This document shows, piece after piece, positions 1 through 64,000 of a stretch of 64,000 bases of DNA. The notes below the pieces were generated by a model. It was not told where the DNA came from and did no database searches. It worked only from the letters and a program-made list of their open reading frames with translations. Positions within the stretch are counted from its first letter, which is position 1. Each line of letters opens with the position of its first letter. This DNA comes from Mycolicibacterium tokaiense (lineage in GTDB: Bacteria > Actinomycetota > Actinomycetes > Mycobacteriales > Mycobacteriaceae), in NCBI RefSeq assembly GCF_010725885.1, contig NZ_AP022600.1, forward strand, positions 2,418,001 through 2,482,000. Reading direction: 5' to 3'. The translations under genes and the position numbers were made by a program.

Positions 1-618
1 CTACCGGCCGTGCAGCGCGATCTGCAGCAGACGGCGCAGGTGGCCGACATCTACGCCGATGCGGCACCGGACCTGGTGACGGTGCTCAACAACGTGCCCA
101 CCCTGAGCCAGACCATCGTGGACCAGCAGGACAACCTCAACGCCACCCTGCTGGCCGCAACCGGGCTGGCCAACAACGGTTTCGACACCCTGGCGCCGGC
201 GGCCGAGGACTACATCGCCGCCATCAACCGCGCCCGCGCCCCGCTGAAGGTCGTCGGCGAGTACTCACCGATCATCGGGTGCGTACTCAAAGGCACCGGC
301 GAGGCCGTCGACAAGTTCGCCCCGGTGCTCGGCGGCACCCGGCCGGGGCTGTTCGTCTCGTCGAACTTCCTGCCCGGCGCTCCGGCCTACACCTACCCCG
401 AGAGCCTGCCGGTCGTGAACGCCTCCGGCGGACCCAACTGCCGCGGCCTGCCGAACATGCCGAACAAGCAGGTCGGTGGCACCTGGTACCGCTCGCCGTT
501 CCTGGTGACCGACAACGCCTACGTGCCCTACCAGCCCAACACCGAGCTGCAGTTCGACGCTCCGTCCACCCTGCAGTTCCTGTTCAACGGCGCCTTTGCG
601 GAAGGCGACGACTACTGA
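1..618 (+). CDS. mce4A: Mce family protein A, C-terminal part (probable Mce4A)
   Basis: The reading frame is open from the left edge and ends at TGA 616-618, so only about the last 205 residues are present. They lie after the MCE domain: a helical region followed by a tail with conserved Cys (GCVLKG, NCRGLP) and a Trp-Tyr-Arg motif typical of MceA C-termini. MceA proteins form part of a cell-envelope hexameric tunnel that works with YrbE permeases to import lipids. The stop overlaps the next start by one base (TGATG), so it is operonic with mceB. The Mce4 assignment is inferred from the downstream order (two mas genes, then convergent otsA), not from substrate-specific residues. The ATG at position 10 is internal and should not be used as a start. 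Confidence 0.85.
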   Translation, partial: LPAVQRDLQQTAQVADIYADAAPDLVTVLNNVPTLSQTIVDQQDNLNATLLAATGLANNGFDTLAPAAEDYIAAINRARAPLKVVGEYSPIIGCVLKGTGEAVDKFAPVLGGTRPGLFVSSNFLPGAPAYTYPESLPVVNASGGPNCRGLPNMPNKQVGGTWYRSPFLVTDNAYVPYQPNTELQFDAPSTLQFLFNGAFAEGDDY

Positions 619-1655
619 TGGAATCGCGCGGTACGACAGTCAAAGTCGGTGTGTTCACCGTGGTGATGCTGCTGGTGGCAGCGGGCCTGGTGGTGGTCTT
701 CGGGGAGTTCCGCTTCTCCTCCGGCAACACCTTCCACGCCAACTTCAGCAATGCCGCCCGGCTCAAGGCCGGCCAGGACGTCCGCATCGCCGGGGTGCCC
801 GTGGGCTCTGTGCAGGCGGTGTCGCTGAACCCCGACAACACCGTCGACGTCGCCTTCGACGTCAACGACCGCTACCAGCTCTACACTTCGACCCGCGCGG
901 CGATCCGCTACGAGAACCTGGTGGGCGACCGGTACCTGGAGATCACCTCAGGCCCCGGTGAACTGCGCAAGCTGCCCGCCGGCGCCACCATCCCGCAGGA
1001 GAACACCGACCCCGCACTCGATCTCGACGCCCTGCTGGGTGGTCTGCGCCCCGTGCTCAAAGGGCTCGACGGCAGCAAGATCAACGAGATCAGCAATGCA
1101 GTGATCGAACTGTTGCAGGGCCAGGGCGGCGCGCTGCAGCAGTTGCTGTCGAACACCAGCACCTTCACCACCGACCTGGCGGCCCGCGATCAGCTCATCG
1201 GCGACGTGGTGAACAACCTCAACACCGTGCTGGGCACCGTCGACGCCAAGAGTGCCGAATTCGATGCCAGCGTCGACCAACTGCAGCAGCTGATCACCGG
1301 GCTGGCGCAAGGTCGCGACCCCATCGCCGGGGCCATCGGTCCGCTGTCGTCGGCCTCGACCGACCTGACGCAGATGCTGGAGAGTGGGCGCCGTCCGCTG
1401 CAGGGCGTGCTGGAGAACCTGCGTCCGCTGGCCGGCGAGATGGACCGGCGCAAGGCGGAGATCAACGAGGTCATCGAACCGCTGGCCGAGAACTACCTGC
1501 GGCTCAACGCTCTCGGCGCCTACGGCTCGTTCTTCAACATCTACTACTGCTCCATCCGGATGAAGATCAACGGTCCGGCCGGCAGCGACATCCTGATCCC
1601 GTTCGGCGGACCGCCGGACCCGTCCAAGGGGAGGTGCGCTCCTGTCCCAGAGTGA
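618..1655 (+). CDS. mce4B: Mce family protein B (probable Mce4B)
   Basis: A 345-residue protein starting MESRGTTVKVG, with one N-terminal membrane segment (about residues 8-27) and then an MCE/MlaD domain (about 36-115, including the GVPVGSV turn and the NLVGDRYLEI block). A long helical region follows and the tail carries one Cys (YYCSIR). It is a structural subunit of the envelope lipid-import tunnel. The ATG at 618 overlaps the mceA stop, indicating translational coupling. An in-frame extension upstream to about 279 is open but overlaps mceA and is rejected. Family assignment is clear; the Mce4 subtype is inferred from synteny. Confidence 0.9.
   Translation: MESRGTTVKVGVFTVVMLLVAAGLVVVFGEFRFSSGNTFHANFSNAARLKAGQDVRIAGVPVGSVQAVSLNPDNTVDVAFDVNDRYQLYTSTRAAIRYENLVGDRYLEITSGPGELRKLPAGATIPQENTDPALDLDALLGGLRPVLKGLDGSKINEISNAVIELLQGQGGALQQLLSNTSTFTTDLAARDQLIGDVVNNLNTVLGTVDAKSAEFDASVDQLQQLITGLAQGRDPIAGAIGPLSSASTDLTQMLESGRRPLQGVLENLRPLAGEMDRRKAEINEVIEPLAENYLRLNALGAYGSFFNIYYCSIRMKINGPAGSDILIPFGGPPDPSKGRCAPVPE
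1626..1634 (+). promoter_or_regulatory. Strong ribosome-binding site that fixes the CTG start of mceC
   Basis: AAGGGGAGG is nearly perfectly complementary to the 16S 3' end and lies inside the mceB coding region, 7 bases before CTG 1642. No canonical start codon sits at the right distance in the mceC frame, which argues for initiation at CTG. Confidence 0.7.
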
Positions 1656-2703
1656 CGACGGACGCAACCCCGTCCGCACAGGAATCTTCGGCATCGTCCT
1701 GGTGGCATGCCTGGTGCTGGTGTCCTTCGGGTATACCGGGCTGCCCTTCTGGCCGCAGGGCAAGAAGTACGACGCCTTCTTCACCGACGCCGGGGGCATC
1801 ACCCCCGGCAACGACGTCAACGTCTCCGGCATCAAGGTCGGTCAGGTGCAGTCCGTCGGGCTGGCCGGCACCGCCGCGCGGGTGACGTTCACCGTGGACC
1901 GCGACATCGCCGTCGGTGACCAGACATTGGTGGCCATCAAGACCGACACCGTGCTGGGCCAGAAGTCCCTGGACGTCACGCCGGCCGGTGGCGGTGCCTC
2001 GAGCACCATCCCGCTGGGGCGCACCACCACGCCGTACACCCTGGCCACCGCGCTGCAGGATCTCGGCGGCAACACCAAAGCTCTGGACAAGCCGAAATTC
2101 GAACAGGCCCTGGGCATCCTGACCGACACGCTGCGCGACGCCACCCCGGAGCTGCGTGGCGCGCTGGACGGGGTCACCTCGTTGTCGCGCAGCCTCAACG
2201 CGCGTGACGAGGCACTCGGACAGCTGCTGTCGCGCGCGCAGACGGTCACCGCGTCGCTGTCGCGCCGGGCCGATCAGGTCAACAAACTGATCGTCGACGG
2301 CAACCAGCTGTTCGCCGCGCTCGACGAACGCCGACAGGCGCTCAACACCCTGATCGCCGGTATCGACGACGTGTCACAACAGATCTCGGGGTTCGTCGCC
2401 GACAACCGTGAACAGTTCGGTCCCACGCTGACCAACCTCAACCTGGTGCTGGACAATCTCCTCGAGCGCCGCGATCACATCAGTGAGGCCCTGCGCCGTC
2501 TCCCGCCGTATGCCACCGCGCTCGGTGAGGTGGTGGGTTCGACCTCCGGGTTCCAGATCAACCTGTACGGTCTGCCGCCGGCCACCATCTCGGAAGTGTT
2601 GTTGGACACCTACTTCCAGCCGGGCAAGCTGCCCGACAGCCTGTCGGACTACCTGAAGGGCCTGATCGCCGAACGTCTCATCATCAGGCCGAAGTCGCCA
2701 TGA
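1642..2703 (+). CDS. mce4C: Mce family protein C (probable Mce4C), CTG start
   Basis: MceC tunnel subunit of 353 residues. It has an N-terminal membrane helix (about residues 16-34), an MCE domain with ITPGNDVNVSGIKVGQV, and a long helical C-terminal region. The first ATG/GTG in frame is at 1702, inside the membrane helix, and would remove the N-terminal anchor. The frame is closed upstream by a TGA at 1594-1596, and between them there is no ATG, GTG or TTG except that late codon. CTG at 1642 lies 7 bases after the strong ribosome-binding sequence AAGGGGAGG (1626-1634), so it is the best start. This gives a 14-base overlap with mceB. The stop overlaps mceD as ATGA. Confidence 0.88.
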   Translation: MSQSDDGRNPVRTGIFGIVLVACLVLVSFGYTGLPFWPQGKKYDAFFTDAGGITPGNDVNVSGIKVGQVQSVGLAGTAARVTFTVDRDIAVGDQTLVAIKTDTVLGQKSLDVTPAGGGASSTIPLGRTTTPYTLATALQDLGGNTKALDKPKFEQALGILTDTLRDATPELRGALDGVTSLSRSLNARDEALGQLLSRAQTVTASLSRRADQVNKLIVDGNQLFAALDERRQALNTLIAGIDDVSQQISGFVADNREQFGPTLTNLNLVLDNLLERRDHISEALRRLPPYATALGEVVGSTSGFQINLYGLPPATISEVLLDTYFQPGKLPDSLSDYLKGLIAERLIIRPKSP

Positions 2704-4154
2704 CGCGCAACAGGGGAGCACTCGTCGCAGTGGCCGTCGTCCTGGTGCTGGCACTGGGGATCGGTCTGTACCTGGTGTGGCCGGGCCGCACCACCCACAA
2801 GGTGGTCGCGCTGTTCTCATCGGCGGTCGGGCTCTATCCCGGCGACGACGTCCGGGTGGTCGGAGTGCCGGTGGGCACCATCGACTCGATCGAACCCACC
2901 GCCTCCGACGTCAAGATCACCATGTCGATCGACGACGGTGTGCAGCTGCCCGCCGACGCGCGGGCCATCATCGTGGCGCCGAACCTGGTGTCGGCGCGGT
3001 TCATCCAGCTGACACCGGCCTACGACACCTCCACCGGCGCACCCACCCTGGCCGACGGTGCCACCATCGGCATCGACCGCACGGGCGTGCCGGTGGAATG
3101 GGACGACGTCAAGACCGAACTGACCAAGCTCTCGCAGACGCTCGGGCCGCAGAACGGCGGGCTGCAGGGACCGTTGAGCGAGTTCGTGGACCAGGCGGCC
3201 AGCACGTTCGACGGCAACGGCGACTCGTTCCGCAATGCGCTACGCGAATTGTCCCAGACCGCAGGCAGACTCGGTGATTCCAGCACCGACCTGTTCGGCA
3301 CGATCAAGAACCTGCAGGTGCTGGTGAATGCGCTGTCGCAGAGCAACGAGCAGATCGTGCAGTTCTCCAACCACGTGGCGTCGGTGTCGCAGGTGCTGGC
3401 CGACAGCACCCAGGGTCTCGACGCCACCCTGGGCACGCTGAACACCGCCCTGGCCGATGTCCGCGAGTTCATCGGGGAGAACAACCAGACCCTGATCGAC
3501 TCGGTGAACAAGCTGACCGACTTCACCAACATCCTGACCGAGCACAGCGATGACATCGAGCAGGTCCTGCACGTCACGCCCAACGGCCTGGCCAACTTCT
3601 ACAACATCTACAACCCGGCTCAGGGCACCGTCGGCGGAGCGCTGTCGCTGCCCAACTTCGCCAACCCGGTGCAGTTCATCTGCGGCGGCACTTTCGACAC
3701 CGGTGCCAACCCGGACAACTACAAGCGCGCCGAGATCTGCCGCCAGCGCATGGGTCCGGTGCTGCGCCGCATCACCATGAACTTCCCGCCGCTGCTGTTC
3801 CACCCGATCAACAGCATCACCGCCTACAAGGGACAGATCATCTACGACACCCCGGCCACCGAGGCCAAGGCCCAGACGCCGGTGCCGTACCTACAGTGGC
3901 AGCCCGCACCGGGGGTCACGCCCCCGTCCATTCCGCCGGGAGCCACGCTGGGCGACATGGTGCTGCCCCCGCCCGCCGTCGAAGGCCAGATCTCACCCGG
4001 GCCGCCCCACATCGTCGGCAGCGGGCCGCCGCCGGGACCGCCGGTGTCCCCGGACGCACCCGGGGTGCTCGCCCCGCCGCCGCCCGGTACGCCGTCGCTG
4101 CCGCCACCGCCGTGGCCGGTGCCGCCACCGCTGCCGGCAGGGACGGGAGGGTGA
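2700..4154 (+). CDS. mce4D: Mce family protein D (probable Mce4D)
   Basis: A 484-residue MceD subunit. It has an N-terminal membrane helix (about residues 7-27), an MCE domain with GLYPGDDVRVVGVPVGTI, and a long helical domain. A Cys pair region (FICGG, EICRQRMGPV) follows, and the last 80 residues are a proline-rich tail (PPP/PPG repeats). MceD proteins commonly end in such tails, thought to span the envelope. ATG 2700 overlaps the mceC stop (ATGA). Its end overlaps the mceE start by one base. Confidence 0.9.
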   Translation: MTRNRGALVAVAVVLVLALGIGLYLVWPGRTTHKVVALFSSAVGLYPGDDVRVVGVPVGTIDSIEPTASDVKITMSIDDGVQLPADARAIIVAPNLVSARFIQLTPAYDTSTGAPTLADGATIGIDRTGVPVEWDDVKTELTKLSQTLGPQNGGLQGPLSEFVDQAASTFDGNGDSFRNALRELSQTAGRLGDSSTDLFGTIKNLQVLVNALSQSNEQIVQFSNHVASVSQVLADSTQGLDATLGTLNTALADVREFIGENNQTLIDSVNKLTDFTNILTEHSDDIEQVLHVTPNGLANFYNIYNPAQGTVGGALSLPNFANPVQFICGGTFDTGANPDNYKRAEICRQRMGPVLRRITMNFPPLLFHPINSITAYKGQIIYDTPATEAKAQTPVPYLQWQPAPGVTPPSIPPGATLGDMVLPPPAVEGQISPGPPHIVGSGPPPGPPVSPDAPGVLAPPPPGTPSLPPPPWPVPPPLPAGTGG

Positions 4155-5329
4155 TGGTGAAGCACAGGCTGTTCCAGGCCACCGCACTCGGGACCGGCAT
4201 CGTGATGCTCTCGGGCTGCTCGTTCGGCGGGCTCAACTCGCTGGACATGCCGGGCACCCGCGGGCACGGCTCCGGCTCCTACACCGTGACGGTGGAGTTG
4301 CCGGATGTCGCCACCCTGCCGCAGAACTCGCCGGTGATGGTGGACGACGTGACCGTCGGCAGTGTCTCCGGGATCGATGCCATGCAACGTGCCGACGGCA
4401 CGTTCTACGCGGCGGTGACGCTGTCGTTGGACTCGAATGTCGACCTGCCGGACAACGCCACCGCCCGGGTGGCCCAGACGTCGCTGCTGGGCAGCCAGCA
4501 CATCGAACTGGTGCCGCCTGCGGCCGATGCGTCGGCGGCGCGCCTGCGGCAGGGCTCCCACATCCCGGAAGCCAGAGCGGGACGCTACCCGACCACCGAA
4601 GAGGTGCTCGCCTCTCTCGGTGTCGTGGTGAACAAGGGTAATCTCGGTGCACTGCAGGACATCACCGAAGAGCTCTACGCCTCGGTGGCCGGCCGCGCCG
4701 GGCAGTTCGCCGACCTGATGCCCCGGCTGGCCGAGCTCACCGACTCGCTGAACCGCCAGACCGCCGACATCATCGCCGCGGCGGAGGGCCTGAACCGGTT
4801 CGCCGGGATCCTGGCCCAGAACACCGACGCGCTGGGGCGCGCGCTGGACAGCCTGCCCGAGGCGCTGACCGTGTTGAACAACAACAGGTCCAACATCGTG
4901 GACACCTTCGCCGCACTGCAGAACTTCGCGGGCGTGGCCGCCGACATCCTGGCCAAGACCAAGGTGGACTTCGCCGAGGACCTCAAGGACTTCTACCCGG
5001 CGATCAAGGCGCTCAACGACAATGCCGACTACTTCATCAAGGACCTGGCGTTCCTGCCGACGTTCCCCTTCCACTACAAGTACCTGCGGCAGGCGGTGCG
5101 TGGTGACTACCTCAACGTGTTCGTGACGTTCGACCTCACGCTGCGCCGACTCGGCGAATCGATTTTCACCACGTCCGGGTTGGACCCGAACATGAAGCAC
5201 ATGGCTGAGGTGCTCACCCCGCCGGACTTCCTGACCGGCGCCATGGCCAACCTGTCCGGCCAGGCCGCGGATCCGTTCCAGATCCCGGCGGGGACGGCGA
5301 CCCAGCACGGTGACGGAGGTGGCGGCTGA
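4154..5329 (+). CDS. mce4E: Mce family lipoprotein E (probable LprN/Mce4E)
   Basis: A 391-residue MceE. In this subunit the N-terminal anchor is a lipoprotein signal peptide rather than a helix: MVKHR, a hydrophobic stretch, then lipobox LSGC with the lipidated Cys at about residue 20. The MCE domain follows (LPQNSPVMVDDVTVGSVSG, then the SLLGSQHIELVP block), and then the helical tunnel region. ATG 4154 overlaps the mceD stop; the open frame further upstream (to 3896) runs through mceD and is not used. In M. tuberculosis the Mce4 member of this class is LprN. Confidence 0.9.
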   Translation: MVKHRLFQATALGTGIVMLSGCSFGGLNSLDMPGTRGHGSGSYTVTVELPDVATLPQNSPVMVDDVTVGSVSGIDAMQRADGTFYAAVTLSLDSNVDLPDNATARVAQTSLLGSQHIELVPPAADASAARLRQGSHIPEARAGRYPTTEEVLASLGVVVNKGNLGALQDITEELYASVAGRAGQFADLMPRLAELTDSLNRQTADIIAAAEGLNRFAGILAQNTDALGRALDSLPEALTVLNNNRSNIVDTFAALQNFAGVAADILAKTKVDFAEDLKDFYPAIKALNDNADYFIKDLAFLPTFPFHYKYLRQAVRGDYLNVFVTFDLTLRRLGESIFTTSGLDPNMKHMAEVLTPPDFLTGAMANLSGQAADPFQIPAGTATQHGDGGGG

Positions 5330-7026
5330 TGCTCGATCGACTTGCCCGCATCCAGTTGACGATCTTCGCGATCGTCACCGTGCTGACCGTCGGCGCCATC
5401 GCGATCTTCTATCTGCACGTCCCGGCCAAGGTGGGCATCGGTTCCTACAACATCGACGCCAACTTCGCCGCCGGTGGCGGTATCTACGAGAACGCCAACG
5501 TCACCTACCGCGGGGTCACCATCGGGCGGGTGGAGTCCGTCGGGCTCACCCCCGACGGGGTGGTGGCCAACATGCGGCTCAACAGCAACACCCCCGTCCC
5601 GGACAACGTGACGGCCACGGTGAAGAGCGTCTCGGCGGTCGGCGAGCAGTACATCGACCTGGTGCCGCCGCAGGACCCGTCGACCCAGATGCTGGCGGGC
5701 GGCGCCTCGATCGGCCAGGATCGCACTGCCATCGGCCAGGACATCGCCAGCATGCTCGCCGAGGCCGACCGGCTGGTTAGCAGTATCGACAACAGCCGGC
5801 TGCAGGACCTGCTGCGCGAGACCTTCAACGCGTTCAACGGCTCCGGACCGGAACTCGCGCGGTTGATCCAGTCGTCTCGGCTGCTGATCGACGAGGCCAA
5901 CAACAGCTACGGCCAGACGTCGGCGCTGATCGACCAGGCCGGACCGTTCCTGGACGCCCAGATCCGCAGCGGTGACGACATCAAGTCGTTGGCCGACGGG
6001 CTGGCCCGGCTCACCACCCAGGTCACCCAGGCCGACCCCCAGGTGCGCCAGCTGCTGCAGACCGCCCCCGGCGCGGCCGATGTCGCCTCCACCGCGTTCA
6101 GCGGAATCCGGCCCAGTTTCCCGGTGTTGGCGGCCAACCTGGCCAACCTCGGCCGGATCGGCGTGATCTACCACAAGTCACTGGAACAGGCGTTCGTGAT
6201 CTTCCCGGCCCTGATGGCCGCGCTGCTGACCGTCGGCGGCGGCAGCCCGGTGGACGAGGGTGGCAAGCTCGACTTCAAGCTCGCCCTGGGAGATCCGCCC
6301 ACCTGCAACGTCGGTTTCATCCCCGCCACCGAGATCCGTTCACCGGGTGACGAGACCGTGCGCGATCTGCCGACCGACCTGTACTGCAAGGCGGCGCAGA
6401 ACGATCCCGCCGTCGTACGTGGGGCCCGTAACTATCCCTGCATGGAGTTCCCGGGCAAGCGGGCGCCCACGGTGCAGCTGTGCCGCGACCCGAAGGGCTT
6501 CGTGCCGATCGGCAGCAACCCGTGGCGCGGGCCTCCCATCCCGTACGGCACCCCCGTCGAGGACGGCCGCAACCTGCTGCCGCCCAACAAGTTCCCGCTG
6601 ACCCCACCGGGGGCCGACTACGATCCGGGCGACCCGGTGGTGCAGCTGCCGCCCGGGGTGCAACCGGGCCCGGGTCCGGCTCCCAATGCGCCGTTCCCGC
6701 TGCCGGTGCCGCCCAACAACAACGCACCGCCCCCGCCGTGGCCGTTCTTCGCGCCGCCGGATCAGATCGTGCCGCCGTACGGTCGGCCTGCGCCGCCGCC
6801 CCCGCCGGGTGCACCCGCTCCGCCGCCGGCTCCGGCGCCGCCTGCGGGTCCGCTGCCTGCCGAGGCTCCGATGCCGATGGCCGACGGCCCGGCGTACGCT
6901 ACCTACGACCAGGACGGAACGTTCATCGATCCGGCAGGTGGCACCGGCGTGTACGCTGCGGGCGACTCCAAGCACACACCTGCCGAGAATTGGGTAGATC
7001 TCATGCTCGATCCGAGACCGGCTTGA
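5329..7026 (+). CDS. mce4F: Mce family protein F (probable Mce4F)
   Basis: The sixth tunnel subunit, 565 residues; Mce4F of M. tuberculosis is of similar length. It has an N-terminal membrane helix (about 10-28), an MCE domain with YENANVTYRGVTIGRVESV, and a long helical region. Paired Cys follow (PPTCNVGFIP, LYCKAA, YPCMEF, VQLCRDP), and the C-terminal tail of about 130 residues is rich in proline. ATG 5329 overlaps the mceE stop and the end overlaps the next gene by one base (TGATG), so the whole mceA-F set is translationally coupled. Confidence 0.9.
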   Translation: MLDRLARIQLTIFAIVTVLTVGAIAIFYLHVPAKVGIGSYNIDANFAAGGGIYENANVTYRGVTIGRVESVGLTPDGVVANMRLNSNTPVPDNVTATVKSVSAVGEQYIDLVPPQDPSTQMLAGGASIGQDRTAIGQDIASMLAEADRLVSSIDNSRLQDLLRETFNAFNGSGPELARLIQSSRLLIDEANNSYGQTSALIDQAGPFLDAQIRSGDDIKSLADGLARLTTQVTQADPQVRQLLQTAPGAADVASTAFSGIRPSFPVLAANLANLGRIGVIYHKSLEQAFVIFPALMAALLTVGGGSPVDEGGKLDFKLALGDPPTCNVGFIPATEIRSPGDETVRDLPTDLYCKAAQNDPAVVRGARNYPCMEFPGKRAPTVQLCRDPKGFVPIGSNPWRGPPIPYGTPVEDGRNLLPPNKFPLTPPGADYDPGDPVVQLPPGVQPGPGPAPNAPFPLPVPPNNNAPPPPWPFFAPPDQIVPPYGRPAPPPPPGAPAPPPAPAPPAGPLPAEAPMPMADGPAYATYDQDGTFIDPAGGTGVYAAGDSKHTPAENWVDLMLDPRPA

Positions 7027-7727
7027 TGACTGAAGCCGAATCGAAGGACACAGCCGAACAACAGCAGCGGAAACCGGTGCGGCGCCGCGCGTCTCGCGCG
7101 GCCGGCCCGGTGGGAGACGCCGCGGCCACGGCAGTCACCGCCGTGGTCGACAGCGCCCCCGCACCGGTGAGCGCGCCCGCGCGGCCACTGGGCCCGCCGC
7201 CGCGGCGCCGGCCCAACCAGGCCCGCGTGGCGCTGGCCGCCGGGGCGGTGGCGGTGGTGTTGATCGTCGCGCTGACCACCGTCGTGCTGGTGCTTGCGGG
7301 GCAGAAGCGGGACGCCCAGGCTCTGGCCGAACGGGACCAGCGTTTCGTCGACACCGCCACCCAGACGGTGGTGAACATGTTCACCTACACCCCGGACACC
7401 GTGGACGAGAGCGTGAACCGCTTTGTCGACGGCATCAGCGGCCCGCTGCGCGACATGATGAGCCAGGAGAACAACGTCGACAACCTCAAGGCCCTGTTCC
7501 GTGATACCAACGCCAGCTCCGAGGCTGTGGTCAGCGGGAAGGCGCTCGAAGAGATCGACCCGGACACCGACAACGCGTCGGTGCTGGTGGCGGTACGGGT
7601 GACGGTCACCGACATCGACGGGGTGAACAAGCCGTCCCAGGCCTACCGAATGCGCGTCATCGTGCACGAGGACGACAACGGCCGGATGACCGGATACGAC
7701 CTGAAGTACCCGGACGGAGGCAACTGA
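7026..7727 (+). CDS. Mce-associated membrane protein (Mas, Rv3493c-like)
   Basis: A 233-residue protein: an N-terminal cytoplasmic region rich in Arg/Pro/Ala (about residues 1-72), a single membrane helix (about 73-96), then an extracytoplasmic NTF2-like domain containing FVDTATQTVVNMFTY and DGVNKPSQAYRMRV. Mce-associated (Mas) proteins follow mce operons and stabilise or assist the transporter. The start overlaps the mceF stop and the stop overlaps the next gene. Length and position match Rv3493c of the M. tuberculosis mce4 locus, which supports the Mce4 assignment. Confidence 0.85.
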   Translation: MTEAESKDTAEQQQRKPVRRRASRAAGPVGDAAATAVTAVVDSAPAPVSAPARPLGPPPRRRPNQARVALAAGAVAVVLIVALTTVVLVLAGQKRDAQALAERDQRFVDTATQTVVNMFTYTPDTVDESVNRFVDGISGPLRDMMSQENNVDNLKALFRDTNASSEAVVSGKALEEIDPDTDNASVLVAVRVTVTDIDGVNKPSQAYRMRVIVHEDDNGRMTGYDLKYPDGGN

Positions 7728-8221
7728 TGCGGCGCAGGGCGACCTGGCTTTTCGCGGCGGTGGCGGTCCTGGTGTCGGCCGGAATCGTGGCACTGTCGGC
7801 CATGGGCGGGGCGCTGTACTGGGACCGGGTGCAGAACACCGCGCAGCAGAGCACCCGCGCTGCGCTGGGTCCGCTTGCCGAAGAACAGATCCCGAAGGTG
7901 TTCGGCTACGACTACCAAACCGTCGAAGGCAGCCTCACCGACGCCTACAACCTGCTGACGCCGGACTACCGGCGCGAATTCCAGGCCAGGGCCACCGAGC
8001 AGATCATCCCCGAGGCCAGGGAACGGCAGGTGGTCAGCCAGGCCAGTGTCGTCGGCGTCGGAGTGCTGGACGCGCAACGGGATTCGGGTTCGGTCATGGT
8101 GTACATGAACCGCACGGTCACCGACAAGTCCAAAGAACCGTTGTATGACGGCAGCAGACTCAAAGTCGACTATCAGAAGGTCGACGGCAAGTGGCTGATC
8201 AGTTACATCACGCCGATCTGA
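7727..8221 (+). CDS. Mce-associated membrane protein (Mas, Rv3492c-like)
   Basis: A 164-residue protein: a short basic N-terminus (MRRRATW), one membrane helix (about 7-29), then an extracytoplasmic NTF2-like domain (DYQTVEGSLTDAYNLLTPDYRREF to KVDGKWLISYITPI). It is the last gene of the mce operon and ends 7 bases before the convergent otsA stop. Two consecutive Mas proteins and then otsA reproduce the M. tuberculosis Rv3493c-Rv3492c-otsA order, except that no Rv3491-like gene lies between them here. Confidence 0.85.
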   Translation: MRRRATWLFAAVAVLVSAGIVALSAMGGALYWDRVQNTAQQSTRAALGPLAEEQIPKVFGYDYQTVEGSLTDAYNLLTPDYRREFQARATEQIIPEARERQVVSQASVVGVGVLDAQRDSGSVMVYMNRTVTDKSKEPLYDGSRLKVDYQKVDGKWLISYITPI

Positions 8222-8228
8222 CGAGCGG

Positions 8229-9764
8229 TCACATCCTGTCGCCCTGCTCGGTGTTCACCAGCGCCGCGGTGTCGGCGTCGCCCTTGTCGGCCAGGGCGTC
8301 CAGGAACGCCCGCGCCCAGCGGTCGACGTCGTGGGCCAGCACCTGACGGCGCAGCGCGCGCATCCGGCGTCTGCCGTCCTCGGGGTCCTGGCTCAGTGCG
8401 GTCTCGATGGCGTCCTTGACGCCGTTGAGGTCATGCGGGTTCACCAGGTAGGCCTGACGTAATTCGGCTGCAGCGCCGGTGAATTCGCTGAGTACCAGCG
8501 CTCCGCCCAGATCGCTGCGGCAGGCGACGTACTCCTTGGCCACCAGGTTCATCCCGTCGCGCAGCGGCGTGACGAGCATGACGTCGGCGGCGACGAAGAA
8601 CGCGATCAGGTCGTCGCGGGGAACGGGCCGGTGGATGTACTGCACCACCGGGTGGCCCACTTCGCCGAACTCGCCGTTGATGTGCCCGACCTGCCGTTCG
8701 ATGTCGTCGCGCAGCAGCCGGTAGCTCTCCACCCGTTCCCGGCTGGGGGTGGCCAGCTGGATGAACACCACGTTCTCGCGGTCGGCCCGGCCTTCTTCGA
8801 GCAGTTCGGTGAACGCCTCGAGCCGGACGTCGATGCCCTTGGTGTAGTCGAGCCGGTCGACCCCCAACATGATCTTCTTCGGGTTGCCGAGTTCGGCACG
8901 CAGTTCGCGGGCCCGCTTGCGGATGTCGCGGTGGCGGGCCTTCTGATCGAGCTCGTCGGAGTCGATGGAGATGGGGAAGGCCCCGACCTTGACGTTGCGG
9001 AAGCCCACCTGGACCTGGCCGAAGCGGGAGCGCACCCCGACCGTTCCGCGGGAGGTGTTGGCGCCGATGAGGCGCCGCGACAGGATCATGAAGTTCTGCG
9101 CACCGCCGGGGAGGTGGAAGCCCACCAGATCGGCGCCCAGAAGGCCCTCGGTGATCTCGGTGCGCCACGGCATCTGCATGAACAGCTCGACCGGCGGGAA
9201 CGGGATGTGCAGGAAGAACCCGATGGTCAGGTCCGGCCGCAACATGCGCAGCATCTTCGGGACCAGCTGCAGTTGGTAGTCCTGGACCCAGACCGTCGCG
9301 CCGCGGGCGGCCACGCGGGCGGTGGCCTCGGCGAAGCGGCGGTTGACGTCGACGTAGCGGTCCCACCACTTGCGGTGATAGGTGGGCTTGACGATCACGT
9401 CGTGATACAGGGGCCACAGGGTGGCGTTGGAGAAGCCTTCGTAGTACTCGGCGACGTCGTCTGCGGACAGCCGCACGGGGTAGAGCAACAGGTCGTCGTC
9501 GACGATCGGCTCGCTGTGGTCGACGTCGTCGACCGAACCGGCTTCGTCGTCCTCCTCGGCGATGATGCCCGGCCACCCGATCCACGCGCCCTTGCGCTTG
9601 CGCAGCAGGGGCTCGAGTGCGGTGACCAGACCGCCCGGGCTGCGCTTCCAGGTGGTGGAGCCGTCGGGCAGTTTGACCTTGTCGACAGGCAGTCGGTTGG
9701 CGACGACGACGAAGTCGGAGTCGCCCACCGGCTGATCGGTGGCCTGGGACTCCCCAGCCGTCAT
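8229..9764 (-). CDS. otsA: Alpha,alpha-trehalose-phosphate synthase (UDP/GDP-glucose)
   Basis: A 511-residue GT20 glycosyltransferase. It transfers glucose from a nucleotide sugar to glucose-6-phosphate, giving trehalose-6-phosphate for the trehalose pool and trehalose glycolipids. Visible motifs in order: VVVANRLPV at the N-terminus, [41 protein letters not shown], the [12 protein letters not shown] nucleotide-sugar site, and [15 protein letters not shown]. Length is normal for the family. The ATG (9764-9762) directly follows the stop of the small gene upstream (TAGATG), so the two are likely cotranscribed. It converges on the mce operon. Confidence 0.96.
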
Positions 9765-9929
9765 CTAGGCACCGAGCTTCGCCGGTCCGATTCCCAGCAT
9801 CGAGAGAAACACCCGGCACTCGTCGGCGTCGGTGGCGTAGGCGGCGACGACGCGGCGCGCCATGCTGGCAGTGTCGTCGGGCAGGGGTTCGACGTCGTCG
9901 ATCTCGGTGGGATCTGGTTTAGAAGCCAT
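9765..9929 (-). CDS. Small conserved-type protein upstream of otsA (Rv3489-like)
   Basis: A 54-residue ORF starting MASKPDPTEIDD. It has an acidic N-terminal half and then a helix-like segment, MARRVVAAYATDADECRVFLSML, with a single Cys, ending GIGPAKLGA. Its TAG stop touches the otsA ATG with no gap, so it should share the otsA transcript. M. tuberculosis has a short gene (Rv3489) at the same place. No function is known and no domain is recognised. The coding claim rests on position and on the tight junction. Confidence 0.65.
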   Translation of the reverse strand: MASKPDPTEIDDVEPLPDDTASMARRVVAAYATDADECRVFLSMLGIGPAKLGA

Positions 9930-10014
9930 GCCTCAACCATAAGCGATGTCCCGCCACGTAGACAGTTTCTCGATTCTGTTCACACCGGCATTCGGCCCGT
10001 GCTTCGATAGCGGC

Positions 10015-10845
10015 GTGCAGCTATCTGTCGAGAATCGGACGTATCTGGTCACCGGTGGTGGCAGCGGCATCGGCAAGGGTGTGGCGGCCGCGCTGGTGGA
10101 TTCGGGCGCCAACGTGATGATCATCGGTCGTAATGCCGACCGGCTGGCCGCGACCACCGACGAGATCACCGGCGCCGGTGCCGCGGGCTCCATCCGCTAC
10201 GAACCGGCCGACGTCACCAACGAGGACGAGGTGGCCCGTGCCGTCGAAGCCGCCACCGCCTGGAGCGGCAGGCTGCACGGCGTCGTCCACAGCGCGGGTG
10301 GCAGCCACACCATCGGCCCGATCACCCAGATCGACTCGGCGCTGTGGCGTAGCACCGTCGACCTCAACGTCAACGGCACGATGTACGTGCTCAAGCACGC
10401 CGCACGGGAGATGGTGCGCGGCGGTGGAGGCTCGTTCGTCGGCATCTCGTCGATCGCCGCCAGCAACACCCACCGTTGGTTCGGCGCCTACGGCCCGGCC
10501 AAATCGGCCCTCGACGCGCTGTTGCAGCTCGCCGCCGACGAGCTCGGCCCGTCCTGGGTCCGGGTGAACGGCATCCGCCCGGGACTGACGCGCACCGACA
10601 TGGTGGAGCCGATCATGGCGTCGGCAGAGGTCAGCGCCGACTATGCCGCGTGCACGCCGCTGCCGCGGGTGGGGGAGGTGGCCGACATCGCCAACCTGGC
10701 GCTGTTCCTGCTCTCTGATGCCGGCGAATACATCACCGGCCAGGTGATCAACGTCGACGGCGGGCACGGTCTGAGGCGGGGTCCGGACATGTCCGGCCTG
10801 CTGGGGCCGATCTTCGGCGACGCCGCGCTGCGCGGGGTGGTCTGA
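10015..10845 (+). CDS. Short-chain dehydrogenase/reductase
   Basis: A 276-residue NAD(P)-dependent SDR. The N-terminal dinucleotide motif is TGGGSGIGKG, followed by HSAGGSH in place of the usual NNAG, a Ser in the GISSIAASN block, YGPAKSAL (the Y-x3-K pair), and GQVINVDGGHG near the end. I prefer GTG 10015 (VQLSVENRTYLVTGG), which places the Rossmann motif at the usual distance. The longer frame from ATG 9946 adds 23 residues with no SDR character. The substrate is unknown. In M. tuberculosis an SDR (Rv3485c) lies close to otsA, so this may be its counterpart. Confidence 0.85.
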   Translation: MQLSVENRTYLVTGGGSGIGKGVAAALVDSGANVMIIGRNADRLAATTDEITGAGAAGSIRYEPADVTNEDEVARAVEAATAWSGRLHGVVHSAGGSHTIGPITQIDSALWRSTVDLNVNGTMYVLKHAAREMVRGGGGSFVGISSIAASNTHRWFGAYGPAKSALDALLQLAADELGPSWVRVNGIRPGLTRTDMVEPIMASAEVSADYAACTPLPRVGEVADIANLALFLLSDAGEYITGQVINVDGGHGLRRGPDMSGLLGPIFGDAALRGVV

Positions 10846-10861
10846 TCTAGGGTCGACGGTC

Positions 10862-11503
10862 ATGAGGTGTGGACGGACTGCGCTGCTGGTTGCGGTGTGT
10901 TGCCTGGCGGCGACCAGTCACCAGGCCTGGGCATCGCCCGTCCCGCCGGTCTCCGACGCGGCCGCGGCCGCCGGACTGGTCGACGTGCGGGCCGTGGTAC
11001 CCGACGCCGTGGTCGATCTGCGGTACACCACCGCGGACAACTTCGTCGGTATCCCGCTCTATCCCGCCGGGGCGCGGTGCCTGGTGCACGAGTCCCTGGC
11101 CCCGGGGCTGGCGATCGCGGCCGCGATCCTGCGCGAACGCGGAGACGTGCTCGCGTTCTGGGACTGTTACCGCCCGCACCCGGTACAGGTGACGATGTTC
11201 GAGCACACCCCCGATCCGGCCTGGGTGGCCCGACCGATGCCCTACGCGCGCAGTCACACGGCGGGACGGTCGGTGGACGTGACCATCGCCGGCGCTGACA
11301 TGGGTACCGACTTCGACGACTTCACCCCCCGGGCGCTGGCGTATGCGACCGAGGGGGTCAGTGCGGTCGCACAGGCCAACCGGGCCCGATTGCGCGACGC
11401 CATGGAGGCCGGCGGGTTCACGGTCTACCCGGGGGAGTGGTGGCACTTCGACGGGCCGGGGGCCGCGGAGAACCGCCCCATCCTCGATGTCCCGGTGACC
11501 TAG
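10862..11503 (+). CDS. Secreted D-Ala-D-Ala dipeptidase (peptidase M15D, VanX/DdpX type)
   Basis: A 213-residue protein with a signal peptide (MRCGRTALLVAVCCL..., cleavage near AWA-SP, residue 24). It shows the complete M15D zinc and catalytic set: His132 and Asp139 in SHTAGRSVDV, Glu192 and His195 in EWWHFD. The spacings (7 and 3 residues) equal those of VanX. The conserved LRYTTADNFVG and FWDCYRPHPVQ blocks are also present. Expected activity is hydrolysis of D-Ala-D-Ala or related cell-wall dipeptides outside the membrane. Because it is secreted, turnover of wall peptides is more likely than vancomycin resistance. It converges with the oxidoreductase gene downstream, overlapping by 4 bases. 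Confidence 0.85.
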   Translation: MRCGRTALLVAVCCLAATSHQAWASPVPPVSDAAAAAGLVDVRAVVPDAVVDLRYTTADNFVGIPLYPAGARCLVHESLAPGLAIAAAILRERGDVLAFWDCYRPHPVQVTMFEHTPDPAWVARPMPYARSHTAGRSVDVTIAGADMGTDFDDFTPRALAYATEGVSAVAQANRARLRDAMEAGGFTVYPGEWWHFDGPGAAENRPILDVPVT

Positions 11504-12450
11504 GGGGCCAGCAGCGAGGGGACCAGCAGCGTCTTGCCGGGCAGGTGGCCGTCGTCCGAGGCCCGGTGCACGGCGGCGGCATCGCTCAGCGGCCGGCGTT
11601 CGGCGATGTCGATGTGCAATGCACCCGCGTCGACCCGGCGGACCAGATCGGCGAGCTGCGTGGCGTCGCTGCGGACGAACACCCGCTGGGCGCGCACCCC
11701 GCGCGCCGGATCCGGAGTTCCCGTGGTCATGGTGCCGATGTAGTAGCCGCCGTCGGCGACGACGCCCATCAGCGCGTCGGTCTGCGCGGGGTCGGTACCG
11801 AGCAGGTTCAGCACCACGTCGAAGGACTGTCCGGCGAGGACCGACGGCGTTGCCGTGTAGTCCAGGTAGGCGACCGTGTGATCTGCCCCGCGCGCCCGCA
11901 GGCGGGCGGCGGATCGAGGGTTGGCAGTCGCGGTGACCACAGCACCCGCGGCGTGGGCGAGCTGCACCGCAAAGCCGCCGACCGCCCCGCCCGCCCCGTT
12001 GATGAACACGGTCTGGCCTGCGCGCAGCTGCGCCAGCTCGAAGAGCGCCTGCCATGCGGTCAGGCCCACCGTGGGCAGCGCCGCGCCATCGGTCATCGCT
12101 ACCGCGTGTGGCGCGGCGGTCAGGGTCTGCGCCGGAGCCAGGGCGTACTCGGCTGCCGCACCGTCGGCGTCCATCGGCAGGAGCGCCACCACGGCGTCGC
12201 CGCGCTTCCACCCGGTGACTCCCTCCCCGATCTCCGCGACCGTGCCGGCGACGTCGATGCCCGGGGTGTGCGGTAGGTCGAGGACGAAGACCTGCTGCAG
12301 ATACCCACCGCGGATACCGGCGTCCACCGGGTTGAACGAGGTCGCCGCGACCTGCAGGAGCACCTGCCCCGGGCCTGGAACCGGTTGTGCCACGTCCGTG
12401 TACTCGAGCACGTCGCTGTCGCCGTAACGGTTGAACCGCATTGCCTTCAT
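11500..12450 (-). CDS. NADP-dependent quinone-oxidoreductase-like MDR protein
   Basis: A 316-residue zinc-free medium-chain dehydrogenase/reductase. An N-terminal GroES-like domain (NPVDAGIRGG, PHTPGIDVAGTV) is followed by a Rossmann domain with FINGAGGAVGGFAVQLAHAAGA. There is no structural-zinc Cys cluster, which fits the quinone oxidoreductase/enone reductase branch. The start chosen is ATG 12450 (MKAMRFNRYGDSDV), 6 bases after AGGGAG; upstream ATGs lie too close to that site. It diverges from a MarR regulator across an intergenic region with three copies of one palindrome, so it is almost certainly that regulator's target. Detoxification of quinones or electrophiles is a reasonable guess. 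Confidence 0.85.
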   Translation of the reverse strand: MKAMRFNRYGDSDVLEYTDVAQPVPGPGQVLLQVAATSFNPVDAGIRGGYLQQVFVLDLPHTPGIDVAGTVAEIGEGVTGWKRGDAVVALLPMDADGAAAEYALAPAQTLTAAPHAVAMTDGAALPTVGLTAWQALFELAQLRAGQTVFINGAGGAVGGFAVQLAHAAGAVVTATANPRSAARLRARGADHTVAYLDYTATPSVLAGQSFDVVLNLLGTDPAQTDALMGVVADGGYYIGTMTTGTPDPARGVRAQRVFVRSDATQLADLVRRVDAGALHIDIAERRPLSDAAAVHRASDDGHLPGKTLLVPSLLAP

Positions 12451-12470
12451 GATCATCTCCCTTGGCTGGT

Positions 12471-12573
12471 TGCTTCGATGTCGAAGCACTTACCCACTCC
12501 GGAACATGCTTCGACTTCGAAGTAATTCCGGCTCGGCCTGTGATCCCTGTCGCACTGCTTCGACTTCGAAGCG
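12471..12573. promoter_or_regulatory. Three MarR operator copies between oxidoreductase and marR
   Basis: Three copies of an 18-bp dyad with arms TGCTTCGA/TCGAAGCA and a 2-base centre occur at 12471-12488 (perfect), 12507-12524 (one mismatch in the right arm) and 12556-12573 (one mismatch at the end). They cover the region between the divergent starts at 12450 and 12588. This is the expected arrangement for a MarR repressor that controls itself and its neighbour. Binding by the product of 12588-13115 is an inference. Confidence 0.75.
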
Positions 12574-12587
12574 TTTAAGATCTGACG

Positions 12588-13115
12588 ATGCCTTCAGCGC
12601 TGCGGCCCGAACAGATGCGCGCGTACTTCGCGCTCACCGAGGCGGTGAGCCTGCTGCAGTACGCCGTCGCGCAGCAGCTGCAGGCCGACGGTGGGCTCAG
12701 CTACGTGCAATTCGAGATCCTGGCCACGGTGGCCGACGCGGAGGCGGCGCTGACCATGACCGATCTGGCCGACCGGGTGGTCTACAGCCGCAGCGGCCTG
12801 ACCCATCAGGCGCGGCTGCTCGAAGACGCCGGCCTGATCACCCGCGCGCCCAGCCCCGACGATCAGCGGGCCACCCTCGTGGACATCACCGAAGCCGGTC
12901 GCGCGCGGCTGGCTGCGGTACTGCCCGGACATGTCCAGGTGGTCCGTGACCTGCTGTTCGAGCCCATGTCGGCCCGCGACGTCCGCACCCTCGGCGATCT
13001 CATGACCCGCACGCGTGACCACATGCGGGCCCGCCCGCCGCGCTCGGCGCTGCGGCGGTCTGCAGGTGGGATTACGGCCGACTCTGGGCACCCCAGGGGA
13101 CATGACCGCGCGTAA
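12588..13115 (+). CDS. MarR family transcriptional regulator
   Basis: A 175-residue winged-helix MarR protein. N-terminal dimerisation helices are followed by a wHTH with LTMTDLADRVVYSRSGLTHQARLLEDAGLITRAPSPDDQRATLVDITEAGR, the typical recognition helix and DxR wing. The C-terminus (about 30 residues, Arg-rich) extends past the usual family end. It diverges from the MDR oxidoreductase over three operator copies, one ending 14 bases before its own start, so autoregulation is likely. No ligand can be read from the sequence. Confidence 0.88.
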   Translation: MPSALRPEQMRAYFALTEAVSLLQYAVAQQLQADGGLSYVQFEILATVADAEAALTMTDLADRVVYSRSGLTHQARLLEDAGLITRAPSPDDQRATLVDITEAGRARLAAVLPGHVQVVRDLLFEPMSARDVRTLGDLMTRTRDHMRARPPRSALRRSAGGITADSGHPRGHDRA

Positions 13116-13257
13116 CGACCCGCCCGCCAAGCCCGAGGACGCCACCGAGGCGACTGACGAGCAACGAGAGATGCAGCAGCTTCTCGAGCATCAGGACGAC
13201 GACCCCGATGCGCCGGGACAGCATCAGGACCGGCACGGGATCGCCGACGAGACCTGA
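13102..13257 (+). CDS. Small acidic, probably disordered protein
   Basis: A 51-residue ORF starting MTARNDPPAKPEDATEATDE. It is rich in Asp, Glu, Gln and Pro (EHQDDDPDAPGQHQDRHG) and contains no hydrophobic core. ATG 13102 follows CAGGGGA at good ribosome-binding distance. It overlaps the marR end by 14 bases and the convergent ctpJ end by 34 bases, which is compact but possible. No family is recognised. The composition is unlike an accidental frame, and the RBS is convincing. Confidence 0.5.
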   Translation: MTARNDPPAKPEDATEATDEQREMQQLLEHQDDDPDAPGQHQDRHGIADET

Positions 13258-15143
13258 CCGGCCTGCCGCCACGCCCGGTCGGTCAGCAGCCGTAAACCGT
13301 TGAGCGCCACCAGGATCGTGGATCCCTCGTGCCCGGCCACGCCCAGCGGCAGTGGCAGGTGACCCACCAGATCCCAGGTGACCAGCACGGCGATCACCGT
13401 CGCGGCGATCACCAGGTTGGCCATCACCACGCGGCGCGCCCGGCGGGCCAGGGTGACGATGGTGGGGATCACGATGAGCTCGTCGCGCACCGTCACGGCG
13501 TCGGCGGTCTCGAGCGCCAGGTCGGAGCCGGACCGGCCCATCGCGACCGAGGAGTGTGCGGCGGACATGGCCGGCGCGTCGTTGATCCCGTCGCCCACCA
13601 CGAGTATGCGCAGGCCGTGGTCGTGCAGCGCGCGCACGGTTTCGGCTTTCTGGTGCGGCAGCAGTTCCGCGCGCACCTCGGCAATTCCGGCGTGCTGCGC
13701 CAATGCTGTTGCTGCGCCGGTGTTGTCGCCGGTGATGAGCATCGGCGGGACACGGGTGAGCCCAGTGAGCGTGGCGACCGTACTGGCGGCGTCGTCGCGG
13801 AGCTCGTCGTACAGGCTCAGCTCCGCGATCCGGTCACCGTCACGGAGCAGGCTGATGACGGTGGCGCCGTCGTTGCCGTGGTGGTCCGCGGACGCATGCA
13901 CCTCGATGAGGTGGCCGTCGACCCTGGCGCGCACCCCGCGTCCGGTCAGCGCCTCGAAATCCTGTGCCGGCGGAATCTCACAGCCCCGGTCCCGGGCCGC
14001 GGACACCACCGCCCGGCCGATCGGGTGTTCGCTGTATTGCTCAGCGGCAGCGGCCCAACGGAGTACATCGTGCTCGGAGAACCCGGTCGTCTGCACGGAG
14101 ACCAGGTGCGGCGTACCGCGTGTGAGGGTGCCGGTCTTGTCCAGGGCGACGGCGTTCACGTCGGCCAGGCGCTCCATGGCGACGGCCGACTTGACCAGGA
14201 CGCCGTGGCGCCCGGCGTTGGCGATGGCCGACAGCAGCGGCGGCATGGTGGCCAGCACCAGCGCACAGGGGGACGCCACGATCATGAACGTCATCGCCCG
14301 CAGCAACGTCGATTCCAGGTCGGCGCCGAACACCAGAGGCGTCGCCAGCAGCGCCACGGTGGCCACCACCACGCCCACCGAGTACCGCTGTTCCACCTTC
14401 TCGATGAACAACTGGGTCTGCGCCTTGGTGGCGGCGGCTTCGCCGACCAGAGCGACGATACGGGCCACGACCGTCTGCGACGGGTCCTGGGTGACGCCGA
14501 CGGTGAGTGTCCCCGTCCCGTTCAGGGTTCCGGCGAATACGGTGTCACCCAAGGTCTTCGGTACCGGTAGCGGCTCGCCGGTGATCGAAGCCTGGTCGAC
14601 GTCGGAGTGTCCGGAGGTCACCACGCCGTCGGCGGCGATGCGCTCACCGGGGCGCACCCGCACCGTGTCGCCGACCGTGAGGTTGGTCGCCGCCACCACC
14701 CGACCATCGGCCAGCACCGCCGTGTCGGGAGCCAGATCCAGAAGCGCGCGCACCGAGTCCGCGGTCCGCGAGGTGGCCAGATCCTCCAGTGCACCCGAGG
14801 TGGCGAAGATGACGATCAGCAGCGCACCGTCGGTGACCTGTCCAATGGCCGCCGCGGCCGCCGCCGCGACGATCATCAGCAGATCCACGTCGAGGGTCCG
14901 CTCACGCAGGGCCAGCACGCCCGACCACGCCGACTCCCAGCCGCCCACCGCATAACACGCCAGGTAAGCCGCCCACCACAGCGGTGCGGGTGCCCCAGAG
15001 AGTTGCAGGAGCAGTCCGACGGCGAACAGCGCCAGAGCTGCGCCGGCCCACCGCGCCGAGGGAACCGCCCACAGGGCGGCACCCCACCGGGTGACGCGGG
15101 AAAGTGGCTGTGGCGATGCGGTTTCGGTGGTTACCAAGCCCAT
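13224..15143 (-). CDS. ctpJ: P1B-4 type heavy-metal-transporting ATPase (CtpJ-like)
   Basis: A 639-residue P-type ATPase that exports transition metals; the P1B-4 group handles Co2+, Ni2+, Fe2+ or Zn2+. Motifs: TGEPLPVP (actuator domain), the membrane metal site SPCALVLAT, phosphorylation site DKTGTLTRG with Asp335, GDGINDAPAM, and HEGSTILVALNGLRLL in the last helix. The SPC plus HEGST pair is the P1B-4 signature. There is no N-terminal metal-binding domain. It diverges from an NmtR-like sensor across a perfect dyad, as ctpJ/nmtR do in M. tuberculosis. I use ATG 15143 (MGLVTTET); the ATG at 15197 lies inside the operator and upstream of the likely transcription start. Confidence 0.9.
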   Translation of the reverse strand: MGLVTTETASPQPLSRVTRWGAALWAVPSARWAGAALALFAVGLLLQLSGAPAPLWWAAYLACYAVGGWESAWSGVLALRERTLDVDLLMIVAAAAAAAIGQVTDGALLIVIFATSGALEDLATSRTADSVRALLDLAPDTAVLADGRVVAATNLTVGDTVRVRPGERIAADGVVTSGHSDVDQASITGEPLPVPKTLGDTVFAGTLNGTGTLTVGVTQDPSQTVVARIVALVGEAAATKAQTQLFIEKVEQRYSVGVVVATVALLATPLVFGADLESTLLRAMTFMIVASPCALVLATMPPLLSAIANAGRHGVLVKSAVAMERLADVNAVALDKTGTLTRGTPHLVSVQTTGFSEHDVLRWAAAAEQYSEHPIGRAVVSAARDRGCEIPPAQDFEALTGRGVRARVDGHLIEVHASADHHGNDGATVISLLRDGDRIAELSLYDELRDDAASTVATLTGLTRVPPMLITGDNTGAATALAQHAGIAEVRAELLPHQKAETVRALHDHGLRILVVGDGINDAPAMSAAHSSVAMGRSGSDLALETADAVTVRDELIVIPTIVTLARRARRVVMANLVIAATVIAVLVTWDLVGHLPLPLGVAGHEGSTILVALNGLRLLTDRAWRQAGQVSSAIPCRS

Positions 15144-15191
15144 GGTGCGAGGACGCCCTTCCGGCGATGGTGAGTACAGAGATATAGGTTG

Positions 15192-15228
15192 AGACATATA
15201 CAGTTGTATATGTCTGTTCGGGTGTCAA
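15192..15228 (-). promoter_or_regulatory. ctpJ promoter -35 element and NmtR-type operator
   Basis: A perfect dyad with 11-base arms (AGACATATACA at 15192-15202, its complement at 15205-15215) and a 2-base centre lies between ctpJ and nmtR. On the minus strand TTGACA (15228-15223) forms a good -35, and the -10 position falls inside the dyad, so a bound repressor would block the polymerase. AT-rich dyads of this type are typical ArsR/SmtB operators. Binding by the adjacent NmtR-like protein is inferred. Confidence 0.75.
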
Positions 15229-15250
15229 GCCGCTGTGTTTGAATGGGCGC

Positions 15251-15607
15251 ATGGGTCACGGCCTGGAGAGCTCAGCGGGCACGCCCGCCGCCTCGCTGGA
15301 TGCCGCTGCGGCGGCCAAGGTCGCCGAGACGCTGCAGGCGTTGGCCTCACCCAACCGGCTGCTGATCCTCACCCGACTGCGGCAGTCGCCGTGCACGGTC
15401 ACCGAACTCTCGGCCGCGGTCGGGATGGAGCAACCGCAGGTTTCGCATCAGCTGCGATTGCTCCGGGCGCTGGGCCTGGTGGCCGGTGAGCGGGCGGGCC
15501 GCAACATCGTCTACCGGCTCTATGACAACCACGTCGCCGCACTGCTCGACGAAGCGGTGTATCACATCGAGCACCTGCGCCTCGGCGCCCGCGACTCCTC
15601 CGCCTGA
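15251..15607 (+). CDS. nmtR: ArsR/SmtB family nickel/cobalt sensor (NmtR-like)
   Basis: A 118-residue winged-helix metal sensor. Started at ATG 15251 it begins MGHGLES, matching the N-terminus of M. tuberculosis NmtR, where the amino terminus and His3 help bind metal. The alpha-5 ligands are present: Asp92 and His94 (YDNHVA), His105 and His108 (YHIEH), each shifted by one relative to NmtR Asp91, His93, His104 and His107. The DNA-recognition helix is EQPQVSHQLRLLRALGL. Expected role: repress ctpJ and itself when metal is low, and release on Ni2+ or Co2+. The ATG at 15239 would bury the key N-terminus and is rejected. Confidence 0.9.
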   Translation: MGHGLESSAGTPAASLDAAAAAKVAETLQALASPNRLLILTRLRQSPCTVTELSAAVGMEQPQVSHQLRLLRALGLVAGERAGRNIVYRLYDNHVAALLDEAVYHIEHLRLGARDSSA

Positions 15608-15622
15608 GTTTCTGCCTGCGGC

Positions 15623-15675
15623 TTGCCCAGGGGCCGCCTTGCCTTAGTATCTACGTATGCACGCAGATACTAAGG
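15623..15675 (+). promoter_or_regulatory. Leaderless promoter and operator dyad of the MFS gene
   Basis: TTGCCC (15623-15628), 16 bases, then TAGTAT (15645-15650) makes a sigma-70-type promoter. The A of ATG 15657 lies 7 bases after the -10, so the transcript would begin at the start codon. A dyad with 11-base perfect arms (CCTTAGTATCT 15642-15652 and its complement 15665-15675, 12-base centre) overlaps the -10 and the first codons. It is a likely repressor site and could also fold in the RNA. Confidence 0.6.
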
Positions 15676-16910
15676 AGTGTGTGCACGAGACGGGCGTGCT
15701 GGCCAACCGGACGTTCCGGCGCCTGTTCGCCGCCCAGGTGGTCGCGCTGCTGGGTACGGGCCTGCTCACCGTGGCGCTCGGGCTGCTGGCCTACGACCTG
15801 GCCGGCGACGCCGCGGGTGCGGTGCTGGGTACGGCGCTGGCCATCAAGATGGTCGCGTATGTGGTTGTGGCGCCGCTGGTTTCGGCGACCTTGCACCGGG
15901 TGCGCCGGCGGGTGTTGATGGTCGGCGCCGACGTGGTGCGGGCGGTGTTCGCGTTACTGCTGCCGTTCGTCGACCAGGTATGGCAGATCTATGTGCTGAT
16001 CTTCGTTCTGCAGGCGGCATCGGCCACATTCACACCTGCCTTCCAAGCCGTCATCCCGAGCGTGCTGGTGCGCGAGCAGGACTACACCCGTGGGCTGTCG
16101 CTGTCGCGGCTGGCCTACGACCTCGAAACGCTGGTGAGCCCGGTGCTCGCGGCCGCGCTGCTGTCCGTACTGACCTACAGCCACTTGTTCCTGGGTACGG
16201 TTGCGGGTTTCGCCACGTCGGCGGCCCTGGTGTTCGGGACTGCCGTTCCGGTGGTGAATCCTGTTGTGACTGAGTGCTTTCGACGCCGGGTCACCGCGGG
16301 GGTCCGGGTGATGGCAGGCCAACCGGCGCTGCGGGCCCTGATGGGCCTGAACATGGCGGTGGCCGCCGCCACCGCGCTGGTGGTGGTCAACACGGTGGTC
16401 TATGTACACCGGTTGCTCGACGGATCGACCCCGGCCGTGGCCCTGCTGCTGGCCTGCTACGGCGGCGGTTCGATGATCGTGGCCCTCGCCCTGCCCCGGC
16501 TGCTGGTGTCGATGTCCGACCGGCGGGTGATGCTGGCCGGGTCGGTGGTGATCACCGGCGCACTGGCGGTCGCCGCGATCGCTTTGTGGGCACACCCCGC
16601 CGCCGGGTTCGGCCGGGTGGTCTTCCCGGTGGTCTGGGCGGCGCTCGGCATGGGTGCGTCGTTGATCAACACCCCGTCGGCGCGCCTGATGCGTTACCAC
16701 TGCGGTGACGCCGAGCGCGCGGCAGTGTTCGCCGCCCAGTTCTCGCTGTCGCACGCGTGCTTCTTCGTCACCTACCCGCTGGCCGGCTGGCTGGGAGCAC
16801 TCGTCGGTCAACCGGTGGCCGCGGCCGCCCTGGCGGTGCTGGCCGGTGTCGCCGCCGCAGTGGCGGCACGGATGTGGACGAGTGGTCACCGCGAGGCGGT
16901 GCTTGCTTAG
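15657..16910 (+). CDS. MFS transporter, probable efflux pump
   Basis: A 417-residue major facilitator with 12 predicted membrane segments and a short soluble N-terminus (MHADTKECVHETGV). Partial MFS motif features occur (LHRVRRRVLMVGADVVRAV between segments 2 and 3). Its relatives are annotated as general MFS efflux proteins, and the substrate is not readable. It lies between the metal sensor nmtR and a MarR regulator. ATG 15657 fits a leaderless transcript; GTG 15681 and GTG 15696 are alternatives but are badly placed relative to AAGGAG at 15672-15677. Metal or drug efflux is plausible from context only. Confidence 0.8.
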   Translation: MHADTKECVHETGVLANRTFRRLFAAQVVALLGTGLLTVALGLLAYDLAGDAAGAVLGTALAIKMVAYVVVAPLVSATLHRVRRRVLMVGADVVRAVFALLLPFVDQVWQIYVLIFVLQAASATFTPAFQAVIPSVLVREQDYTRGLSLSRLAYDLETLVSPVLAAALLSVLTYSHLFLGTVAGFATSAALVFGTAVPVVNPVVTECFRRRVTAGVRVMAGQPALRALMGLNMAVAAATALVVVNTVVYVHRLLDGSTPAVALLLACYGGGSMIVALALPRLLVSMSDRRVMLAGSVVITGALAVAAIALWAHPAAGFGRVVFPVVWAALGMGASLINTPSARLMRYHCGDAERAAVFAAQFSLSHACFFVTYPLAGWLGALVGQPVAAAALAVLAGVAAAVAARMWTSGHREAVLA

Positions 16911-16918
16911 ATGAGCCG

Positions 16919-17410
16919 GTGGGCGACTATCCCCTGACGCCGTCGCAACAGTGGACGTGGTTGCAGTACATGCAGGTGTACCACCGGCTGGAATACGAGA
17001 TGAACCGTCAGCTGCAGACGGATTCCGGGGTGTCGCTGGGGGATTACACGGTGATGAACGCCATTTCGCAGGCCCCGCAGGGCCGGACCCAGTTGACGGC
17101 GCTGGCGACCGTGATCGGGTGGGAACGCAGTCGGCTGTCCCATCACCTGGTGCGGATGGAACGCCGCGGTCTGGTCCAGCGCATCCCGTCGGCGACCGAC
17201 CGCCGCAGCACCGATGTCGAGCTCAGCGCGGCGGGCTGGAACCTGCTGCGTGAGGCAGCGCCCCTACACGCCGAGTGGGTGCGGCAGGCGTTCTTCGAGG
17301 ACCTGGAGCCAGACCAGGAGAGAGCGCTCGGCGCCACGCTGGCCGCGGTGTACGAGAGCCTGTTGCGCGCCGGCACACTCCCGCGACCGGATTACCCGCG
17401 TCAGACCTGA
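16919..17410 (+). CDS. MarR family transcriptional regulator
   Basis: A 163-residue MarR protein. The wHTH reads DYTVMNAISQAPQGRTQLTALATVIGWERSRLSHHLVRMERRGLVQRIPSATDRRSTDVELSAAG, with a DRR wing. GTG 16919 (VGDYPLTPSQQW) is the only sensible start in this frame; earlier codons lie inside the MFS gene. It begins 9 bases after the MFS stop, so it is probably cotranscribed and may control the MFS dyad. It converges with the SDR downstream, overlapping by 10 bases. Confidence 0.85.
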   Translation: MGDYPLTPSQQWTWLQYMQVYHRLEYEMNRQLQTDSGVSLGDYTVMNAISQAPQGRTQLTALATVIGWERSRLSHHLVRMERRGLVQRIPSATDRRSTDVELSAAGWNLLREAAPLHAEWVRQAFFEDLEPDQERALGATLAAVYESLLRAGTLPRPDYPRQT

Positions 17411-18147
17411 TTGGCGCCGCCGTCGACCACCAGTTCGGCGCCGGTCATGAAGCTGCTCTGGTCCGAGGCCAGGAACAGCACCGCATTGGCCAGTTCCGCC
17501 GGTTGGCCCACCCGGCCCATCGGCACCTTCGCCGCTTCCCCGTCCAGGATCTGCTGCTCCTGGCCCGCGGGCATCAGGCCGGTGAGTCCGGGCGTCTCGA
17601 TGGGTCCGGGGATGACGGTGTTGACGCGGATGCCGCGGTCGACCAGTTCGGCGGCCCAGGTGCGTCCGAGCGAGCGGATGGCGGCCTTGGACGCGGCGTA
17701 GGCGCCGAACGCGGGGGTGCCGCGGGTGGCGGCGGTGGAACCGGCCAGGATCACCGAGGCGCCGCGGTTGAGCAGGGGAAGCATGGTCTGCACGGTGAAG
17801 GTGGTGCCACCGACGTTGCGGGTCAGGGTGTCGGTCAGGTGCTCGGGGGTCTCCTCCTCCAGCGTGGCGAACTCACCGCCGCCGGCGTTGGCGAAGATGA
17901 TGTCCAGACCTGCACCGTGGCCGCGGATCTCGTCGGCGAGCCGGTGCAGGTCGTCCAGGCTGGTGATGTCGCTGCGGACACCGACGGCGCCGTTGCCCAC
18001 CTCGGCGGCGGCCTTGTCGACACCGGCCTGGCTGCGGCCGGTCAGGAAGACGTGCGCGCCCTCCTCGGCCAGCCGGGTCGCCGCGGCCAAGCCGATGCCC
18101 GAGGTGCCGCCGGTGACCAATGCCGTCTTGCCTGCCAAAAGTGCCAT
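17401..18147 (-). CDS. Short-chain dehydrogenase/reductase
   Basis: A 248-residue classical SDR with TGGTSGIGLA (cofactor), a residue pattern FANAGGG in place of NNAG, ILAGST with the catalytic Ser, YAASKAAI (Y-x3-K) and GAELVVDGGANQV at the end. Start ATG 18147 (MALLAGKTALVTGG) follows GAGGAGAAG at proper distance; the longer frame to 18216 lacks support. A perfect 12-bp palindrome lies about 60 bases upstream. The substrate is unknown. Confidence 0.88.
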   Translation of the reverse strand: MALLAGKTALVTGGTSGIGLAAATRLAEEGAHVFLTGRSQAGVDKAAAEVGNGAVGVRSDITSLDDLHRLADEIRGHGAGLDIIFANAGGGEFATLEEETPEHLTDTLTRNVGGTTFTVQTMLPLLNRGASVILAGSTAATRGTPAFGAYAASKAAIRSLGRTWAAELVDRGIRVNTVIPGPIETPGLTGLMPAGQEQQILDGEAAKVPMGRVGQPAELANAVLFLASDQSSFMTGAELVVDGGANQV

Positions 18148-18204
18148 GTCGCTTCTCCTCGCTGTGGTCCCCGAGCTGTTCGCGGGGCTACACCGAGTCA
18201 ATGC

Positions 18205-18216
18205 GTGACATGTCAC
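18205..18216. promoter_or_regulatory. Perfect palindrome upstream of the SDR gene
   Basis: GTGACATGTCAC is a perfect 12-bp palindrome located 58 bases before the SDR start at 18147 and before the tRNA on the other side. It resembles a small-regulator operator. The cognate regulator is not identified; the convergent MarR downstream is a candidate. Confidence 0.45.
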
Positions 18217-18250
18217 CTTTATTCCGGTGAGGGTGCGTCGAGAATCTGGT

Positions 18251-18325
18251 TGGAGCCCCCTGTCAGGATTGAACTGACGACCTTCGCTTTACAAGAGCGG
18301 TGCTCTACCACTGAGCTAAGGAGGC
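18251..18325 (-). tRNA. tRNA-Thr (anticodon TGT)
   Basis: Read on the minus strand, the sequence folds as a cloverleaf. The acceptor stem is GCCTCCT pairing with AGGGGGC (one G-T pair). The D arm contains AGCTCAGTGGTAGAGC, and the anticodon loop CTTGTAA gives anticodon TGT, reading ACA. The T arm has the conserved TTCAATC. The 3' CCA is encoded (18251-18253). Total length is 75 with CCA. Confidence 0.95.
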
Positions 18326-18352
18326 GGGTGGAACGGGCCACAGCTTAGTCGG

Positions 18353-19090
18353 TCACTCGTCGTGCTCGATCACCCGCTGCGATGACACCGGTCGCGACGG
18401 CGGCCTGCGGTCGAAACGCCGAGGCAGCGGTATGCGGTCGGCGATGTTGGACAGCGGGTTGACCACCGAGCTCAAGGTGATGACGGCTTCCCGCAGGGTC
18501 TCGATGGTGGGCGCCAGTGCCTCCAGGCCCGGGGCCAGCCGGTTCAGCGTGTCTGCCACGTCCGCCAACTGCTCCAGGGGGCCGTTGCGAGCGGTCAGCT
18601 TCTCGACCAGACCGCCTTCGGCCAGCAGCCGGTCGGCCAACCCGTCCTCGGCCAGCACGCGTTCGATCAGCCCGTCCTCGGACAGCAGCTGATCAACCAG
18701 CCCGCCAGGGGCCAGCGCCCGTTCCAGACCGCCGCCTTCGGCCGTCAGCTTGTCCAGCAGGCCGTCTTCGGCGGTCACCCGGTCCAGGACACCGCCGGGG
18801 GCGGTCAGGCGGTCGACCAGCCCACCCGGGCGCAGCAGCCGGTCGATCGGACCGTCCGGCGCCAGGGCCCGGCCCAGCGGCGCGTTGTCGTCCATCATCG
18901 CCGCGATGCGGTTGGCCCGGGCCACGGTGTCGTTGATGGCGAAGATGTTGGTCACCCCGGCGATGGGGGTGCCGTCGTCGCCGAGTGCGCGTTTGGCCAC
19001 GTCGAGAGCACCGCCGGCCACCCCGAGGCCGGCTTCGGCGGCAGCGAGTCCGATGCGGACCGGCGCCGTCGCCAGTGCCAGAAGGTTCAT
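18353..19090 (-). CDS. Decapeptide-repeat protein next to phoP (Rv0756c position)
   Basis: A 245-residue protein of unknown function. The N-terminus (about 1-35) is Ala-rich and amphipathic and could associate with membrane. Residues 69-178 form 11 consecutive 10-residue repeats, with consensus roughly [D/G]-G-L-x-[D/E]-[R/K]-L-[L/T]-A-[E/P]. The C-terminal part (about 180-225) is helical, and the tail is basic. It diverges from phoP, with a probable PhoP box in between, at the position occupied by Rv0756c in M. tuberculosis. The repeat suggests an elongated, regularly repeating structure. No enzymatic motif was seen. Confidence 0.8.
   Translation of the reverse strand: MNLLALATAPVRIGLAAAEAGLGVAGGALDVAKRALGDDGTPIAGVTNIFAINDTVARANRIAAMMDDNAPLGRALAPDGPIDRLLRPGGLVDRLTAPGGVLDRVTAEDGLLDKLTAEGGGLERALAPGGLVDQLLSEDGLIERVLAEDGLADRLLAEGGLVEKLTARNGPLEQLADVADTLNRLAPGLEALAPTIETLREAVITLSSVVNPLSNIADRIPLPRRFDRRPPSRPVSSQRVIEHDE
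18557..18886 (-). repeat. Eleven 30-bp units encoding decapeptide repeats
   Basis: Exactly 330 bases encode 11 in-frame decapeptides with no spacer, for example DGPIDRLLRP, GGLVDRLTAP, DGLLDKLTAE, DGLIERVLAE and DGLADRLLAE. The protein period is strict while DNA identity between units is only moderate, so this is an old, selected repeat and not a recent slippage array. Confidence 0.85.
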
Positions 19091-19146
19091 CCGGCCAGTT
19101 TAGGTCCGCGGACCACCGTTACCGGCGGTATCGTGAAGAAGCGGAC

Positions 19147-19164
19147 TCACAGGAAGTGCACAGC
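19147..19164 (+). promoter_or_regulatory. Probable PhoP box (7-4-7 direct repeat) upstream of phoP
   Basis: TCACAGG, four bases, then GCACAGC: two near-identical 7-base direct repeats with 11-base periodicity. This matches the known mycobacterial PhoP recognition pattern (TCACAGC-N4-TCACAGC). It lies 40-58 bases before the phoP start at 19205, which fits autoregulation. It could also act on the divergent gene at 19090. Confidence 0.7.
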
Positions 19165-19204
19165 TGACTACCTGGTGCTGCACAAGGAACTGGTAGGAGA
19201 TTGG

Positions 19205-19930
19205 ATGCTCATGGGAGCGCCAGCATCAGCAGTCACCAAACCCGAGGCCAGGGTGCTGGTCGTCGATGACGAGACCAACATCGTCGAGCTACTGTCCGTG
19301 AGCCTGAAATTCCAGGGTTTCGAGGTGTACACCGCGGTCAGTGGCCCGGCGGCACTCGACCGGGCCCGTGAGGTCAAACCGGACGCGGTCATCCTCGACG
19401 TGATGATGCCCGGCATGGACGGATTCGGAGTGCTGCGAAGGCTGCGAGCCGACGGCATCGACGCCCCTGCGTTGTTCCTGACCGCCCGCGACAGCCTCCA
19501 GGACAAGATCGCCGGTCTGACCCTGGGCGCCGACGACTACGTCACCAAGCCCTTCAGTCTCGAAGAGGTGGTGGCCCGGTTGCGCGTGATCCTGCGCCGT
19601 ACCGGCAAGACCACCGAGGAGCCGAAGAACTCCCGGCTGGTCTTCGCCGACATCGAACTCGACGAGGACACCCACGAGGTCTGGAAGGCCGGCGAGCCTG
19701 TCTCGCTGTCGCCCACCGAATTCACCCTGCTGCGCTACTTCGTCATCAATGCAGGCACCGTGCTGTCCAAACCGAAGATCCTCGACCACGTGTGGCGCTA
19801 CGACTTCGGCGGCGACGTCAATGTCGTGGAGTCTTACGTGTCCTACCTGCGTCGCAAAATCGACACCGGTGACAAGCGACTGCTGCACACCCTGCGCGGT
19901 GTCGGATATGTCCTCAGAGAGCCGCGGTAG
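19205..19930 (+). CDS. phoP: Two-component response regulator PhoP
   Basis: A 241-residue OmpR/PhoB-family regulator that controls envelope lipids, pH adaptation and virulence-type functions in mycobacteria. The receiver domain has the acidic pair Asp21/Asp22, phospho-acceptor Asp65 (VILDVMMPGMDGF) and the conserved VTKPF Lys. The C-terminal winged helix ends KILDHVWRYDFGGDVNVVESYVSYLRRKI and LHTLRGVGYVLREPR. Most of the protein is identical to my recollection of M. tuberculosis PhoP. ATG 19205 follows AGGAG by 5 bases; ATG 19211 is possible, and the frame open to 19133 would include the PhoP box. phoR follows 17 bases downstream. Confidence 0.96.
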   Translation: MLMGAPASAVTKPEARVLVVDDETNIVELLSVSLKFQGFEVYTAVSGPAALDRAREVKPDAVILDVMMPGMDGFGVLRRLRADGIDAPALFLTARDSLQDKIAGLTLGADDYVTKPFSLEEVVARLRVILRRTGKTTEEPKNSRLVFADIELDEDTHEVWKAGEPVSLSPTEFTLLRYFVINAGTVLSKPKILDHVWRYDFGGDVNVVESYVSYLRRKIDTGDKRLLHTLRGVGYVLREPR

Positions 19931-19947
19931 TCGCGGACACTGTTTTC

Positions 19948-21405
19948 ATGGCCCAGTACTTACGCCGAGGAGTGCCACTGCGGGTGGCGCTGGTGGCGGC
20001 GACCCTGGTGCTGGTGGCATTGGGGCTGCTGGCCTCGGGCATCGCCGTCACCACGATCATGAGCCACAGCATGATGAGCCGCGTCGACCAGACCCTGGTG
20101 GACGCGTCGCAGAGCTGGGCGCAGGAACCACGGCCCATGTCGGCGCCGCCGTACGAGGGTCCCAACCCGCAACGTCCCCCGTCGAGCTTCTACGTCCGGG
20201 GCATCAGCAGCGACGGCCGGGTCTGGATGGCGGTCAACGACCGCGACGCCGAACCCGCCCTGCCCAATCACAACGACGTCGGACCCATCCCGACCACCGT
20301 CGGTTCCCTGGACGGGTCGCACGTGCAGTGGCGGGCGGTCTCGGTCCGCGGCTCCCACGGTGAGCTGACCACCGTCGCCATCGACCTCTCCGATGTGCAG
20401 TCGACCATGCGCTCCCTGGTCTACACCCAGTTGGGTATCGGGGTGGCCGTGCTGCTGGTGTTGGGCGTGGTCAGCTTCGCCGTGGTGCGCCGCAGCCTGC
20501 GACCGTTGGCCGAGGTCGAGGAGACTGCCGCCGCCATCGCCGCCGGCGAGCTCGATCGTCGTGTGCCGCAACGGGACCCGCGCACCGAGGTGGGCCGGCT
20601 GTCGTTGGCGCTCAACGGCATGCTGGCCCAGATCCAGGGAGCGGTGGCCGCGTCGGAGGACTCCGCGGAAAACGCTCGCCGCTCCGAAGAACGCATGCGC
20701 CGCTTCATCACCGACGCCAGCCACGAATTACGCACCCCGCTGACCACCATCCGCGGGTTCGCCGAGCTCTACCGCCAGGGCGCCGCCCGGGACGTCGAGA
20801 TGCTGATGTCCCGCATCGAAAGCGAATCCAGCCGGATGGGGCTGCTGGTGGAAGACCTGCTGCTGCTGGCCCGCCTGGACGCGCAGCGCCCGCTGGATCA
20901 GCACCGGGTGGATCTGCTGGCGCTCGCCACCGACGCCGTGCACGACGCACAGTCGGTGGCTCCGCGGCGCCGGGTCGCGATGGAGGTCTTCGACGGCCCG
21001 GGCACCCCCGAGGTGATCGGCGACGAACCCCGGCTGCGTCAGGTGCTGGGCAACCTGGTGGCCAACGCCATCCAGCACACCCCGGAGACCGCCGGCATCA
21101 CCGTGCGGGTGGGCACCGAGGGTGACAGCGCCATCCTCGAAGTGGCCGACGAGGGCCCGGGTATCAGCGAGGACGACGCCCAGCGGGTATTCGAGCGGTT
21201 CTATCGCACCGACTCCTCACGCGACCGCGCGAGCGGGGGAACCGGGCTGGGCCTGTCGATCGTCGACTCACTGGTGTACGCGCACGGCGGCACGGTGAAG
21301 GTGACCACCGCACCCGGACAGGGATGCCGGTTCGAGGTCCGGCTCCCGCGCTTCAACGACGTGGGCGCCGACGTCGCCGAAGACGCTCACGCCACCGTCA
21401 GCTGA
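19948..21405 (+). CDS. phoR: Sensor histidine kinase PhoR
   Basis: A 485-residue membrane sensor kinase for PhoP. It has membrane helix 1 (about 13-36), an extracytoplasmic sensor region of about 125 residues with Pro-rich stretches, membrane helix 2 (about 163-185), and a HAMP region. The HisKA motif [15 protein letters not shown] has phospho-acceptor His259. HATPase motifs are [11 protein letters not shown] (N box), DEGPGIS (G1) and [10 protein letters not shown] (G2). It lies 17 bases after phoP and is clearly cotranscribed. The 3' end overlaps the convergent HIT gene by 8 bases. Confidence 0.95.
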
Positions 21406-21802
21406 GCTCCGCCAGCGCGGCGACGATCTTGGCCTGCGCCTCGTCCAGCGATTCCGCGGACGGGTTGGGATCGGCGTTGGAGATGTTGACGTCATCCAGG
21501 GTGTAGGCCGGGAAGACGTGCAGATGCAGGTGCGGCACCTCGAGGCCCGCAATCAGCAGGCCCGCGCGGGGAGCGTCGAAGGCCTTGATCACTGCCTGGC
21601 CGATCCGCTGTGTCAGCGCCGTGATACGCCCCCACACCGCGGGATCGACGTCCTGCCACTGGTCGATCTCCGCGCGCGGCACCACCAGCACGTGGCCCTG
21701 GGTCACCGGGGCGATCGTGAGGAACGCGACGAACTCGTCGTCCTCGTAGACGAAGCGCCCCGGCAACTCCCGGTTGATGATCTTGGTGAAGACAGATGCC
21801 AT
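21398..21802 (-). CDS. HIT-domain nucleotide-binding protein (Rv0759c-like)
   Basis: A 134-residue histidine-triad hydrolase. The hallmark [10 protein letters not shown] lies at about residues 97-106, preceded by [14 protein letters not shown] and [16 protein letters not shown]. The family hydrolyses nucleoside phosphoramidates or dinucleotides. It sits between phoR and adhB, as in M. tuberculosis. No zinc-binding Cys pair is present. Its physiological substrate is unknown. Confidence 0.9.
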
Positions 21803-21826
21803 GCAGCCCAGCCTATGGGCTCAACC

Positions 21827-22957
21827 TCAGCGGTCGGCGTCGGTGTACCGGATGACGCCGCGGATGTTGCGGCCCTCGAGCATGTCCCGGTAGCCGTCGT
21901 TGATCTGCTCCAGCTGGTACTGGCGCGTCACCATGTCGTCGAGGTTCAGCCGTCCCGCCTTGTACATCGACAGCAGCTGCGGGATGTCGTGGTGCGGGTT
22001 GCCGCCACCGAAGATGGTGCCCTGCAGGTTCTTCTGCAGCAGCGTCAGCATGGACAGGTTCAGCGTCACGTCCGACTTGGCCATGTTCGCCACCGCGGTC
22101 ACGACGCAGGTGCCGCCCTTGGCGGTGATGTTGAGGTAGTTGTCGATCTCCTCGCCGTGCAGCTCACCGGTGGTGATGATCGTCTTGGCCGCCATCCGTC
22201 CCGCAGTGATCTCCGCGACGCCGGCCATGGCGGCGAAGATATCGGGGTAAGCGTGCGTGGCGCCGAATTTCAGCGCCTGGTCCCGCTTCCACTCGACCGG
22301 GTCGACGGCGAAGATGTTGCGCGCGCCGGCGTTCAGCGCGCCCTGTAGCGCTCCCATGCCGACACCGCCGATGCCCGCGATCACGACGTCGTCACCGGGG
22401 CGGACGTTGGCGCTGCGCACCGCGGAGCCGTACCCGGTGGTGACGCCACAGCCGACGAGGCACGCGACCTCGAACGGGATCGACGGGTCGATCTTCACCA
22501 CCGAGCTCTTGTGCACCACCATGTAGGGGCTGAACGTGCCGAGCAGGGTCATCGGGATCACGGGCGTGCCGTCAGCGGAATGGATGCGGTGGGTGTTGTC
22601 GGAGACGGCGGTGCCCTGGAGCAACATCGCTCCCAGGTCGCAGAGGTTACGCAGGCCGGCCTGGCAGGACGGACACGCACCACACGACGGGATGAACGAG
22701 AGGACGACGTGATCCCCCGGCTCGATGCCTTCGACGCCGGGGCCCACTTCGGTCACCACGCCGGCACCCTCGTGGCCGCCCAGCACCGGGAACCCTGCCA
22801 TCGGGATGTCGCCGGTGACCAGGTGGTGGTCGGAATGGCACATGCCCGACGCTTCCATCTGGATCTTCACCTCGTCCTTGACGGGGTCACCGATCTCGAT
22901 CTCCTCGATCGTCCACGGTTGGTTGAACTCCCAGATGAGTGCGCCTTTGGTCTTCAT
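21827..22957 (-). CDS. adhB: NDMA-type zinc alcohol dehydrogenase AdhB
   Basis: A 376-residue zinc-dependent MDR alcohol dehydrogenase. The catalytic zinc site is ASGMCHSDHH with GHEGAGVV; the structural zinc cluster is CGACPSCQAGLRNLC; and the cofactor motif is GIGGVGMGALQGA. This clade (Rv0761c in M. tuberculosis) holds its nicotinamide tightly and is thought to depend on mycofactocin for reoxidation in vivo, with NDMA as the artificial acceptor in vitro. Length matches the family. A short dyad lies upstream. It follows the NTF2-like/ferredoxin/cyp51 genes on the same strand, 92 bases away. Confidence 0.92.
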   Translation of the reverse strand: MKTKGALIWEFNQPWTIEEIEIGDPVKDEVKIQMEASGMCHSDHHLVTGDIPMAGFPVLGGHEGAGVVTEVGPGVEGIEPGDHVVLSFIPSCGACPSCQAGLRNLCDLGAMLLQGTAVSDNTHRIHSADGTPVIPMTLLGTFSPYMVVHKSSVVKIDPSIPFEVACLVGCGVTTGYGSAVRSANVRPGDDVVIAGIGGVGMGALQGALNAGARNIFAVDPVEWKRDQALKFGATHAYPDIFAAMAGVAEITAGRMAAKTIITTGELHGEEIDNYLNITAKGGTCVVTAVANMAKSDVTLNLSMLTLLQKNLQGTIFGGGNPHHDIPQLLSMYKAGRLNLDDMVTRQYQLEQINDGYRDMLEGRNIRGVIRYTDADR

Positions 22958-22992
22958 CTCTCCTGCTTTCGAACGTGCGGTCCTGCTAACAG

Positions 22993-23007
22993 ACTAGAGG
23001 CTCTAGT
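22993..23007. promoter_or_regulatory. Dyad upstream of adhB
   Basis: ACTAGAG, one base, then CTCTAGT is a perfect 7-1-7 inverted repeat. Short flanking matches (CTAA/TTAG) extend it imperfectly. It lies 36-50 bases upstream of the adhB start, in a good operator position. It may be a TetR-class site, and the TetR gene at 27195-27788 is the nearest candidate. Confidence 0.45.
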
Positions 23008-23049
23008 TAGCCACATCACAGGGTCCCGAGCAAGCGCTTGGCTGATGCG

Positions 23050-23804
<755 letters not shown>

Positions 23805-25160
23805 TCAGCCCCGGGCTCGCCTGCGGTACCGGACGGTGGCCGGGCGGGCCAGCTGCACCACCATCTTGCTGTGGTCGTTGCGGTAGGTCTCCGGGGGCTG
23901 CGCCATCTCGAACTCATAGTCGCGCAACAAGACCGAGAAGATGGCCTTGATCTGCATCTGGGCGAAGGCGGCGCCCACGCAACGGTGCTTGCCGGCCCCG
24001 AACGGGATCCAGGTCCAGCGGTTGATCAGGTCTTCCTGGCGCGGCTTGTTGTAGCGGTCCGGATCGAAGGCGTCCGGATCCGGGAAGTCCTCCGGGATCC
24101 GGTTGGAGATCGCCGGAGAGGCTGCCACCATCTGACCCTTGTGGATGGGGTGGCCCGCGACCTCGAATTCGTCCTGAGCCACCCGCATCAGGATGATCAG
24201 CGGCGGGTGCAGCCGTAGCGTCTCCTTGAGAGCGTTGTCTATCTTCGGAATCTGGCGCAGCGCATGGAAACTCACCTCCTGGCCGTCGGAGTACAGCTCG
24301 TCGAGTTCGGCCTGTACCTGGGCGTAGTACTCGGGGTGGCGCAGCAGCTCGATCAGCGTCCAGCTCGAGGTGCCCGAGCTGGTGTGGTGCCCGGCGAACA
24401 TCAACGAGATGAACATGCCGGTGACCTCATTGGCCGAGAACCGCGGATTGCCCTCGTCGTCGGTGATCGAGACCAGCACGTCGAGCAGGTCGCGGTCACT
24501 CTTGTCCGTCGGCGGATTGGCGATCCGGCCGTTCATCACCTCGGCCACCAACTCCACCAGGTTGGCGCGGGCCTCGTCCCGGATGCGGAAGCTCTCGATC
24601 GGCAGGTACGGGTCGACGTAGCACAGCGGGTCGGTACCCCGCTCCAGCAGGTGGTAATAGTTGGCGAACCTGGAATCCAGCTGGTTGCGGAACTTCAACC
24701 CGATCAGGCAGGCGGTCGAGGTGTAGATGGTGAGTTCGGCGAAGAACTCCAGCAGATCGATCTCGCCGGCATCACCCCAGTTCTCGATCATCCGGCGGAC
24801 TTCGTTCTCGATGGTCGCCGCGTGACCCTTCATCTGCTCGCCGCGCAACGCGGTGTTGTGCAACATCTCCGCCCGCCGCTCGGGGTCGGCGTCGAACACC
24901 ACCCCTTCACCGAAGATCGGCGTCATGAACGGATACGCCTGCGCCTGGTTGAGCTCGCTGTCCGAGGACCGGAAGAAGAACTCGTTGGCCTCGGCGCCCG
25001 ACAGCATGACTACCTGCTTGTCGGCCAGCTGGAACCACCCGACGTCGCCGCATTCTTCGCGGATCCGGGTCATCAGGCCGATCGGGTCGGTGCGGAACTC
25101 CTCGAGATGGCCGTGTTCCTCTTCACCCCCGGAGACCCGGGGAACTACCGCGGTGGTCAT
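23805..25160 (-). CDS. cyp51: Sterol 14-alpha-demethylase CYP51
   Basis: A 451-residue P450, the same length as M. tuberculosis CYP51. Heme-binding motif FGAGKHRCVGAAF has Cys394, also at the same number. The I-helix reads MFAGHHTSSGTSSW, the ExxR is KETLRLHPPL, and the substrate-recognition region is SELNQAQAYPFMTPIFGEGVVFD. CYP51 removes the 14-alpha methyl group from sterols; the natural bacterial substrate is uncertain and it is an azole target. The start MTTAVVPRVSGG at 25160 overlaps the upstream SDR stop (ATGA). The frame open to 25394 lies inside the SDR gene. Confidence 0.96.
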   Translation of the reverse strand: MTTAVVPRVSGGEEEHGHLEEFRTDPIGLMTRIREECGDVGWFQLADKQVVMLSGAEANEFFFRSSDSELNQAQAYPFMTPIFGEGVVFDADPERRAEMLHNTALRGEQMKGHAATIENEVRRMIENWGDAGEIDLLEFFAELTIYTSTACLIGLKFRNQLDSRFANYYHLLERGTDPLCYVDPYLPIESFRIRDEARANLVELVAEVMNGRIANPPTDKSDRDLLDVLVSITDDEGNPRFSANEVTGMFISLMFAGHHTSSGTSSWTLIELLRHPEYYAQVQAELDELYSDGQEVSFHALRQIPKIDNALKETLRLHPPLIILMRVAQDEFEVAGHPIHKGQMVAASPAISNRIPEDFPDPDAFDPDRYNKPRQEDLINRWTWIPFGAGKHRCVGAAFAQMQIKAIFSVLLRDYEFEMAQPPETYRNDHSKMVVQLARPATVRYRRRARG

Positions 25161-25984
25161 GTGCTCGGCATTCCTTCCTCGCCCAGGGCGAGTTTCTGGC
25201 GGTCGGTGGTGGTGGCCAGCGGGGCTTCGGGCTGTAGCTCCATGGTGGCGATGAACCCGCCGCGTGGGGTCTCGGCGACGAAGGTGATGGCGCGGGCCAG
25301 GTCCGACGCGCGCAGGAAGTAGTCGTGGCGGGCCTGCCCCCACTTGGCCCAATCCTGGAGTGCAGGACCGATTTTCTCGGCAGGCAGGCTCCACCCCATA
25401 GAGGTTTTGGTGGGGCCGGGGTGCACGATGGACGCCCGCACGCCGGTGCCTTCGAGCTCCATCTGAAAGTTGTTCACCATGGCCACCAATGCGGCCTTGG
25501 CGGCGCCGTAGGCGCCCATGTGGGGCCGCTGCCGTAGCGAGACGTCGGAGCCGACGAAGATCAGGTCGCCGCGCTGACGCTCGAGCATCCCGGGCAGCAC
25601 TGCGGACGCGAGCTGGAATGCACCGACCAGATGGATCTGCAGTTGTGACTCGAATTCGGCGCCGGTGATCTCGGCGAGCTTGCCGAAGTAGGTGTCGCCC
25701 GCGCCGGCCACCAGCACCTCGATGTCGCCGAGCGCGGCAGTCGCCTCTGCGACAAAGGATGTCACCGAGTCGGGGTCGGTGACATCGAGGTGGAAGCCGA
25801 CCGCCTCACCGCCGTCGGCGTTGATCTTGCCCACCAGGTCGGCGATCTTCTCGACGCGCCGGGCGCCCAGGGCCACCGGGAAGCCGCGGCGGGCGAGTTC
25901 GATGGCGGTGGCCTCGCCGATTCCGGACGAGGCGCCGGCCACGATGGCGGGCCGGCGTTCGGGCAGGGGTGCGAAACGGGGCAT
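25157..25984 (-). CDS. Short-chain dehydrogenase in the cyp51 operon (Rv0765c-like)
   Basis: A 275-residue SDR. The cofactor motif is AGASSGIGEA, then VAGAGDTYF in place of NNAG, FVGSDVS with the catalytic Ser, and YGAAKAAL (Y-x3-K). The C-terminal 60 residues extend past the usual fold (FIATMELQPEAPLATTTDRQ). It is located between cyp123 and cyp51, overlapping both at start and stop, so it probably acts on the same or a linked substrate. Length and order match Rv0765c. Confidence 0.9.
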   Translation of the reverse strand: MPRFAPLPERRPAIVAGASSGIGEATAIELARRGFPVALGARRVEKIADLVGKINADGGEAVGFHLDVTDPDSVTSFVAEATAALGDIEVLVAGAGDTYFGKLAEITGAEFESQLQIHLVGAFQLASAVLPGMLERQRGDLIFVGSDVSLRQRPHMGAYGAAKAALVAMVNNFQMELEGTGVRASIVHPGPTKTSMGWSLPAEKIGPALQDWAKWGQARHDYFLRASDLARAITFVAETPRGGFIATMELQPEAPLATTTDRQKLALGEEGMPST

Positions 25985-27198
25985 CAGCCGATCTCCAGTC
26001 TCATGGGCAGGGTGGCGAATCCGCGGACGTTGCTGGAGTGGACCCGTACGGCGTGGTCCTCGTCCACCTCGAATCCGCGGATGCGCTTGAACAGTTCGGT
26101 GAGCGCCACCCGCGCCTCCATCCTGGCCAGGTGCGCGCCCAGGCAGAAGTGGGCGCCGCTGCCGAAGCTCATCAGTCTGGACCCGATCTCCCGGCCGATG
26201 ATGAAATCGTCCGGATTCTCGAAGACCCGCTCGTCGCGGTGTGCCGAACCGGGCAGCAGCAGCAGAACGTCACCGTCGGCGAGGGTGGTGCCGTAGAGCT
26301 CCAGTTCGCCTTGCACCGTGCGCGCGAGGATCTGACTGGATGTGTCGTAGCGCAGCGTCTCCTCGACCCACAGCGGGATGCGGCTGAGGTCGTCGTACAC
26401 CGGTTGCAGCTGATCAGGATGACGATGCCCCCAGAAGGCGGCGTTGGCCAGCAGTTTGGTGGTGGTCTCGTTGCCGGCGATGACCATCAGGAACATGAAG
26501 CCCAGCACTTCGTCGTCGGTGAGGCGGTCGCCGTCGATCTCGGCGGCCAGGAGCGCGGACGTCAGGTCGTCGGTGGGGTTCGCCCGGCGCTGCGCCACCA
26601 TGTCCTGGTAGTAGACGATCAGGTTGAGCGACGCCTCGATGGCCTCCGGCGGCACATCGGTGACGCCTTCGTCGCGGTGCATCACCCCGTCGGCCCACGC
26701 CCGCACCTGATCGCGGTCGGCGTGCGGGACGCCCATGAGCTCGGAGATGACGTCCATCGGCAGCTTGCCGGCGAACTCGTTCACATAGTCGACGCTTGCC
26801 CCGCCGGCGGCTTTGTCCACCATGGTGTCCAGGTGTTCGACGGCGATCTCGGTGACCCGTGATTCCAGCTCGCGAATACGCCTGGGGGTGAAGCCTTTCG
26901 ACACCAGGGTGCGCAGCCGCAGATGGGCCGGGTCGTCCATCGCCAGGAAGGACATGGTTTTGGCGGCGTGCGGTCCGCGTGAGGCGGGGTCCAGCGACAC
27001 GCCGAACTTGTTCGACAACGTCGTGCTGTTCCGGAATCCGGCCAGGACGTCGTGGTGCCGCGACAGCGCCCAGAATCCGAGGTCGTCGTTGCGGTAGAGG
27101 GGGGCCTGGTCGCGCAACCGCCGGTAGTACGGGTACGGGTCCTCGTGGAAGTCGTAGTCATAGGGATCGAGAACGACCTTCTCGGCTGAAGCAGTCAT
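25984..27198 (-). CDS. cyp123: Cytochrome P450 CYP123 family
   Basis: A 404-residue P450. Heme motif FGSGAHFCLGAHLAR has Cys352, the I-helix is VIAGNETTTKLL, the ExxR is EETLRYDTSS, and the N-terminus is MTASAEKVVLDPYDYDFHEDPYP. ATG 27198 overlaps the TetR stop (ATGA). The much longer open frame (to 27849) runs through the TetR gene and is not used. The substrate is unknown. The position next to CYP51 matches Rv0766c. Electron supply by the ferredoxin at 23592 is plausible. Confidence 0.92.
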   Translation of the reverse strand: MTASAEKVVLDPYDYDFHEDPYPYYRRLRDQAPLYRNDDLGFWALSRHHDVLAGFRNSTTLSNKFGVSLDPASRGPHAAKTMSFLAMDDPAHLRLRTLVSKGFTPRRIRELESRVTEIAVEHLDTMVDKAAGGASVDYVNEFAGKLPMDVISELMGVPHADRDQVRAWADGVMHRDEGVTDVPPEAIEASLNLIVYYQDMVAQRRANPTDDLTSALLAAEIDGDRLTDDEVLGFMFLMVIAGNETTTKLLANAAFWGHRHPDQLQPVYDDLSRIPLWVEETLRYDTSSQILARTVQGELELYGTTLADGDVLLLLPGSAHRDERVFENPDDFIIGREIGSRLMSFGSGAHFCLGAHLARMEARVALTELFKRIRGFEVDEDHAVRVHSSNVRGFATLPMRLEIG

Positions 27199-27788
27199 CG
27201 GTCTCCCAGGACGAGGCCGACCATGTAGGTCAACCGGTTGGTGATCTCGTGGTAGGTGAAGGCCCCGCTGCCGGCCTGGACCAGGGCGCCGAAGAACGCC
27301 ATCTCCAGTGCCGCCACCGCCCGCGGATCGGCCTCCGGGCCGAAGGCGGACACCACCCGGCGGTGCACCTGCGCGCCGATGCGGTCCCGCACCGCCTTGA
27401 CGCCATCGTCGTTGCCGGACATCAGGGCCGCGGTGCAGGCTGCGGCCACCTCCGGTTCGTCGGCCACCACCAGGGCCAGGGCGTGCAGCACGTTGTCCAC
27501 CCGGGTCACCACGTCGACGTTGACGTCGGTGAAGAACGGGACCTGCTTGATCAGATCGAGGTACACCTCGGCGATCAGGTGGTTCTTCGACGAGAAGTAG
27601 GTGTAGGCGGTGGCCGGTGCCACCGCGGCCCGCTTGGCGACGGCCCGCACGGTGAGATCTGCGTACGAGGACTCGCGCAGCATCTCGACGCCGGCCGCCA
27701 GCACCCTGCGGAACGTCTCCTCCTGCCGGCGGTTGCGGGGAACCTCGCCGGCGTCCGGGGTGACTGCCGCAACAGCTTCGCTGGACAC
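27195..27788 (-). CDS. TetR family regulator of the cyp123-cyp51 operon (Rv0767c-like)
   Basis: A 197-residue TetR protein. The N-terminal HTH is TVRAVAKRAAVAPATAYTYFSSKNHLIAEVY at about residues 40-70, with a helical ligand-binding C-terminal domain. It starts at GTG 27788 (VSSEAVAAV). It is first in a minus-strand operon with cyp123, SDR, cyp51, ferredoxin and an NTF2-like gene, and diverges from aldA. A dyad covers its own start codon, so it probably represses itself and aldA. Confidence 0.88.
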   Translation of the reverse strand: MSSEAVAAVTPDAGEVPRNRRQEETFRRVLAAGVEMLRESSYADLTVRAVAKRAAVAPATAYTYFSSKNHLIAEVYLDLIKQVPFFTDVNVDVVTRVDNVLHALALVVADEPEVAAACTAALMSGNDDGVKAVRDRIGAQVHRRVVSAFGPEADPRAVAALEMAFFGALVQAGSGAFTYHEITNRLTYMVGLVLGDR

Positions 27789-27937
27789 ATGTCCAAGTTA
27801 TCGGCGGAGTGGTCCCGACGCAAGATCTGATCCCGAAAAGCCTGCACACGAGAGCAGTTCCGGGCTGTTCGACATGGCTCTTGCCTTCGACGCCGACACC
27901 CGGCTATCTTCGGAACGCAGTCCATCAGACACCTGTC
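27783..27937. promoter_or_regulatory. Two GGACA/TGTCC dyads between tetR and aldA
   Basis: One copy (GGACA-CA-TGTCC, with flanking T/A also pairing) overlaps the tetR start near 27783-27795. A second, slightly weaker copy (AGACA-CC-TGTCC) lies at about 27927-27938, some 40 bases before aldA. Two similar dyads flanking a divergent promoter region fit TetR control of both units. Assignment to this TetR is inferred. Confidence 0.5.
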
Positions 27938-27972
27938 CAGCATGTCGCGCGCAGTTCACGAGGGAGTGACCC

Positions 27973-29442
27973 ATGGGATTACCGGCCGACGGAACCAGTG
28001 AGTTGCTGATCGACGGCAAGCTGGTGCCCGGTAGTGCCGGAACCTTCCCCACGGTCAACCCGGCCACCGAAGAAGTCCTGGGTGTCGCCGCCGACGCCGA
28101 CGCCGCGGACATGGGCGGGGCCATCGAGGCGGCACGCCGCGCGTTCGACGACACCAGCTGGTCCACCGACCACGCGTTCCGGGTGCGCTGTATCCGCCAG
28201 CTACGCGACGCGCTGCGCGAGCACATCGAGGAGCTGCGAGAGCTCACCATCGCCGAAGTGGGCGCACCGCTGATGCTCACCGCGGGAGCCCAGCTGGAGG
28301 GGCCGGTCGACGATCTGGCTTTCTCCGCCGACACCGCGGAGAACTTCGCCTGGAATCACGACCTTGCCGACGCTGCGCCGCAGGGGATTCCGACCCGCCG
28401 AACCGTGGCCAGGGAGGCGGTGGGGGTGGTCGGCGCGATCACCCCGTGGAACTTCCCTCACCAGATCAACTTCGCCAAACTGGGGCCTGCGCTCGCGGCG
28501 GGCAACACCGTGGTGCTCAAGCCGGCGCCGGACACCCCGTGGTGCGCTGCTGCGGTGGGCCGAATTGCCCTGGAACACACCGATATCCCGCCCGGTGTGC
28601 TCAACATCGTCACCTCCAGCGACCACGGCGTGGGCGCCTTACTGGCGCAGGATCCGCGGGTGGACATGGTGTCGTTCACCGGTTCCACGGCCACCGGTCG
28701 CGCGGTGATGATCGACGGCGCGGCCACCATCAAGAAGGTGTTCCTGGAACTCGGCGGCAAGTCGGCATTCCTGGTGCTCGACGACGCCGATCTGGGCATG
28801 GCGGCGTCCATCTCGGCGTTCACCGCGGCCATGCACGCGGGACAGGGCTGCGCCATCACCACCCGTCTGGTGGTTCCGCGGGCGCGCTATGACGAAGCGG
28901 TGGAGGCGGCGGCCGCCACCATGGGCGGTATCCGGGCCGGCGACCCGACCCACAAACGCACCGTGTGCGGCCCGGTGATCAGCGCGCGTCAGCGCGACCG
29001 CATCCAGGGCTACCTCGACCTGGCCCTCGATGAGGGCGGCCGATTCGCCTGCGGCGGTGGACGTCCGGCCGACCGCGAGGCCGGGTTTTTCATCGAGCCC
29101 ACCGTGATCGCGGGCCTGACGAACGAATCGCGCGTGGCTCGGGAGGAGATCTTCGGTCCGGTCCTGGTGGTCCTGGCCCACGACGGGGACGACGACGCGG
29201 TGCGCATCGCCAACGATTCGCCCTACGGGTTGTCCGGCACCGTCTACAGCGGCTCCGACGACCGCGCGCAGACGGTGGCCCGGCGGCTGCGCACCGGAAC
29301 CGTGAACGTCAACGGCGGCGTCTGGTATTCGGCCGACGCCCCGTTCGGCGGTTACAAGCAGTCCGGGGTCGGCCGCGAGATGGGTGTGGCCGGCTTCGAA
29401 GAATACCTCGAGACCAAACTCATTGCCACGGCCATCAATTAG
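27973..29442 (+). CDS. aldA: NAD-dependent aldehyde dehydrogenase (Rv0768 AldA-like)
   Basis: A 489-residue ALDH. The fold is complete, with AITPWNFP, GNTVVLKPAP, FTGSTATGR (cofactor), LELGGKSAFL with the general-base Glu, GQGCAITTR with catalytic Cys293, and EEIFGPVLVV. It oxidises aldehydes to acids. Diverging from the TetR/P450 operon and next to several dehydrogenases, it may process the product of AdhB or of the P450s. Ten bases separate it from the next gene, starting a plus-strand operon that runs to the carboxymuconolactone-decarboxylase-like gene. Confidence 0.93.
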   Translation: MGLPADGTSELLIDGKLVPGSAGTFPTVNPATEEVLGVAADADAADMGGAIEAARRAFDDTSWSTDHAFRVRCIRQLRDALREHIEELRELTIAEVGAPLMLTAGAQLEGPVDDLAFSADTAENFAWNHDLADAAPQGIPTRRTVAREAVGVVGAITPWNFPHQINFAKLGPALAAGNTVVLKPAPDTPWCAAAVGRIALEHTDIPPGVLNIVTSSDHGVGALLAQDPRVDMVSFTGSTATGRAVMIDGAATIKKVFLELGGKSAFLVLDDADLGMAASISAFTAAMHAGQGCAITTRLVVPRARYDEAVEAAAATMGGIRAGDPTHKRTVCGPVISARQRDRIQGYLDLALDEGGRFACGGGRPADREAGFFIEPTVIAGLTNESRVAREEIFGPVLVVLAHDGDDDAVRIANDSPYGLSGTVYSGSDDRAQTVARRLRTGTVNVNGGVWYSADAPFGGYKQSGVGREMGVAGFEEYLETKLIATAIN

Positions 29443-29451
29443 GAGAACCCC

Positions 29452-30216
29452 ATGGGCCTGTATGGAGAGCAGTTCACCGACAAGGTGGCCATCGTCACCG
29501 GAGCGGGCGGTGGTATCGGCCAGGCCTACGCCGAGGCCCTGGCCCGCGAGGGCGCCGCGGTGGTGGTGGCCGACATCAACACCGACGGAGCGCAGAAGGT
29601 GGCCGACGGGATCACCGGCGAGGGAGGAACCGCGCTCGCAGTCCGGGTGGACGTCTCCGATCCCGAGTCCGCCAAGGAGATGGCAGCCCGGGCGCTGTCG
29701 GAGTACGGCGGCATCGACTACCTGGTGAACAACGCCGCGATCTTCGGGGGGATGAAGCTCGACTTCCTCATCACCGTCGACTGGGACTACTACAAGAAGT
29801 TCATGAGCGTGAACCTCGACGGCGCCCTGGTGTGCACCCGCGCGGTCTACCGGAAGATGGCCAAGCGCGGTGGCGGGGCGATCGTCAACCAGTCCTCGAC
29901 GGCGGCGTGGCTGTACTCGAATTTCTACGGGCTGGCCAAGGTGGGGATCAACGGGCTGACCCAGCAGTTGGCCACCGAACTGGGCGGTCAGAACATTCGC
30001 GTCAACGCCATCGCGCCCGGGCCCATCGACACCGAGGCCAACCGCACCACCACCCCGCAGGAGATGGTGGCCGATATCGTCAAGGGAATTCCTCTGTCGC
30101 GCATGGGCGAACCCGAAGATCTGGTGGGCATGCTGCTGTTCCTGCTGTCGGACCAGGCCAAATGGATCACCGGGCAGATCTTCAACGTCGACGGCGGACA
30201 GATCATCCGGTCATGA
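29452..30216 (+). CDS. Short-chain dehydrogenase (Rv0769-like)
   Basis: A 254-residue classical SDR: TGAGGGIGQAY (cofactor), NNAAIFGG, NQSSTAAWLY with catalytic Ser, YGLAKVGI (Y-x3-K) and GQIFNVDGGQIIRS. ATG 29452 follows GGAGAACCCC. It is located directly after aldA, and its stop overlaps the next start by ATGA. The substrate is unknown, though context suggests a hydroxy intermediate of the same pathway. Confidence 0.92.
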   Translation: MGLYGEQFTDKVAIVTGAGGGIGQAYAEALAREGAAVVVADINTDGAQKVADGITGEGGTALAVRVDVSDPESAKEMAARALSEYGGIDYLVNNAAIFGGMKLDFLITVDWDYYKKFMSVNLDGALVCTRAVYRKMAKRGGGAIVNQSSTAAWLYSNFYGLAKVGINGLTQQLATELGGQNIRVNAIAPGPIDTEANRTTTPQEMVADIVKGIPLSRMGEPEDLVGMLLFLLSDQAKWITGQIFNVDGGQIIRS

Positions 30217-31058
30217 CTGTCACGCTCGGTTACATCGGGTTGGGCAACCAGGGTGCGCCGATGGCCCGCCGATTGGCCGGCTGGCCCGGCGGGCTGACCG
30301 TCTTCGATGTCCGCGCCGAGGCCATGGCACCGCTGGTGGAACTCGGAGCCGTCGCTGCGGACAGCATCGCCGATGTCGCCACGGCGGACGTCATCAGCGT
30401 CACCGTCCTCACCGACGCCCAGGTGCGCGAGGTGGTGACGGCCCTGGCCGAGCACGCCGGGTCGGGAACGGTGATCGCGATCCACTCCACCATCGAACCC
30501 GATACCGCGGCGAACCTGGCAGAACAGCTGGCGCCCAGCGGGATTCACCTCGTGGATGCGCCCGTCAGCGGTGGTGCGGGTGCGGCGGACAAGGGTGAAC
30601 TGGCCGTCATGGTCGGCGCCGGCGACCAGGCCTACGAGATCGTCAAGCCGGTGTTCAAGCAGTGGGCGTCGATGGTGGTGCGTGCCGGCGAGCCCGGCGC
30701 CGGGACCAGAATGAAGCTGGCCCGCAACATGTTGACCTTCATCGGCTTCGCCGCCGCCTGCGAGGCGCAGGCGCTGGCCGAGGCGGCCGGCATCGATCTA
30801 CAGAAGCTGGGCCGGGTGGTCCGCCACAGCGACGCCCAGAGCGGCGGGCCGGGCGCGATCATGGTCCGCGACGACACCGCACCGCTTCCGCCGGACCATT
30901 TCCTGTACGACATGTTCGTGCACACCCGGGGCCTGGGCGAGAAGGATCTGAGGTCGGCGCTCGGGCTGGGCCGGCAGACGGGCGTAAACCTGCCGCTGGC
31001 CGAGATCGCCCTGCACAATCTGGCCGCCGGTCTCGGCGTCCCGCACACGAAGGAGTGA
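30213..31058 (+). CDS. NAD-binding 6-phosphogluconate/3-hydroxyisobutyrate dehydrogenase-like protein (Rv0770-like)
   Basis: A 281-residue beta-hydroxyacid dehydrogenase. The N-terminal Rossmann motif is GYIGLGNQGAPMARRL, then the substrate-binding block DAPVSGGAGAADKGELAVMVG, and KLARNMLTFIGFAAACEA, where the conserved Lys of this family resides. The C-terminal helical domain is complete. Members oxidise small beta-hydroxy acids. ATG 30213 overlaps the SDR stop. The next gene begins 2 bases after its stop. Confidence 0.92.
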   Translation: MTVTLGYIGLGNQGAPMARRLAGWPGGLTVFDVRAEAMAPLVELGAVAADSIADVATADVISVTVLTDAQVREVVTALAEHAGSGTVIAIHSTIEPDTAANLAEQLAPSGIHLVDAPVSGGAGAADKGELAVMVGAGDQAYEIVKPVFKQWASMVVRAGEPGAGTRMKLARNMLTFIGFAAACEAQALAEAAGIDLQKLGRVVRHSDAQSGGPGAIMVRDDTAPLPPDHFLYDMFVHTRGLGEKDLRSALGLGRQTGVNLPLAEIALHNLAAGLGVPHTKE

Positions 31059-31060
31059 CC

Positions 31061-31504
31061 ATGGACGAGATACGCCGCGCGGGTCTGGCGAAGATGAACG
31101 AGGTCTACGCCTGGGAGATGCCCAACATCGAGGGTGACCCGTACTTCGACCTGACCGTCGACCATCTCTTCGGGGCCATCTGGACCAGGCCGGGGTTGTC
31201 GATGCGGGACAAACGGTTGATGACCCTATCGGTGGTCACCGCGCTCGGGTTGCAGGACCTGACCGAGGTGCAGGTCAATGCCGCGCTGGACAACGAGGAG
31301 CTCACCGAGGACGAGCTCAAGGAGATGGCGGTGTTCCTGACCCACTATGTGGGCTTCCCGCTGGGCTCCGGGCTCAACGGGGTTGTCGGGCGGGTGGCCG
31401 CCAAACGCCGCAGGGCCGCCGAGAAGGGCGGCGGCGTGGACAAGAAAGCGAACGTCAACGACGCGGTCCGCATGCACACCGGCAAGGACCTGGGGGACGG
31501 CTGA
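31061..31504 (+). CDS. Carboxymuconolactone decarboxylase-like (AhpD fold) protein (Rv0771-like)
   Basis: A 147-residue AhpD-superfamily protein: helices with LSMRDKRLMTLSVVTALG and ELKEMAVFLTHYVGFPLGSG. It has no Cys-x-x-Cys pair, so it is not a peroxidase of the AhpD type and is closer to the gamma-carboxymuconolactone decarboxylase branch. The last 35 residues are basic and polar. ATG 31061 follows GAAGGAGTGACC. It ends the aldA operon; purD follows 18 bases later. Confidence 0.9.
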   Translation: MDEIRRAGLAKMNEVYAWEMPNIEGDPYFDLTVDHLFGAIWTRPGLSMRDKRLMTLSVVTALGLQDLTEVQVNAALDNEELTEDELKEMAVFLTHYVGFPLGSGLNGVVGRVAAKRRRAAEKGGGVDKKANVNDAVRMHTGKDLGDG

Positions 31505-31522
31505 CCGATAAGCTGTGACGTC

Positions 31523-32791
31523 GTGCGCGTCCTCGTGATCGGATCCGGTGCCCGTGAACATGCCCTGCTGCTCGCTCTGAGCAAGGATCCCCAGGTGGAG
31601 GCGCTGACCGTGGCGCCGGGTAATGCCGGCACCGGGGCGCTGGCGCAGCAGCGTGACGTCGACATCACCTCCGGTCCGGCCGTGGTGGCCCTGGCCCGTG
31701 ACGTAGGCGCCGACCTCGTGGTGATCGGGCCGGAGGTGCCGCTGGTCCTCGGCGTCGCCGACGCCCTGCGCGCCGCGGGCATCGCCTGCTTCGGCCCGTC
31801 CAAGGATGCCGCCCGCATCGAGGGGTCCAAGGCGTTCGCCAAGGACGTGATGTCGGCCGCCGGGGTGCGTACCGCGGTCAGCGAGATCGTCGACAACCCG
31901 GGACACCTCGATGCCGCGCTGGACCGCTTCGGCCCGGCCGTCGGACAGCAGGCGTGGGTGGTCAAGGACGACGGTCTGGCCGCGGGCAAGGGTGTGGTGG
32001 TCACCGCCGATCGTGCGGTGGCCCGCTCACACGCGGCCGGGCTGCTCGACGGCGGACACCCGGTTCTGCTCGAATCCTTCCTCGACGGCCCCGAGGTATC
32101 GCTGTTCTGCGTGGTCGACGGCGCGACGGTGGTGCCGTTGCTGCCCGCCCAGGACTTCAAGCGGGTGGGCGACGGGGATGCCGGCCCCAACACCGGCGGG
32201 ATGGGTGCCTACACGCCGCTGCCGTGGCTGCCGGACGACGTGCTGGCCCGGATCGTCGGCGAGATCGTCGAACCCGTTGCCGCGGAAATGGTTCGGCGGG
32301 GCAGCGCGTTCTCAGGGCTGCTCTACGCCGGCTTGGCCATCACGTCGACCGGACCCGCGGTGGTGGAATTCAACTGCCGCTTCGGTGATCCGGAGACCCA
32401 GGCGGTGCTGGCACTGCTGGACTCCCCGTTGGGGCAGCTGCTGTATGCCGCGGCCACCGGCAGCCTTGCCGACGTCGGCCCGCTGCAGTGGCAGGACGGC
32501 TCCGCGGTCGCCGTGGTGATCGCCGCCGAGAACTACCCGGGCCGGCCCCGACTCGGTGATGTGATCACCGGTGCCGAGAAGGCCGGGGTACTGCACGCGG
32601 GTACCGAGCGCCGCGCCGACGGGGCCGTGGTCTCCTCCGGCGGGCGGGTGCTCTCGGTGGTGGGCACCGGCGCTGACCTGGCGGCAGCACGGGCGGCCGC
32701 GTACGAGACCGTGGGCGCGGTTCGGTTGCCGGGCAGCCACTTCCGCACCGACATCGGTCTGGCCGCCGCGCAGGGCCGCATCCAGCTCTGA
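31523..32791 (+). CDS. purD: Phosphoribosylamine-glycine ligase
   Basis: A 422-residue ATP-grasp enzyme of de novo purine synthesis (step two: phosphoribosylamine plus glycine plus ATP). Features: N-terminal [17 protein letters not shown], the central ATP-grasp region [49 protein letters not shown] and a C-terminal domain with [11 protein letters not shown]. It starts with GTG at 31523. Length equals the M. tuberculosis enzyme (422). A housekeeping gene at the end of the Rv0756c-Rv0772 collinear block. Confidence 0.97.
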
Positions 32792-32827
32792 CGCCGTTTC
32801 CCGGGTTTTGGCGGACGTCAGAATTCG

Positions 32828-32856
32828 TTGACGTATGTCAACCGCGGCGTTAATGT
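32828..32856 (+). promoter_or_regulatory. Promoter with TTGAC dyad upstream of the flavin monooxygenase
   Basis: TTGACG (32828-32833), a 17-base spacer, then TAATGT (32851-32856) is a good sigma-70-like promoter, 28 bases before ATG 32884. The -35 is the left arm of the dyad TTGAC-N4-GTCAA (32828-32841). The same dyad, again followed by C, occurs upstream of the secreted hydrolase at 40148-40161. Confidence 0.6.
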
Positions 32857-32883
32857 CCTTGCATCGAGGACAGGAGGCCGCCG

Positions 32884-34245
32884 ATGGTCCAGTCTCACCC
32901 GCGCACGGCGGTGATCGGCGCCGGTATCAGCGGCCTGACCGCGGGCAAGATGCTCTCCGACTACTGCATCCCCTACACCACCTTTGAACTGTCCGACCGG
33001 ATCGGCGGTAACTGGGCCTTCGGCAACCCGAACGGCCACAGCAGCGCCTACCGTTCACTGCACATCGACACCTCGCGACATCGCCTGTCGTTCAAGGACT
33101 TTCCGATGCCGGACAGCTTCCCGACGTTTCCGCACCACTCCGATGTCAAGGCCTATCTGGACGACTACGCAGCCGCGTTCGGGCTGCTGGACAACATCGA
33201 ATTCAGCAACGGCGTGGTGTCCGCGCGACCGGTCGGCGGCGGGTGGGACATCACTGACCAGGCCGGGGCGGTTCGGCACTTCGACCTGCTGGTGGTGGGC
33301 AACGGCCACCACTGGGATGCCCGGATGCCGGATTTCCCAGGCACTTTCACCGGTGAGGTGATCCACTCCCACCACTACATCGACCCCCAGAACCCATTGT
33401 CGCTGACCGGGAAACGGATCCTGGTGGTGGGTATCGGCAACAGCGCGGCCGACATCACGGTGGAACTGTCCTCGAAGTCGCTGCGCAACGAGGTGACGTT
33501 GTCCACCCGGTCCAGCGCCTGGATCGTGCCGAAATACATCGCCGGGCAACCCGGTGACACGCTGGTGCGCACCACCCCGTACCTGCCGTTGTCGTGGCAG
33601 CGCAAAGCGGTGCAGATGCTGGCCCCGCTGCTGGGCACCGATCCCACGTCGTACGGGCTGCCGCCGGCCAATCACAAGCTGTTCGAGGCACATCCCACCC
33701 AGTCGGTGGAACTGCCGCTGCGACTGGGCTCCGGCGACGTCACCCCGAAGCCGAACGTCACCCGCCTCGACGGGGACACGGTGCATTTCGACGACGGCAC
33801 ATCGGCGGTGTTCGACACCATCATCTACGCCACCGGCTACAACATCACCTTCCCGTTCTTCGACCCCGAGTTCCTGAGTGCGCCCGACAACCAGATTCGT
33901 TTGTACAAGCGGATGTTCAGGCCGGGCATCGACAACCTGGTGTTCATCGGATTCGCCCAGGCCATCCCGACGCTGTTCCCCTTCGTCGAGTGCCAGGCAC
34001 GGCTGCTGGCCGCCTATGCAGCCGGGAAGTACGCGCTGCCCCCGGTCGAGGAGATGGAACGGGTGATCGACGCCGATCAGCAGGTGCATGCCGGGCACTG
34101 TGTGGACCGGCCGCGGCACACCCAGCAGGTCGACTATTTCTACTACGAGCATGACCTGCGGGTCCGGGAGCTCCCGGCAGGGATGCGGCGCGCTGCAGTG
34201 GTGGCACGATCTACGCCCGTCGCGGCGGTGTCGGACCGGTCCTGA
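32884..34245 (+). CDS. Flavin-containing monooxygenase
   Basis: A 453-residue FAD/NADPH enzyme. The FAD motif GAGISGLTAG is at about residue 12, followed by the FMO/Baeyer-Villiger-like fingerprint FTGEVIHSHHY. The NADPH motif is VVGIGNSAADI, and ATGYNITFPFF occurs in the C-terminal part. The family oxygenates N or S atoms or ketones. ATG 32884 follows a strong AGGAGG. The alpha/beta hydrolase 10 bases downstream is a natural partner, since esters formed by Baeyer-Villiger oxidation need hydrolysis; this is an inference. Confidence 0.9.
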   Translation: MVQSHPRTAVIGAGISGLTAGKMLSDYCIPYTTFELSDRIGGNWAFGNPNGHSSAYRSLHIDTSRHRLSFKDFPMPDSFPTFPHHSDVKAYLDDYAAAFGLLDNIEFSNGVVSARPVGGGWDITDQAGAVRHFDLLVVGNGHHWDARMPDFPGTFTGEVIHSHHYIDPQNPLSLTGKRILVVGIGNSAADITVELSSKSLRNEVTLSTRSSAWIVPKYIAGQPGDTLVRTTPYLPLSWQRKAVQMLAPLLGTDPTSYGLPPANHKLFEAHPTQSVELPLRLGSGDVTPKPNVTRLDGDTVHFDDGTSAVFDTIIYATGYNITFPFFDPEFLSAPDNQIRLYKRMFRPGIDNLVFIGFAQAIPTLFPFVECQARLLAAYAAGKYALPPVEEMERVIDADQQVHAGHCVDRPRHTQQVDYFYYEHDLRVRELPAGMRRAAVVARSTPVAAVSDRS

Positions 34246-34255
34246 GGAGACAGCC

Positions 34256-35143
34256 GTGACCCACACCGACATCGTCTTCACCTCGGCGGGAACCACCTGC
34301 AGCGGCTGGCATTTCCCGGCGGCCGGATCCGGACCCAGGCCGCTGGTGGTGATGGGCCACGGCTTCGGCGGCACCAAGGACTCCGGCCTGCAGTCGTTCG
34401 CGCAGCACTTCCAGGCTGCGGGGATCGACGTCCTGGCCTTCGACTACCGTGGCTTTGGTGCCTCAGGAGGTCAACCGCGCCAACAGATCTCGATCGATCG
34501 TCAGATCGGCGACTATCAGGCCGCAGTGGCCGCAGGCAAGGAACTCGCCGGCGTCGACCCGGGCCGGATCGTGCTGTGGGGATCGTCGCTGTCCGGTGGC
34601 CATGTCATCCGCGTGGCGGCCGGACGCCACGACATCGCCGCGGTGATCGCGATGACTCCGCTGACCAACTCGCTGGCCACGGCGCGCACGATTCTCGCTC
34701 AGTACCGCGGGCTGGGCGCGCTGCGGGCGACGGCCAACGGCGTACGCAGTCGTCTGGCGGTGGCCCGGGGCCGCTCGCCGATCATGATGCCCGTGGTGTC
34801 AGCGCCGGGCGGGGCGGGTGCGCTGGCACTCGACGGCGCCTACGACAGTTATGTGTCCATGTCCGGCCCCACCTGGCGCAACGAGGTGGATGCCGCCGTC
34901 GGCCTGGAACTCGCCACCGTCAAGACCAAGGCGGCGGCCAAGGCTCTGCGCGCCCCGCTGCTGGTGCAGATCGCGGACTTCGACCGCTTCATCCCGGCCG
35001 ACTCCGTGGCCCGGACCGCTGTCCACGGCCGCGCTCAGGTGCACCACTATCCGTGTGATCACTTCGATGTGTGGCCGGGCCACGACTGGTTCGACAAAGC
35101 CTGCGCCGATCAGCTCAGGTTCCTGCGCCGCGTGCTGGGCTAG
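34256..35143 (+). CDS. Alpha/beta hydrolase
   Basis: A 295-residue hydrolase: MGHGFGGTKDSG (oxyanion region), DYRGFGASGGQPR, nucleophile elbow GSSLSGGH, acid region QIADFDRFIPADS, and catalytic His in CDHFDVWPG. The fold resembles dienelactone-hydrolase/acetyl-xylan-esterase types. GTG 34256 follows GAGGAGA. It lies 10 bases after the monooxygenase stop and is likely cotranscribed with it. The substrate is unknown. Confidence 0.88.
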   Translation: MTHTDIVFTSAGTTCSGWHFPAAGSGPRPLVVMGHGFGGTKDSGLQSFAQHFQAAGIDVLAFDYRGFGASGGQPRQQISIDRQIGDYQAAVAAGKELAGVDPGRIVLWGSSLSGGHVIRVAAGRHDIAAVIAMTPLTNSLATARTILAQYRGLGALRATANGVRSRLAVARGRSPIMMPVVSAPGGAGALALDGAYDSYVSMSGPTWRNEVDAAVGLELATVKTKAAAKALRAPLLVQIADFDRFIPADSVARTAVHGRAQVHHYPCDHFDVWPGHDWFDKACADQLRFLRRVLG

Positions 35144-35154
35144 CGTGGGACCCC

Positions 35155-35988
35155 GTGGCCAATGAGGAGATGAGGGCGGCCTGGTCGGATCGCGGGGCCG
35201 GCTGGGTGGAGAACGAGCGCGTCTTCGACGCCGTGCTGGCCCCGTTCAGCGAGCCGCTGTTGGCGGGGGCGCAGGCGGGCCAGCGGGTGCTCGACATCGG
35301 CTGCGGCGCAGGCGCTCTGCTGGAACGTCTCACCGCGGTCGGGGCGGCTGCGGTGGGCGTCGACATCTCGGACACCATGGTGGCCGCCGCCGGCGCCCGA
35401 GTGCCGTCGGCCACCGTGCTGCAGGCCGACGCCCAGACCGCCGATCTGCGCGCGCACGGCCCGTTCGACCGGGTGGTGTCCCGGTTCGGTGTGATGTTTT
35501 TCGACGATCCGGTGGCGGCGTTCACCAACATCCGCTCCGCGACTGCTGCCGGCGCCCACCTCACGCTGGTGTGCTGGCGCGACGCCGAGAACCCCATGTT
35601 CACCCTGGGCAACAGTGTGCTCACCGCACGGATGGCTGACGCCGCGGTGCCGTCGGCGTCGGATCCGGTGGGCCCGCTGGCTTTCGGGGACGCCGAACGG
35701 GTGCGGGCGGTACTCAGCGGGGCGGGGTGGCACGACATCCGCATCGAGCCGTTCGACGGGATCTGCGACTACGGCATCGACGGCAGCGACGGTGTGGAGG
35801 AACGGCTGGCGGTGGTGCTGTCGAGCTCGACCGGTCGCGCCGCCCGCGCCCAGCTGGCCCCGGCGCTGGGTGCGGGCGGCTGGGCGACGCTGGTCGATGA
35901 CGTGCGGGCCGAGGTGCGCCGTCACCTCGTCGGCGGGGTGGTGAAGTTCGTCGGCCGGGTGTGGGTGGTGACGGCCCGCAGCACCTAG
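35155..35988 (+). CDS. Class I SAM-dependent methyltransferase
   Basis: A 277-residue protein with motif I VLDIGCGAGALLERL, the acidic VGVDISDTMV loop, LQADAQTADL and VVSRFGVMFFDDP. It is a small-molecule type methyltransferase of the UbiE/arsM-like superfamily. Start GTG 35155 (VANEEMRAAWSDRGAGW) lies 11 bases after the hydrolase stop. The 3' end overlaps the convergent SDR by 4 bases. The substrate is not readable. Confidence 0.85.
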   Translation: MANEEMRAAWSDRGAGWVENERVFDAVLAPFSEPLLAGAQAGQRVLDIGCGAGALLERLTAVGAAAVGVDISDTMVAAAGARVPSATVLQADAQTADLRAHGPFDRVVSRFGVMFFDDPVAAFTNIRSATAAGAHLTLVCWRDAENPMFTLGNSVLTARMADAAVPSASDPVGPLAFGDAERVRAVLSGAGWHDIRIEPFDGICDYGIDGSDGVEERLAVVLSSSTGRAARAQLAPALGAGGWATLVDDVRAEVRRHLVGGVVKFVGRVWVVTARST

Positions 35989-36806
35989 AACACCGTCGCG
36001 CCCAGGTCCACCGCGATCCGGGCGGCGGTCACCATCCGGGATTCGTCGGAGGCCAGCCAACAGACCGCGTCGGCGATGTCCTCCGGCTGGGCGATGTAGT
36101 CCGGCAGGAACGGCGTCACCATGTTCATCAGCCCCGGGTTGGTGTCGTTGGCCCGGTTCAGCGCGGCCACCATGTCGCCGGTGCCCATCGGGGTGTTCAC
36201 CGCACCGGGATGCACGCTGTTGACCCGCACCTTGTGCCTGCCCAGTTCGGCGGCGAACGCGCGGGCCATACCGGTGACGGCGTGCTTGCTGGCGGTGTAG
36301 TGCACCATGAACGGCTGCATCTTCAGCCCGGCCGCCGAGCTGATGAGGATGATCGAGCCGCCGCGGCCGCCGTCGATGATCCGCTGCGCGCCGGCCATCA
36401 CCGTGTTCCAGGTCCCGGTGACATTGACGTCCATGACGTCTTGGAAAGACTCCGGTGTGGTCTCGTTCCAGGGCTCGGGCACCGTGATGCCGGCATTGGC
36501 GACGATGACGTCCAGCCGGCCGAACGCGGCGACGCCCTGATCAACCGCTCTGGTCAGTCCGTCCAGGTCGCGGACGTCCACCGCGGTGGCCTGGATCCGT
36601 CGGCCCGTCTGCTCGACGAGGCGGACCGTCTCCGCCAGATCCGCCGGGGTGGCCGAGTCGTAGGGGACGCTGGGCGGCAACGGCCCGGCGAGGTCGACGG
36701 CGATGATGTCGGCACCTTCCCGCGCCAGCCGCACAGCATGCGCGCGGCCCTGCCCCCGTGCTGCTCCGGTGATGAAAGCGACTCTGCCCGCCAGTTTTCC
36801 GTCCAT
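35985..36806 (-). CDS. Mycofactocin-type short-chain dehydrogenase
   Basis: A 273-residue SDR with features of the mycofactocin-coupled subfamily. The cofactor motif is extended (TGAARGQGRAHAVRLAREGADIIAVDL), with an insertion after the second strand (PLPPSVPYDSATPADLAETV). NAGI, ISSAAGLK with Ser, and YTASKHAV (Y-x3-K) follow, with a long segment before the end (NRANDTNPGLMNMVTPFLPDYI). Such enzymes retain NAD and pass electrons to mycofactocin. It diverges from an acyl-CoA dehydrogenase over a small dyad. The substrate is probably an alcohol or terpenoid. Confidence 0.85.
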   Translation of the reverse strand: MDGKLAGRVAFITGAARGQGRAHAVRLAREGADIIAVDLAGPLPPSVPYDSATPADLAETVRLVEQTGRRIQATAVDVRDLDGLTRAVDQGVAAFGRLDVIVANAGITVPEPWNETTPESFQDVMDVNVTGTWNTVMAGAQRIIDGGRGGSIILISSAAGLKMQPFMVHYTASKHAVTGMARAFAAELGRHKVRVNSVHPGAVNTPMGTGDMVAALNRANDTNPGLMNMVTPFLPDYIAQPEDIADAVCWLASDESRMVTAARIAVDLGATVF

Positions 36807-36837
36807 CGACTCTCCTTGCCCTCGTCAACACCTTCAA

Positions 36838-36850
36838 TTAGCCAGGCTAA
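36838..36850. promoter_or_regulatory. Dyad between divergent SDR and acyl-CoA dehydrogenase genes
   Basis: TTAGCC, one base, GGCTAA is a perfect 6-1-6 inverted repeat centred 37 bases before the SDR start and about 70 before the acyl-CoA dehydrogenase start. It is probably an operator for both. No regulator gene is adjacent. Confidence 0.5.
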
Positions 36851-36913
36851 CTGAACTGTGGGCCGGGGCGGCGGCTAGGCTGCGGGCAAGCCTGGACCCG
36901 AGGGGGCGTGCCG

Positions 36914-38089
36914 ATGATGGCAGAGTCCACCGAAGTCGCCGACGACGACTTCCGCGACATCCTGGCGCAGACCCGCCACTTCATCCGCACGGTGGTGGTG
37001 CCCCGCGAGCCGGAGATCCTGGCCGACGACCAGGTTCCCGATGATCTGCGCGAGCAGGCTCAGAAGATGGGCCTGTTCGGCTACGCCATCCCCCAGCAGT
37101 GGGGCGGGCTCGGGCTGAACCTGATGCAGGATGTCGAGCTGGCCATGGAGTTCGGATACACCTCGCTGGCGTTGCGTTCGATGTTCGGCACCAACAACGG
37201 CATCGCCGGTCAGGTGCTGGTGGGCTTCGGTACCGACGAGCAGAAATCCGCGTGGCTGGCAGGCATCGCCAGCGGCGAGGTGGTGGCGTCGTTCGCGCTC
37301 ACCGAAGCCGGTGCTGGTTCCAACCCCGCGGGATTGCGCACCAAGGCGGTGCGCGACGGGACCGACTGGGTGATCACCGGGGAGAAGCGGTTCATCACCA
37401 ACGCTCCCACCGCCGATCTGTTCGTCGTCTTCGCCCGGACCCGGCCCGCCGACGCCGATGGCGCCGGCATCGCCGTGTTCCTGGTGCCCGCCGACGCCCC
37501 CGGTGTCGAGGTCGGAGCCAAGGACGCCAAGATGGGGCAGGAGGGGGCGTGGACCTCGGATGTCGGGTTCACCGATGTGCGGGTGCCGGGCGCGGCGCTG
37601 GTGGGCGGCAGCGAGGACCATGGCTACCGGGCGGCGATGACCTCGCTGGCGCGTGGGCGGGTGCACATGGCCGCGCTTGCGGTCGGGTCCGCGCAACGGG
37701 TGCTCGACGAGTCGGTGGCCTACGCTGCCACCGCCACCCAGGGCGGTGCGGCCATCGGCAGTTTTCAACTGGTGCAGGCCATGCTCGCCGACCAGCAGAC
37801 CGGTGTCATGGCCGGGCAAGCCCTGGTGCGCGAGGCCGCGCGCAAGTGGGTCACCGACGAGGACCGCCGCATCGCACCGTCGGCAGCCAAGCTGTTCTGC
37901 ACCGAGATGGCCGGGCAGGTGGCCGATCTCGGGGTGCAGATCCACGGCGGCACCGGGTACATGCGCGGGGTGCCGGTCGAGCGGATCTACCGTGAGGTGC
38001 GCCTGCTGCGCCTCTACGAGGGCACCAGCGAGATCCAACGGCTGATCATCGGCGGCGGCCTGATCAAAGCCGCCCAGAAAGGGAACTGA
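36914..38089 (+). CDS. Acyl-CoA dehydrogenase
   Basis: A 391-residue FAD-dependent ACAD. The N-terminal helical domain is complete ([16 protein letters not shown]). The substrate/FAD block is [19 protein letters not shown], then [13 protein letters not shown]. The C-terminal signature [14 protein letters not shown] holds catalytic Glu369. It introduces the alpha-beta double bond into an acyl-CoA. ATG 36914 is 7 bases after AGGGGG; GTG 36908 and ATG 36917 are alternatives. The downstream SDR overlaps its stop. Confidence 0.92.
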
Positions 38090-38820
38090 TGGCATTGTTG
38101 TCCGGTCGTGCCGCCGTGATCACCGGTGGCGCACAGGGTCTCGGCTACGCGATCGCCGAGCGCTTCGTCGCCGAGGGGGCCCGGGTGGTGCTGGGTGATC
38201 TCGATCTGGAGGCCACCGAGGCCGCGGCTGCGCGACTCGGCGATGCCGTCGCGGTGCGCTGCGACGTCACCTCCTCCGACGAGGTGGCCGCGCTGGTGGA
38301 CACCGCGGTGAGCACGTTCGGCAGCCTCGACGTGATGGTCAACAACGCGGGCATCACCCGCGACGCCACCATGCGCACGATGACCGAGGACCAGTTCGAT
38401 CAGGTGATCGCCGTACACCTGAAAGGCACCTGGAACGGGTTGCGGCACGCGGCGGCCGTCATGCGGGACGCCGGATCCGGTGCCATCGTGAACATGTCGT
38501 CGATCTCGGGCAAGGTCGGCATGGTGGGCCAGACCAATTACTCGGCAGCCAAGGCCGGCATCGTCGGGATGACCAAGGCGGCTGCGAAGGAACTCGCCCA
38601 CCTCGGGGTGCGGGTCAACGCCATCCAGCCGGGGCTGATCCGGTCAGCGATGACCGAGGCCATGCCGCAACGGATCTGGGACAGCAAGGTCGCCGAGGTG
38701 CCGATGGGGCGTGCGGGAGAGCCCGCTGAAGTTGCCGGGGTGGCACTGTTCCTGGCGTCGGACCTGTCGTCGTACATGACCGGCACCGTGCTCGAGGTGA
38801 CGGGTGGGCGGCACCTGTGA
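38089..38820 (+). CDS. FabG-like short-chain dehydrogenase
   Basis: A 243-residue 3-oxoacyl reductase-type [33 protein letters not shown] (strongly FabG-like), [23 protein letters not shown] (Ser, Tyr, Lys), and [17 protein letters not shown]. It probably acts on 3-hydroxyacyl-CoA in the same acyl-CoA breakdown as its two ACAD neighbours. The start overlaps the previous stop (TGATG). The next ACAD starts 88 bases later. Confidence 0.9.
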
Positions 38821-38908
38821 CTGCTTGCCGAGACCGACGAAAAGCCGGATCTCACCCGCACTTTCGGGCCCATGCGTCGGTTTTGGGCGTGGTGACGGTG
38901 GGGGTAGC

Positions 38909-40102
38909 ATGACCAGGCTTGCTCAGACGCTGGGTCTTTCGGAGTTCCAGACCGAGATCGTCACCACGGTGCGGCAGTTCGTCGACAAAGAGGTGATCCC
39001 GCAGGCGGGGGAGCTGGAGCGCACCGACACCTATCCCCAGGCCATCGTCGACGCCATGAAGGAGATGGGCCTGTTCGGGTTGATGATCCCCGAGGAGTAC
39101 GGCGGCCTGGGGGAGTCACTGCTGACGTACGCGCTGTGTGTCGAGGAGCTGGCGCGCGGCTGGATGAGTGTGTCGGGCGTGATCAACACCCACTTCATCG
39201 TGGCCTACATGATCCGCCAGCACGGCACTGACGCCCAGAAGCAGCATTACCTGCCGCGGATGGCCACCGGCGAGACGCGGGGTGCCTTCTCGATGTCCGA
39301 GCCGGAGCTCGGATCGGACGTGGCGGCCATCCGGACCCGCGGCGTGCGCCGCGACGACGGCACCTACGCCATCACCGGGCAGAAGATGTGGCTGACCAAC
39401 GGTGGCAGCTCCACGCTGGTGGCGGCGCTGGTGCGCACCGACGAGGGCGCCCGGAAACCGCACCACAACCTGACGGCGTTCCTGGTCGAGAAGCCGGCCG
39501 GCTTCGGAGAAGTGTTGCCGGGCCTGACGATTCCCGGAAAGCTCGACAAGCTGGGCTACAAGGGCATCGACACCACCGAGCTGATCTTCGACGGGTACAC
39601 CGCCGCCGCCACCGACGTGTTGGGAGACAAGCCGGGGCACGGGTTCGTCCAGATGATGGACGGCGTGGAGGTGGGCCGGGTCAACGTGGCGGCCCGGGCC
39701 TGCGGGGTCGGGATTCGCGCCTTCGAACTGGCCGCCCGCTACGCCCAGCAGCGCCAGACCTTCGGCAAGCCCATCGCCGAGCACCAGGCCATCGCCTTCC
39801 AGTTGGCCGAGATGGCCACCAAGGTGGAGGCCGCGCATCTGATGATGGTCAACGCGGCCCGGCTCAAGGATTCCGGCGAACGCAACGACGTGGCGGCGGG
39901 CATGGCCAAGTATCTGGCCAGTGAGTTCTGCTCCGAGGTGACCCAGCAGAGCTTCCGGATCCACGGCGGGTACGGCTATTCCAAGGAGTACGAGATCGAG
40001 CGCCTGATGCGCGACGCCCCCTTCCTGCTGATCGGCGAGGGCACCAGCGAAATCCAGAAGAACATCATCAGCAAACGCCTGCTGAATGATTACCGAATTT
40101 AG
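38909..40102 (+). CDS. Acyl-CoA dehydrogenase
   Basis: A 397-residue ACAD: MGLFGLMIPEEYGGLG, AFSMSEPELGSDVAAIRTR, AITGQKMWLTNG, QQRQTFGKPIAEHQAIAFQLAEMATK, and FLLIGEGTSEIQKNII with catalytic Glu377. Start ATG 38909 (MTRLAQTLGLSEF). The longer frame to 38804 is not supported. It is separate from the first ACAD in sequence, so the pair likely acts on different chain lengths or steps, or forms a hetero-oligomer. Confidence 0.92.
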   Translation: MTRLAQTLGLSEFQTEIVTTVRQFVDKEVIPQAGELERTDTYPQAIVDAMKEMGLFGLMIPEEYGGLGESLLTYALCVEELARGWMSVSGVINTHFIVAYMIRQHGTDAQKQHYLPRMATGETRGAFSMSEPELGSDVAAIRTRGVRRDDGTYAITGQKMWLTNGGSSTLVAALVRTDEGARKPHHNLTAFLVEKPAGFGEVLPGLTIPGKLDKLGYKGIDTTELIFDGYTAAATDVLGDKPGHGFVQMMDGVEVGRVNVAARACGVGIRAFELAARYAQQRQTFGKPIAEHQAIAFQLAEMATKVEAAHLMMVNAARLKDSGERNDVAAGMAKYLASEFCSEVTQQSFRIHGGYGYSKEYEIERLMRDAPFLLIGEGTSEIQKNIISKRLLNDYRI

Positions 40103-40147
40103 ACACATTTCCCAACCCCGTTACGCGGGCGTTAAAAATGCTCTAGC

Positions 40148-40161
40148 TTGACAGTCGTCAA
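40148..40161 (+). promoter_or_regulatory. TTGAC-N4-GTCAA dyad upstream of secreted hydrolase
   Basis: A perfect 5-4-5 inverted repeat whose left arm doubles as a TTGACA -35 hexamer, 30 bases before GTG 40191. It matches the dyad at 32828-32841 in arms, spacing and the following C. No clear -10 was found 17 bases downstream. Confidence 0.4.
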
Positions 40162-40190
40162 CGAATGACGACGACCCTCGGGAGATCACT

Positions 40191-41933
40191 GTGCACTTGT
40201 CGGCGTGGATGGGAGCAGGGGTTCTGGCGGCGGGTGTGTCCGCGGCCCTGGTGGCAGGGGCCGACGTGGCCAGTGCGGACACCGGTACGGACACCACCAG
40301 TTCGAGCCCGAGTTCCGATGACTCCGCCAGCTCCTCCACCGGCAGTGACGATCGGGCAAACGAGACCAGCTCGGATGCCGACACGGACACCGACACCGAC
40401 AGCGGCGCCGACGACGGTACTGACACCGACGTCGCCGACGATGATGCCGAGGACGACACCGATGCCGAGGACGTCGACGGTGAGACCGACATCGACGACT
40501 CGTCCGAGGGGGACGCGGCTGAGGATGAGGCTGACGGCGGCGTGGCGACCGGGGGTTCCGACAGCTCCACAGACGAGCAGTCCGATGACACCGAGATCGC
40601 CGACGAGGAATCCGAGGCGGAGCCCGAGCCCGTCCGGGTCGACGAAGATGTTGACACGGCCACCGACGCGGAGGTGATTGCCGAGGACACGCCGTCGCAG
40701 GAGCCCGCCGAAACACCGGCCCCGGTCGTCGACGCTGACGACACCGACACCGACACCGCGGTGACGCTCGCCGGTGCCAAGAACGCGACAAGTGCCGCAA
40801 CGACGTTCGCCTCTGCGTCGCGCCAGCCCACGCTGCTGGAGGCCATCAGCTCGGTGATCTTCGATGTCGTCGGAGTTGCCGTCACCTTCATCGCCGGGCC
40901 GCCGGTGGTTCCGCACGGCAGCACGGTGACTGTGCGCCAGTCGTCACTGGAGATCACCGACGGCCGCAAGGTGCCCGCGCACTGGTACTACCCGGAAGGT
41001 GACGAGCCGCCGCAGCGGATCATCTACCTGCAGCACGGGTTCCTGGGTGTCGGCGCCATGTACAGCTACACCGCGGCAAACCTGGCCGAGAGCACCAACA
41101 GCATTGTCGTGGTGCCCACGCTGACCTCCAACCGCTATGTCAGCGACGGCTTCTGGCTGGGTTCCGATCAGGCGCTGCGCGCCACGGCAGCGCTGTTCGA
41201 GGGTGATCGGGAAGCGTTGACCGCCAGCGCAATTGCGGCCGGCTTCGCCAAGCGTTACGGCACCGAGGCCGTGCTGCCGGGCAGATTCGCGCTGGTCGGG
41301 CATTCACTGGGTGGCAACCTGGTGGCCGGCACCGCGGGCTACTACGCCGATGCGGTGACCGCCGGCGGCACCGAGAATCAGTTGGCCGGAGTGATCCTGC
41401 TGGATGCCGCGCCGCAGGGCTCCGTGCTGTCCGACGCCCTGGACAAGCTGGACAGTCTGGACACCTACATCCCGGTGATCGAACTCGGCGCGCCCAAGGA
41501 AGCGCGGCGGGTGGATGCGGCGCTCAACTCCCACCGGCCCGGGAAGTTCAACGGCGTGGTCCTGGCCAACGGTGAGCACCTCGATTCCATGGAGGGCGGG
41601 ACCTGGCTGATCCAGTTCATTTCGCATCTCTACCAAGGCTTCCCGACCGCTCAGAACCAGGCTGCCGCGCAGATCCTGATCGACGGCTGGGCTGCCGACA
41701 TCCTGGACGGCCGTATCGACCCCACCACCGGGCGTTGCGACGGCGAGGACTGCGCCGGCATCTACGGCGGCCCCGGGCAGGTGCTGGAACTCGACACCCC
41801 GGCCGGGCCCACCAGCGGCACCGTGATCGGTGTACCGGCACCGGCGCGCTCGGCTGTCTTCGAACCGTGGGCCGCCACTGCCACGGTGGCGCCGCGGCCG
41901 CCGCGCGGCAGCGGGCTGCTGCTGACGCTCTGA
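40191..41933 (+). CDS. Secreted alpha/beta hydrolase with long acidic disordered N-terminal region
   Basis: A 580-residue protein. The signal peptide is VHLSAWMGAGVLAAGVSAALVAGADVASA with cleavage near residue 29. About residues 30-195 are low-complexity and very acidic, dominated by Asp, Ser, Thr and Glu (runs such as DTDTDTDSGADDGTDTD), with only rare basic residues. After a hydrophobic segment (about 215-245) comes a hydrolase domain: LQHGFLGVGAMY (oxyanion hole), nucleophile elbow GHSLGG with Ser372, ILLDAAPQG, and GEHLDSM as likely His region. It is an esterase/lipase of unknown substrate acting outside the membrane. GTG 40191 follows CGGGAGATCACT. Confidence 0.8.
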   Translation: MHLSAWMGAGVLAAGVSAALVAGADVASADTGTDTTSSSPSSDDSASSSTGSDDRANETSSDADTDTDTDSGADDGTDTDVADDDAEDDTDAEDVDGETDIDDSSEGDAAEDEADGGVATGGSDSSTDEQSDDTEIADEESEAEPEPVRVDEDVDTATDAEVIAEDTPSQEPAETPAPVVDADDTDTDTAVTLAGAKNATSAATTFASASRQPTLLEAISSVIFDVVGVAVTFIAGPPVVPHGSTVTVRQSSLEITDGRKVPAHWYYPEGDEPPQRIIYLQHGFLGVGAMYSYTAANLAESTNSIVVVPTLTSNRYVSDGFWLGSDQALRATAALFEGDREALTASAIAAGFAKRYGTEAVLPGRFALVGHSLGGNLVAGTAGYYADAVTAGGTENQLAGVILLDAAPQGSVLSDALDKLDSLDTYIPVIELGAPKEARRVDAALNSHRPGKFNGVVLANGEHLDSMEGGTWLIQFISHLYQGFPTAQNQAAAQILIDGWAADILDGRIDPTTGRCDGEDCAGIYGGPGQVLELDTPAGPTSGTVIGVPAPARSAVFEPWAATATVAPRPPRGSGLLLTL

Positions 41934-41951
41934 TCAGATCAGCAGTGACAC

Positions 41952-42377
41952 TCACACGTCGATGAAGCGGGCCCGAACCTCCGGCGACGGAATGGGGCAG
42001 CTGTCCTTGACGCCGAACACTCGGTAGCGGATCTTGGCGAAGCCGTCGTACACCCTGTCCCGAATGGGAGACGGGATGACGGCGGCCGCGGAGAACACCC
42101 GCCACGGCCCGCCCAGATAGTCGGCCACCCGTAGCAGGGCGGCCGACCGGACGCTCACGCGTTCGCCGGGGAGACCGGGCTGGTCGACGAACACCACGGA
42201 ATCCACTTCGGCGAGTTCGGGATGCCGCTCGATGACGGCCTTGGCGAACGGGCTGTCCAGCGCGGCGAACCGCAAGGTGCCGTGCGCATCCAATTTCAGG
42301 ATGGTCTGCACCGCGGTATTGCAGAAGCCGCAGATGCCGTCGTAGAGCAATACCGGTGTCGCATCGGAATCAGCCAT
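41952..42377 (-). CDS. DCC family thiol-disulfide oxidoreductase-like protein (DUF393)
   Basis: A 141-residue protein with the DCC signature VLLYDGICGFCN (Asp plus a C-x-x-C pair) near residues 8-18. FAALDSPFAKAVI and DSVVFVDQ follow, and KDSCPIPSPEVRARFI at the C-terminus has a third Cys. The fold is thioredoxin-like; the function is poorly known. Start ATG 42377 (MADSDATPVLLYDG); the frame open to 42464 adds an unsupported extension and would overlap the iclR operator. It diverges from the IclR gene. Confidence 0.88.
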   Translation of the reverse strand: MADSDATPVLLYDGICGFCNTAVQTILKLDAHGTLRFAALDSPFAKAVIERHPELAEVDSVVFVDQPGLPGERVSVRSAALLRVADYLGGPWRVFSAAAVIPSPIRDRVYDGFAKIRYRVFGVKDSCPIPSPEVRARFIDV

Positions 42378-42459
42378 GTCCCAGGCATACCCGGTGGTCA
42401 GGGCCTGATGTGCGGCGCACGGTGTGAGATCCGGTACGTCGCCGGCACGCCCGAAGGAC

Positions 42460-42549
42460 TCCACATTGTGGAGAGCTTGACGCCGTCGCTATCGCCCGCC
42501 TATGGTCTAGCTCACATCCACAATATGGATATGGAGACCACATTATGGA
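42460..42549. promoter_or_regulatory. Three IclR operator repeats
   Basis: A repeated dyad with consensus TCCACA-N-TNTGGA occurs at 42460-42472 (TCCACA-T-TGTGGA, perfect), 42517-42529 (TCCACAATATGGA) and about 42537-42549 (ACCACATTATGGA, overlapping the iclR start). The copies lie between the DCC gene and iclR, upstream of the 12-gene operon. They are the best candidates for the IclR binding site and imply tight autoregulated control of the operon. Confidence 0.65.
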
Positions 42550-43354
42550 GATCGCGGGAGCGCAGAGCGCGTACCGGGTCCTCGACGTCCTGACGGAAGT
42601 CTCGCTCAATCCGGGCTCGACCGCGGGCGAAGTCGCCAAAGCAACACATTTGACCGCCCCGACAGCCCACCGGCTGCTGCGTGTGCTGTGCGATCGCGGG
42701 TTCGCGGTGCAGAACGAGGCGGGCAAGTACGTACCAGGTCCCCAGATGCGGGTGCTGGTCGGCGACCGCGTCGATCACGCCACCCTCGAGGAGATCGGCC
42801 GTCCGCTGCTCGCGCAGCTGCGGGACCGCTCCACCGAAACGGTGTTCCTGGCCGTTCGGGAAGGTCTGCAGCTCACCTATCTGGTGGTGATGACCTCATC
42901 ACACTCCGTGCAGATGTACGGCGAAGTCGGGCAACAGATTCCGCTGCACGCGACCAGCCAGGGCAAGGTCATCCTGGCATTCCTGCCGCCCGGTGTCGGA
43001 GAACGGATCATCGACCAGCTGGAGATGCCGCGCTACACCCCGTCCACCATCACCTCTGCCGCGGAGCTGCATGAGGCGATGTCACGAATTCGCCGCGACG
43101 GGTACGCCCTCAACCTCGAGGAGCGTGAGCTCGGCGTGCGGTCCGTCGCCGCGCCGGTGCTCGATCCTTCGGGCAACGTGGTGGCCTCGGTGTGCGTGGG
43201 TGGGCCCATCTTCCGCTTCTCCGAAGAGGACCTGCGTGGGAAGTTCGCCGACCTGGCGTGCGAGACCGCCGAAGCCATCAGCGCCGAACTGCTGCGGCGG
43301 TTCAAACCCGTGGAGCAGCTGGCCGACATCGACGGCGAGCGGTCCGTTCAGTGA
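42545..43354 (+). CDS. IclR family transcriptional regulator of the catabolic operon
   Basis: A 269-residue IclR protein. The N-terminal winged helix has STAGEVAKATHLTAPTAHRLLRVLCDRGFAV at about residues 25-55. The C-terminal effector-binding GAF-like domain has ATSQGKVILAFLP, RRDGYALNLEERELGVRSVAAPVLD and SVCVGGPIFRF. ATG 42545 lies inside the third operator copy, so RNA polymerase or ribosome access would be blocked by a bound regulator. The stop overlaps the MaoC start (GTGA). The effector is unknown and is presumably the transported compound or an intermediate. Confidence 0.9.
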   Translation: MEIAGAQSAYRVLDVLTEVSLNPGSTAGEVAKATHLTAPTAHRLLRVLCDRGFAVQNEAGKYVPGPQMRVLVGDRVDHATLEEIGRPLLAQLRDRSTETVFLAVREGLQLTYLVVMTSSHSVQMYGEVGQQIPLHATSQGKVILAFLPPGVGERIIDQLEMPRYTPSTITSAAELHEAMSRIRRDGYALNLEERELGVRSVAAPVLDPSGNVVASVCVGGPIFRFSEEDLRGKFADLACETAEAISAELLRRFKPVEQLADIDGERSVQ

Positions 43355-43785
43355 CGCAACAGGCCATGAAGACCTTCCACGATATGGAGATCGGGGTCCG
43401 TGCCGAGCACTCGGCAGTGGTCTCCGCCGACATCATCGGGGCCTACGCCCAGCTGTCGGGGGACCACAATCCCATCCACGAGGACGCCGACTATGCGGCC
43501 CGCACCCGCTTCGGCCGGCCGGTGGCGCACGGCATGCTGGTCGCCGGCTACGTCCAGACAGCGCTGACCCGTCTCGTCGCCCCCGGCGGCGTGTCCACCA
43601 GCTACCAGTTCGATCTTCTGGCGCCGGCTTTCGAAGGCGCCGCCATCACCGCGCAGGCAGTGTGCGCACAGCTCGATCCGGTGGCCCGACGGGCCACATT
43701 CACCATCACAGTCGTCGACGACACCACTCGGAAGCAGTTGATCAGCGGGTCCGCCGTCGTCGCGTTTCCCAAAGGAGAGAAATGA
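43351..43785 (+). CDS. MaoC-like (R)-specific enoyl-CoA hydratase
   Basis: A 144-residue hot-dog-fold hydratase. The catalytic motif YAQLSGDHNPIHEDADYA supplies the Asp/His pair, followed by GRPVAHGMLVAGYVQTALTRL. It hydrates or dehydrates 2-enoyl/3-hydroxyacyl thioesters. GTG 43351 overlaps the iclR stop; ATG 43366 (MKTFHDMEIG) is an alternative start without a clear ribosome site. The stop overlaps the binding-protein start (ATGA), so a CoA enzyme lies between a regulator and a transporter. Confidence 0.88.
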   Translation: MTQQAMKTFHDMEIGVRAEHSAVVSADIIGAYAQLSGDHNPIHEDADYAARTRFGRPVAHGMLVAGYVQTALTRLVAPGGVSTSYQFDLLAPAFEGAAITAQAVCAQLDPVARRATFTITVVDDTTRKQLISGSAVVAFPKGEK

Positions 43786-44900
43786 AGATCCGGACCATCC
43801 TGCCCGCCGCCGTCTGCCTCACCACCGCGCTCGCGATGACGGCATGCAGCTCGAGTGTGAACAACAACGCCGACCCGTCCGATACCGCCGCGCCCGCCTC
43901 GGAAGTTGAGGTCGACGACGGCGGATGCGCCGAGAACCGGGACCAGATCGCACAGCTGCAAGCCGACCTGAGCAAGAACCTGTACGGAATTGCCGCCGCT
44001 GAATCAGGCAAGGACGAGCGCACCAACCCCAACCCGATTCCCGAAGGTGAGCCCATCAAGATCACCTTCTCGGTGGAAGGCCTCAGCCACCCGTTCCTGG
44101 TCAAGCAGAAGCAGCTCGCCGAGGAGACCGCTGCGAAGCTGGGCGCCGAGATCAACGTGGTGAGCGCCAACGACGATGTGAACCAGCAGTTCAACGACAT
44201 CCAGACCGCCATCGCGCAGGGCACCGATGCGCTCATGATGATGCCCGCCACCACCCAGGGTCTGGACGCCGTGCTCACACAGGCTCAGGCCGCCGACATC
44301 CCGTACTTCTTCTCGCAGAAGGGAATGCTGGGTGTCGACCCGGTGTCTCAGGTGCTCGCCCCCTACTCCAACGAGGGCCAGCAGCTCGGCGAGTGGGTGG
44401 TGGAGCACTACCAGGGCCAAGAAGACGTCAACGTCGCGGTGATCTCCGGCATCCCCGGCGACCAGTCCAGCGATGCCCGGGTGAACTCGTTCCTGCTGCC
44501 GCTGCTGCGCTCGTGCAACTTCAACATCGTGGCCAACCAACCGGGCCAGTACCGCCGCGGGGACTCCGAGAAGGCCGCGCAGAACATGCTCGCTGCCAAC
44601 ACCGACATCGACCTGCTCTTCGGTGCGAATGACGAAGCGGCCCTGGGCGGCATCGCAGCGCTGAACTCCAGCGGTCGCGAGGGTGTGGATGTGGTGGGCC
44701 TGGATGGCCAGACCGACATGTTCGCCGCCATCCAGGCCGGCGACGCACTGGCGACGGTGATCCACAAGCCCACCGCCGGGATCGTCGTCGAGGAAATCGT
44801 CGACTACCTGCGCGGCAATCCGGTACCCGAGTACCGCGTTCTCGACGAGGACCTGGTGACCAAGGAAACCATCGAATCCGGCGCACAGCCGGCGTTCTGA
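43782..44900 (+). CDS. CUT2-type ABC transporter substrate-binding lipoprotein
   Basis: A 372-residue RbsB-like binding protein. The lipoprotein signal has lipobox MTAC (Cys22). An unusual segment of about 65 residues precedes the fold and contains Cys49 and a coiled-coil-like stretch (NRDQIAQLQADLSKNLYG). The periplasmic-binding fold starts at KITFSVEGLSHPFLVKQKQLAEE and includes ALMMMPATTQGL, GANDEAALGG and DVVGLDGQ. A second Cys (245) could pair with Cys49. AAAGGAGA precedes ATG 43782. CUT2 systems usually import sugars or cyclic polyols; the ligand here is unknown. Confidence 0.9.
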   Translation: MKIRTILPAAVCLTTALAMTACSSSVNNNADPSDTAAPASEVEVDDGGCAENRDQIAQLQADLSKNLYGIAAAESGKDERTNPNPIPEGEPIKITFSVEGLSHPFLVKQKQLAEETAAKLGAEINVVSANDDVNQQFNDIQTAIAQGTDALMMMPATTQGLDAVLTQAQAADIPYFFSQKGMLGVDPVSQVLAPYSNEGQQLGEWVVEHYQGQEDVNVAVISGIPGDQSSDARVNSFLLPLLRSCNFNIVANQPGQYRRGDSEKAAQNMLAANTDIDLLFGANDEAALGGIAALNSSGREGVDVVGLDGQTDMFAAIQAGDALATVIHKPTAGIVVEEIVDYLRGNPVPEYRVLDEDLVTKETIESGAQPAF

Positions 44901-44926
44901 CCGACTTCTCACACGACGGAGCAGTG

Positions 44927-45946
44927 ATGACCACTACCTCGGCACCACCTACGCCGCCAGATGCGCTGGAGCGCAGAGGAAAAGGACGAACCGGTCCCAA
45001 CCTGCGCCAGCTCGCCCAGCTGGGTCCGGTTGTCGCCCTGGTGCTGCTGGCCGCGGTGTTCGCTTTCAGCGCACCGAACTTCACCAGCGGCGCCAACCTG
45101 ACCAACGTCCTGCAGCAGGTGTCGATCACAGCGATCGCGGCGGTGGGCGCGACGGTGGTGATCCTGGTTGCGGGAATCGACCTGTCGGTCGGCTCGGTGG
45201 TGGCGCTCACCGGCAGCATCGCGGCGCTGTATCTCCAACACGCGATCCTCTCGACGGGGGCGTCGGCGGTGGTCGCGGTGCTCCTGAGCCTGGTGGTCGG
45301 CACCGCCTGCGGCTTCCTCAACGGGGTGCTCATCACCGTGTGCCGGGTGCCGGCCTTCATCGCCACCTTGGCGACGCTGACCGCGCTGCGGGGGATCGCC
45401 CTGCTCGTCACCGACAGCTACCCGATCTCGATCGGCAACAGCACCTTCAACCAGATCGGTGTCGGCAAGGTGGGCCCGGTGCCGATCCCGGTGATCATCA
45501 TGGCGGTGACGTTCGCCGTGGGGTATGTGATCCTGCACCGGCTCAAGATCGGGCGGCGCATTTACGCCGTCGGTGGCAATCGCGAAGCGGCCCGTCTGTC
45601 CGGCATCCGGGTCAATCGAGTGTTGTTGTTTGCGTTTACCTTTGCCGGACTGTGTGCCGGGATCGCCTCGGTGATCCTCACCGCCAAACTGTCCTCGGGC
45701 CAGCCCGCCGGTGCAGTCGGCTTCGAGCTCGACGTCATCGCCGCGGTGGTGGTGGGCGGCACCAGCCTGTTCGGTGGACGCGGCCGGCTGGCCGGCACCT
45801 TCCTCGGTGCGTTGGTGATAGCCGTGCTGGGCAACGGGCTGACGCTGATGAACGTCCCGTTCTACTGGCAACAGATCGTCACCGGAGCCGTCGTGGTGGC
45901 TGCCGTGGTGCTGGACCGGGTTACCCGAGGGGAGCCGGGCGAATGA
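44927..45946 (+). CDS. CUT2-type ABC transporter permease (RbsC-like)
   Basis: A 339-residue membrane protein with about 8-10 helices. CUT2 permease motifs are present: VILVAGIDLSVGSVVAL, FIATLATLTALRGIALL, YAVGGNREAARLSGIRV (cytoplasmic loop contacting the ATPase) and VVVGGTSLFGGRGRLAGTFLGAL. ATG 44927 is 5 bases after GGAG; GTG 44924 is too close. It ends in ATGA with the ATPase gene. Confidence 0.93.
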   Translation: MTTTSAPPTPPDALERRGKGRTGPNLRQLAQLGPVVALVLLAAVFAFSAPNFTSGANLTNVLQQVSITAIAAVGATVVILVAGIDLSVGSVVALTGSIAALYLQHAILSTGASAVVAVLLSLVVGTACGFLNGVLITVCRVPAFIATLATLTALRGIALLVTDSYPISIGNSTFNQIGVGKVGPVPIPVIIMAVTFAVGYVILHRLKIGRRIYAVGGNREAARLSGIRVNRVLLFAFTFAGLCAGIASVILTAKLSSGQPAGAVGFELDVIAAVVVGGTSLFGGRGRLAGTFLGALVIAVLGNGLTLMNVPFYWQQIVTGAVVVAAVVLDRVTRGEPGE

Positions 45947-47463
45947 GTGTGGCCGCGCCGGCGCGCACCGGACTCCTCCAGGCGACCGGCATCTCCAAGC
46001 ACTACGCCGGTGTCGCTGCGCTCGAAGACGTCTCGGTGACGCTGGAGCCCGGCAAGATCCACGCGCTGGTCGGTGAGAACGGCGCGGGCAAGTCAACGCT
46101 GTCGAAGATCCTGTCGGGATTCGCGACCGCGGACACCGGCACCGTCACCCTCGACGGTCAGCCGATCAACCCGAAGAATCCCACGCAGGCCGCCGGGTTG
46201 GGTATCGGCATCGTGCACCAGGAGCTGTCGGTGATCGGGTCCATCTCGGTTGCCGAGAACGTCCTGGTGAACGCCGAACCGTCGCGCTGGGGTGTGATCG
46301 ACCGCCGGGCCCTGGCTGCGCAGGCCCGCGATCACCTGGCCCGGGTGGGCCTGGACGTCGATCCCCGCCGCCAGGCCGGCGAGCTGTCCATCGCCGAACA
46401 GCAACTCATCGAGATCGCCCGCATCCTCGCCCAGGACGCCCACGTCGTGTTCTTTGATGAGCCGACATCTTCTCTGCCACACGATGATTCGGTACGGCTC
46501 CTGGGGTTGCTGCGGGAACTGCGCGACGACGGCGCCGCGGTGGTACTGATCAGCCATGACCTGCCGGAGGTGTTGGAGTATGCCGATACCGTCAGCGTGC
46601 TGCGCGACGGCCGGCACATCATCACCGCCCCGGCCGCCGAGTTCACCGAAGACTCGCTGATCAAGCACATGATCGGGCGGAACCTTGAGTCGGTCTATCA
46701 CGGCCACGAGGTGACAGCCGACCACAAACCGGCGGTGCTGTCCGTAGACCGGATCAGCGCGCCCGGCGTGGTGTCCGCGTCGCTGCAGGTGAGCCCCGGA
46801 GAGATACTCGGCATCGGCGGCCTGGTCGGCAGCGGCCGCACCGAGGTGCTGGCGGCGATCTACGGTGCCACTCGAATCACGGCAGGCGCCATGTCATTTC
46901 ACGGAAAGTCACACCGTCCGAGCCATCCCGGGGCGGCTCTGAACACCGGTATCGCACTGGTGCCCGAAGACCGCAAGAACCAGGGTCTGCACCTGGGTCT
47001 GCCCATCAGTACCAACATCGAACTCGCCAGCCTGGCTGCCATGAGCACCGGGCCGTGGCTGCGCCGCCGCAAGGGCGCGAAGATCGTCGACCACTTCTTC
47101 AAGGAGCTGCGCATCAAAGCGGCCAGCGCCGCCATGCCCGTGGGAGCGTTGTCCGGCGGCAACCAGCAGAAGGTGGCACTGGCCAAGGTGTTGGCCACCA
47201 AACCTGCGGTGCTGCTGCTCGACGAACCCACCCGTGGAATCGATGTGGGCGCCAAAGCTGAAGTGCACCGGCTGATCCGGAGCTTGGCCGACGAGGGCAT
47301 GGCCATCATCATGGTGTCCTCAGTGCTGCCCGAACTGCTCGGTGCGTCCGACCGCATCGTGGTGATGCGGGCCGGCCGCACCGTGGGCGAACTCAGCCGA
47401 GCCGAGGCCTCAGAGGAGGCCGTCATGAAGCTGGCGTTCCAGGGGGCGGTGGCCGATGACTGA
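45943..47463 (+). CDS. CUT2-type ABC transporter ATPase, two domains (RbsA-like)
   Basis: A 506-residue double ATPase. Domain 1 has Walker A GENGAGKST, Walker B VVFFDEPTSSLP, H-loop LISHDLPEV and signature LSIAEQQ. Domain 2 has a degenerate Walker A (GLVGSGRTEV), signature LSGGNQQ and Walker B LLLDEPTRGID. This asymmetry is normal for the family, where the first site is the main catalytic one. With the binding protein and permease, the importer is complete. Its stop overlaps the next gene by 8 bases. Confidence 0.94.
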   Translation: MSVAAPARTGLLQATGISKHYAGVAALEDVSVTLEPGKIHALVGENGAGKSTLSKILSGFATADTGTVTLDGQPINPKNPTQAAGLGIGIVHQELSVIGSISVAENVLVNAEPSRWGVIDRRALAAQARDHLARVGLDVDPRRQAGELSIAEQQLIEIARILAQDAHVVFFDEPTSSLPHDDSVRLLGLLRELRDDGAAVVLISHDLPEVLEYADTVSVLRDGRHIITAPAAEFTEDSLIKHMIGRNLESVYHGHEVTADHKPAVLSVDRISAPGVVSASLQVSPGEILGIGGLVGSGRTEVLAAIYGATRITAGAMSFHGKSHRPSHPGAALNTGIALVPEDRKNQGLHLGLPISTNIELASLAAMSTGPWLRRRKGAKIVDHFFKELRIKAASAAMPVGALSGGNQQKVALAKVLATKPAVLLLDEPTRGIDVGAKAEVHRLIRSLADEGMAIIMVSSVLPELLGASDRIVVMRAGRTVGELSRAEASEEAVMKLAFQGAVADD

Positions 47464-48166
47464 CAAAGTCGCAGTACTCACCGGCGCCGACGGCGGCCTG
47501 GGGCGCGCCGTGGCCCACCGGCTAGCCAAGGACGGCTTCTCACTCGTACTCGGGTATCACCCGGGCAGTGCGGCGCCGTCGATTCCCGGGGCGCTGGCCG
47601 TGCCTGCCGACGTCACCTCCGAAACCGATGTCGCCGAGCTGATCTCGGCCGCCATTGGAGAGTTCGGTCGTATCGACGCCCTGGTCACGCTGGCGGGAGT
47701 GATGGAACAGACCCTGCTGCCCGACCTGGATCTGGTGACCTGGAACCAGACCATCGCCGTCAACCTCACCGGCACGTTCCTGTGCGTCCAAGCGGCAGCT
47801 GAGGCGTTGACGCACACACAGGGCGCAGTGGTCACCATCGGTAGCCAGATCGGATACGTCGGCGGCATCAACTGCGCCGCCTACACCGCGTCCAAGGCGG
47901 GAGTCGGGGGCCTGACCCGGGCGCTCGCGCGCGAACTCGGACCAGCGGTCCGCGTCAACTGTGTGGCGCCTGGGCCCATCGAGACTCCGATGACAGCCGT
48001 GCACGCCACCCCGGAGTGGAGGGAACAGAAGACCAGAGCACTGGTCATGGGACGCTTCGGCACCCCCGACGAGGTGGCCACCGCGGTCGCCTGGCTGGTG
48101 TGTGACGAAGCGAGCTTCGTCACGGGGCAGACCATCAATGTCAATGGGGGAGGGGCGATGCCATGA
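47456..48166 (+). CDS. Short-chain dehydrogenase of the catabolic operon (first)
   Basis: A 236-residue SDR: TGADGGLGRAV, TLAGVMEQTLLPDLDLVTWNQ (NAG replaced by LAG), TIGSQIGYVGGINCAAYTASKAG (Ser, Tyr, Lys) and GQTINVNGGGAMP. It probably oxidises a hydroxyl in an intermediate. It starts inside the ATPase gene and overlaps the CoA-transferase start as ATGA. Confidence 0.9.
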   Translation: MTDKVAVLTGADGGLGRAVAHRLAKDGFSLVLGYHPGSAAPSIPGALAVPADVTSETDVAELISAAIGEFGRIDALVTLAGVMEQTLLPDLDLVTWNQTIAVNLTGTFLCVQAAAEALTHTQGAVVTIGSQIGYVGGINCAAYTASKAGVGGLTRALARELGPAVRVNCVAPGPIETPMTAVHATPEWREQKTRALVMGRFGTPDEVATAVAWLVCDEASFVTGQTINVNGGGAMP

Positions 48167-49743
48167 GGCTCAGTCAACTGACCACACCGGAGTTCCTGTC
48201 CGCACACGACGCGGTGGAACGGATCCCGGACCGGGCGCGGCTGCTCGTGGAGGCTTCCGGGGGTGGTGTCATAGAGCCGTCCGGGCTGTTGAACGCGCTG
48301 GCCGAGCGTTACCGCCGCACCGGCGGCCCCGGTGAGCTGGCCGCATACTTCTGCAGCGGGGTGGGGGACCGTAACGGGTCCGGCATGGACGTGCTGGCGC
48401 AGCCGGGGCTGTTGCGCAGCGCGATCGCCGGGCACTGGGCCATGACGCCCACGCTGTCCAAGATGGCCCATGACGGGGACATCGAGGCCTACAACCTGCC
48501 CCAGGGTGTGCTGGCGCAGTTGCTGCGCGAAAGTGCAGCCAAACGGCCAGGTTTGATCACCAAGGTCGGATTGGGCACGTTCTGTGATCCGCGGCAGGGC
48601 GGTGGGCGGCTCAACAGTGCCACCACGACCGATCTCGTGGAGGTCCTGGAGATCAAGGGTGAGGAGTACCTGTTCTACCCCAGCCCGTCCTTCGATGTCG
48701 CTTTCATCCGCGGCACCACCGCCGATGAACACGGCAACCTGACACTCGAGCACGAGACAGCCAAGCTGGGGGTGCTGGCGGCCGCAACGGCGGCGCGCAA
48801 CTGTGGCGGACTGGTGATCGCGCAGGTGAAGCGGGTGGCCGCGGTGCACACCCTCAACCCCAAGAGTGTGGTGGTGCCCGGTCATCTGATCGACATCGTG
48901 GTGGTGCAGGAAGACCAGTGGCAGACCGCGATCAACGAGTACAACCCGGCCTTCTCCGGCGAGGTGTATGTGCCGTTCGGCCGGTCGCCGGCAATGCCCC
49001 TTTCGGAACGGAAAGTGGTGGCACGCAGGGCACTCGACGAGATCAAGCCGGCCTCGGTGGTCAACCTCGGGGTCGGAATGGCCGACGGGGTGGCCACCGC
49101 TGCGCTGGAAGAGGATCGGCTCAGCGAAATCACGCTGACGGTCGAGCAAGGCATGGTCGGCGGCGTCCCGGAACGCGGCGTCATCTTCGGAGTGTCCTGG
49201 AACCCGGAAGCCGTGATCGAACACGCCTCGCAGTTCGACTTCTACGACGGCGGCGGCCTGGATGTCGCCTGCCTGGGGTTCGCCGAGGTGGACTCCGACG
49301 GCAACGTCAACTCATCGCTGGTCGACGGCCGCATTTTCGGCGCCGGTGGCTTCATCAACATCTCGCAGGCCGCCAAGAAGGTCGTGTTCTGCGGGACGCT
49401 CACCGCAGGCGGGCTGCGCATCGACCTCACCGACGGACACCCGAGGGTGACCTCGGAAGGCAGACACCGCAAGTTCATCGACAAGGTCCGCCAGGTCACC
49501 TTCAACGCCCATCTGGCCCGCGAACGTGGTCAGGAGGTCATCTACGTCACCGAACGCGCGGTGTTCGCCCTCGGCGAGGACGGTCCTGTCCTGATGGAGG
49601 TCGCTCCCGGCTGGACCGCGGAGCAGGTGATCGCACTGATGGACTTCCGCCCCAAACTCGCCGACGACATCACCACCATGTCGGCGTCGCTCTTCACCTC
49701 CCAACGACGCACCCCCCAAACCCCGACCCAAGAGGAGAACTGA
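48163..49743 (+). CDS. Family I CoA-transferase (fused, YdiF-like)
   Basis: A 526-residue CoA-transferase containing both alpha-type (about 1-240) and beta-type (about 270-480) halves in one chain. The catalytic glutamate is Glu328 in TVEQGMVGGVPERG, followed by the MDFRPKLADDI C-terminal block typical of acetate/propionate CoA-transferases. It would load CoA on the carboxylic acid made by the ADH/ALDH pair, without ATP. It is located between the first SDR and the ADH; only one base separates its stop from the ADH start. Confidence 0.9.
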   Translation: MRLSQLTTPEFLSAHDAVERIPDRARLLVEASGGGVIEPSGLLNALAERYRRTGGPGELAAYFCSGVGDRNGSGMDVLAQPGLLRSAIAGHWAMTPTLSKMAHDGDIEAYNLPQGVLAQLLRESAAKRPGLITKVGLGTFCDPRQGGGRLNSATTTDLVEVLEIKGEEYLFYPSPSFDVAFIRGTTADEHGNLTLEHETAKLGVLAAATAARNCGGLVIAQVKRVAAVHTLNPKSVVVPGHLIDIVVVQEDQWQTAINEYNPAFSGEVYVPFGRSPAMPLSERKVVARRALDEIKPASVVNLGVGMADGVATAALEEDRLSEITLTVEQGMVGGVPERGVIFGVSWNPEAVIEHASQFDFYDGGGLDVACLGFAEVDSDGNVNSSLVDGRIFGAGGFINISQAAKKVVFCGTLTAGGLRIDLTDGHPRVTSEGRHRKFIDKVRQVTFNAHLARERGQEVIYVTERAVFALGEDGPVLMEVAPGWTAEQVIALMDFRPKLADDITTMSASLFTSQRRTPQTPTQEEN

Positions 49744-49744
49744 C

Positions 49745-50878
49745 ATGCGCACCCGAGCCGCGGTCACCTACGGATTGAACACCCGCTTCGAGGTCAAGGA
49801 AGTCGAGCTCGACGAGCCCGGCCCCAACGAGGTGCTGGTGCACCTGGTGGCCTCCGGCATCTGCCACTCCGACATGCATCACGTCACCGGCGACCAGATA
49901 GCCGCGCTCCCGATGATCTTCGGCCACGAAGGCGCCGGCGTCGTGGACAAGGTGGGCCCGAACGTCACCCACGTGGTCCCCGGCGATCACGTGGTGATGT
50001 CCTACCTCCCGTCCTGCGGTACCTGCCGGTGGTGCACCGACGGGCAGACCAACCTCTGCGATCTGGGTGCCCACACCGTGGAGGGGCCGCAGATCGACGG
50101 AAGCTACCGCTTCCATGACGACGACGGCGTGAACCTCGGACAGTTCTGCCTGGTGTCCACCTTCAGCGAATGGACGGTGGTACCCGGTCAGTCGGTTGTC
50201 AAGGTGGACAAGCACTACCGGCTGGAGCGGGCCTGCCTGGTCGCCTGCGGTGTCACCACCGGCGTGGGTACCGCGATCTACCGCGGCGGGGTCGAGCCCG
50301 GTGAGGACGTGATGGTCTACGGCGTCGGCGGGATCGGTATGAACATCGTGCAGGGCGCCAAGATCGCCGGGGCCAAGCGCATCATCGCCTGCGATACCAA
50401 CGACTGGAAACTGGAGCAGGCCAAGTTGTTCGGCGCTACCCACACGGTCAACCCGAACACCCAGGATCCGGTCGAGTTCGCCACCGAGTTGACCTGGGGT
50501 GTGGGCGTGGACAAGGCCTTCGAGGCCATCGCCACCGCCGAGACCATCGGTCAGGCCGTGCGCTCGGTCCGCAAGAGCGGCACCGTCGCCGTCGTCGGCC
50601 TGACGCGGCACGATCAGCCCAGCATCCCAGTGAACCCGTCGGACTTCGTGCTGTGGCAGAAAACCCTCACCGGTTCACTCAACGGTGGCTGCAACCCACG
50701 CAATGACATTCCGAAGATGCTCAAGCTGTGGGATTCCGGGCAGATCAATCTCGATGGTCTGGTGACCAAGGAGTACCGCATCGAGCAGATCAACGAGGCC
50801 TATGACGACCTGCTGGCCGGCAAGAACCTGCGCGGCGTGATCCGTTACGAATGGGCAGACAACGGAGTTCCGCAGTGA
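49745..50878 (+). CDS. NDMA/mycofactocin-type zinc alcohol dehydrogenase
   Basis: A 377-residue MDR alcohol dehydrogenase of the same clade as AdhB at 21827. Catalytic zinc ligands are in SGICHSDMHH and GHEGAGVV; the structural cluster is CGTCRWCTDGQTNLC; the cofactor motif is GVGGIGMNIVQGAK. NDMA-dependent enzymes of this group are thought to pass electrons to mycofactocin. It probably converts the imported alcohol to an aldehyde. GAGGAGAACTGAC precedes ATG 49745, and the stop overlaps the next start (GTGA). Confidence 0.92.
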   Translation: MRTRAAVTYGLNTRFEVKEVELDEPGPNEVLVHLVASGICHSDMHHVTGDQIAALPMIFGHEGAGVVDKVGPNVTHVVPGDHVVMSYLPSCGTCRWCTDGQTNLCDLGAHTVEGPQIDGSYRFHDDDGVNLGQFCLVSTFSEWTVVPGQSVVKVDKHYRLERACLVACGVTTGVGTAIYRGGVEPGEDVMVYGVGGIGMNIVQGAKIAGAKRIIACDTNDWKLEQAKLFGATHTVNPNTQDPVEFATELTWGVGVDKAFEAIATAETIGQAVRSVRKSGTVAVVGLTRHDQPSIPVNPSDFVLWQKTLTGSLNGGCNPRNDIPKMLKLWDSGQINLDGLVTKEYRIEQINEAYDDLLAGKNLRGVIRYEWADNGVPQ

Positions 50879-52029
50879 CACTCACGTATTCACTGGACGC
50901 CGATGCCGCGCAGTTCCTCGCCGTGGTCGGGGACTTCTGCACCAGCCGGGTGGGTCCGCGCGCCCAGGACATCGATCTGTCCGGAGAGTTCTTCCCCGAC
51001 CTGCTCTCCGATGCCGCGGATCTCGGCCTGCAGGGCCTGATCTTCGGTGACGACGGCAGCATCGACCCCACCATGTTCGCCCTGGCACACGAGACCACCG
51101 AGCTTGTCGCGTCGTACTCCGGCGCGGTGGCGCTGGGTATCTCGATCGCCCGGCTGCACGGATACCTGCTGGCCGCGTACGCACCGCCCGACGTCCGGGA
51201 CCGGTGGCTGCCGGGACTGATCGACGGCTCGCTGCGCGGTAGTTTCGCGCTGAGCGAGCCCCACTCGGGCACCGACATTCGGGCCGGGCGGACCGTGGCC
51301 GTCGAACACCCCGATGGAACGGTGACCATCACCGGCGAGAAGGCCTGGATCACGCAGTCTCCTGAGGCGCACTTCTGCATCGTGCTGGCCAAGCTGGGTT
51401 CGGCAGACCGTGACGCCCCCACCGCGGCGTTTGTCGTCCCGCTGGACGCTGCCGGGGTCACGGTCGGCAAGGACGAGCCGATGTCCGGTTTCCGCGGAAT
51501 GCCGATGGCAAATGTGCATTTCGACAACTGCCGGGTGCCGTCTGACTGGCGGCTGCAGACGGATGGATTCCGCGGCATGCTGGAAGGACTCAACCTGGCC
51601 CGGCTCGACGCGGGATGTTACGGCGTCGGGTTCATGCGGGCGGCGCTGCGGGAATGCGGCGCCTACGTGCGCGATCGGCAGGCGTTCGGCAGGCCCCTGG
51701 CCGAATTGCAAATCGTGCAGGAGAAGCTGGGGAAGATGCACGCCGACTATCTGGCCGCGCGGGGACTGCTCCGGGACGGGGTCACCAGCTACGCCGCCGG
51801 CGGCGGCGGTGACTCCCACCTGATCTCGGCTGCCAAGATGTTCGCCACCGACGCGGCCATGCGCAACACCGTCGAGGCCGTTCAGTTGCTCGGCGGGTAC
51901 GGCGTCCACCTTCACTACCCCGTCCAGCGACTGATGCGCGACGCCAAGATCACCCAGATCATCGACGGCACCAGCGAGATCCACGCCTTGATGCTCGGCC
52001 GCGCCGCAGCGCGTGCCGACTGGACCTGA
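50875..52029 (+). CDS. Acyl-CoA dehydrogenase with Asp at the usual catalytic Glu position
   Basis: A 384-residue ACAD: FALSEPHSGTDIRAGRT, TITGEKAWITQ, RDRQAFGRPLAELQIVQEKLGKM, and LLGGYGVHLHYPVQRLMRDAKI. The C-terminal signature reads IIDGTSEIH, where most relatives have (Y/G)EGTSEI; the catalytic base position is therefore Asp364 instead of Glu. Two other ACADs in this window keep Glu. Asp could still act as a base, or the base may lie elsewhere in the structure as in some ACAD groups. GTG 50875 overlaps the ADH stop. Confidence 0.88.
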   Translation: MTLTYSLDADAAQFLAVVGDFCTSRVGPRAQDIDLSGEFFPDLLSDAADLGLQGLIFGDDGSIDPTMFALAHETTELVASYSGAVALGISIARLHGYLLAAYAPPDVRDRWLPGLIDGSLRGSFALSEPHSGTDIRAGRTVAVEHPDGTVTITGEKAWITQSPEAHFCIVLAKLGSADRDAPTAAFVVPLDAAGVTVGKDEPMSGFRGMPMANVHFDNCRVPSDWRLQTDGFRGMLEGLNLARLDAGCYGVGFMRAALRECGAYVRDRQAFGRPLAELQIVQEKLGKMHADYLAARGLLRDGVTSYAAGGGGDSHLISAAKMFATDAAMRNTVEAVQLLGGYGVHLHYPVQRLMRDAKITQIIDGTSEIHALMLGRAAARADWT

Positions 52030-52044
52030 CCTCGAGGAGAAGAC

Positions 52045-53487
52045 ATGACACTGAGCGGATCCCTGCAGCGGGCCCTGTTCATCGACGGCGAGTTCGTCGG
52101 TTCCGACGGAGAGATCTCACCGGTCACCGACAAGGCCAGTGGTGAGGTGATCGGCGAGTCGATCACCGCCACCGATGTCGATGTGGACCGGGCCGTCGCC
52201 GGAGCGGTTGCTGCGCAACGGGAGTGGTACACCACCCCCGCCACCGAACGGGCAGCCATCCTGCGCCGGGGCGGTGCGATCCTGGAGCGGGAGGCGGGTC
52301 GGTTCAAGGAGATCCTGATCCGCGAGGGTGGTGCGATCGGGCCCAAGGCCGAGGGCGAGATCGGCGCCAGCGTCATCGAGTTCTTCCAGGCCGCCGAGCT
52401 GGCCACCACCCCGTTGGGCGAGATCATCCCCTCCGGTCAGCGGGGTCGGGTCAACATCGTCGAACGTCGTCCCGTCGGGGTGGTGGGACTCATCACCGCG
52501 TGGAACGCGCCGGTGCACATCGCCATGCGGGTCCTGGCCCCTGCCATCGCGCTGGGCAACACGGTGGTGCTCAAACCGGCGCCGGAGACCCCGTTCACGG
52601 GCGGATTGATGCTGGCCGAAGTGTTGGCCGAGGCCGGCCTGCCCGCTGGTGTGGTCCAGGTTCTCACCGGCGGACCCGCTGGAGCCCGACTGGTGAGCCA
52701 TCCCCAGGTGGACATGATCCACTTCACCGGCTCCGAGGACACCGGGCGCCGGATCAACGTGGCGGCCGCGCCGCTGCTCAAACGGGTGGCGCTGGAACTC
52801 GGCGGCAACAACGCCAGCATCGTATTGTCCGACGCCGACGTGGAACTGGCCGCGCGGTGCGGTGCGGGCTCGTCGTTCGGGCACCAGGGGCAGGTGTGCA
52901 TCGCCACCGGGCGGCACATCGTGCTGGCCGACGTCGCCGCGGACTATGTGGCGGCGCTCTCGGCGGAAGCGGCGAAGCTGACCGTCGGCGACCCCTACAC
53001 CGCTGCGGTGGACCTCGGTCCGATGCTGTCGCAGCGCCAGGTCGACAAGGCCCTGGCCATGGTGAGCAGCAGTGTCGAGCTGGGTGCCCGGGTGGTCGAA
53101 GGCGGCACCGCCGACGGCGTGTTCCTGCGCCCCACCGTGGTCGACCAGGTTCGCCCCGGCATGGTCCTGCACGACGAGGAGGTGTTCGCCCCGATCGCGC
53201 CGGTGACGGTGGTGGACTCCGTGGACGAAGCCCTCAAGATCGTCAACGGCACCCGCTTCGGACTGTCCACCGCGGTGTTCAGCCGTGATCTCGATACGGC
53301 CTGGAGTGTGGCCGACCAGGTGCGATCTGGCATGGTCCATGTCAACGACGGCACCGCGCTGCACGAGTCGCAGGTGCCCTTCGGCGGCACTGCGGCCTCG
53401 GGGTTGGGTGATGACCTCGGCGGCCGCGCCAACATCGACCTGCTCACCGAGCGTCGGTGGACCAGCCTGCAGCGGAATGTGTTGTGA
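52045..53487 (+). CDS. Aldehyde dehydrogenase (benzaldehyde/vanillin dehydrogenase-like)
   Basis: A 480-residue ALDH: LITAWNAPVHIAM, GNTVVLKPAPETP, FTGSEDTGRR, LELGGNNASIV with the general-base Glu, GQVCIATGR with catalytic Cys285, and EEVFAPIAPV. The VHIAMRVLAPA variant and the short C-terminus fit the aromatic/cyclic aldehyde group rather than sugar-acid enzymes, but this is weak evidence. It would oxidise the aldehyde produced by the NDMA-type ADH. GAGGAGAAGAC precedes ATG 52045. The stop overlaps the hydratase start. Confidence 0.92.
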   Translation: MTLSGSLQRALFIDGEFVGSDGEISPVTDKASGEVIGESITATDVDVDRAVAGAVAAQREWYTTPATERAAILRRGGAILEREAGRFKEILIREGGAIGPKAEGEIGASVIEFFQAAELATTPLGEIIPSGQRGRVNIVERRPVGVVGLITAWNAPVHIAMRVLAPAIALGNTVVLKPAPETPFTGGLMLAEVLAEAGLPAGVVQVLTGGPAGARLVSHPQVDMIHFTGSEDTGRRINVAAAPLLKRVALELGGNNASIVLSDADVELAARCGAGSSFGHQGQVCIATGRHIVLADVAADYVAALSAEAAKLTVGDPYTAAVDLGPMLSQRQVDKALAMVSSSVELGARVVEGGTADGVFLRPTVVDQVRPGMVLHDEEVFAPIAPVTVVDSVDEALKIVNGTRFGLSTAVFSRDLDTAWSVADQVRSGMVHVNDGTALHESQVPFGGTAASGLGDDLGGRANIDLLTERRWTSLQRNVL

Positions 53488-54203
53488 CCGACGGTGCTGT
53501 GCGACTGGAGATCTCGGGCCCGGTCGCCCGGATCGTGCTGGACCGGCCGCGCAAGCGCAATGCGCTCAGCGCCCATCTGGTCGCTGAACTAGGGGACCGG
53601 CTCGAGGACATCGCGGGCTCCGATGCCCGGGTGGTGCTGCTCACCGCCGAGGGGTCGGTGTTCTGCGCCGGCGCCGACACCGTCGAGTTCAGTGCAGCTT
53701 CGGCAGAAGCGGTGCGCGGCCGGTGGACGCGGCTGGGGCAGCGGGTGTTCCGGTCACTGGCGGAGCTGCCGCAGACCACCGTCGCGGTTCTTGCGGGCGG
53801 CGCTTATGGCGGCGGCCTGGAACTGGCCATGCACTGCGATTTCCGGGTGGCCTCCGACACCGCGGTCCTGGCGCTGCCGGAGGCCACGCTGGGCACCACC
53901 CCCGGATGGTCCGGCCTGAGCAGGATCCGGGAGATCGCGGGGGTGGCCGCTGCCCGTCGACTGGCCCTGGTGGGACAACCCGTCAGCGCCGCAGAAGGGC
54001 ACCGGCTCGGCATCGTGGACATCGTGACCGCCGACGTGCAGTCCGCCGCAGACGACCTGGTGCAGGATCTGCTGAACACCGCCCCCGGCGCGCAATCGAT
54101 TCTCAAACGCGTGCTCGCCTGCGACGCGTCGGCACTCATCGACTCGCTGGCAGGTGGCTACCTCGTCGCCTCCGGCGAAACCAATTCCAGGAGACACTCA
54201 TGA
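53484..54203 (+). CDS. Enoyl-CoA hydratase/isomerase (crotonase family)
   Basis: A 239-residue crotonase-fold protein. The oxyanion-hole motifs are GSVFCAGADTVEF and LAGGAYGGGLELAMHCDFRVAS. At the usual catalytic glutamate region it has ATLGTTPGWSGLSRI, with Glu before LG replaced by Thr, so it may not be a simple hydratase (isomerase, hydrolase or lyase possible). GTG 53484 overlaps the ALDH stop; the stop overlaps the next SDR (ATGA). With MaoC, it gives the operon two enoyl-CoA-type enzymes. Confidence 0.88.
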   Translation: MTDGAVRLEISGPVARIVLDRPRKRNALSAHLVAELGDRLEDIAGSDARVVLLTAEGSVFCAGADTVEFSAASAEAVRGRWTRLGQRVFRSLAELPQTTVAVLAGGAYGGGLELAMHCDFRVASDTAVLALPEATLGTTPGWSGLSRIREIAGVAAARRLALVGQPVSAAEGHRLGIVDIVTADVQSAADDLVQDLLNTAPGAQSILKRVLACDASALIDSLAGGYLVASGETNSRRHS

Positions 54204-54922
54204 CCAGAACAGTTCTCATCGCCGGATCCTCCCGCGGGATCGGCGCCGCCGCCGCCCGCCACGAGGCCGCCCGCGGATCCCGGGTGATCCTGCACGGCCG
54301 CAGTGATTCGGTTGCGCTGAAGGAATTCTCGGGAGAGCTGGATGCACCGGCCTACCACTGCGACGGGCAGGATGCGGCCGCGGTGCAGCAGCTGGTGGAC
54401 ACCGCGTTGGCCGACGTGGGCGCCATCGACGCGCTGATCTGCACGCTGGGCAGCGTGTCGGCCACCGACGCCCTGGCGGGGTCCACCGAGGACTGGATCG
54501 CCGAATACCGCTCCAATGTCCTGGGACCGGTGAACTTCATCCGGGCGGTGGCGCCCTCGATGCTGGCCAACGGTGGTGGCCGCATCGTCACGGTCTCCTC
54601 CATCCGGGGCCGCGACAACCTGGCAAGCCCCGAGGTGACGGCGTACAGCGCCGCCAAGGCGGCACTGGAGAACGTCACAGTGTCGTTCGCCAAGGCGCTG
54701 GCACCGTCGATCACCGTCAACTCCGTCGCCCCGGGCTTCGTCCTGACCGACATGTCCGAAACGTGGTCGGACGAGGTGCGCAAGGAGGTGGCGACCAATC
54801 TGCTGGGCCGCGCCGCGCAGCCGCAGGAGATCGCCGCCCTGCTGTGTTTTCTGGTCAGCGACGGCGCCAGTTTCATCACCGGCCAGACCGTCCTCGCCGA
54901 CGGTGGACTGGACGCCCGCTGA
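54200..54922 (+). CDS. Short-chain dehydrogenase of the catabolic operon (second)
   Basis: A 240-residue SDR: AGSSRGIGAAA, CTLGSVSATDAL in place of NNAG, TVSSIRGRDNLASPEVTAYSAAKAAL (Ser, Tyr, Lys) and GQTVLADGGLDAR. It probably makes the 3-oxo intermediate before carbon-carbon cleavage. It overlaps the hydratase stop and its own stop overlaps DUF993 by one base (TGATG). Confidence 0.9.
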   Translation: MTRTVLIAGSSRGIGAAAARHEAARGSRVILHGRSDSVALKEFSGELDAPAYHCDGQDAAAVQQLVDTALADVGAIDALICTLGSVSATDALAGSTEDWIAEYRSNVLGPVNFIRAVAPSMLANGGGRIVTVSSIRGRDNLASPEVTAYSAAKAALENVTVSFAKALAPSITVNSVAPGFVLTDMSETWSDEVRKEVATNLLGRAAQPQEIAALLCFLVSDGASFITGQTVLADGGLDAR

Positions 54923-56085
54923 TGACACACCTGATGCTGCCCGCCTCCGACGGCACTGTCGCACCGGTGGAGCTCGTGGCCCCGCCGGTTCTGGTGACCG
55001 GCTCCGCCCCGCCCACCAGCCGCGTCGTGTACGCGGCGGCCCATGTGGTGGCCGACCCTCTGCGGGCGTGCGATGCGGTGGCAGGTGTGGAGCAGATCGA
55101 CTGGGACGCCACACTAAAATTGCGCCGTCGCCTGTGGTCACTGGGGCTCGGTGTCGCGGAGTCCATGGACACCGCCCAGCGCGGGATGGGTCTGGACTGG
55201 GCCGGCGCCCGCGAGTTGGCGCTACGGACCCTCGCCGACGCCCCCGCGCACGGCGGTGACGTGGTGGTGGGGGTGGCCACCGACCAGATCGAAGGCCCGA
55301 CAACCGATCTCGGCCTCATCCGAGATGCCTACCTGGAACAGATCGCCGATATCGAGAGCGCCGGTGGCGCTGTGGTCATGATGGCCAGCCGGCACCTGGC
55401 CGCAGCGGCCCGCAGCCCGGACGACTATGCCAAGGTCTACGGCGAGGTGCTGGCGCAGGCCGGCCGCCCGGTCATCCTGCATTGGCTTGGATCCATGTTC
55501 GACCCCGCGCTTGCCGGCTACTGGGGACACGACGAGCCCAAGGCCGCGATGGCAACCGTCGTCGACATCATCGCCGCCCACGTGGACAAGGTGCACGGCA
55601 TCAAGGTCTCGCTCCTGGATGCCGCACTGGAATCACTGCTGCGCGAGCAGATCCCCACACCCGCACGGGTGTTCACCGGCGACGACTTCAACTACGTCGA
55701 CCTGATCGCCGGTGACGGCACCAGACACAGTGACGCATTGCTCGGCGCCTTTGCCGCGGTGCCCCGGTTCGCGTCAGCGGCCTTCGCCCGGTTGGACGCC
55801 GGTGACGTCCGCGGGTTCCGTGAGATCCTGGAGCCGACGCTGCCGCTGAGCCGCCTGGTGTTCCGCGCCCCCACCCAGTACTACAAGGTGGGCGTTGCCT
55901 GGCTGACGTACCTCGACGGCGGGCAGGACCACTTCCGGATGCTGAAGGGCTTCGAGACCGGTCGCAGTCTGCTGCATCTGGCCGAGCTGGTACGGGTGGC
56001 AGGCGGGCTGGGGCTGTTCGCCGACCCTGAATTGGCCGCGGCGCGGGTGTCGGCCTACTTCGCCGTGCAGGGCATCCGGGTGTGA
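54922..56085 (+). CDS. DUF993 family protein, dihydrodipicolinate-synthase-like aldolase
   Basis: A 387-residue protein of the DUF993 family, usually annotated as dihydrodipicolinate-synthase-like. It fits a TIM-barrel class I aldolase pattern. Lys228 in VHGIKVSLLDAAL matches the GIK motif that carries the Schiff-base lysine in DapA-type aldolases. Other conserved-looking blocks are RVVYAAAHVVADP, SMDTAQRGMGLDW, VILHWLGSMFDPALAGYWG and FTGDDFNYVDLI. The function is not established. As the last gene of an operon with no thiolase, it is the best candidate for carbon-carbon bond cleavage. Confidence 0.82.
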   Translation: MTHLMLPASDGTVAPVELVAPPVLVTGSAPPTSRVVYAAAHVVADPLRACDAVAGVEQIDWDATLKLRRRLWSLGLGVAESMDTAQRGMGLDWAGARELALRTLADAPAHGGDVVVGVATDQIEGPTTDLGLIRDAYLEQIADIESAGGAVVMMASRHLAAAARSPDDYAKVYGEVLAQAGRPVILHWLGSMFDPALAGYWGHDEPKAAMATVVDIIAAHVDKVHGIKVSLLDAALESLLREQIPTPARVFTGDDFNYVDLIAGDGTRHSDALLGAFAAVPRFASAAFARLDAGDVRGFREILEPTLPLSRLVFRAPTQYYKVGVAWLTYLDGGQDHFRMLKGFETGRSLLHLAELVRVAGGLGLFADPELAAARVSAYFAVQGIRV

Positions 56086-56113
56086 GTGTGGCGGAGGTGG
56101 GTACAGGAGCACA

Positions 56114-58108
56114 GTGTCAGCCCCACGCGCCTCCGCGGCCCCCGAAGACCTGCGCCGCCTGGCGGCCGCCCACGGCGTGGCCACGTCCTACAACAACGAG
56201 CGGCGTGAGCCCGTAGAGGTCGACGCCGACGTCATCATCACCGTGCTCGGACTCCTCGACGTGGAGGCGGCCACCGAAGCGGACCGGCGCCGCGAACTTG
56301 CCAAAGTCGCTGAACTCGATCAGGCCGGCATGATCGCCCCCACCGTCGCGGTGCGGGTCGACGGTGGCACCCACACCGTGCCCGGCGCCCGGTTGTTGGT
56401 CGGTGAGGACGGAACGCAGATCGAGGTGGAGGATTCTCTCCCGGTGGATCTGCCGGTCGGCTGGTACCGGTTGCACACCAGTCAGGGCCAGGAGGTCACC
56501 CTGGTTGCGGCGCCGCCGAAGGTGCCGACTGCGCCGGTGAGCTGGGGGTGGATGCTGCAGCTGTACGCGCTGCGCTCGGCTCGGTCGTGGGGCATCGGCG
56601 ATCTGGGTGATCTGCACGAGTTCCTGGACTGGACAGCTCGTGAGCACGGCGCCGGCGCGATACTGCTGAACCCCCTGCACGCGCCTGGGCCCACCCATCC
56701 GGTGCAGCCGTCGCCTTACACCCCGTCGAGTCGCCGGTTCGCCAACCCGCTGGCTCTTCGGATCGAGGACCTCGACGCCTATCTTCAGGCCGACCCCACC
56801 ACCCGCGCCGAGGTGGATGCCCTGCGGGTCAGCGCCACCACCGAACGCATCGACCACGACCTGGTCTGGGCCGCCAAACGTGATGCGCTGGAGCTGTTGT
56901 GGCGTTCGGCGGGACGGCCCGACGCGATCGCGGAGGCGTCGGCGGGGTTGCGGGACTGGGCCACCTATTGCGCTCTGGCAGAACGGCACGGGGGCCGGTG
57001 GAGCCGGTGGCCGTCGGAGCTGCGTGACGTCGGCAGCCCGGCGGTGGCCGCCGCTCGGCGAAATTTGGCTCCTCGGGTGGCATTTCACGCATGGGTGCAG
57101 CAGCAGTGCGCCGACCAGCTGACGGGTCTGCGGCGCCATGCCCATGACTCCGGCATGGCGGTGGGTGTGCTGCATGATCTTGCGGTGGGGGTGGACGCCG
57201 ACGGCGCCGACGCCTGGGCGTTGGCCGAGGTTCTGGCCACGGGGGTGAGCGTGGGAGCGCCGCCGGACAACTTCACCCCGCGCGGGCAGGACTGGGGTCT
57301 GCCGCCCTGGCGACCGGACCGGCTGGCCGCCACCGGATACGCCGCGCTGCGCGACATGCTGCGTGCTGTCCTGCACCATGCCGACGGACTGCGTATCGAC
57401 CATGTGGCCGGTCTGTGGCGGCTGTGGTGGATCCCGCCGGGCGACACCCCCGACCGCGGCACCTACGTGCACTACGACGCCGAGACCATGCTGGCCGTAC
57501 TCGCCTTGGAGGCGCACCGCGCCGACGCCATCGTGGTGGGGGAGGATCTGGGTACCGTCGAACCCGAGGTGACCCAGGCCCTCGCCGACAACGAGATGCT
57601 GGGGTGCGCGGTGTCCTGGTTCACCCGCGACCAGTCGCAACCGGGGGAGCCGCTGCTGCCGCCGTCGCGGTGGCCGTCACGCGCGGCTGCCAGTCTGTCC
57701 ACCCACGACCTGCCGACCGCGGCCGGCTTCCTGCAGGGGGAGCACGTGCGGGCGCGGGCCGAGCTGGGCCTGCTCGACGACGTGCCGGCCGAGCAGGCCA
57801 CTGCGGACCGCGAGCGGGCCGAGTGGCTGGAACTGTTGCGCAGCGAGGGCGTCCTGGACGGGGCGCAGCCCGACGACGCGGAGATCATCACGGCCATGCA
57901 CCGTCTGCTGGCGCGTACGTCGAGCCGGCTCAAGCTGATCTCGCCGTACGACGTGCTCGGTGAGGTCCGGCAGCCGAATCTGCCCGGCACGGTGGACGAA
58001 TACCCGAATTGGCGCCTACCGCTGCCGCAGACGCTCGAGGAGTTGATGGCCGATCCGCGCGTCGCCGATGTGATCAAGGCGTTCCGGGGCGCGCTGCCGG
58101 ACTGCTAG
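56114..58108 (+). CDS. malQ: 4-alpha-glucanotransferase (amylomaltase)
   Basis: A 664-residue GH77 enzyme that transfers 1,4-alpha-glucan segments in maltodextrin/glycogen metabolism. Motifs: LYALRSARSWGIGDLGDL, LNPLHAPGPTHPVQPSPY, LRIDHVAGLWRLWWIP with the nucleophile Asp, IVVGEDLGTVEPEV with the acid/base Glu, and SLSTHDLPTAAGF. The N-terminal extension of about 160 residues is usual for actinobacterial MalQ. It starts with GTG 56114, 28 bases after DUF993; it is probably a separate transcription unit in function. Confidence 0.95.
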   Translation: MSAPRASAAPEDLRRLAAAHGVATSYNNERREPVEVDADVIITVLGLLDVEAATEADRRRELAKVAELDQAGMIAPTVAVRVDGGTHTVPGARLLVGEDGTQIEVEDSLPVDLPVGWYRLHTSQGQEVTLVAAPPKVPTAPVSWGWMLQLYALRSARSWGIGDLGDLHEFLDWTAREHGAGAILLNPLHAPGPTHPVQPSPYTPSSRRFANPLALRIEDLDAYLQADPTTRAEVDALRVSATTERIDHDLVWAAKRDALELLWRSAGRPDAIAEASAGLRDWATYCALAERHGGRWSRWPSELRDVGSPAVAAARRNLAPRVAFHAWVQQQCADQLTGLRRHAHDSGMAVGVLHDLAVGVDADGADAWALAEVLATGVSVGAPPDNFTPRGQDWGLPPWRPDRLAATGYAALRDMLRAVLHHADGLRIDHVAGLWRLWWIPPGDTPDRGTYVHYDAETMLAVLALEAHRADAIVVGEDLGTVEPEVTQALADNEMLGCAVSWFTRDQSQPGEPLLPPSRWPSRAAASLSTHDLPTAAGFLQGEHVRARAELGLLDDVPAEQATADRERAEWLELLRSEGVLDGAQPDDAEIITAMHRLLARTSSRLKLISPYDVLGEVRQPNLPGTVDEYPNWRLPLPQTLEELMADPRVADVIKAFRGALPDC

Positions 58109-58118
58109 CTTACTGGGC

Positions 58119-59159
58119 GTGGCGGAACGGGTGCTGGACGAGCTGGGTTACTACCTGTTGGCGGGCGCCGGCGGCGAGGGGCCAGCGACGCTGACGGATG
58201 AGGCGCGCCGCGGTGAGCAACTGGGTTTCGGAACGGCGTTCATCTCCGAGCGCTGGAACGTCAAAGAGGCCTCATCCCTGGTGGGTGCCGCCTGCGCGGT
58301 GACCGAACGGATGCAGATCGCCACCGCCGCAACCAATCACAACACCCGCCACCCGCTGATCACGGGATCGTGGGCCACCACCATGCACCGGCTGTCTGCA
58401 GGACGCTTCACCCTGGGCATCGGCCGCGGCATCGGCGCTCTGTACTCGGCCTTCGGCGTGCCCGCGGTGACCACCGCGCAGATGGAGGACTTCGCTGCGG
58501 TGATGCGGCGGCTGTGGCAGGGCGAGATGATCTTCAACCACGACGGTCCCATTGGAAAATACCCGGTGTTGTTCCTCGATTCCGACTTCCGCGAGAACAT
58601 CCGGCTGGCCATCGTGGCGTTCGGACCGCAGACGCTGGCCCTGGGCGGCCGGGCCTTCGACGACGTCATCCTGCACACCTACTTCACCCCGGAGACGTTG
58701 CAGCGCAGTGTGAAAACGGTCAAGGCCGCCGCCGAAGAGGCGGGCCGCGACCCGGCATCCGTGCGGGTGTGGTCCTGCTTGGCCACCGTCGGTGACCACC
58801 TGCCCGAGGAACTGCGGTTGAAGAAGACCGTCGCCCGGCTGGCGACCTACCTCCAGGGCTACGGCGACCTGCTGGTCGACACCAACAGATGGGATCGTGC
58901 AGTGCTGCAACGATTCCGCGATGACGCCGTGGTGCAGTCGATTCACGGCGGCATCGACCACAAGGCCAGTGCCGAGCAGATCGAGCACATCGCCACCCTG
59001 ATTCCCGACGACTGGCTGAAGCCCGCGGCCACCGGCTCGGCCGCGCAGTGTGTGGGCCGGGTGCGCCAGGAATTCGACTACGGCGCGGACGCGGTGATCA
59101 TGCACGGCGCCACCCCCGATGAACTGGCGCCCATTGTGGAGCAGTACCGGGCTGGTTGA
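58119..59159 (+). CDS. Luciferase-like (F420-type) oxidoreductase, TIGR03857 type
   Basis: A 346-residue luciferase-like monooxygenase superfamily protein, TIM barrel: ELGYYLLAGAGGEGPATLTDEARRGEQLGFGTAFISER, AATNHNTRHPLITGSWATTMHRLSAGRFTLGIGRG, and ADAVIMHGATPDEL. Members in mycobacteria use the deazaflavin F420. The substrate is unknown. GTG 58119 lies 10 bases after the malQ stop. It converges with the Dabb gene. Confidence 0.87.
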   Translation: MAERVLDELGYYLLAGAGGEGPATLTDEARRGEQLGFGTAFISERWNVKEASSLVGAACAVTERMQIATAATNHNTRHPLITGSWATTMHRLSAGRFTLGIGRGIGALYSAFGVPAVTTAQMEDFAAVMRRLWQGEMIFNHDGPIGKYPVLFLDSDFRENIRLAIVAFGPQTLALGGRAFDDVILHTYFTPETLQRSVKTVKAAAEEAGRDPASVRVWSCLATVGDHLPEELRLKKTVARLATYLQGYGDLLVDTNRWDRAVLQRFRDDAVVQSIHGGIDHKASAEQIEHIATLIPDDWLKPAATGSAAQCVGRVRQEFDYGADAVIMHGATPDELAPIVEQYRAG

Positions 59160-59160
59160 G

Positions 59161-59451
59161 TCAGCTCTCCAGCTGCGCCACGCTCCTGCTTTCGAGGTGC
59201 GGGTTGATCATCTCCTTGATGATGCGCTGATGCTCGGGGTTGTCCCGGTAGGTGAGGAAGCTGTCGCGGTCGTCGAACGTGCCGACCACGGCGAAGTCGA
59301 AGCTGCCGGGGGAGAGGTTGACATCGGGTCCGCAGACGTAGCTCTGCACCCCGTCGATGGCGGCGACCGCGGACTGGAGTGCCTCGGCCACGGCCTGAGC
59401 ATCGAAGGACTCGTCTTTCCACTTGAACATCACGACGTGTGTGAACGACAT
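59161..59451 (-). CDS. Dabb (stress-response A/B barrel) domain protein
   Basis: A 96-residue protein: SFTHVVMFKWKDE, IDGVQSYVCGPDVNLSPGSFDFAVVGTFDDRDSFLTYRDNPEHQRIIKEM. This is the dimeric alpha/beta-barrel Dabb fold found in stress proteins and some small cyclases. No catalytic assignment can be made. It converges with the F420-type gene and diverges from LysR. Confidence 0.9.
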   Translation of the reverse strand: MSFTHVVMFKWKDESFDAQAVAEALQSAVAAIDGVQSYVCGPDVNLSPGSFDFAVVGTFDDRDSFLTYRDNPEHQRIIKEMINPHLESRSVAQLES

Positions 59452-59478
59452 GTGCAGCAGCCTCCTCGGATCGGGGTG

Positions 59479-59533
59479 CCCATCCTACGGGCGCGGCCGG
59501 GCACGCCGGTCGGGCGTGCTCTGAGAGGATGGG
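59479..59533. promoter_or_regulatory. Nested dyads in the Dabb-lysR intergenic region
   Basis: Outer arms CCCATCCT (59479-59486) and AGGATGGG (59526-59533) enclose an inner hairpin-like dyad GCACGCC-N5-GGCGTGC (59501-59519). They lie between two divergent starts, so this is not a terminator; a regulator site or mRNA structure is more likely. Outer spacing is large, so significance is moderate. Confidence 0.35.
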
Positions 59534-59567
59534 ACGCAGCCCGCCCCGGACCGGGAAAGGAGAGTCT

Positions 59568-60497
59568 GTGAGCGACGATGGTGGGGACACCAGATCGCTG
59601 ACCGATCTGGATCTGCCGCAACTGCGGGCGCTCCATGCGTTGTTGACCGAGCGAAGCGTCACCGCCGCCGCTCATCGCCTGGCTCGCAGCCAACCCACTC
59701 TGTCGAGTTCCCTGGCGCGGTTACGCCGCCATTTCGGTGACGAGCTGCTGACTCGCTCAGGCAACCACTACGTTCTGACTCCGTTTGCGCAACAGATTTT
59801 CCCGCTGACCGGAGTTGCGGTCGCGGCAGTCGACCGGGTCTTCGCGGCAGAGGCCGACTTCGAACCACACCGCACTCAGCGCGAGTTCACGATCGTCTCC
59901 TCCGATTTTGGGATCAGCGTGATGGGCGGGCTCCTGGCCGCGCGACTCCTGCGTGACGCCCCGTCGTCGAGGATCAGGTTCCTGCCTCCCACGCCGGCCG
60001 TTTTCGGCCGCGAAGGTGATTACTTCCGTACGGTCGACGGTGCCTTCATGCCCGATGGCTACCTCAACCTCGCACGCCGCCTGGACCTGTACACCGACCG
60101 TTGGGTGTGCGTCGTGTGGTCAGGCAACAGTCGCGTGAAAGGGCAACTGACCATGGCTGATCTCAGGGAGCTGCCCTGGGTCACGACCTCGGTGGATCCG
60201 GTGAACAGGTCGCCGGCCTGGCGGCAGATGGAGTTGCTCGGTGTGGTGCCGCGTGTGTGTGCCATCGCGGACTCCTTCGTGTCGATGCCGAGGCTGATCA
60301 TGGGGACAGACGCCGTGGCGATGCTCCAATCGCGGGTGGCCGCCTTTGCCGCGCCCCGCCCCGAGTTCACCGTGCTGGACTGCCCGTTCGATGTTGTGCC
60401 GCTTGTCGAGTCCTTCTGGTGGCACCCGATGTATGACGAAGACCCGGCCCATCTCTGGCTGCGGTCGGTGTTCGAGGAGATCCGGACCGCACTATAG
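59568..60497 (+). CDS. LysR family transcriptional regulator
   Basis: A 309-residue LTTR. The N-terminal HTH is LPQLRALHALLTERSVTAAAHRLARSQPTLSSSLARLRRHFGDELL, and the C-terminal effector domain resembles the NodD/LinR-type with FTIVSSDFGISVMGG. GTG 59568 (VSDDGGDTRS) follows AAAGGAGAG; the frame open to 59529 lacks support. It precedes, on the same strand, an amidohydrolase/ALDH/transporter set separated by a 116-base regulatory region, so it probably activates them. Confidence 0.88.
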   Translation: MSDDGGDTRSLTDLDLPQLRALHALLTERSVTAAAHRLARSQPTLSSSLARLRRHFGDELLTRSGNHYVLTPFAQQIFPLTGVAVAAVDRVFAAEADFEPHRTQREFTIVSSDFGISVMGGLLAARLLRDAPSSRIRFLPPTPAVFGREGDYFRTVDGAFMPDGYLNLARRLDLYTDRWVCVVWSGNSRVKGQLTMADLRELPWVTTSVDPVNRSPAWRQMELLGVVPRVCAIADSFVSMPRLIMGTDAVAMLQSRVAAFAAPRPEFTVLDCPFDVVPLVESFWWHPMYDEDPAHLWLRSVFEEIRTAL

Positions 60498-60558
60498 GTC
60501 CCATCAATACTCTGCATCAGCAGAATTGGCTTCCTTTGGTACGTGCATACGGCGCACA

Positions 60559-60595
60559 CTGATCCAGCAGATGTGATCTGCGTCTACCGGATCAG
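60559..60595 (+). promoter_or_regulatory. Nested dyad upstream of the amidohydrolase gene
   Basis: Outer arms CTGATCC (60559-60565) and GGATCAG (60589-60595) enclose a perfect inner repeat GCAGAT-N3-ATCTGC (60567-60581). It is located 18-55 bases before ATG 60614. Position and form fit a LysR-type activator site or a strong mRNA hairpin. The adjacent LysR protein is the likely binder. Confidence 0.6.
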
Positions 60596-60613
60596 GAAAT
60601 CGGAGGAAGCGCC

Positions 60614-61651
60614 ATGTCGTCGCCAGCGCTAGATGTGCACGCCCACTTGTGGCTGGACGCGGTGGAAGCTGTCGCTGCGTCCGGCAACGGGTACGTTAAT
60701 GCCGTTGCGCTGGAACTGCATCGGTTCGGTACCGAATCAGTCGCCGAGAGTGCGTCGTCCGCAGCCGAAGTCAGGGACAAGCTGACCGATCCCGCCGCTC
60801 GCCTTGCTGCCATGGATCAGGCGGGTGTGGGGGTGCAACTGGTGTCGGTCGCGCCGACGCAGTATTACCCCTGGGCGGAGGCGGATCTGGCACTCGAGTT
60901 GAGCGCACTGACGAACGCGGGTGTGGCCGAGCACTGCGCCACTGCGGCTGATCGGCTTCTGGGACTTGGCGTCGTCCCGCTGCAGTGTCCTGAGCGCGCC
61001 GTGAAGGCTCTCGAGGACGCCGTTCTCGGACACGGTCTACGCGGAGTCGAAATCTCCTCCCATGCACCGAATCCGAACGGCGGCACCGTGGAACTCTCCG
61101 ACCGTCGGCTCGACGCCTTCTGGCATCGTGCCGAACAGTTGCGCGCCGTGGTGTTCCTTCATCCCTGGGGATGCACGCTGGATGCACGACTGGACAGTTG
61201 GTACTTCGGCAACACCGTGGGGCAACCCGTTGAGCATGCGGTGGCCCTGTCGCACCTCATCATCTCCGGTGTCCTGGACAGACATCCCGACCTGCGACTG
61301 GTTGCTGCTCACGGCGGAGGGTATCTGCCGACATTCATGGGCCGGGCAGATCACGCATGGCGCCATCGACGGGACGCGCGAGGCTGTCGGGAATTGCCCA
61401 GCAGCTACCTGCAGAGAATGTGGTTCGACTCGCTGGTACACACCCCGGAGGCGCTTCGCCGGCTCGTCGACGCAGTGGGAGAACGACGGGTCGTCCTCGG
61501 ATCGGATTTTCCGTTCGACATGGGGGACAGCGATCCGATCGGAAAGGTCAGGGCCGCGGGCCTGACCGAAAGGGTGCAGCGGGCGATCATCGCGGACAAC
61601 GCGCGAGATCTCGGCCTGACTGTCGAGACAGCAGCAGCACGACATGCCTGA
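60614..61651 (+). CDS. Amidohydrolase 2 family protein (ACMSD-like decarboxylase type)
   Basis: A 345-residue metal-dependent TIM-barrel protein: DVHAHLW (two metal His) at residues 7-13, VFLHPWGC, AAHGGGYLPTFMGRAD, and GSDFPFDMG with the metal Asp near residue 298. The family includes ACMSD, resorcylate and 5-carboxyvanillate decarboxylases and some lactone hydrolases. A good GGAGGAAGCGCC ribosome site precedes ATG 60614. Next to an aldehyde dehydrogenase, as ACMSD partners are, it probably takes part in degradation of an aromatic or unsaturated acid. Confidence 0.88.
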   Translation: MSSPALDVHAHLWLDAVEAVAASGNGYVNAVALELHRFGTESVAESASSAAEVRDKLTDPAARLAAMDQAGVGVQLVSVAPTQYYPWAEADLALELSALTNAGVAEHCATAADRLLGLGVVPLQCPERAVKALEDAVLGHGLRGVEISSHAPNPNGGTVELSDRRLDAFWHRAEQLRAVVFLHPWGCTLDARLDSWYFGNTVGQPVEHAVALSHLIISGVLDRHPDLRLVAAHGGGYLPTFMGRADHAWRHRRDARGCRELPSSYLQRMWFDSLVHTPEALRRLVDAVGERRVVLGSDFPFDMGDSDPIGKVRAAGLTERVQRAIIADNARDLGLTVETAAARHA

Positions 61652-61673
61652 TCAAGAAGGAGACACACACCTC

Positions 61674-63167
61674 GTGAACACAAGCGAACCGCGGCGGCTG
61701 CCGTGGTCGTCCGATGATCCTGCCGATCACTTCGTGGTCGACAACCCGGCCACCGGAGCGCCTTTGGTGACGCTCGCTGGTTCCGGAGCCGCACAGGTCG
61801 ATGAGGCGGTGCGCGGCGCCCATGCGGCGCACGTGCGCTGGAAGGCCCGCCCGCCGCGGGAACGCGCGCAGTATCTGCGACGAATCGCCGAGGCCATCCG
61901 TGCCGACGCAGACACCATCGCAGCCTTGGAGACTTCCGACAACGGCAAGCCGCTTCACCAGTCACGAGGGTTCGACACCGAAGCGGCCATCGCGATCTTC
62001 GAGCTGTTCGCGTCGCTGTGTGAGGCGATGCCCGGTGCGGTCCGTGATGTCGGGCCGATCGTGGACGTGACGCTGCTGGAACCGTTCGGTGTGATCGCGG
62101 CGATCGTCCCGTTCAACTGGCCGCCACTGCATGCTGCGGGCAAGCTGGCCCCCGCCTTGGCCGCCGGCAACGCCGTCGTCATCAAACCGCCGGAACAGGC
62201 ACCGCTGTCGGTGCTGCACGTCGTCGATATCGCGCGGTCGATCCTGCCGGACGACATCGTGCACGTGGTCGCCGGTGGTGGAGCCGTGGGAGCAGCGCTG
62301 GCCGGACATCCGCTGGTGGGCAAGATCTCCTTCACCGGCGCTCCCGGTACCGGAGCAGCCGTATTGCGGACTGCTGCAGACAATCTCACGCCGACACTGA
62401 TGGAGCTCGGCGGCAAGAACCCGTTCATCGTCTTCGCCGACGCTGACCTGGAGTCGGTCATCCCGTGGGCTGTCGAAGGTGCTTTCTTCAATCAGGGCGA
62501 GGCCTGTACGGCTGCGTCTCGCATCCTGATCCATCGCGAGATCTACTCCGAGGTCGCCGAACGGATGGCCGAGGCGGTACGCCGGCTGCGGGTGGGCGAC
62601 GGTGCTGATCCGGCCACCCACGTGGGTCCCTTAGTGACCGCCGAGCATCAGCGGCGTGTCGAGGACTATCTGGCCATCGGCGTCAAAGAGGGGGCCACGC
62701 TGTTCGCCCAGGCGGCAATCCCCGCTGATCCGCGGCTCGCCGGCGGGCATTACGTGGCACCGTCGGTCTTCACCGATGTCACCCCCGGTATGCGCATCGC
62801 GCAGGAAGAGATCTTCGGGCCCGTGACGTGCCTGATTCCTTTCGATACCGAGGACGAGGCGGTAGACATCGCCAATGGCACCGAGTTCGGGCTGGTGGCA
62901 GCAGTTTTCACGGCCGACAGCGAGCGTGCCATGCGGGTCTCCCGGTCGATCAGAGCGGGCATGGTGTTCGTCAATCACTACAACAGGGCCTTTGTCGGCA
63001 CACCCTTCGGAGGCGTCGGCCATAGCGGCTTCGGCCGCGAGCATGCACTCGAGACCCTGCACGAGTTCGGCTACAGCAAGAGTCTGCGACTGCCTTCCGG
63101 GCTTTCCCCGATTCCGCGGTGGGCACCATCAATCAGTGTGTGCCACAACTCTTCTGCTCAAATCTGA
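61674..63167 (+). CDS. Aldehyde dehydrogenase
   Basis: A 497-residue ALDH: AAIVPFNWPPLHAAGK, GNAVVIKPPEQAP, FTGAPGTGAAV, MELGGKNPFIV with the general-base Glu, NQGEACTAASR with catalytic Cys278, and EEIFGPVTCL. GTG 61674 (VNTSEPRRLPW) follows AAGGAG at 11 bases; ATG 61644, inside the amidohydrolase end, is an alternative without a ribosome site. It is probably a semialdehyde dehydrogenase acting with the upstream amidohydrolase. The C-terminal tail after SLRLPSG is about 20 residues longer than usual. Confidence 0.91.
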   Translation: MNTSEPRRLPWSSDDPADHFVVDNPATGAPLVTLAGSGAAQVDEAVRGAHAAHVRWKARPPRERAQYLRRIAEAIRADADTIAALETSDNGKPLHQSRGFDTEAAIAIFELFASLCEAMPGAVRDVGPIVDVTLLEPFGVIAAIVPFNWPPLHAAGKLAPALAAGNAVVIKPPEQAPLSVLHVVDIARSILPDDIVHVVAGGGAVGAALAGHPLVGKISFTGAPGTGAAVLRTAADNLTPTLMELGGKNPFIVFADADLESVIPWAVEGAFFNQGEACTAASRILIHREIYSEVAERMAEAVRRLRVGDGADPATHVGPLVTAEHQRRVEDYLAIGVKEGATLFAQAAIPADPRLAGGHYVAPSVFTDVTPGMRIAQEEIFGPVTCLIPFDTEDEAVDIANGTEFGLVAAVFTADSERAMRVSRSIRAGMVFVNHYNRAFVGTPFGGVGHSGFGREHALETLHEFGYSKSLRLPSGLSPIPRWAPSISVCHNSSAQI

Positions 63168-63213
63168 CCCTCTGAGACCACACGTGTCCGCCCAAAGACG
63201 AGAAAGGCACGCC

Positions 63214-64000
63214 ATGACCGTGACCACCAGAACACCCAACACCACCCTGCGGCGTGCTGCCGTCGCCAGCCTCGCCGGCAGTGCCGTGGAGTTCTACGAA
63301 TTCACCATCTACGGATTCCTGGCCGTGGTGTTCGCTCCGCTGTTCTTCCCCTCGAGTGATCCCACGGCATCAACGCTGGCCGCTCTTGCGGTGTTCGGCG
63401 GTGGCTACCTCGCTCGGCCGCTTGGCGGCATCATCTTCGGTGCGCTCGGTGACAGAGTCGGGCGGCGCAGCATCCTGCTGGCCACCATCTTCCTGATGGG
63501 CGGCGCTTCAACCCTGATCGGTGTACTGCCGACCTACGCCCAGGCCGGTCTCGTGGCTCCGCTGTTGTTGCTCGTCATGCGGATTCTCCAGGGCGTTTCG
63601 GCAGGAGGTGAATTCGCCGGCGCCCAGACCTACATCGTTGAAATGGCACCCGAACGCCGCCGCGGGCTCTACGGCTCGCTTCCGGTCTTCGGTGCGGGCC
63701 TGGGTTTCGCCTCCGCCGCGTTGGTGGTTGCTTTGGCATACGCCAGTCTCGATGCCGATCAGATGCGAGAATGGGGTTGGCGAGCGCCCTTCCTGCTGTG
63801 CCTGCCGCTCACCCTGGCATGCCTGTTCCTGCGTCTGCGGCTCGAGGACTCTCCCGAGTTCAAGGCGATGGTGGCCGACGCCAAGGTCACCAGAACACCT
63901 GTCCGAGATGTCCTGCGAACCCAATGGGCCGACGTCATCCGGATGGCTTTCATGACGATTGCAGTGCTCGGACCGAGTTTCCTGGTCAAGGTGTACATGG
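63214..64000 (+). CDS. MHS-family MFS transporter (metabolite:H+ symporter), cut at window end
   Basis: An open frame from ATG 63214 to the window edge, 262 residues visible with no stop: MTVTTRTPNTTLRRAAVASL. It has membrane segments with AVEFYEFTIYGFLAVVF (the MHS family's first-helix block), the MFS motif GALGDRVGRRSILLA, RILQGVSAGGEFAGAQTYIVEMAPERRRG and EWGWRAPFLL. Relatives (ShiA, KgtP, ProP types) import organic acids or zwitterions with protons. AGAAAGG precedes the start by a suitable distance. It is 46 bases after the ALDH stop, so it is probably the importer of the cluster's substrate. Confidence 0.9.
   Translation, partial: MTVTTRTPNTTLRRAAVASLAGSAVEFYEFTIYGFLAVVFAPLFFPSSDPTASTLAALAVFGGGYLARPLGGIIFGALGDRVGRRSILLATIFLMGGASTLIGVLPTYAQAGLVAPLLLLVMRILQGVSAGGEFAGAQTYIVEMAPERRRGLYGSLPVFGAGLGFASAALVVALAYASLDADQMREWGWRAPFLLCLPLTLACLFLRLRLEDSPEFKAMVADAKVTRTPVRDVLRTQWADVIRMAFMTIAVLGPSFLVKVYM

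Follow-up and report, generated by a model that had tools for sequence, protein, structure and literature searches.

What does an operon do that joins a sugar-type importer to enzymes resembling those of beta-oxidation, holds no thiolase and closes with a protein of the family DUF993? Thirteen + strand genes of this kind (42545-56085) lie in the window, by which we mean the whole 64,000-nucleotide stretch of Mycolicibacterium tokaiense DNA that was analysed. We asked which steps these genes could encode and where a carbon-carbon bond might be broken.

Results

All thirteen reading frames are open, and frames and profiles together place the genes in the families that the original prediction had named, with neighbouring genes overlapping or separated by at most 23 bases (26, the predicted maximum, if the permease begins at the ATG at 44927). 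The longest overlaps, 28 bases for the acyl-CoA dehydrogenase and 31 bases for the crotonase, are counted from the first starts, and later starts are possible. No description of the operon was found in the literature, in line, as far as that search goes, with the prediction that no pathway with this gene set has been described.

The first gene encodes an IclR-family regulator (42545-43354; PF01614 and PF09339) and is preceded by three operator-like palindromes. The first of these, TCCACATTGTGGA (42460-42472), begins where the stretch covered by the original prediction begins, and is kept in genome G056 (locus L100, position 3633). The other two form a pair visible in the sequence, the first at 42517-42529 and its partner 20 bases on, at 42537-42549, where it overlaps the IclR start codon. 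A weaker palindrome with one mismatch lies inside the MaoC gene (43376-43388) and is kept in L100 at position 2718. The pair stands ahead of IclR in most operon copies, with the 20-base spacing conserved in L100, L106, L108, L109, L110 and L111 and a spacing of 19 in L144 and L145 (for L106 and L108-L111, ~2-4 kb of flank per side was examined). In a whole-genome search, the operator pair occurs at this locus only, and IclR may control the operon through it. A thiolase elsewhere in the same regulon, an explanation that the original prediction had itself raised, was dropped because, for the one site type tested, the pair was found solely at the operon and no thiolase elsewhere lay under the same operator.

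The operon recurs. Its CoA-transferase is 85-100% identical in 8 of 396 same-genus genomes, and gene content and order are identical in all eight copies, the G041 copy being split across two contigs. DUF993 is kept in all eight (in one case across contigs), overlapping or abutting SDR2. This recurrence is more than chance. Two further copies, from a sister genus, have no DUF993 adjacent, and none was found anywhere in one of these genomes, G900, which is 74% complete.

The import genes comprise a Peripla_BP_4 substrate-binding protein (43782-44900; PF13407), a BPD_transp_2 permease (44924-45946; PF02653) and an ATPase with two ABC_tran domains (45943-47463; PF00005), which together identify a CUT2 importer. 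CUT2 sugar importers of the RbsB type share these three families; by contrast, the operon has, as predicted, neither a kinase nor a sugar isomerase among its 13 genes, and its ribose contacts are mostly replaced. Aligned to RbsB (1dbp), the binding protein retains four (F15, R141, N190, D215) of what we take to be the 12 ribose-contact residues, and the other eight (N13, F16, N64, D89, R90, S103, F164, Q235) are replaced. Ribose uptake was dropped because of these replacements; steroid and terpene substrates were dropped because nothing was found pointing to them.

Alcohol and aldehyde oxidation are represented by an NDMA-dependent, mycofactocin-type alcohol dehydrogenase (49745-50878) and by an aldehyde dehydrogenase, ALDH (52045-53487; PF00171, 468 bits). 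The former is assigned to the mycofactocin-linked type on two grounds, a TIGR03989 score of 482 bits against a cut-off of 440 and a mycofactocin maturase in the genome; the maturase (TIGR03962) scores above cut-off in 9 of 10 operon genomes, the window's included, with G403 as the miss. Two short-chain dehydrogenases, SDR1 (47456-48166) and SDR2 (54200-54922), were each recognised by a profile match and the YxxxK motif.

The CoA-stage enzymes begin with a single-chain CoA-transferase of the YdiF/FadX type (48163-49743; PF01144), which scores 487 bits against YdiF (2ahu) and 381 bits against the FadX model, under that model's cut-off of 750. The acyl-CoA dehydrogenase (50851-52029; profile match) carries an Asp, in the motif IIDGTSE, at the position of the Glu in butyryl-CoA dehydrogenase; its best NCBIfam model, both in the window and in the related cluster L003, is acryloyl-CoA reductase, below cut-off, and NCBIfam models for short-chain enzymes likewise score under their cut-offs. 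The MaoC-like hydratase (43351-43785; PF01575) has the DxNPxH motif in 8 of 8 copies read, as the crotonase (53457-54203; PF00378) has GGLELA and LPEATLG. Two catalytic glutamates are the mark of crotonases that act as enoyl-CoA hydratases. Because both are present, we retained the crotonase as a hydratase and dropped it as the C-C-cleaving enzyme, other chemistry still being possible.

Thiolase and ligase searches bear directly on how this set could work. A tblastn search (E 1e-8) with 12 thiolase N-domains taken from this genome found nothing in the 64-kb window, and the predicted lack of a thiolase in the operon held; it is thus not a complete beta-oxidation spiral with its own thiolase. 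PF00108 has 24 matches genome-wide, and none of the 13 listed is in the window. The N-domain queries also returned nothing in 24 related loci, in a search that had no positive control and missed an annotated 3-oxoadipyl-CoA thiolase whose end is contained in L005, ~7 kb from that locus's DUF993. For CoA ligases, the genome has 58 PF00501 matches, all listed, and 0 are in the window. Ligase queries on related loci gave 25-31% matches to acyl-CoA dehydrogenase genes and once to an ADH gene, which we counted as noise; the one convincing ligase among them is in L092 (34% over 509 residues).

The DUF993 gene directly follows SDR2 (54922-56085; PF06187, 548 bits over 381 positions, gathering cut-off 24 bits). 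The original prediction had called its product a DapA-like aldolase, a description that is borne out in part. A structure model and structural comparison (VIA-align over 1000 Foldseek matches; the alignment behind the model contains row L087 twice) give a (beta/alpha)8 fold of the DHDPS superfamily. Strand 226-232 of the model, sixth in the barrel, carries Lys230 (numbered from 54916), which is invariant in 103 of 103 rows of the DUF993 alignment and was equated with the DHDPS/NAL Schiff-base lysine by strand count. Against the DapA likeness, the protein has no PF00701 match, hhalign gave no DUF993-DapA sequence link, and identity to DHDPS/NAL proteins (PF00701) is 12-17%; by strand count, a His replaces their strand 5 Tyr. 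GTTGE is the pyruvate-binding motif of DHDPS/NAL class I aldolases, and DUF993 has A(E)xMDTxQRG after strand 2 where it would stand. Identity as a BKACE was dropped, since Pfam at E 0.001 gave PF06187 alone. The 14 positions that set operon DUF993 copies apart fall outside the 81 near-invariant positions. A DUF993 structure has been available since 2012 (4dnh), and a literature search under DUF993 or PF06187 found no paper. In our reading, DUF993 is a putative enzyme of the Schiff-base aldolase type whose substrate would be a free keto-polyol.

DUF993 is present in 117 of 298 genomes sampled from the same order. Among 80 loci, Gfo/Idh is near 69 and a TIM isomerase near 70 (tblastn with reference proteins, up to 10 kb, as far as contigs reach); these are the best 80 of at least 593 loci ranked by similarity to the window protein, and the counts are therefore not a random sample. 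Both usual companions are absent from the operon. At a second DUF993 locus in the same genome, the Gfo gene resembles scyllo-inositol, 1,5-anhydrofructose and levoglucosan enzymes. A link to the GMC/TIM C-glycoside pathway was dropped, as the accessible parts of the literature on it held no DUF993-like or CoA genes, or general remarks only.

We placed DUF993 proteins on a 103-row tree, made by a quick method with no bootstrap and with long branches, which includes loci fetched for holding a CoA-transferase. L001 and L002 (genes identical to those of L007 and the window), L110 (genome shared with L009), L101 (same as L041), L107 (contig without DUF993), L139, L144, L145, L155 and L156 were left out; L077 and L116, which are one locus, were both retained. 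Gfo and TIM without a CoA-transferase characterise 73 of the 103 rows. The CoA-transferase changes 6 times on this tree, at least 4 of the changes being forced by supported branches, and the sequences indicate that CoA-transferase and DUF993 have been joined more than once. Operon DUF993 copies mix with those of L003 and L092, which have other arrangements.

The closest comparisons are a plasmid cluster of Rhodococcus sp. USK13 (L003), whose DUF993 is 69% identical to the window's, and clusters in genome G684 (L155) and M. aquaticum (L077/L116). All share CUT2, CoA-transferase, acyl-CoA dehydrogenase and SDR genes with the operon, and L003 an ADH and ALDH too. They differ in having a glycerate kinase besides Gfo/Idh and a TIM isomerase; GMC and aldo-keto reductases are further present in L003, where no crotonase or MaoC is annotated, and the CoA-transferases of such clusters are just ~42-43% identical to the window's. 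In the inositol-to-propionate pathway of Anaerostipes, 3-oxopropionate from an aldolase enters via a 3-oxoacid CoA-transferase and passes enoyl-CoA hydratase and acyl-CoA dehydrogenase steps with no thiolase, a likeness in aldolase, transferase, hydratase and dehydrogenase alike; unlike the operon, that module is anaerobic and reductive, its aldolase IolJ acts on a phosphorylated intermediate, and the accessible text mentions no DUF993 (PMC8355322). By this analogy, we read the operon's CoA-transferase, acyl-CoA dehydrogenase, hydratases and SDRs as a putative thiolase-independent short-chain module. In deoxyribonate catabolism of Klebsiella michiganensis and Pseudomonas simiae, a sugar acid is oxidised at C3 as a CoA ester or free; the Klebsiella cluster has a CoA-transferase, as the operon does, and a glycerate kinase, whereas these routes use CoA-synthetase and thiolase, or BKACE, with no DUF993 in the accessible text (PMC6365646).

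Discussion

Our leading, still tentative, reading is that the operon has spread horizontally and combines polyol import, a Schiff-base DUF993 enzyme acting on a free ketone and a short-chain CoA module without a thiolase. The CUT2 importer would take up a polyhydroxy compound other than ribose, and oxidation of its alcohol groups would fall to the mycofactocin-linked ADH, ALDH and SDRs, enzymes whose families are established and whose order is presumed. A dehydrogenase would make a free, non-CoA, probably non-pyruvyl beta-hydroxyketone, which DUF993 would cleave or rearrange. The CoA-transferase would activate a short acid, and the short acyl-CoA, at a guess about C3-C4, would then go to the acyl-CoA dehydrogenase, one of the two hydratases (crotonase or MaoC) and an SDR. 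Because the C-C bond would be broken outside the CoA stage, this module would need neither ligase nor thiolase. The 13-gene recurrence, the DHDPS fold with Lys230, the sugar-type neighbours, the repeated joining to a CoA-transferase, the acryloyl-CoA reductase model (sub-cut-off), the inositol precedent and the unique operator pair argue for it; the two DUF993-less copies, the absence of Gfo/Idh and TIM, the sub-cut-off short-chain models and the missing DUF993-DapA sequence link argue against.

Ordinary beta-oxidation of an imported hydroxylated alcohol or acid, with a housekeeping thiolase elsewhere in the genome cleaving the 3-ketoacyl-CoA and DUF993 either dealing with a side product or being a recent addition, seems to us unlikely, though a serious competitor. 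The genome offers 24 PF00108 matches, every enzyme type up to 3-ketoacyl-CoA is there with motifs kept, two operon copies do without DUF993, and operon DUF993s mix with L003 and L092 on the tree, as expected for an added DUF993. However, all eight same-genus copies retain DUF993 at SDR2, N-domain queries were empty in 24 related loci, and CoA-transferase and DUF993 appear united more than once.

An improbable scheme is a self-priming loop, spending no ligase, ATP or thiolase, in which the CoA-transferase passes CoA from a 3-keto- (or 3-hydroxy-)acyl-CoA to the next acid and DUF993 cleaves the freed keto acid via a Schiff base. It would account for a CoA-transferase standing in for a ligase and for an operon without a thiolase; related CoA-transferases are of the 3-oxoacid type (scot/YdiF relatives), and DUF993 elsewhere accompanies dehydrogenases whose products would be free keto compounds. 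Yet the aldolase must accept a carboxylate though the GTTGE motif is absent, the transferase's direction and donor are assumed, and two copies lack DUF993. That the loop is ATP-free and that DUF993, as a Schiff-base enzyme, adds a third type to thiolase and BKACE, being a widespread retro-aldolase for non-phosphorylated keto-sugars recruited repeatedly into CoA pathways, is a similarly long shot. Very improbable is the original prediction's reading that DUF993 itself cleaves a 3-keto- or 3-hydroxyacyl-CoA, replacing thiolase: the aldolase-type fold, the operon without a detected thiolase and the place of DUF993 right after SDR2 uphold part of it, whereas cleavage of an acyl-CoA is disfavoured by invariant residues common to loci without CoA-transferase (the 73 of 103 Gfo and TIM rows), by operon-specific positions lying outside the near-invariant set and by the two copies without DUF993.

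If the fold, the lysine and the gene neighbours are read correctly, the widely occurring family DUF993 gains a Schiff-base activity on a non-phosphorylated keto-polyol; the operon then couples that activity with CoA chemistry, a combination that arose more than once. The substrate, once found, would add a sugar-like carbon route in soil actinobacteria and could account for a set of beta-oxidation-like genes that lacks a thiolase.

Organization and conservation of the operon

The thirteen frames from IclR to DUF993 (42545-56085, + strand) in the 6.33-Mb genome of M. tokaiense are all open, and family searches bear out the order and families given in the original prediction. Successive genes are spaced by -4, -4, +23, -4, -8, -4, +1, -28, +15, -31, -4 and -1 bases, the +23 between binding protein and permease becoming +26 if the permease starts at ATG. 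Upstream lie a DCC1-like gene on the minus strand (41952-42464) and an acyl-CoA dehydrogenase-SDR-acyl-CoA dehydrogenase block (36908-40102); a 4-alpha-glucanotransferase gene (56114-58108) lies downstream. Positions 40191-41933 encode a 580-residue product with a long Ser/Asp/Thr-rich N-terminal part that has no Pfam match.

We searched 396 same-genus genomes with the CoA-transferase (E 1e-100) and obtained 17 places in 15 genomes. Eight are 85-100% identical, every one within the operon under study: the window and genomes G056 (loci L088, L100), G352 (L106), G041 (L107), G403 (L108), G303 (L109), G298 (L110) and G362 (L111). The L107 contig stops within SDR2, and a second G041 contig, L094, holds the end of an SDR2 followed by DUF993. 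At L106 4156-4868 the SDR2 match falls into two overlapping pieces, possibly a frame break or an assembly error. Five of the other nine places are in DUF993 loci of different arrangement (L092, L093, L095, L101, L116); at the remaining four (L112-L115, L115 being a short contig) DUF993 was not seen. In the DUF993 cluster of G041:C25 (L041, L101), the CoA-transferase homologue has one internal TGA.

The window and the G056 copy (L100) share the upstream acyl-CoA dehydrogenase block (89-92%), which is possibly linked functionally to the operon, and a downstream luciferase-like gene (89%); the glucanotransferase is not shared. No convincing match to the window flank genes was found in the 2-4 kb either side of L106, L108, L109, L110 and L111, and in G362 a glycerate kinase gene (L111 1131-2123) stands directly 5' of the operon, before IclR. 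Because the flanks differ among copies, the operon occupies more than one neighbourhood.

A binding-protein search (E 1e-70) of 401 genomes sampled from the family returned three, that of the window and two from a different genus. Close relatives of this protein outside the genus include 72% matches in Rhodococcus jostii and Rhodococcoides fascians. The sister-genus copies, L144 and L145, are 68-88% identical for most operon genes; their MaoC (53-54%) is placed in front of IclR, SDR1 is in two pieces in L144, and the crotonase frame is interrupted in both. Both end without DUF993, with none in the flanks read, and beside each lies a divergent block of LacI, CoA-transferase, crotonase and MFS genes that holds a second CoA-transferase and crotonase. 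Genome G684 has DUF993 elsewhere, in a cluster resembling the Rhodococcus plasmid cluster L003 (89-98% for the other genes); in G900, which is 74% complete, no DUF993 was found anywhere. DUF993 is thus present in eight of the ten operon copies found, in one of these across contigs; no other result speaks as strongly against an obligatory final role for DUF993 as its absence from the two sister-genus copies.

The sequence contains palindromes of the form WCCACAWTRTGGA at positions 42460, 42517 and 42537, and a weaker copy occurs within MaoC at 43376. With up to two mismatches the window holds 11 matches (3.97 expected), and none of 100 shuffles held as many. Genome-wide, the loose form CCACANTNTGG gives 12 forward and 7 reverse matches, fewer than the 19 and 25 of its reversed control. 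CCACAWTRTGG, the strict form, occurs at this locus only, and no second pair spaced 20 bases is among the listed places. The pair before IclR is kept at 20 bases in L100, L106, L108, L109, L110 and L111 and at 19 in L144 and L145; in L107 one site was found with the pattern used. We infer that IclR binds these palindromes.

These data establish a real, conserved operon, of which we found no description in the literature searched. In the parts available, PMC12542648 does no more than list SMc04132, which it calls uncharacterised, and PMC12724307 and PMC10807413 gave no match in a word search; passages of PMC9007349, PMC8563793 and PMC10628242 were also consulted.

DUF993 in other genomic contexts

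Among the 80 most similar of at least 593 DUF993 loci from a genome scan, neighbours include a TIM-barrel isomerase homologue at 70, Gfo/Idh at 69, LacI at 53, CoA-transferase at 9 and glycerate kinase at 8. In the genus sample, DUF993 of whatever kind occurs in 21 of 198 genomes. The host's second DUF993 locus (L007, G000:C1:4192296-4193444) is of the common Gfo-DUF993-TIM kind. Its isomerase is closest to 7vpf, 3qc0 and SMc04130; its Gfo gene is closest to the oxidoreductase 3oqb, followed at a greater distance by scyllo-inositol dehydrogenase and 1,5-anhydrofructose reductase, with levoglucosan dehydrogenase and inositol 2-dehydrogenase models below cut-off.

DUF993 clusters of the CoA type take several forms, one being the window operon. 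Another (L003, L077/L116) combines CUT2, Gfo, TIM and glycerate kinase genes, and a rhizobial form (L005, L032, L036, L038, L139) has LacI, Gfo, CoA-transferase, crotonase and ALDH genes with a divergent DUF993; L068 has this form without Gfo and crotonase hits. Further examples are L080, L041, L092, L095, L051 and L093. When presence of a CoA-transferase is mapped onto the DUF993 tree, six changes are required, at least four of them forced by supported branches. The CoA-transferases linked to DUF993 do not form a single clade in a tree of their own (29 rows), which requires two changes. Glycerate kinase genes in the DUF993/CoA-transferase clusters L003, L080, L116 and L155 suggest that glycerate is an end product of those clusters; the window operon has no such gene.

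Enzymes of the operon and the role of DUF993

Motifs of the CoA-transferase, acyl-CoA dehydrogenase, crotonase, MaoC, both SDRs, ALDH (one motif) and ADH are identical in the eight copies read, as are those of DUF993 in the seven where it was read. The CoA-transferase is of the single-chain YdiF/FadX type. The acyl-CoA dehydrogenase (50851-52029) has Asp in 8/8 copies at the position of the 1buc butyryl-CoA dehydrogenase Glu that we take to be the catalytic base; its best NCBIfam model is acryloyl-CoA reductase (200 bits, and 334 for the L003 enzyme; cut-off 640). The ADH exceeds the TIGR03989 cut-off, and a mycofactocin maturase is above cut-off in nine of ten operon genomes. Aligned with RbsB, the binding protein replaces the ribose contacts N13, F16, N64, D89, R90, S103, F164 and Q235 by H, L, M, Q, K, A, Y and H, and retains the contacts F15, R141, N190 and D215.

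The complete listing of 58 genome matches to the CoA-ligase family PF00501 has none in the window. Neither the window nor 24 related loci gave a match at E 1e-8 to twelve thiolase N-domains from the same genome. These N-domain queries missed the end portion of a gene annotated as a thiolase in L005, and only 13 of the genome's 24 PF00108 matches were listed.

The operon encodes an importer, a DHDPS-fold enzyme, two hydratases, two SDRs, ADH, ALDH, acyl-CoA dehydrogenase and CoA-transferase. It lacks a ligase and, within the searches described, also a thiolase. Oxidation of the imported compound would yield a ketone and an acid, DUF993 may act on a free keto-polyol, and the acid would gain CoA by transfer. 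A short acyl chain, together with C-C cleavage ahead of the CoA stage, would make a thiolase dispensable. In Anaerostipes, an aldolase yields 3-oxopropionate, converted to propionate via 3-oxoacid CoA-transferase, enoyl-CoA hydratase and acyl-CoA dehydrogenase (PMC8355322). For Klebsiella, the proposed route takes deoxyribonate through oxidation in its CoA-ester form to cleavage by a thiolase, with a CoA-transferase possibly giving back glycerate (PMC6365646). The original prediction rightly saw DUF993 as DapA-like, but its proposal that DUF993 cleaves a CoA product in lieu of a thiolase is probably wrong.

What DUF993 does is directly testable. Sinorhizobium meliloti is a tractable laboratory species with a CoA-type DUF993 cluster, on pSymB (L139, CP090106.1 3663480-3680637), where sugar ABC transporter, ALDH, crotonase, CoA-transferase, Gfo-type reductase and LacI genes accompany a divergent DUF993.
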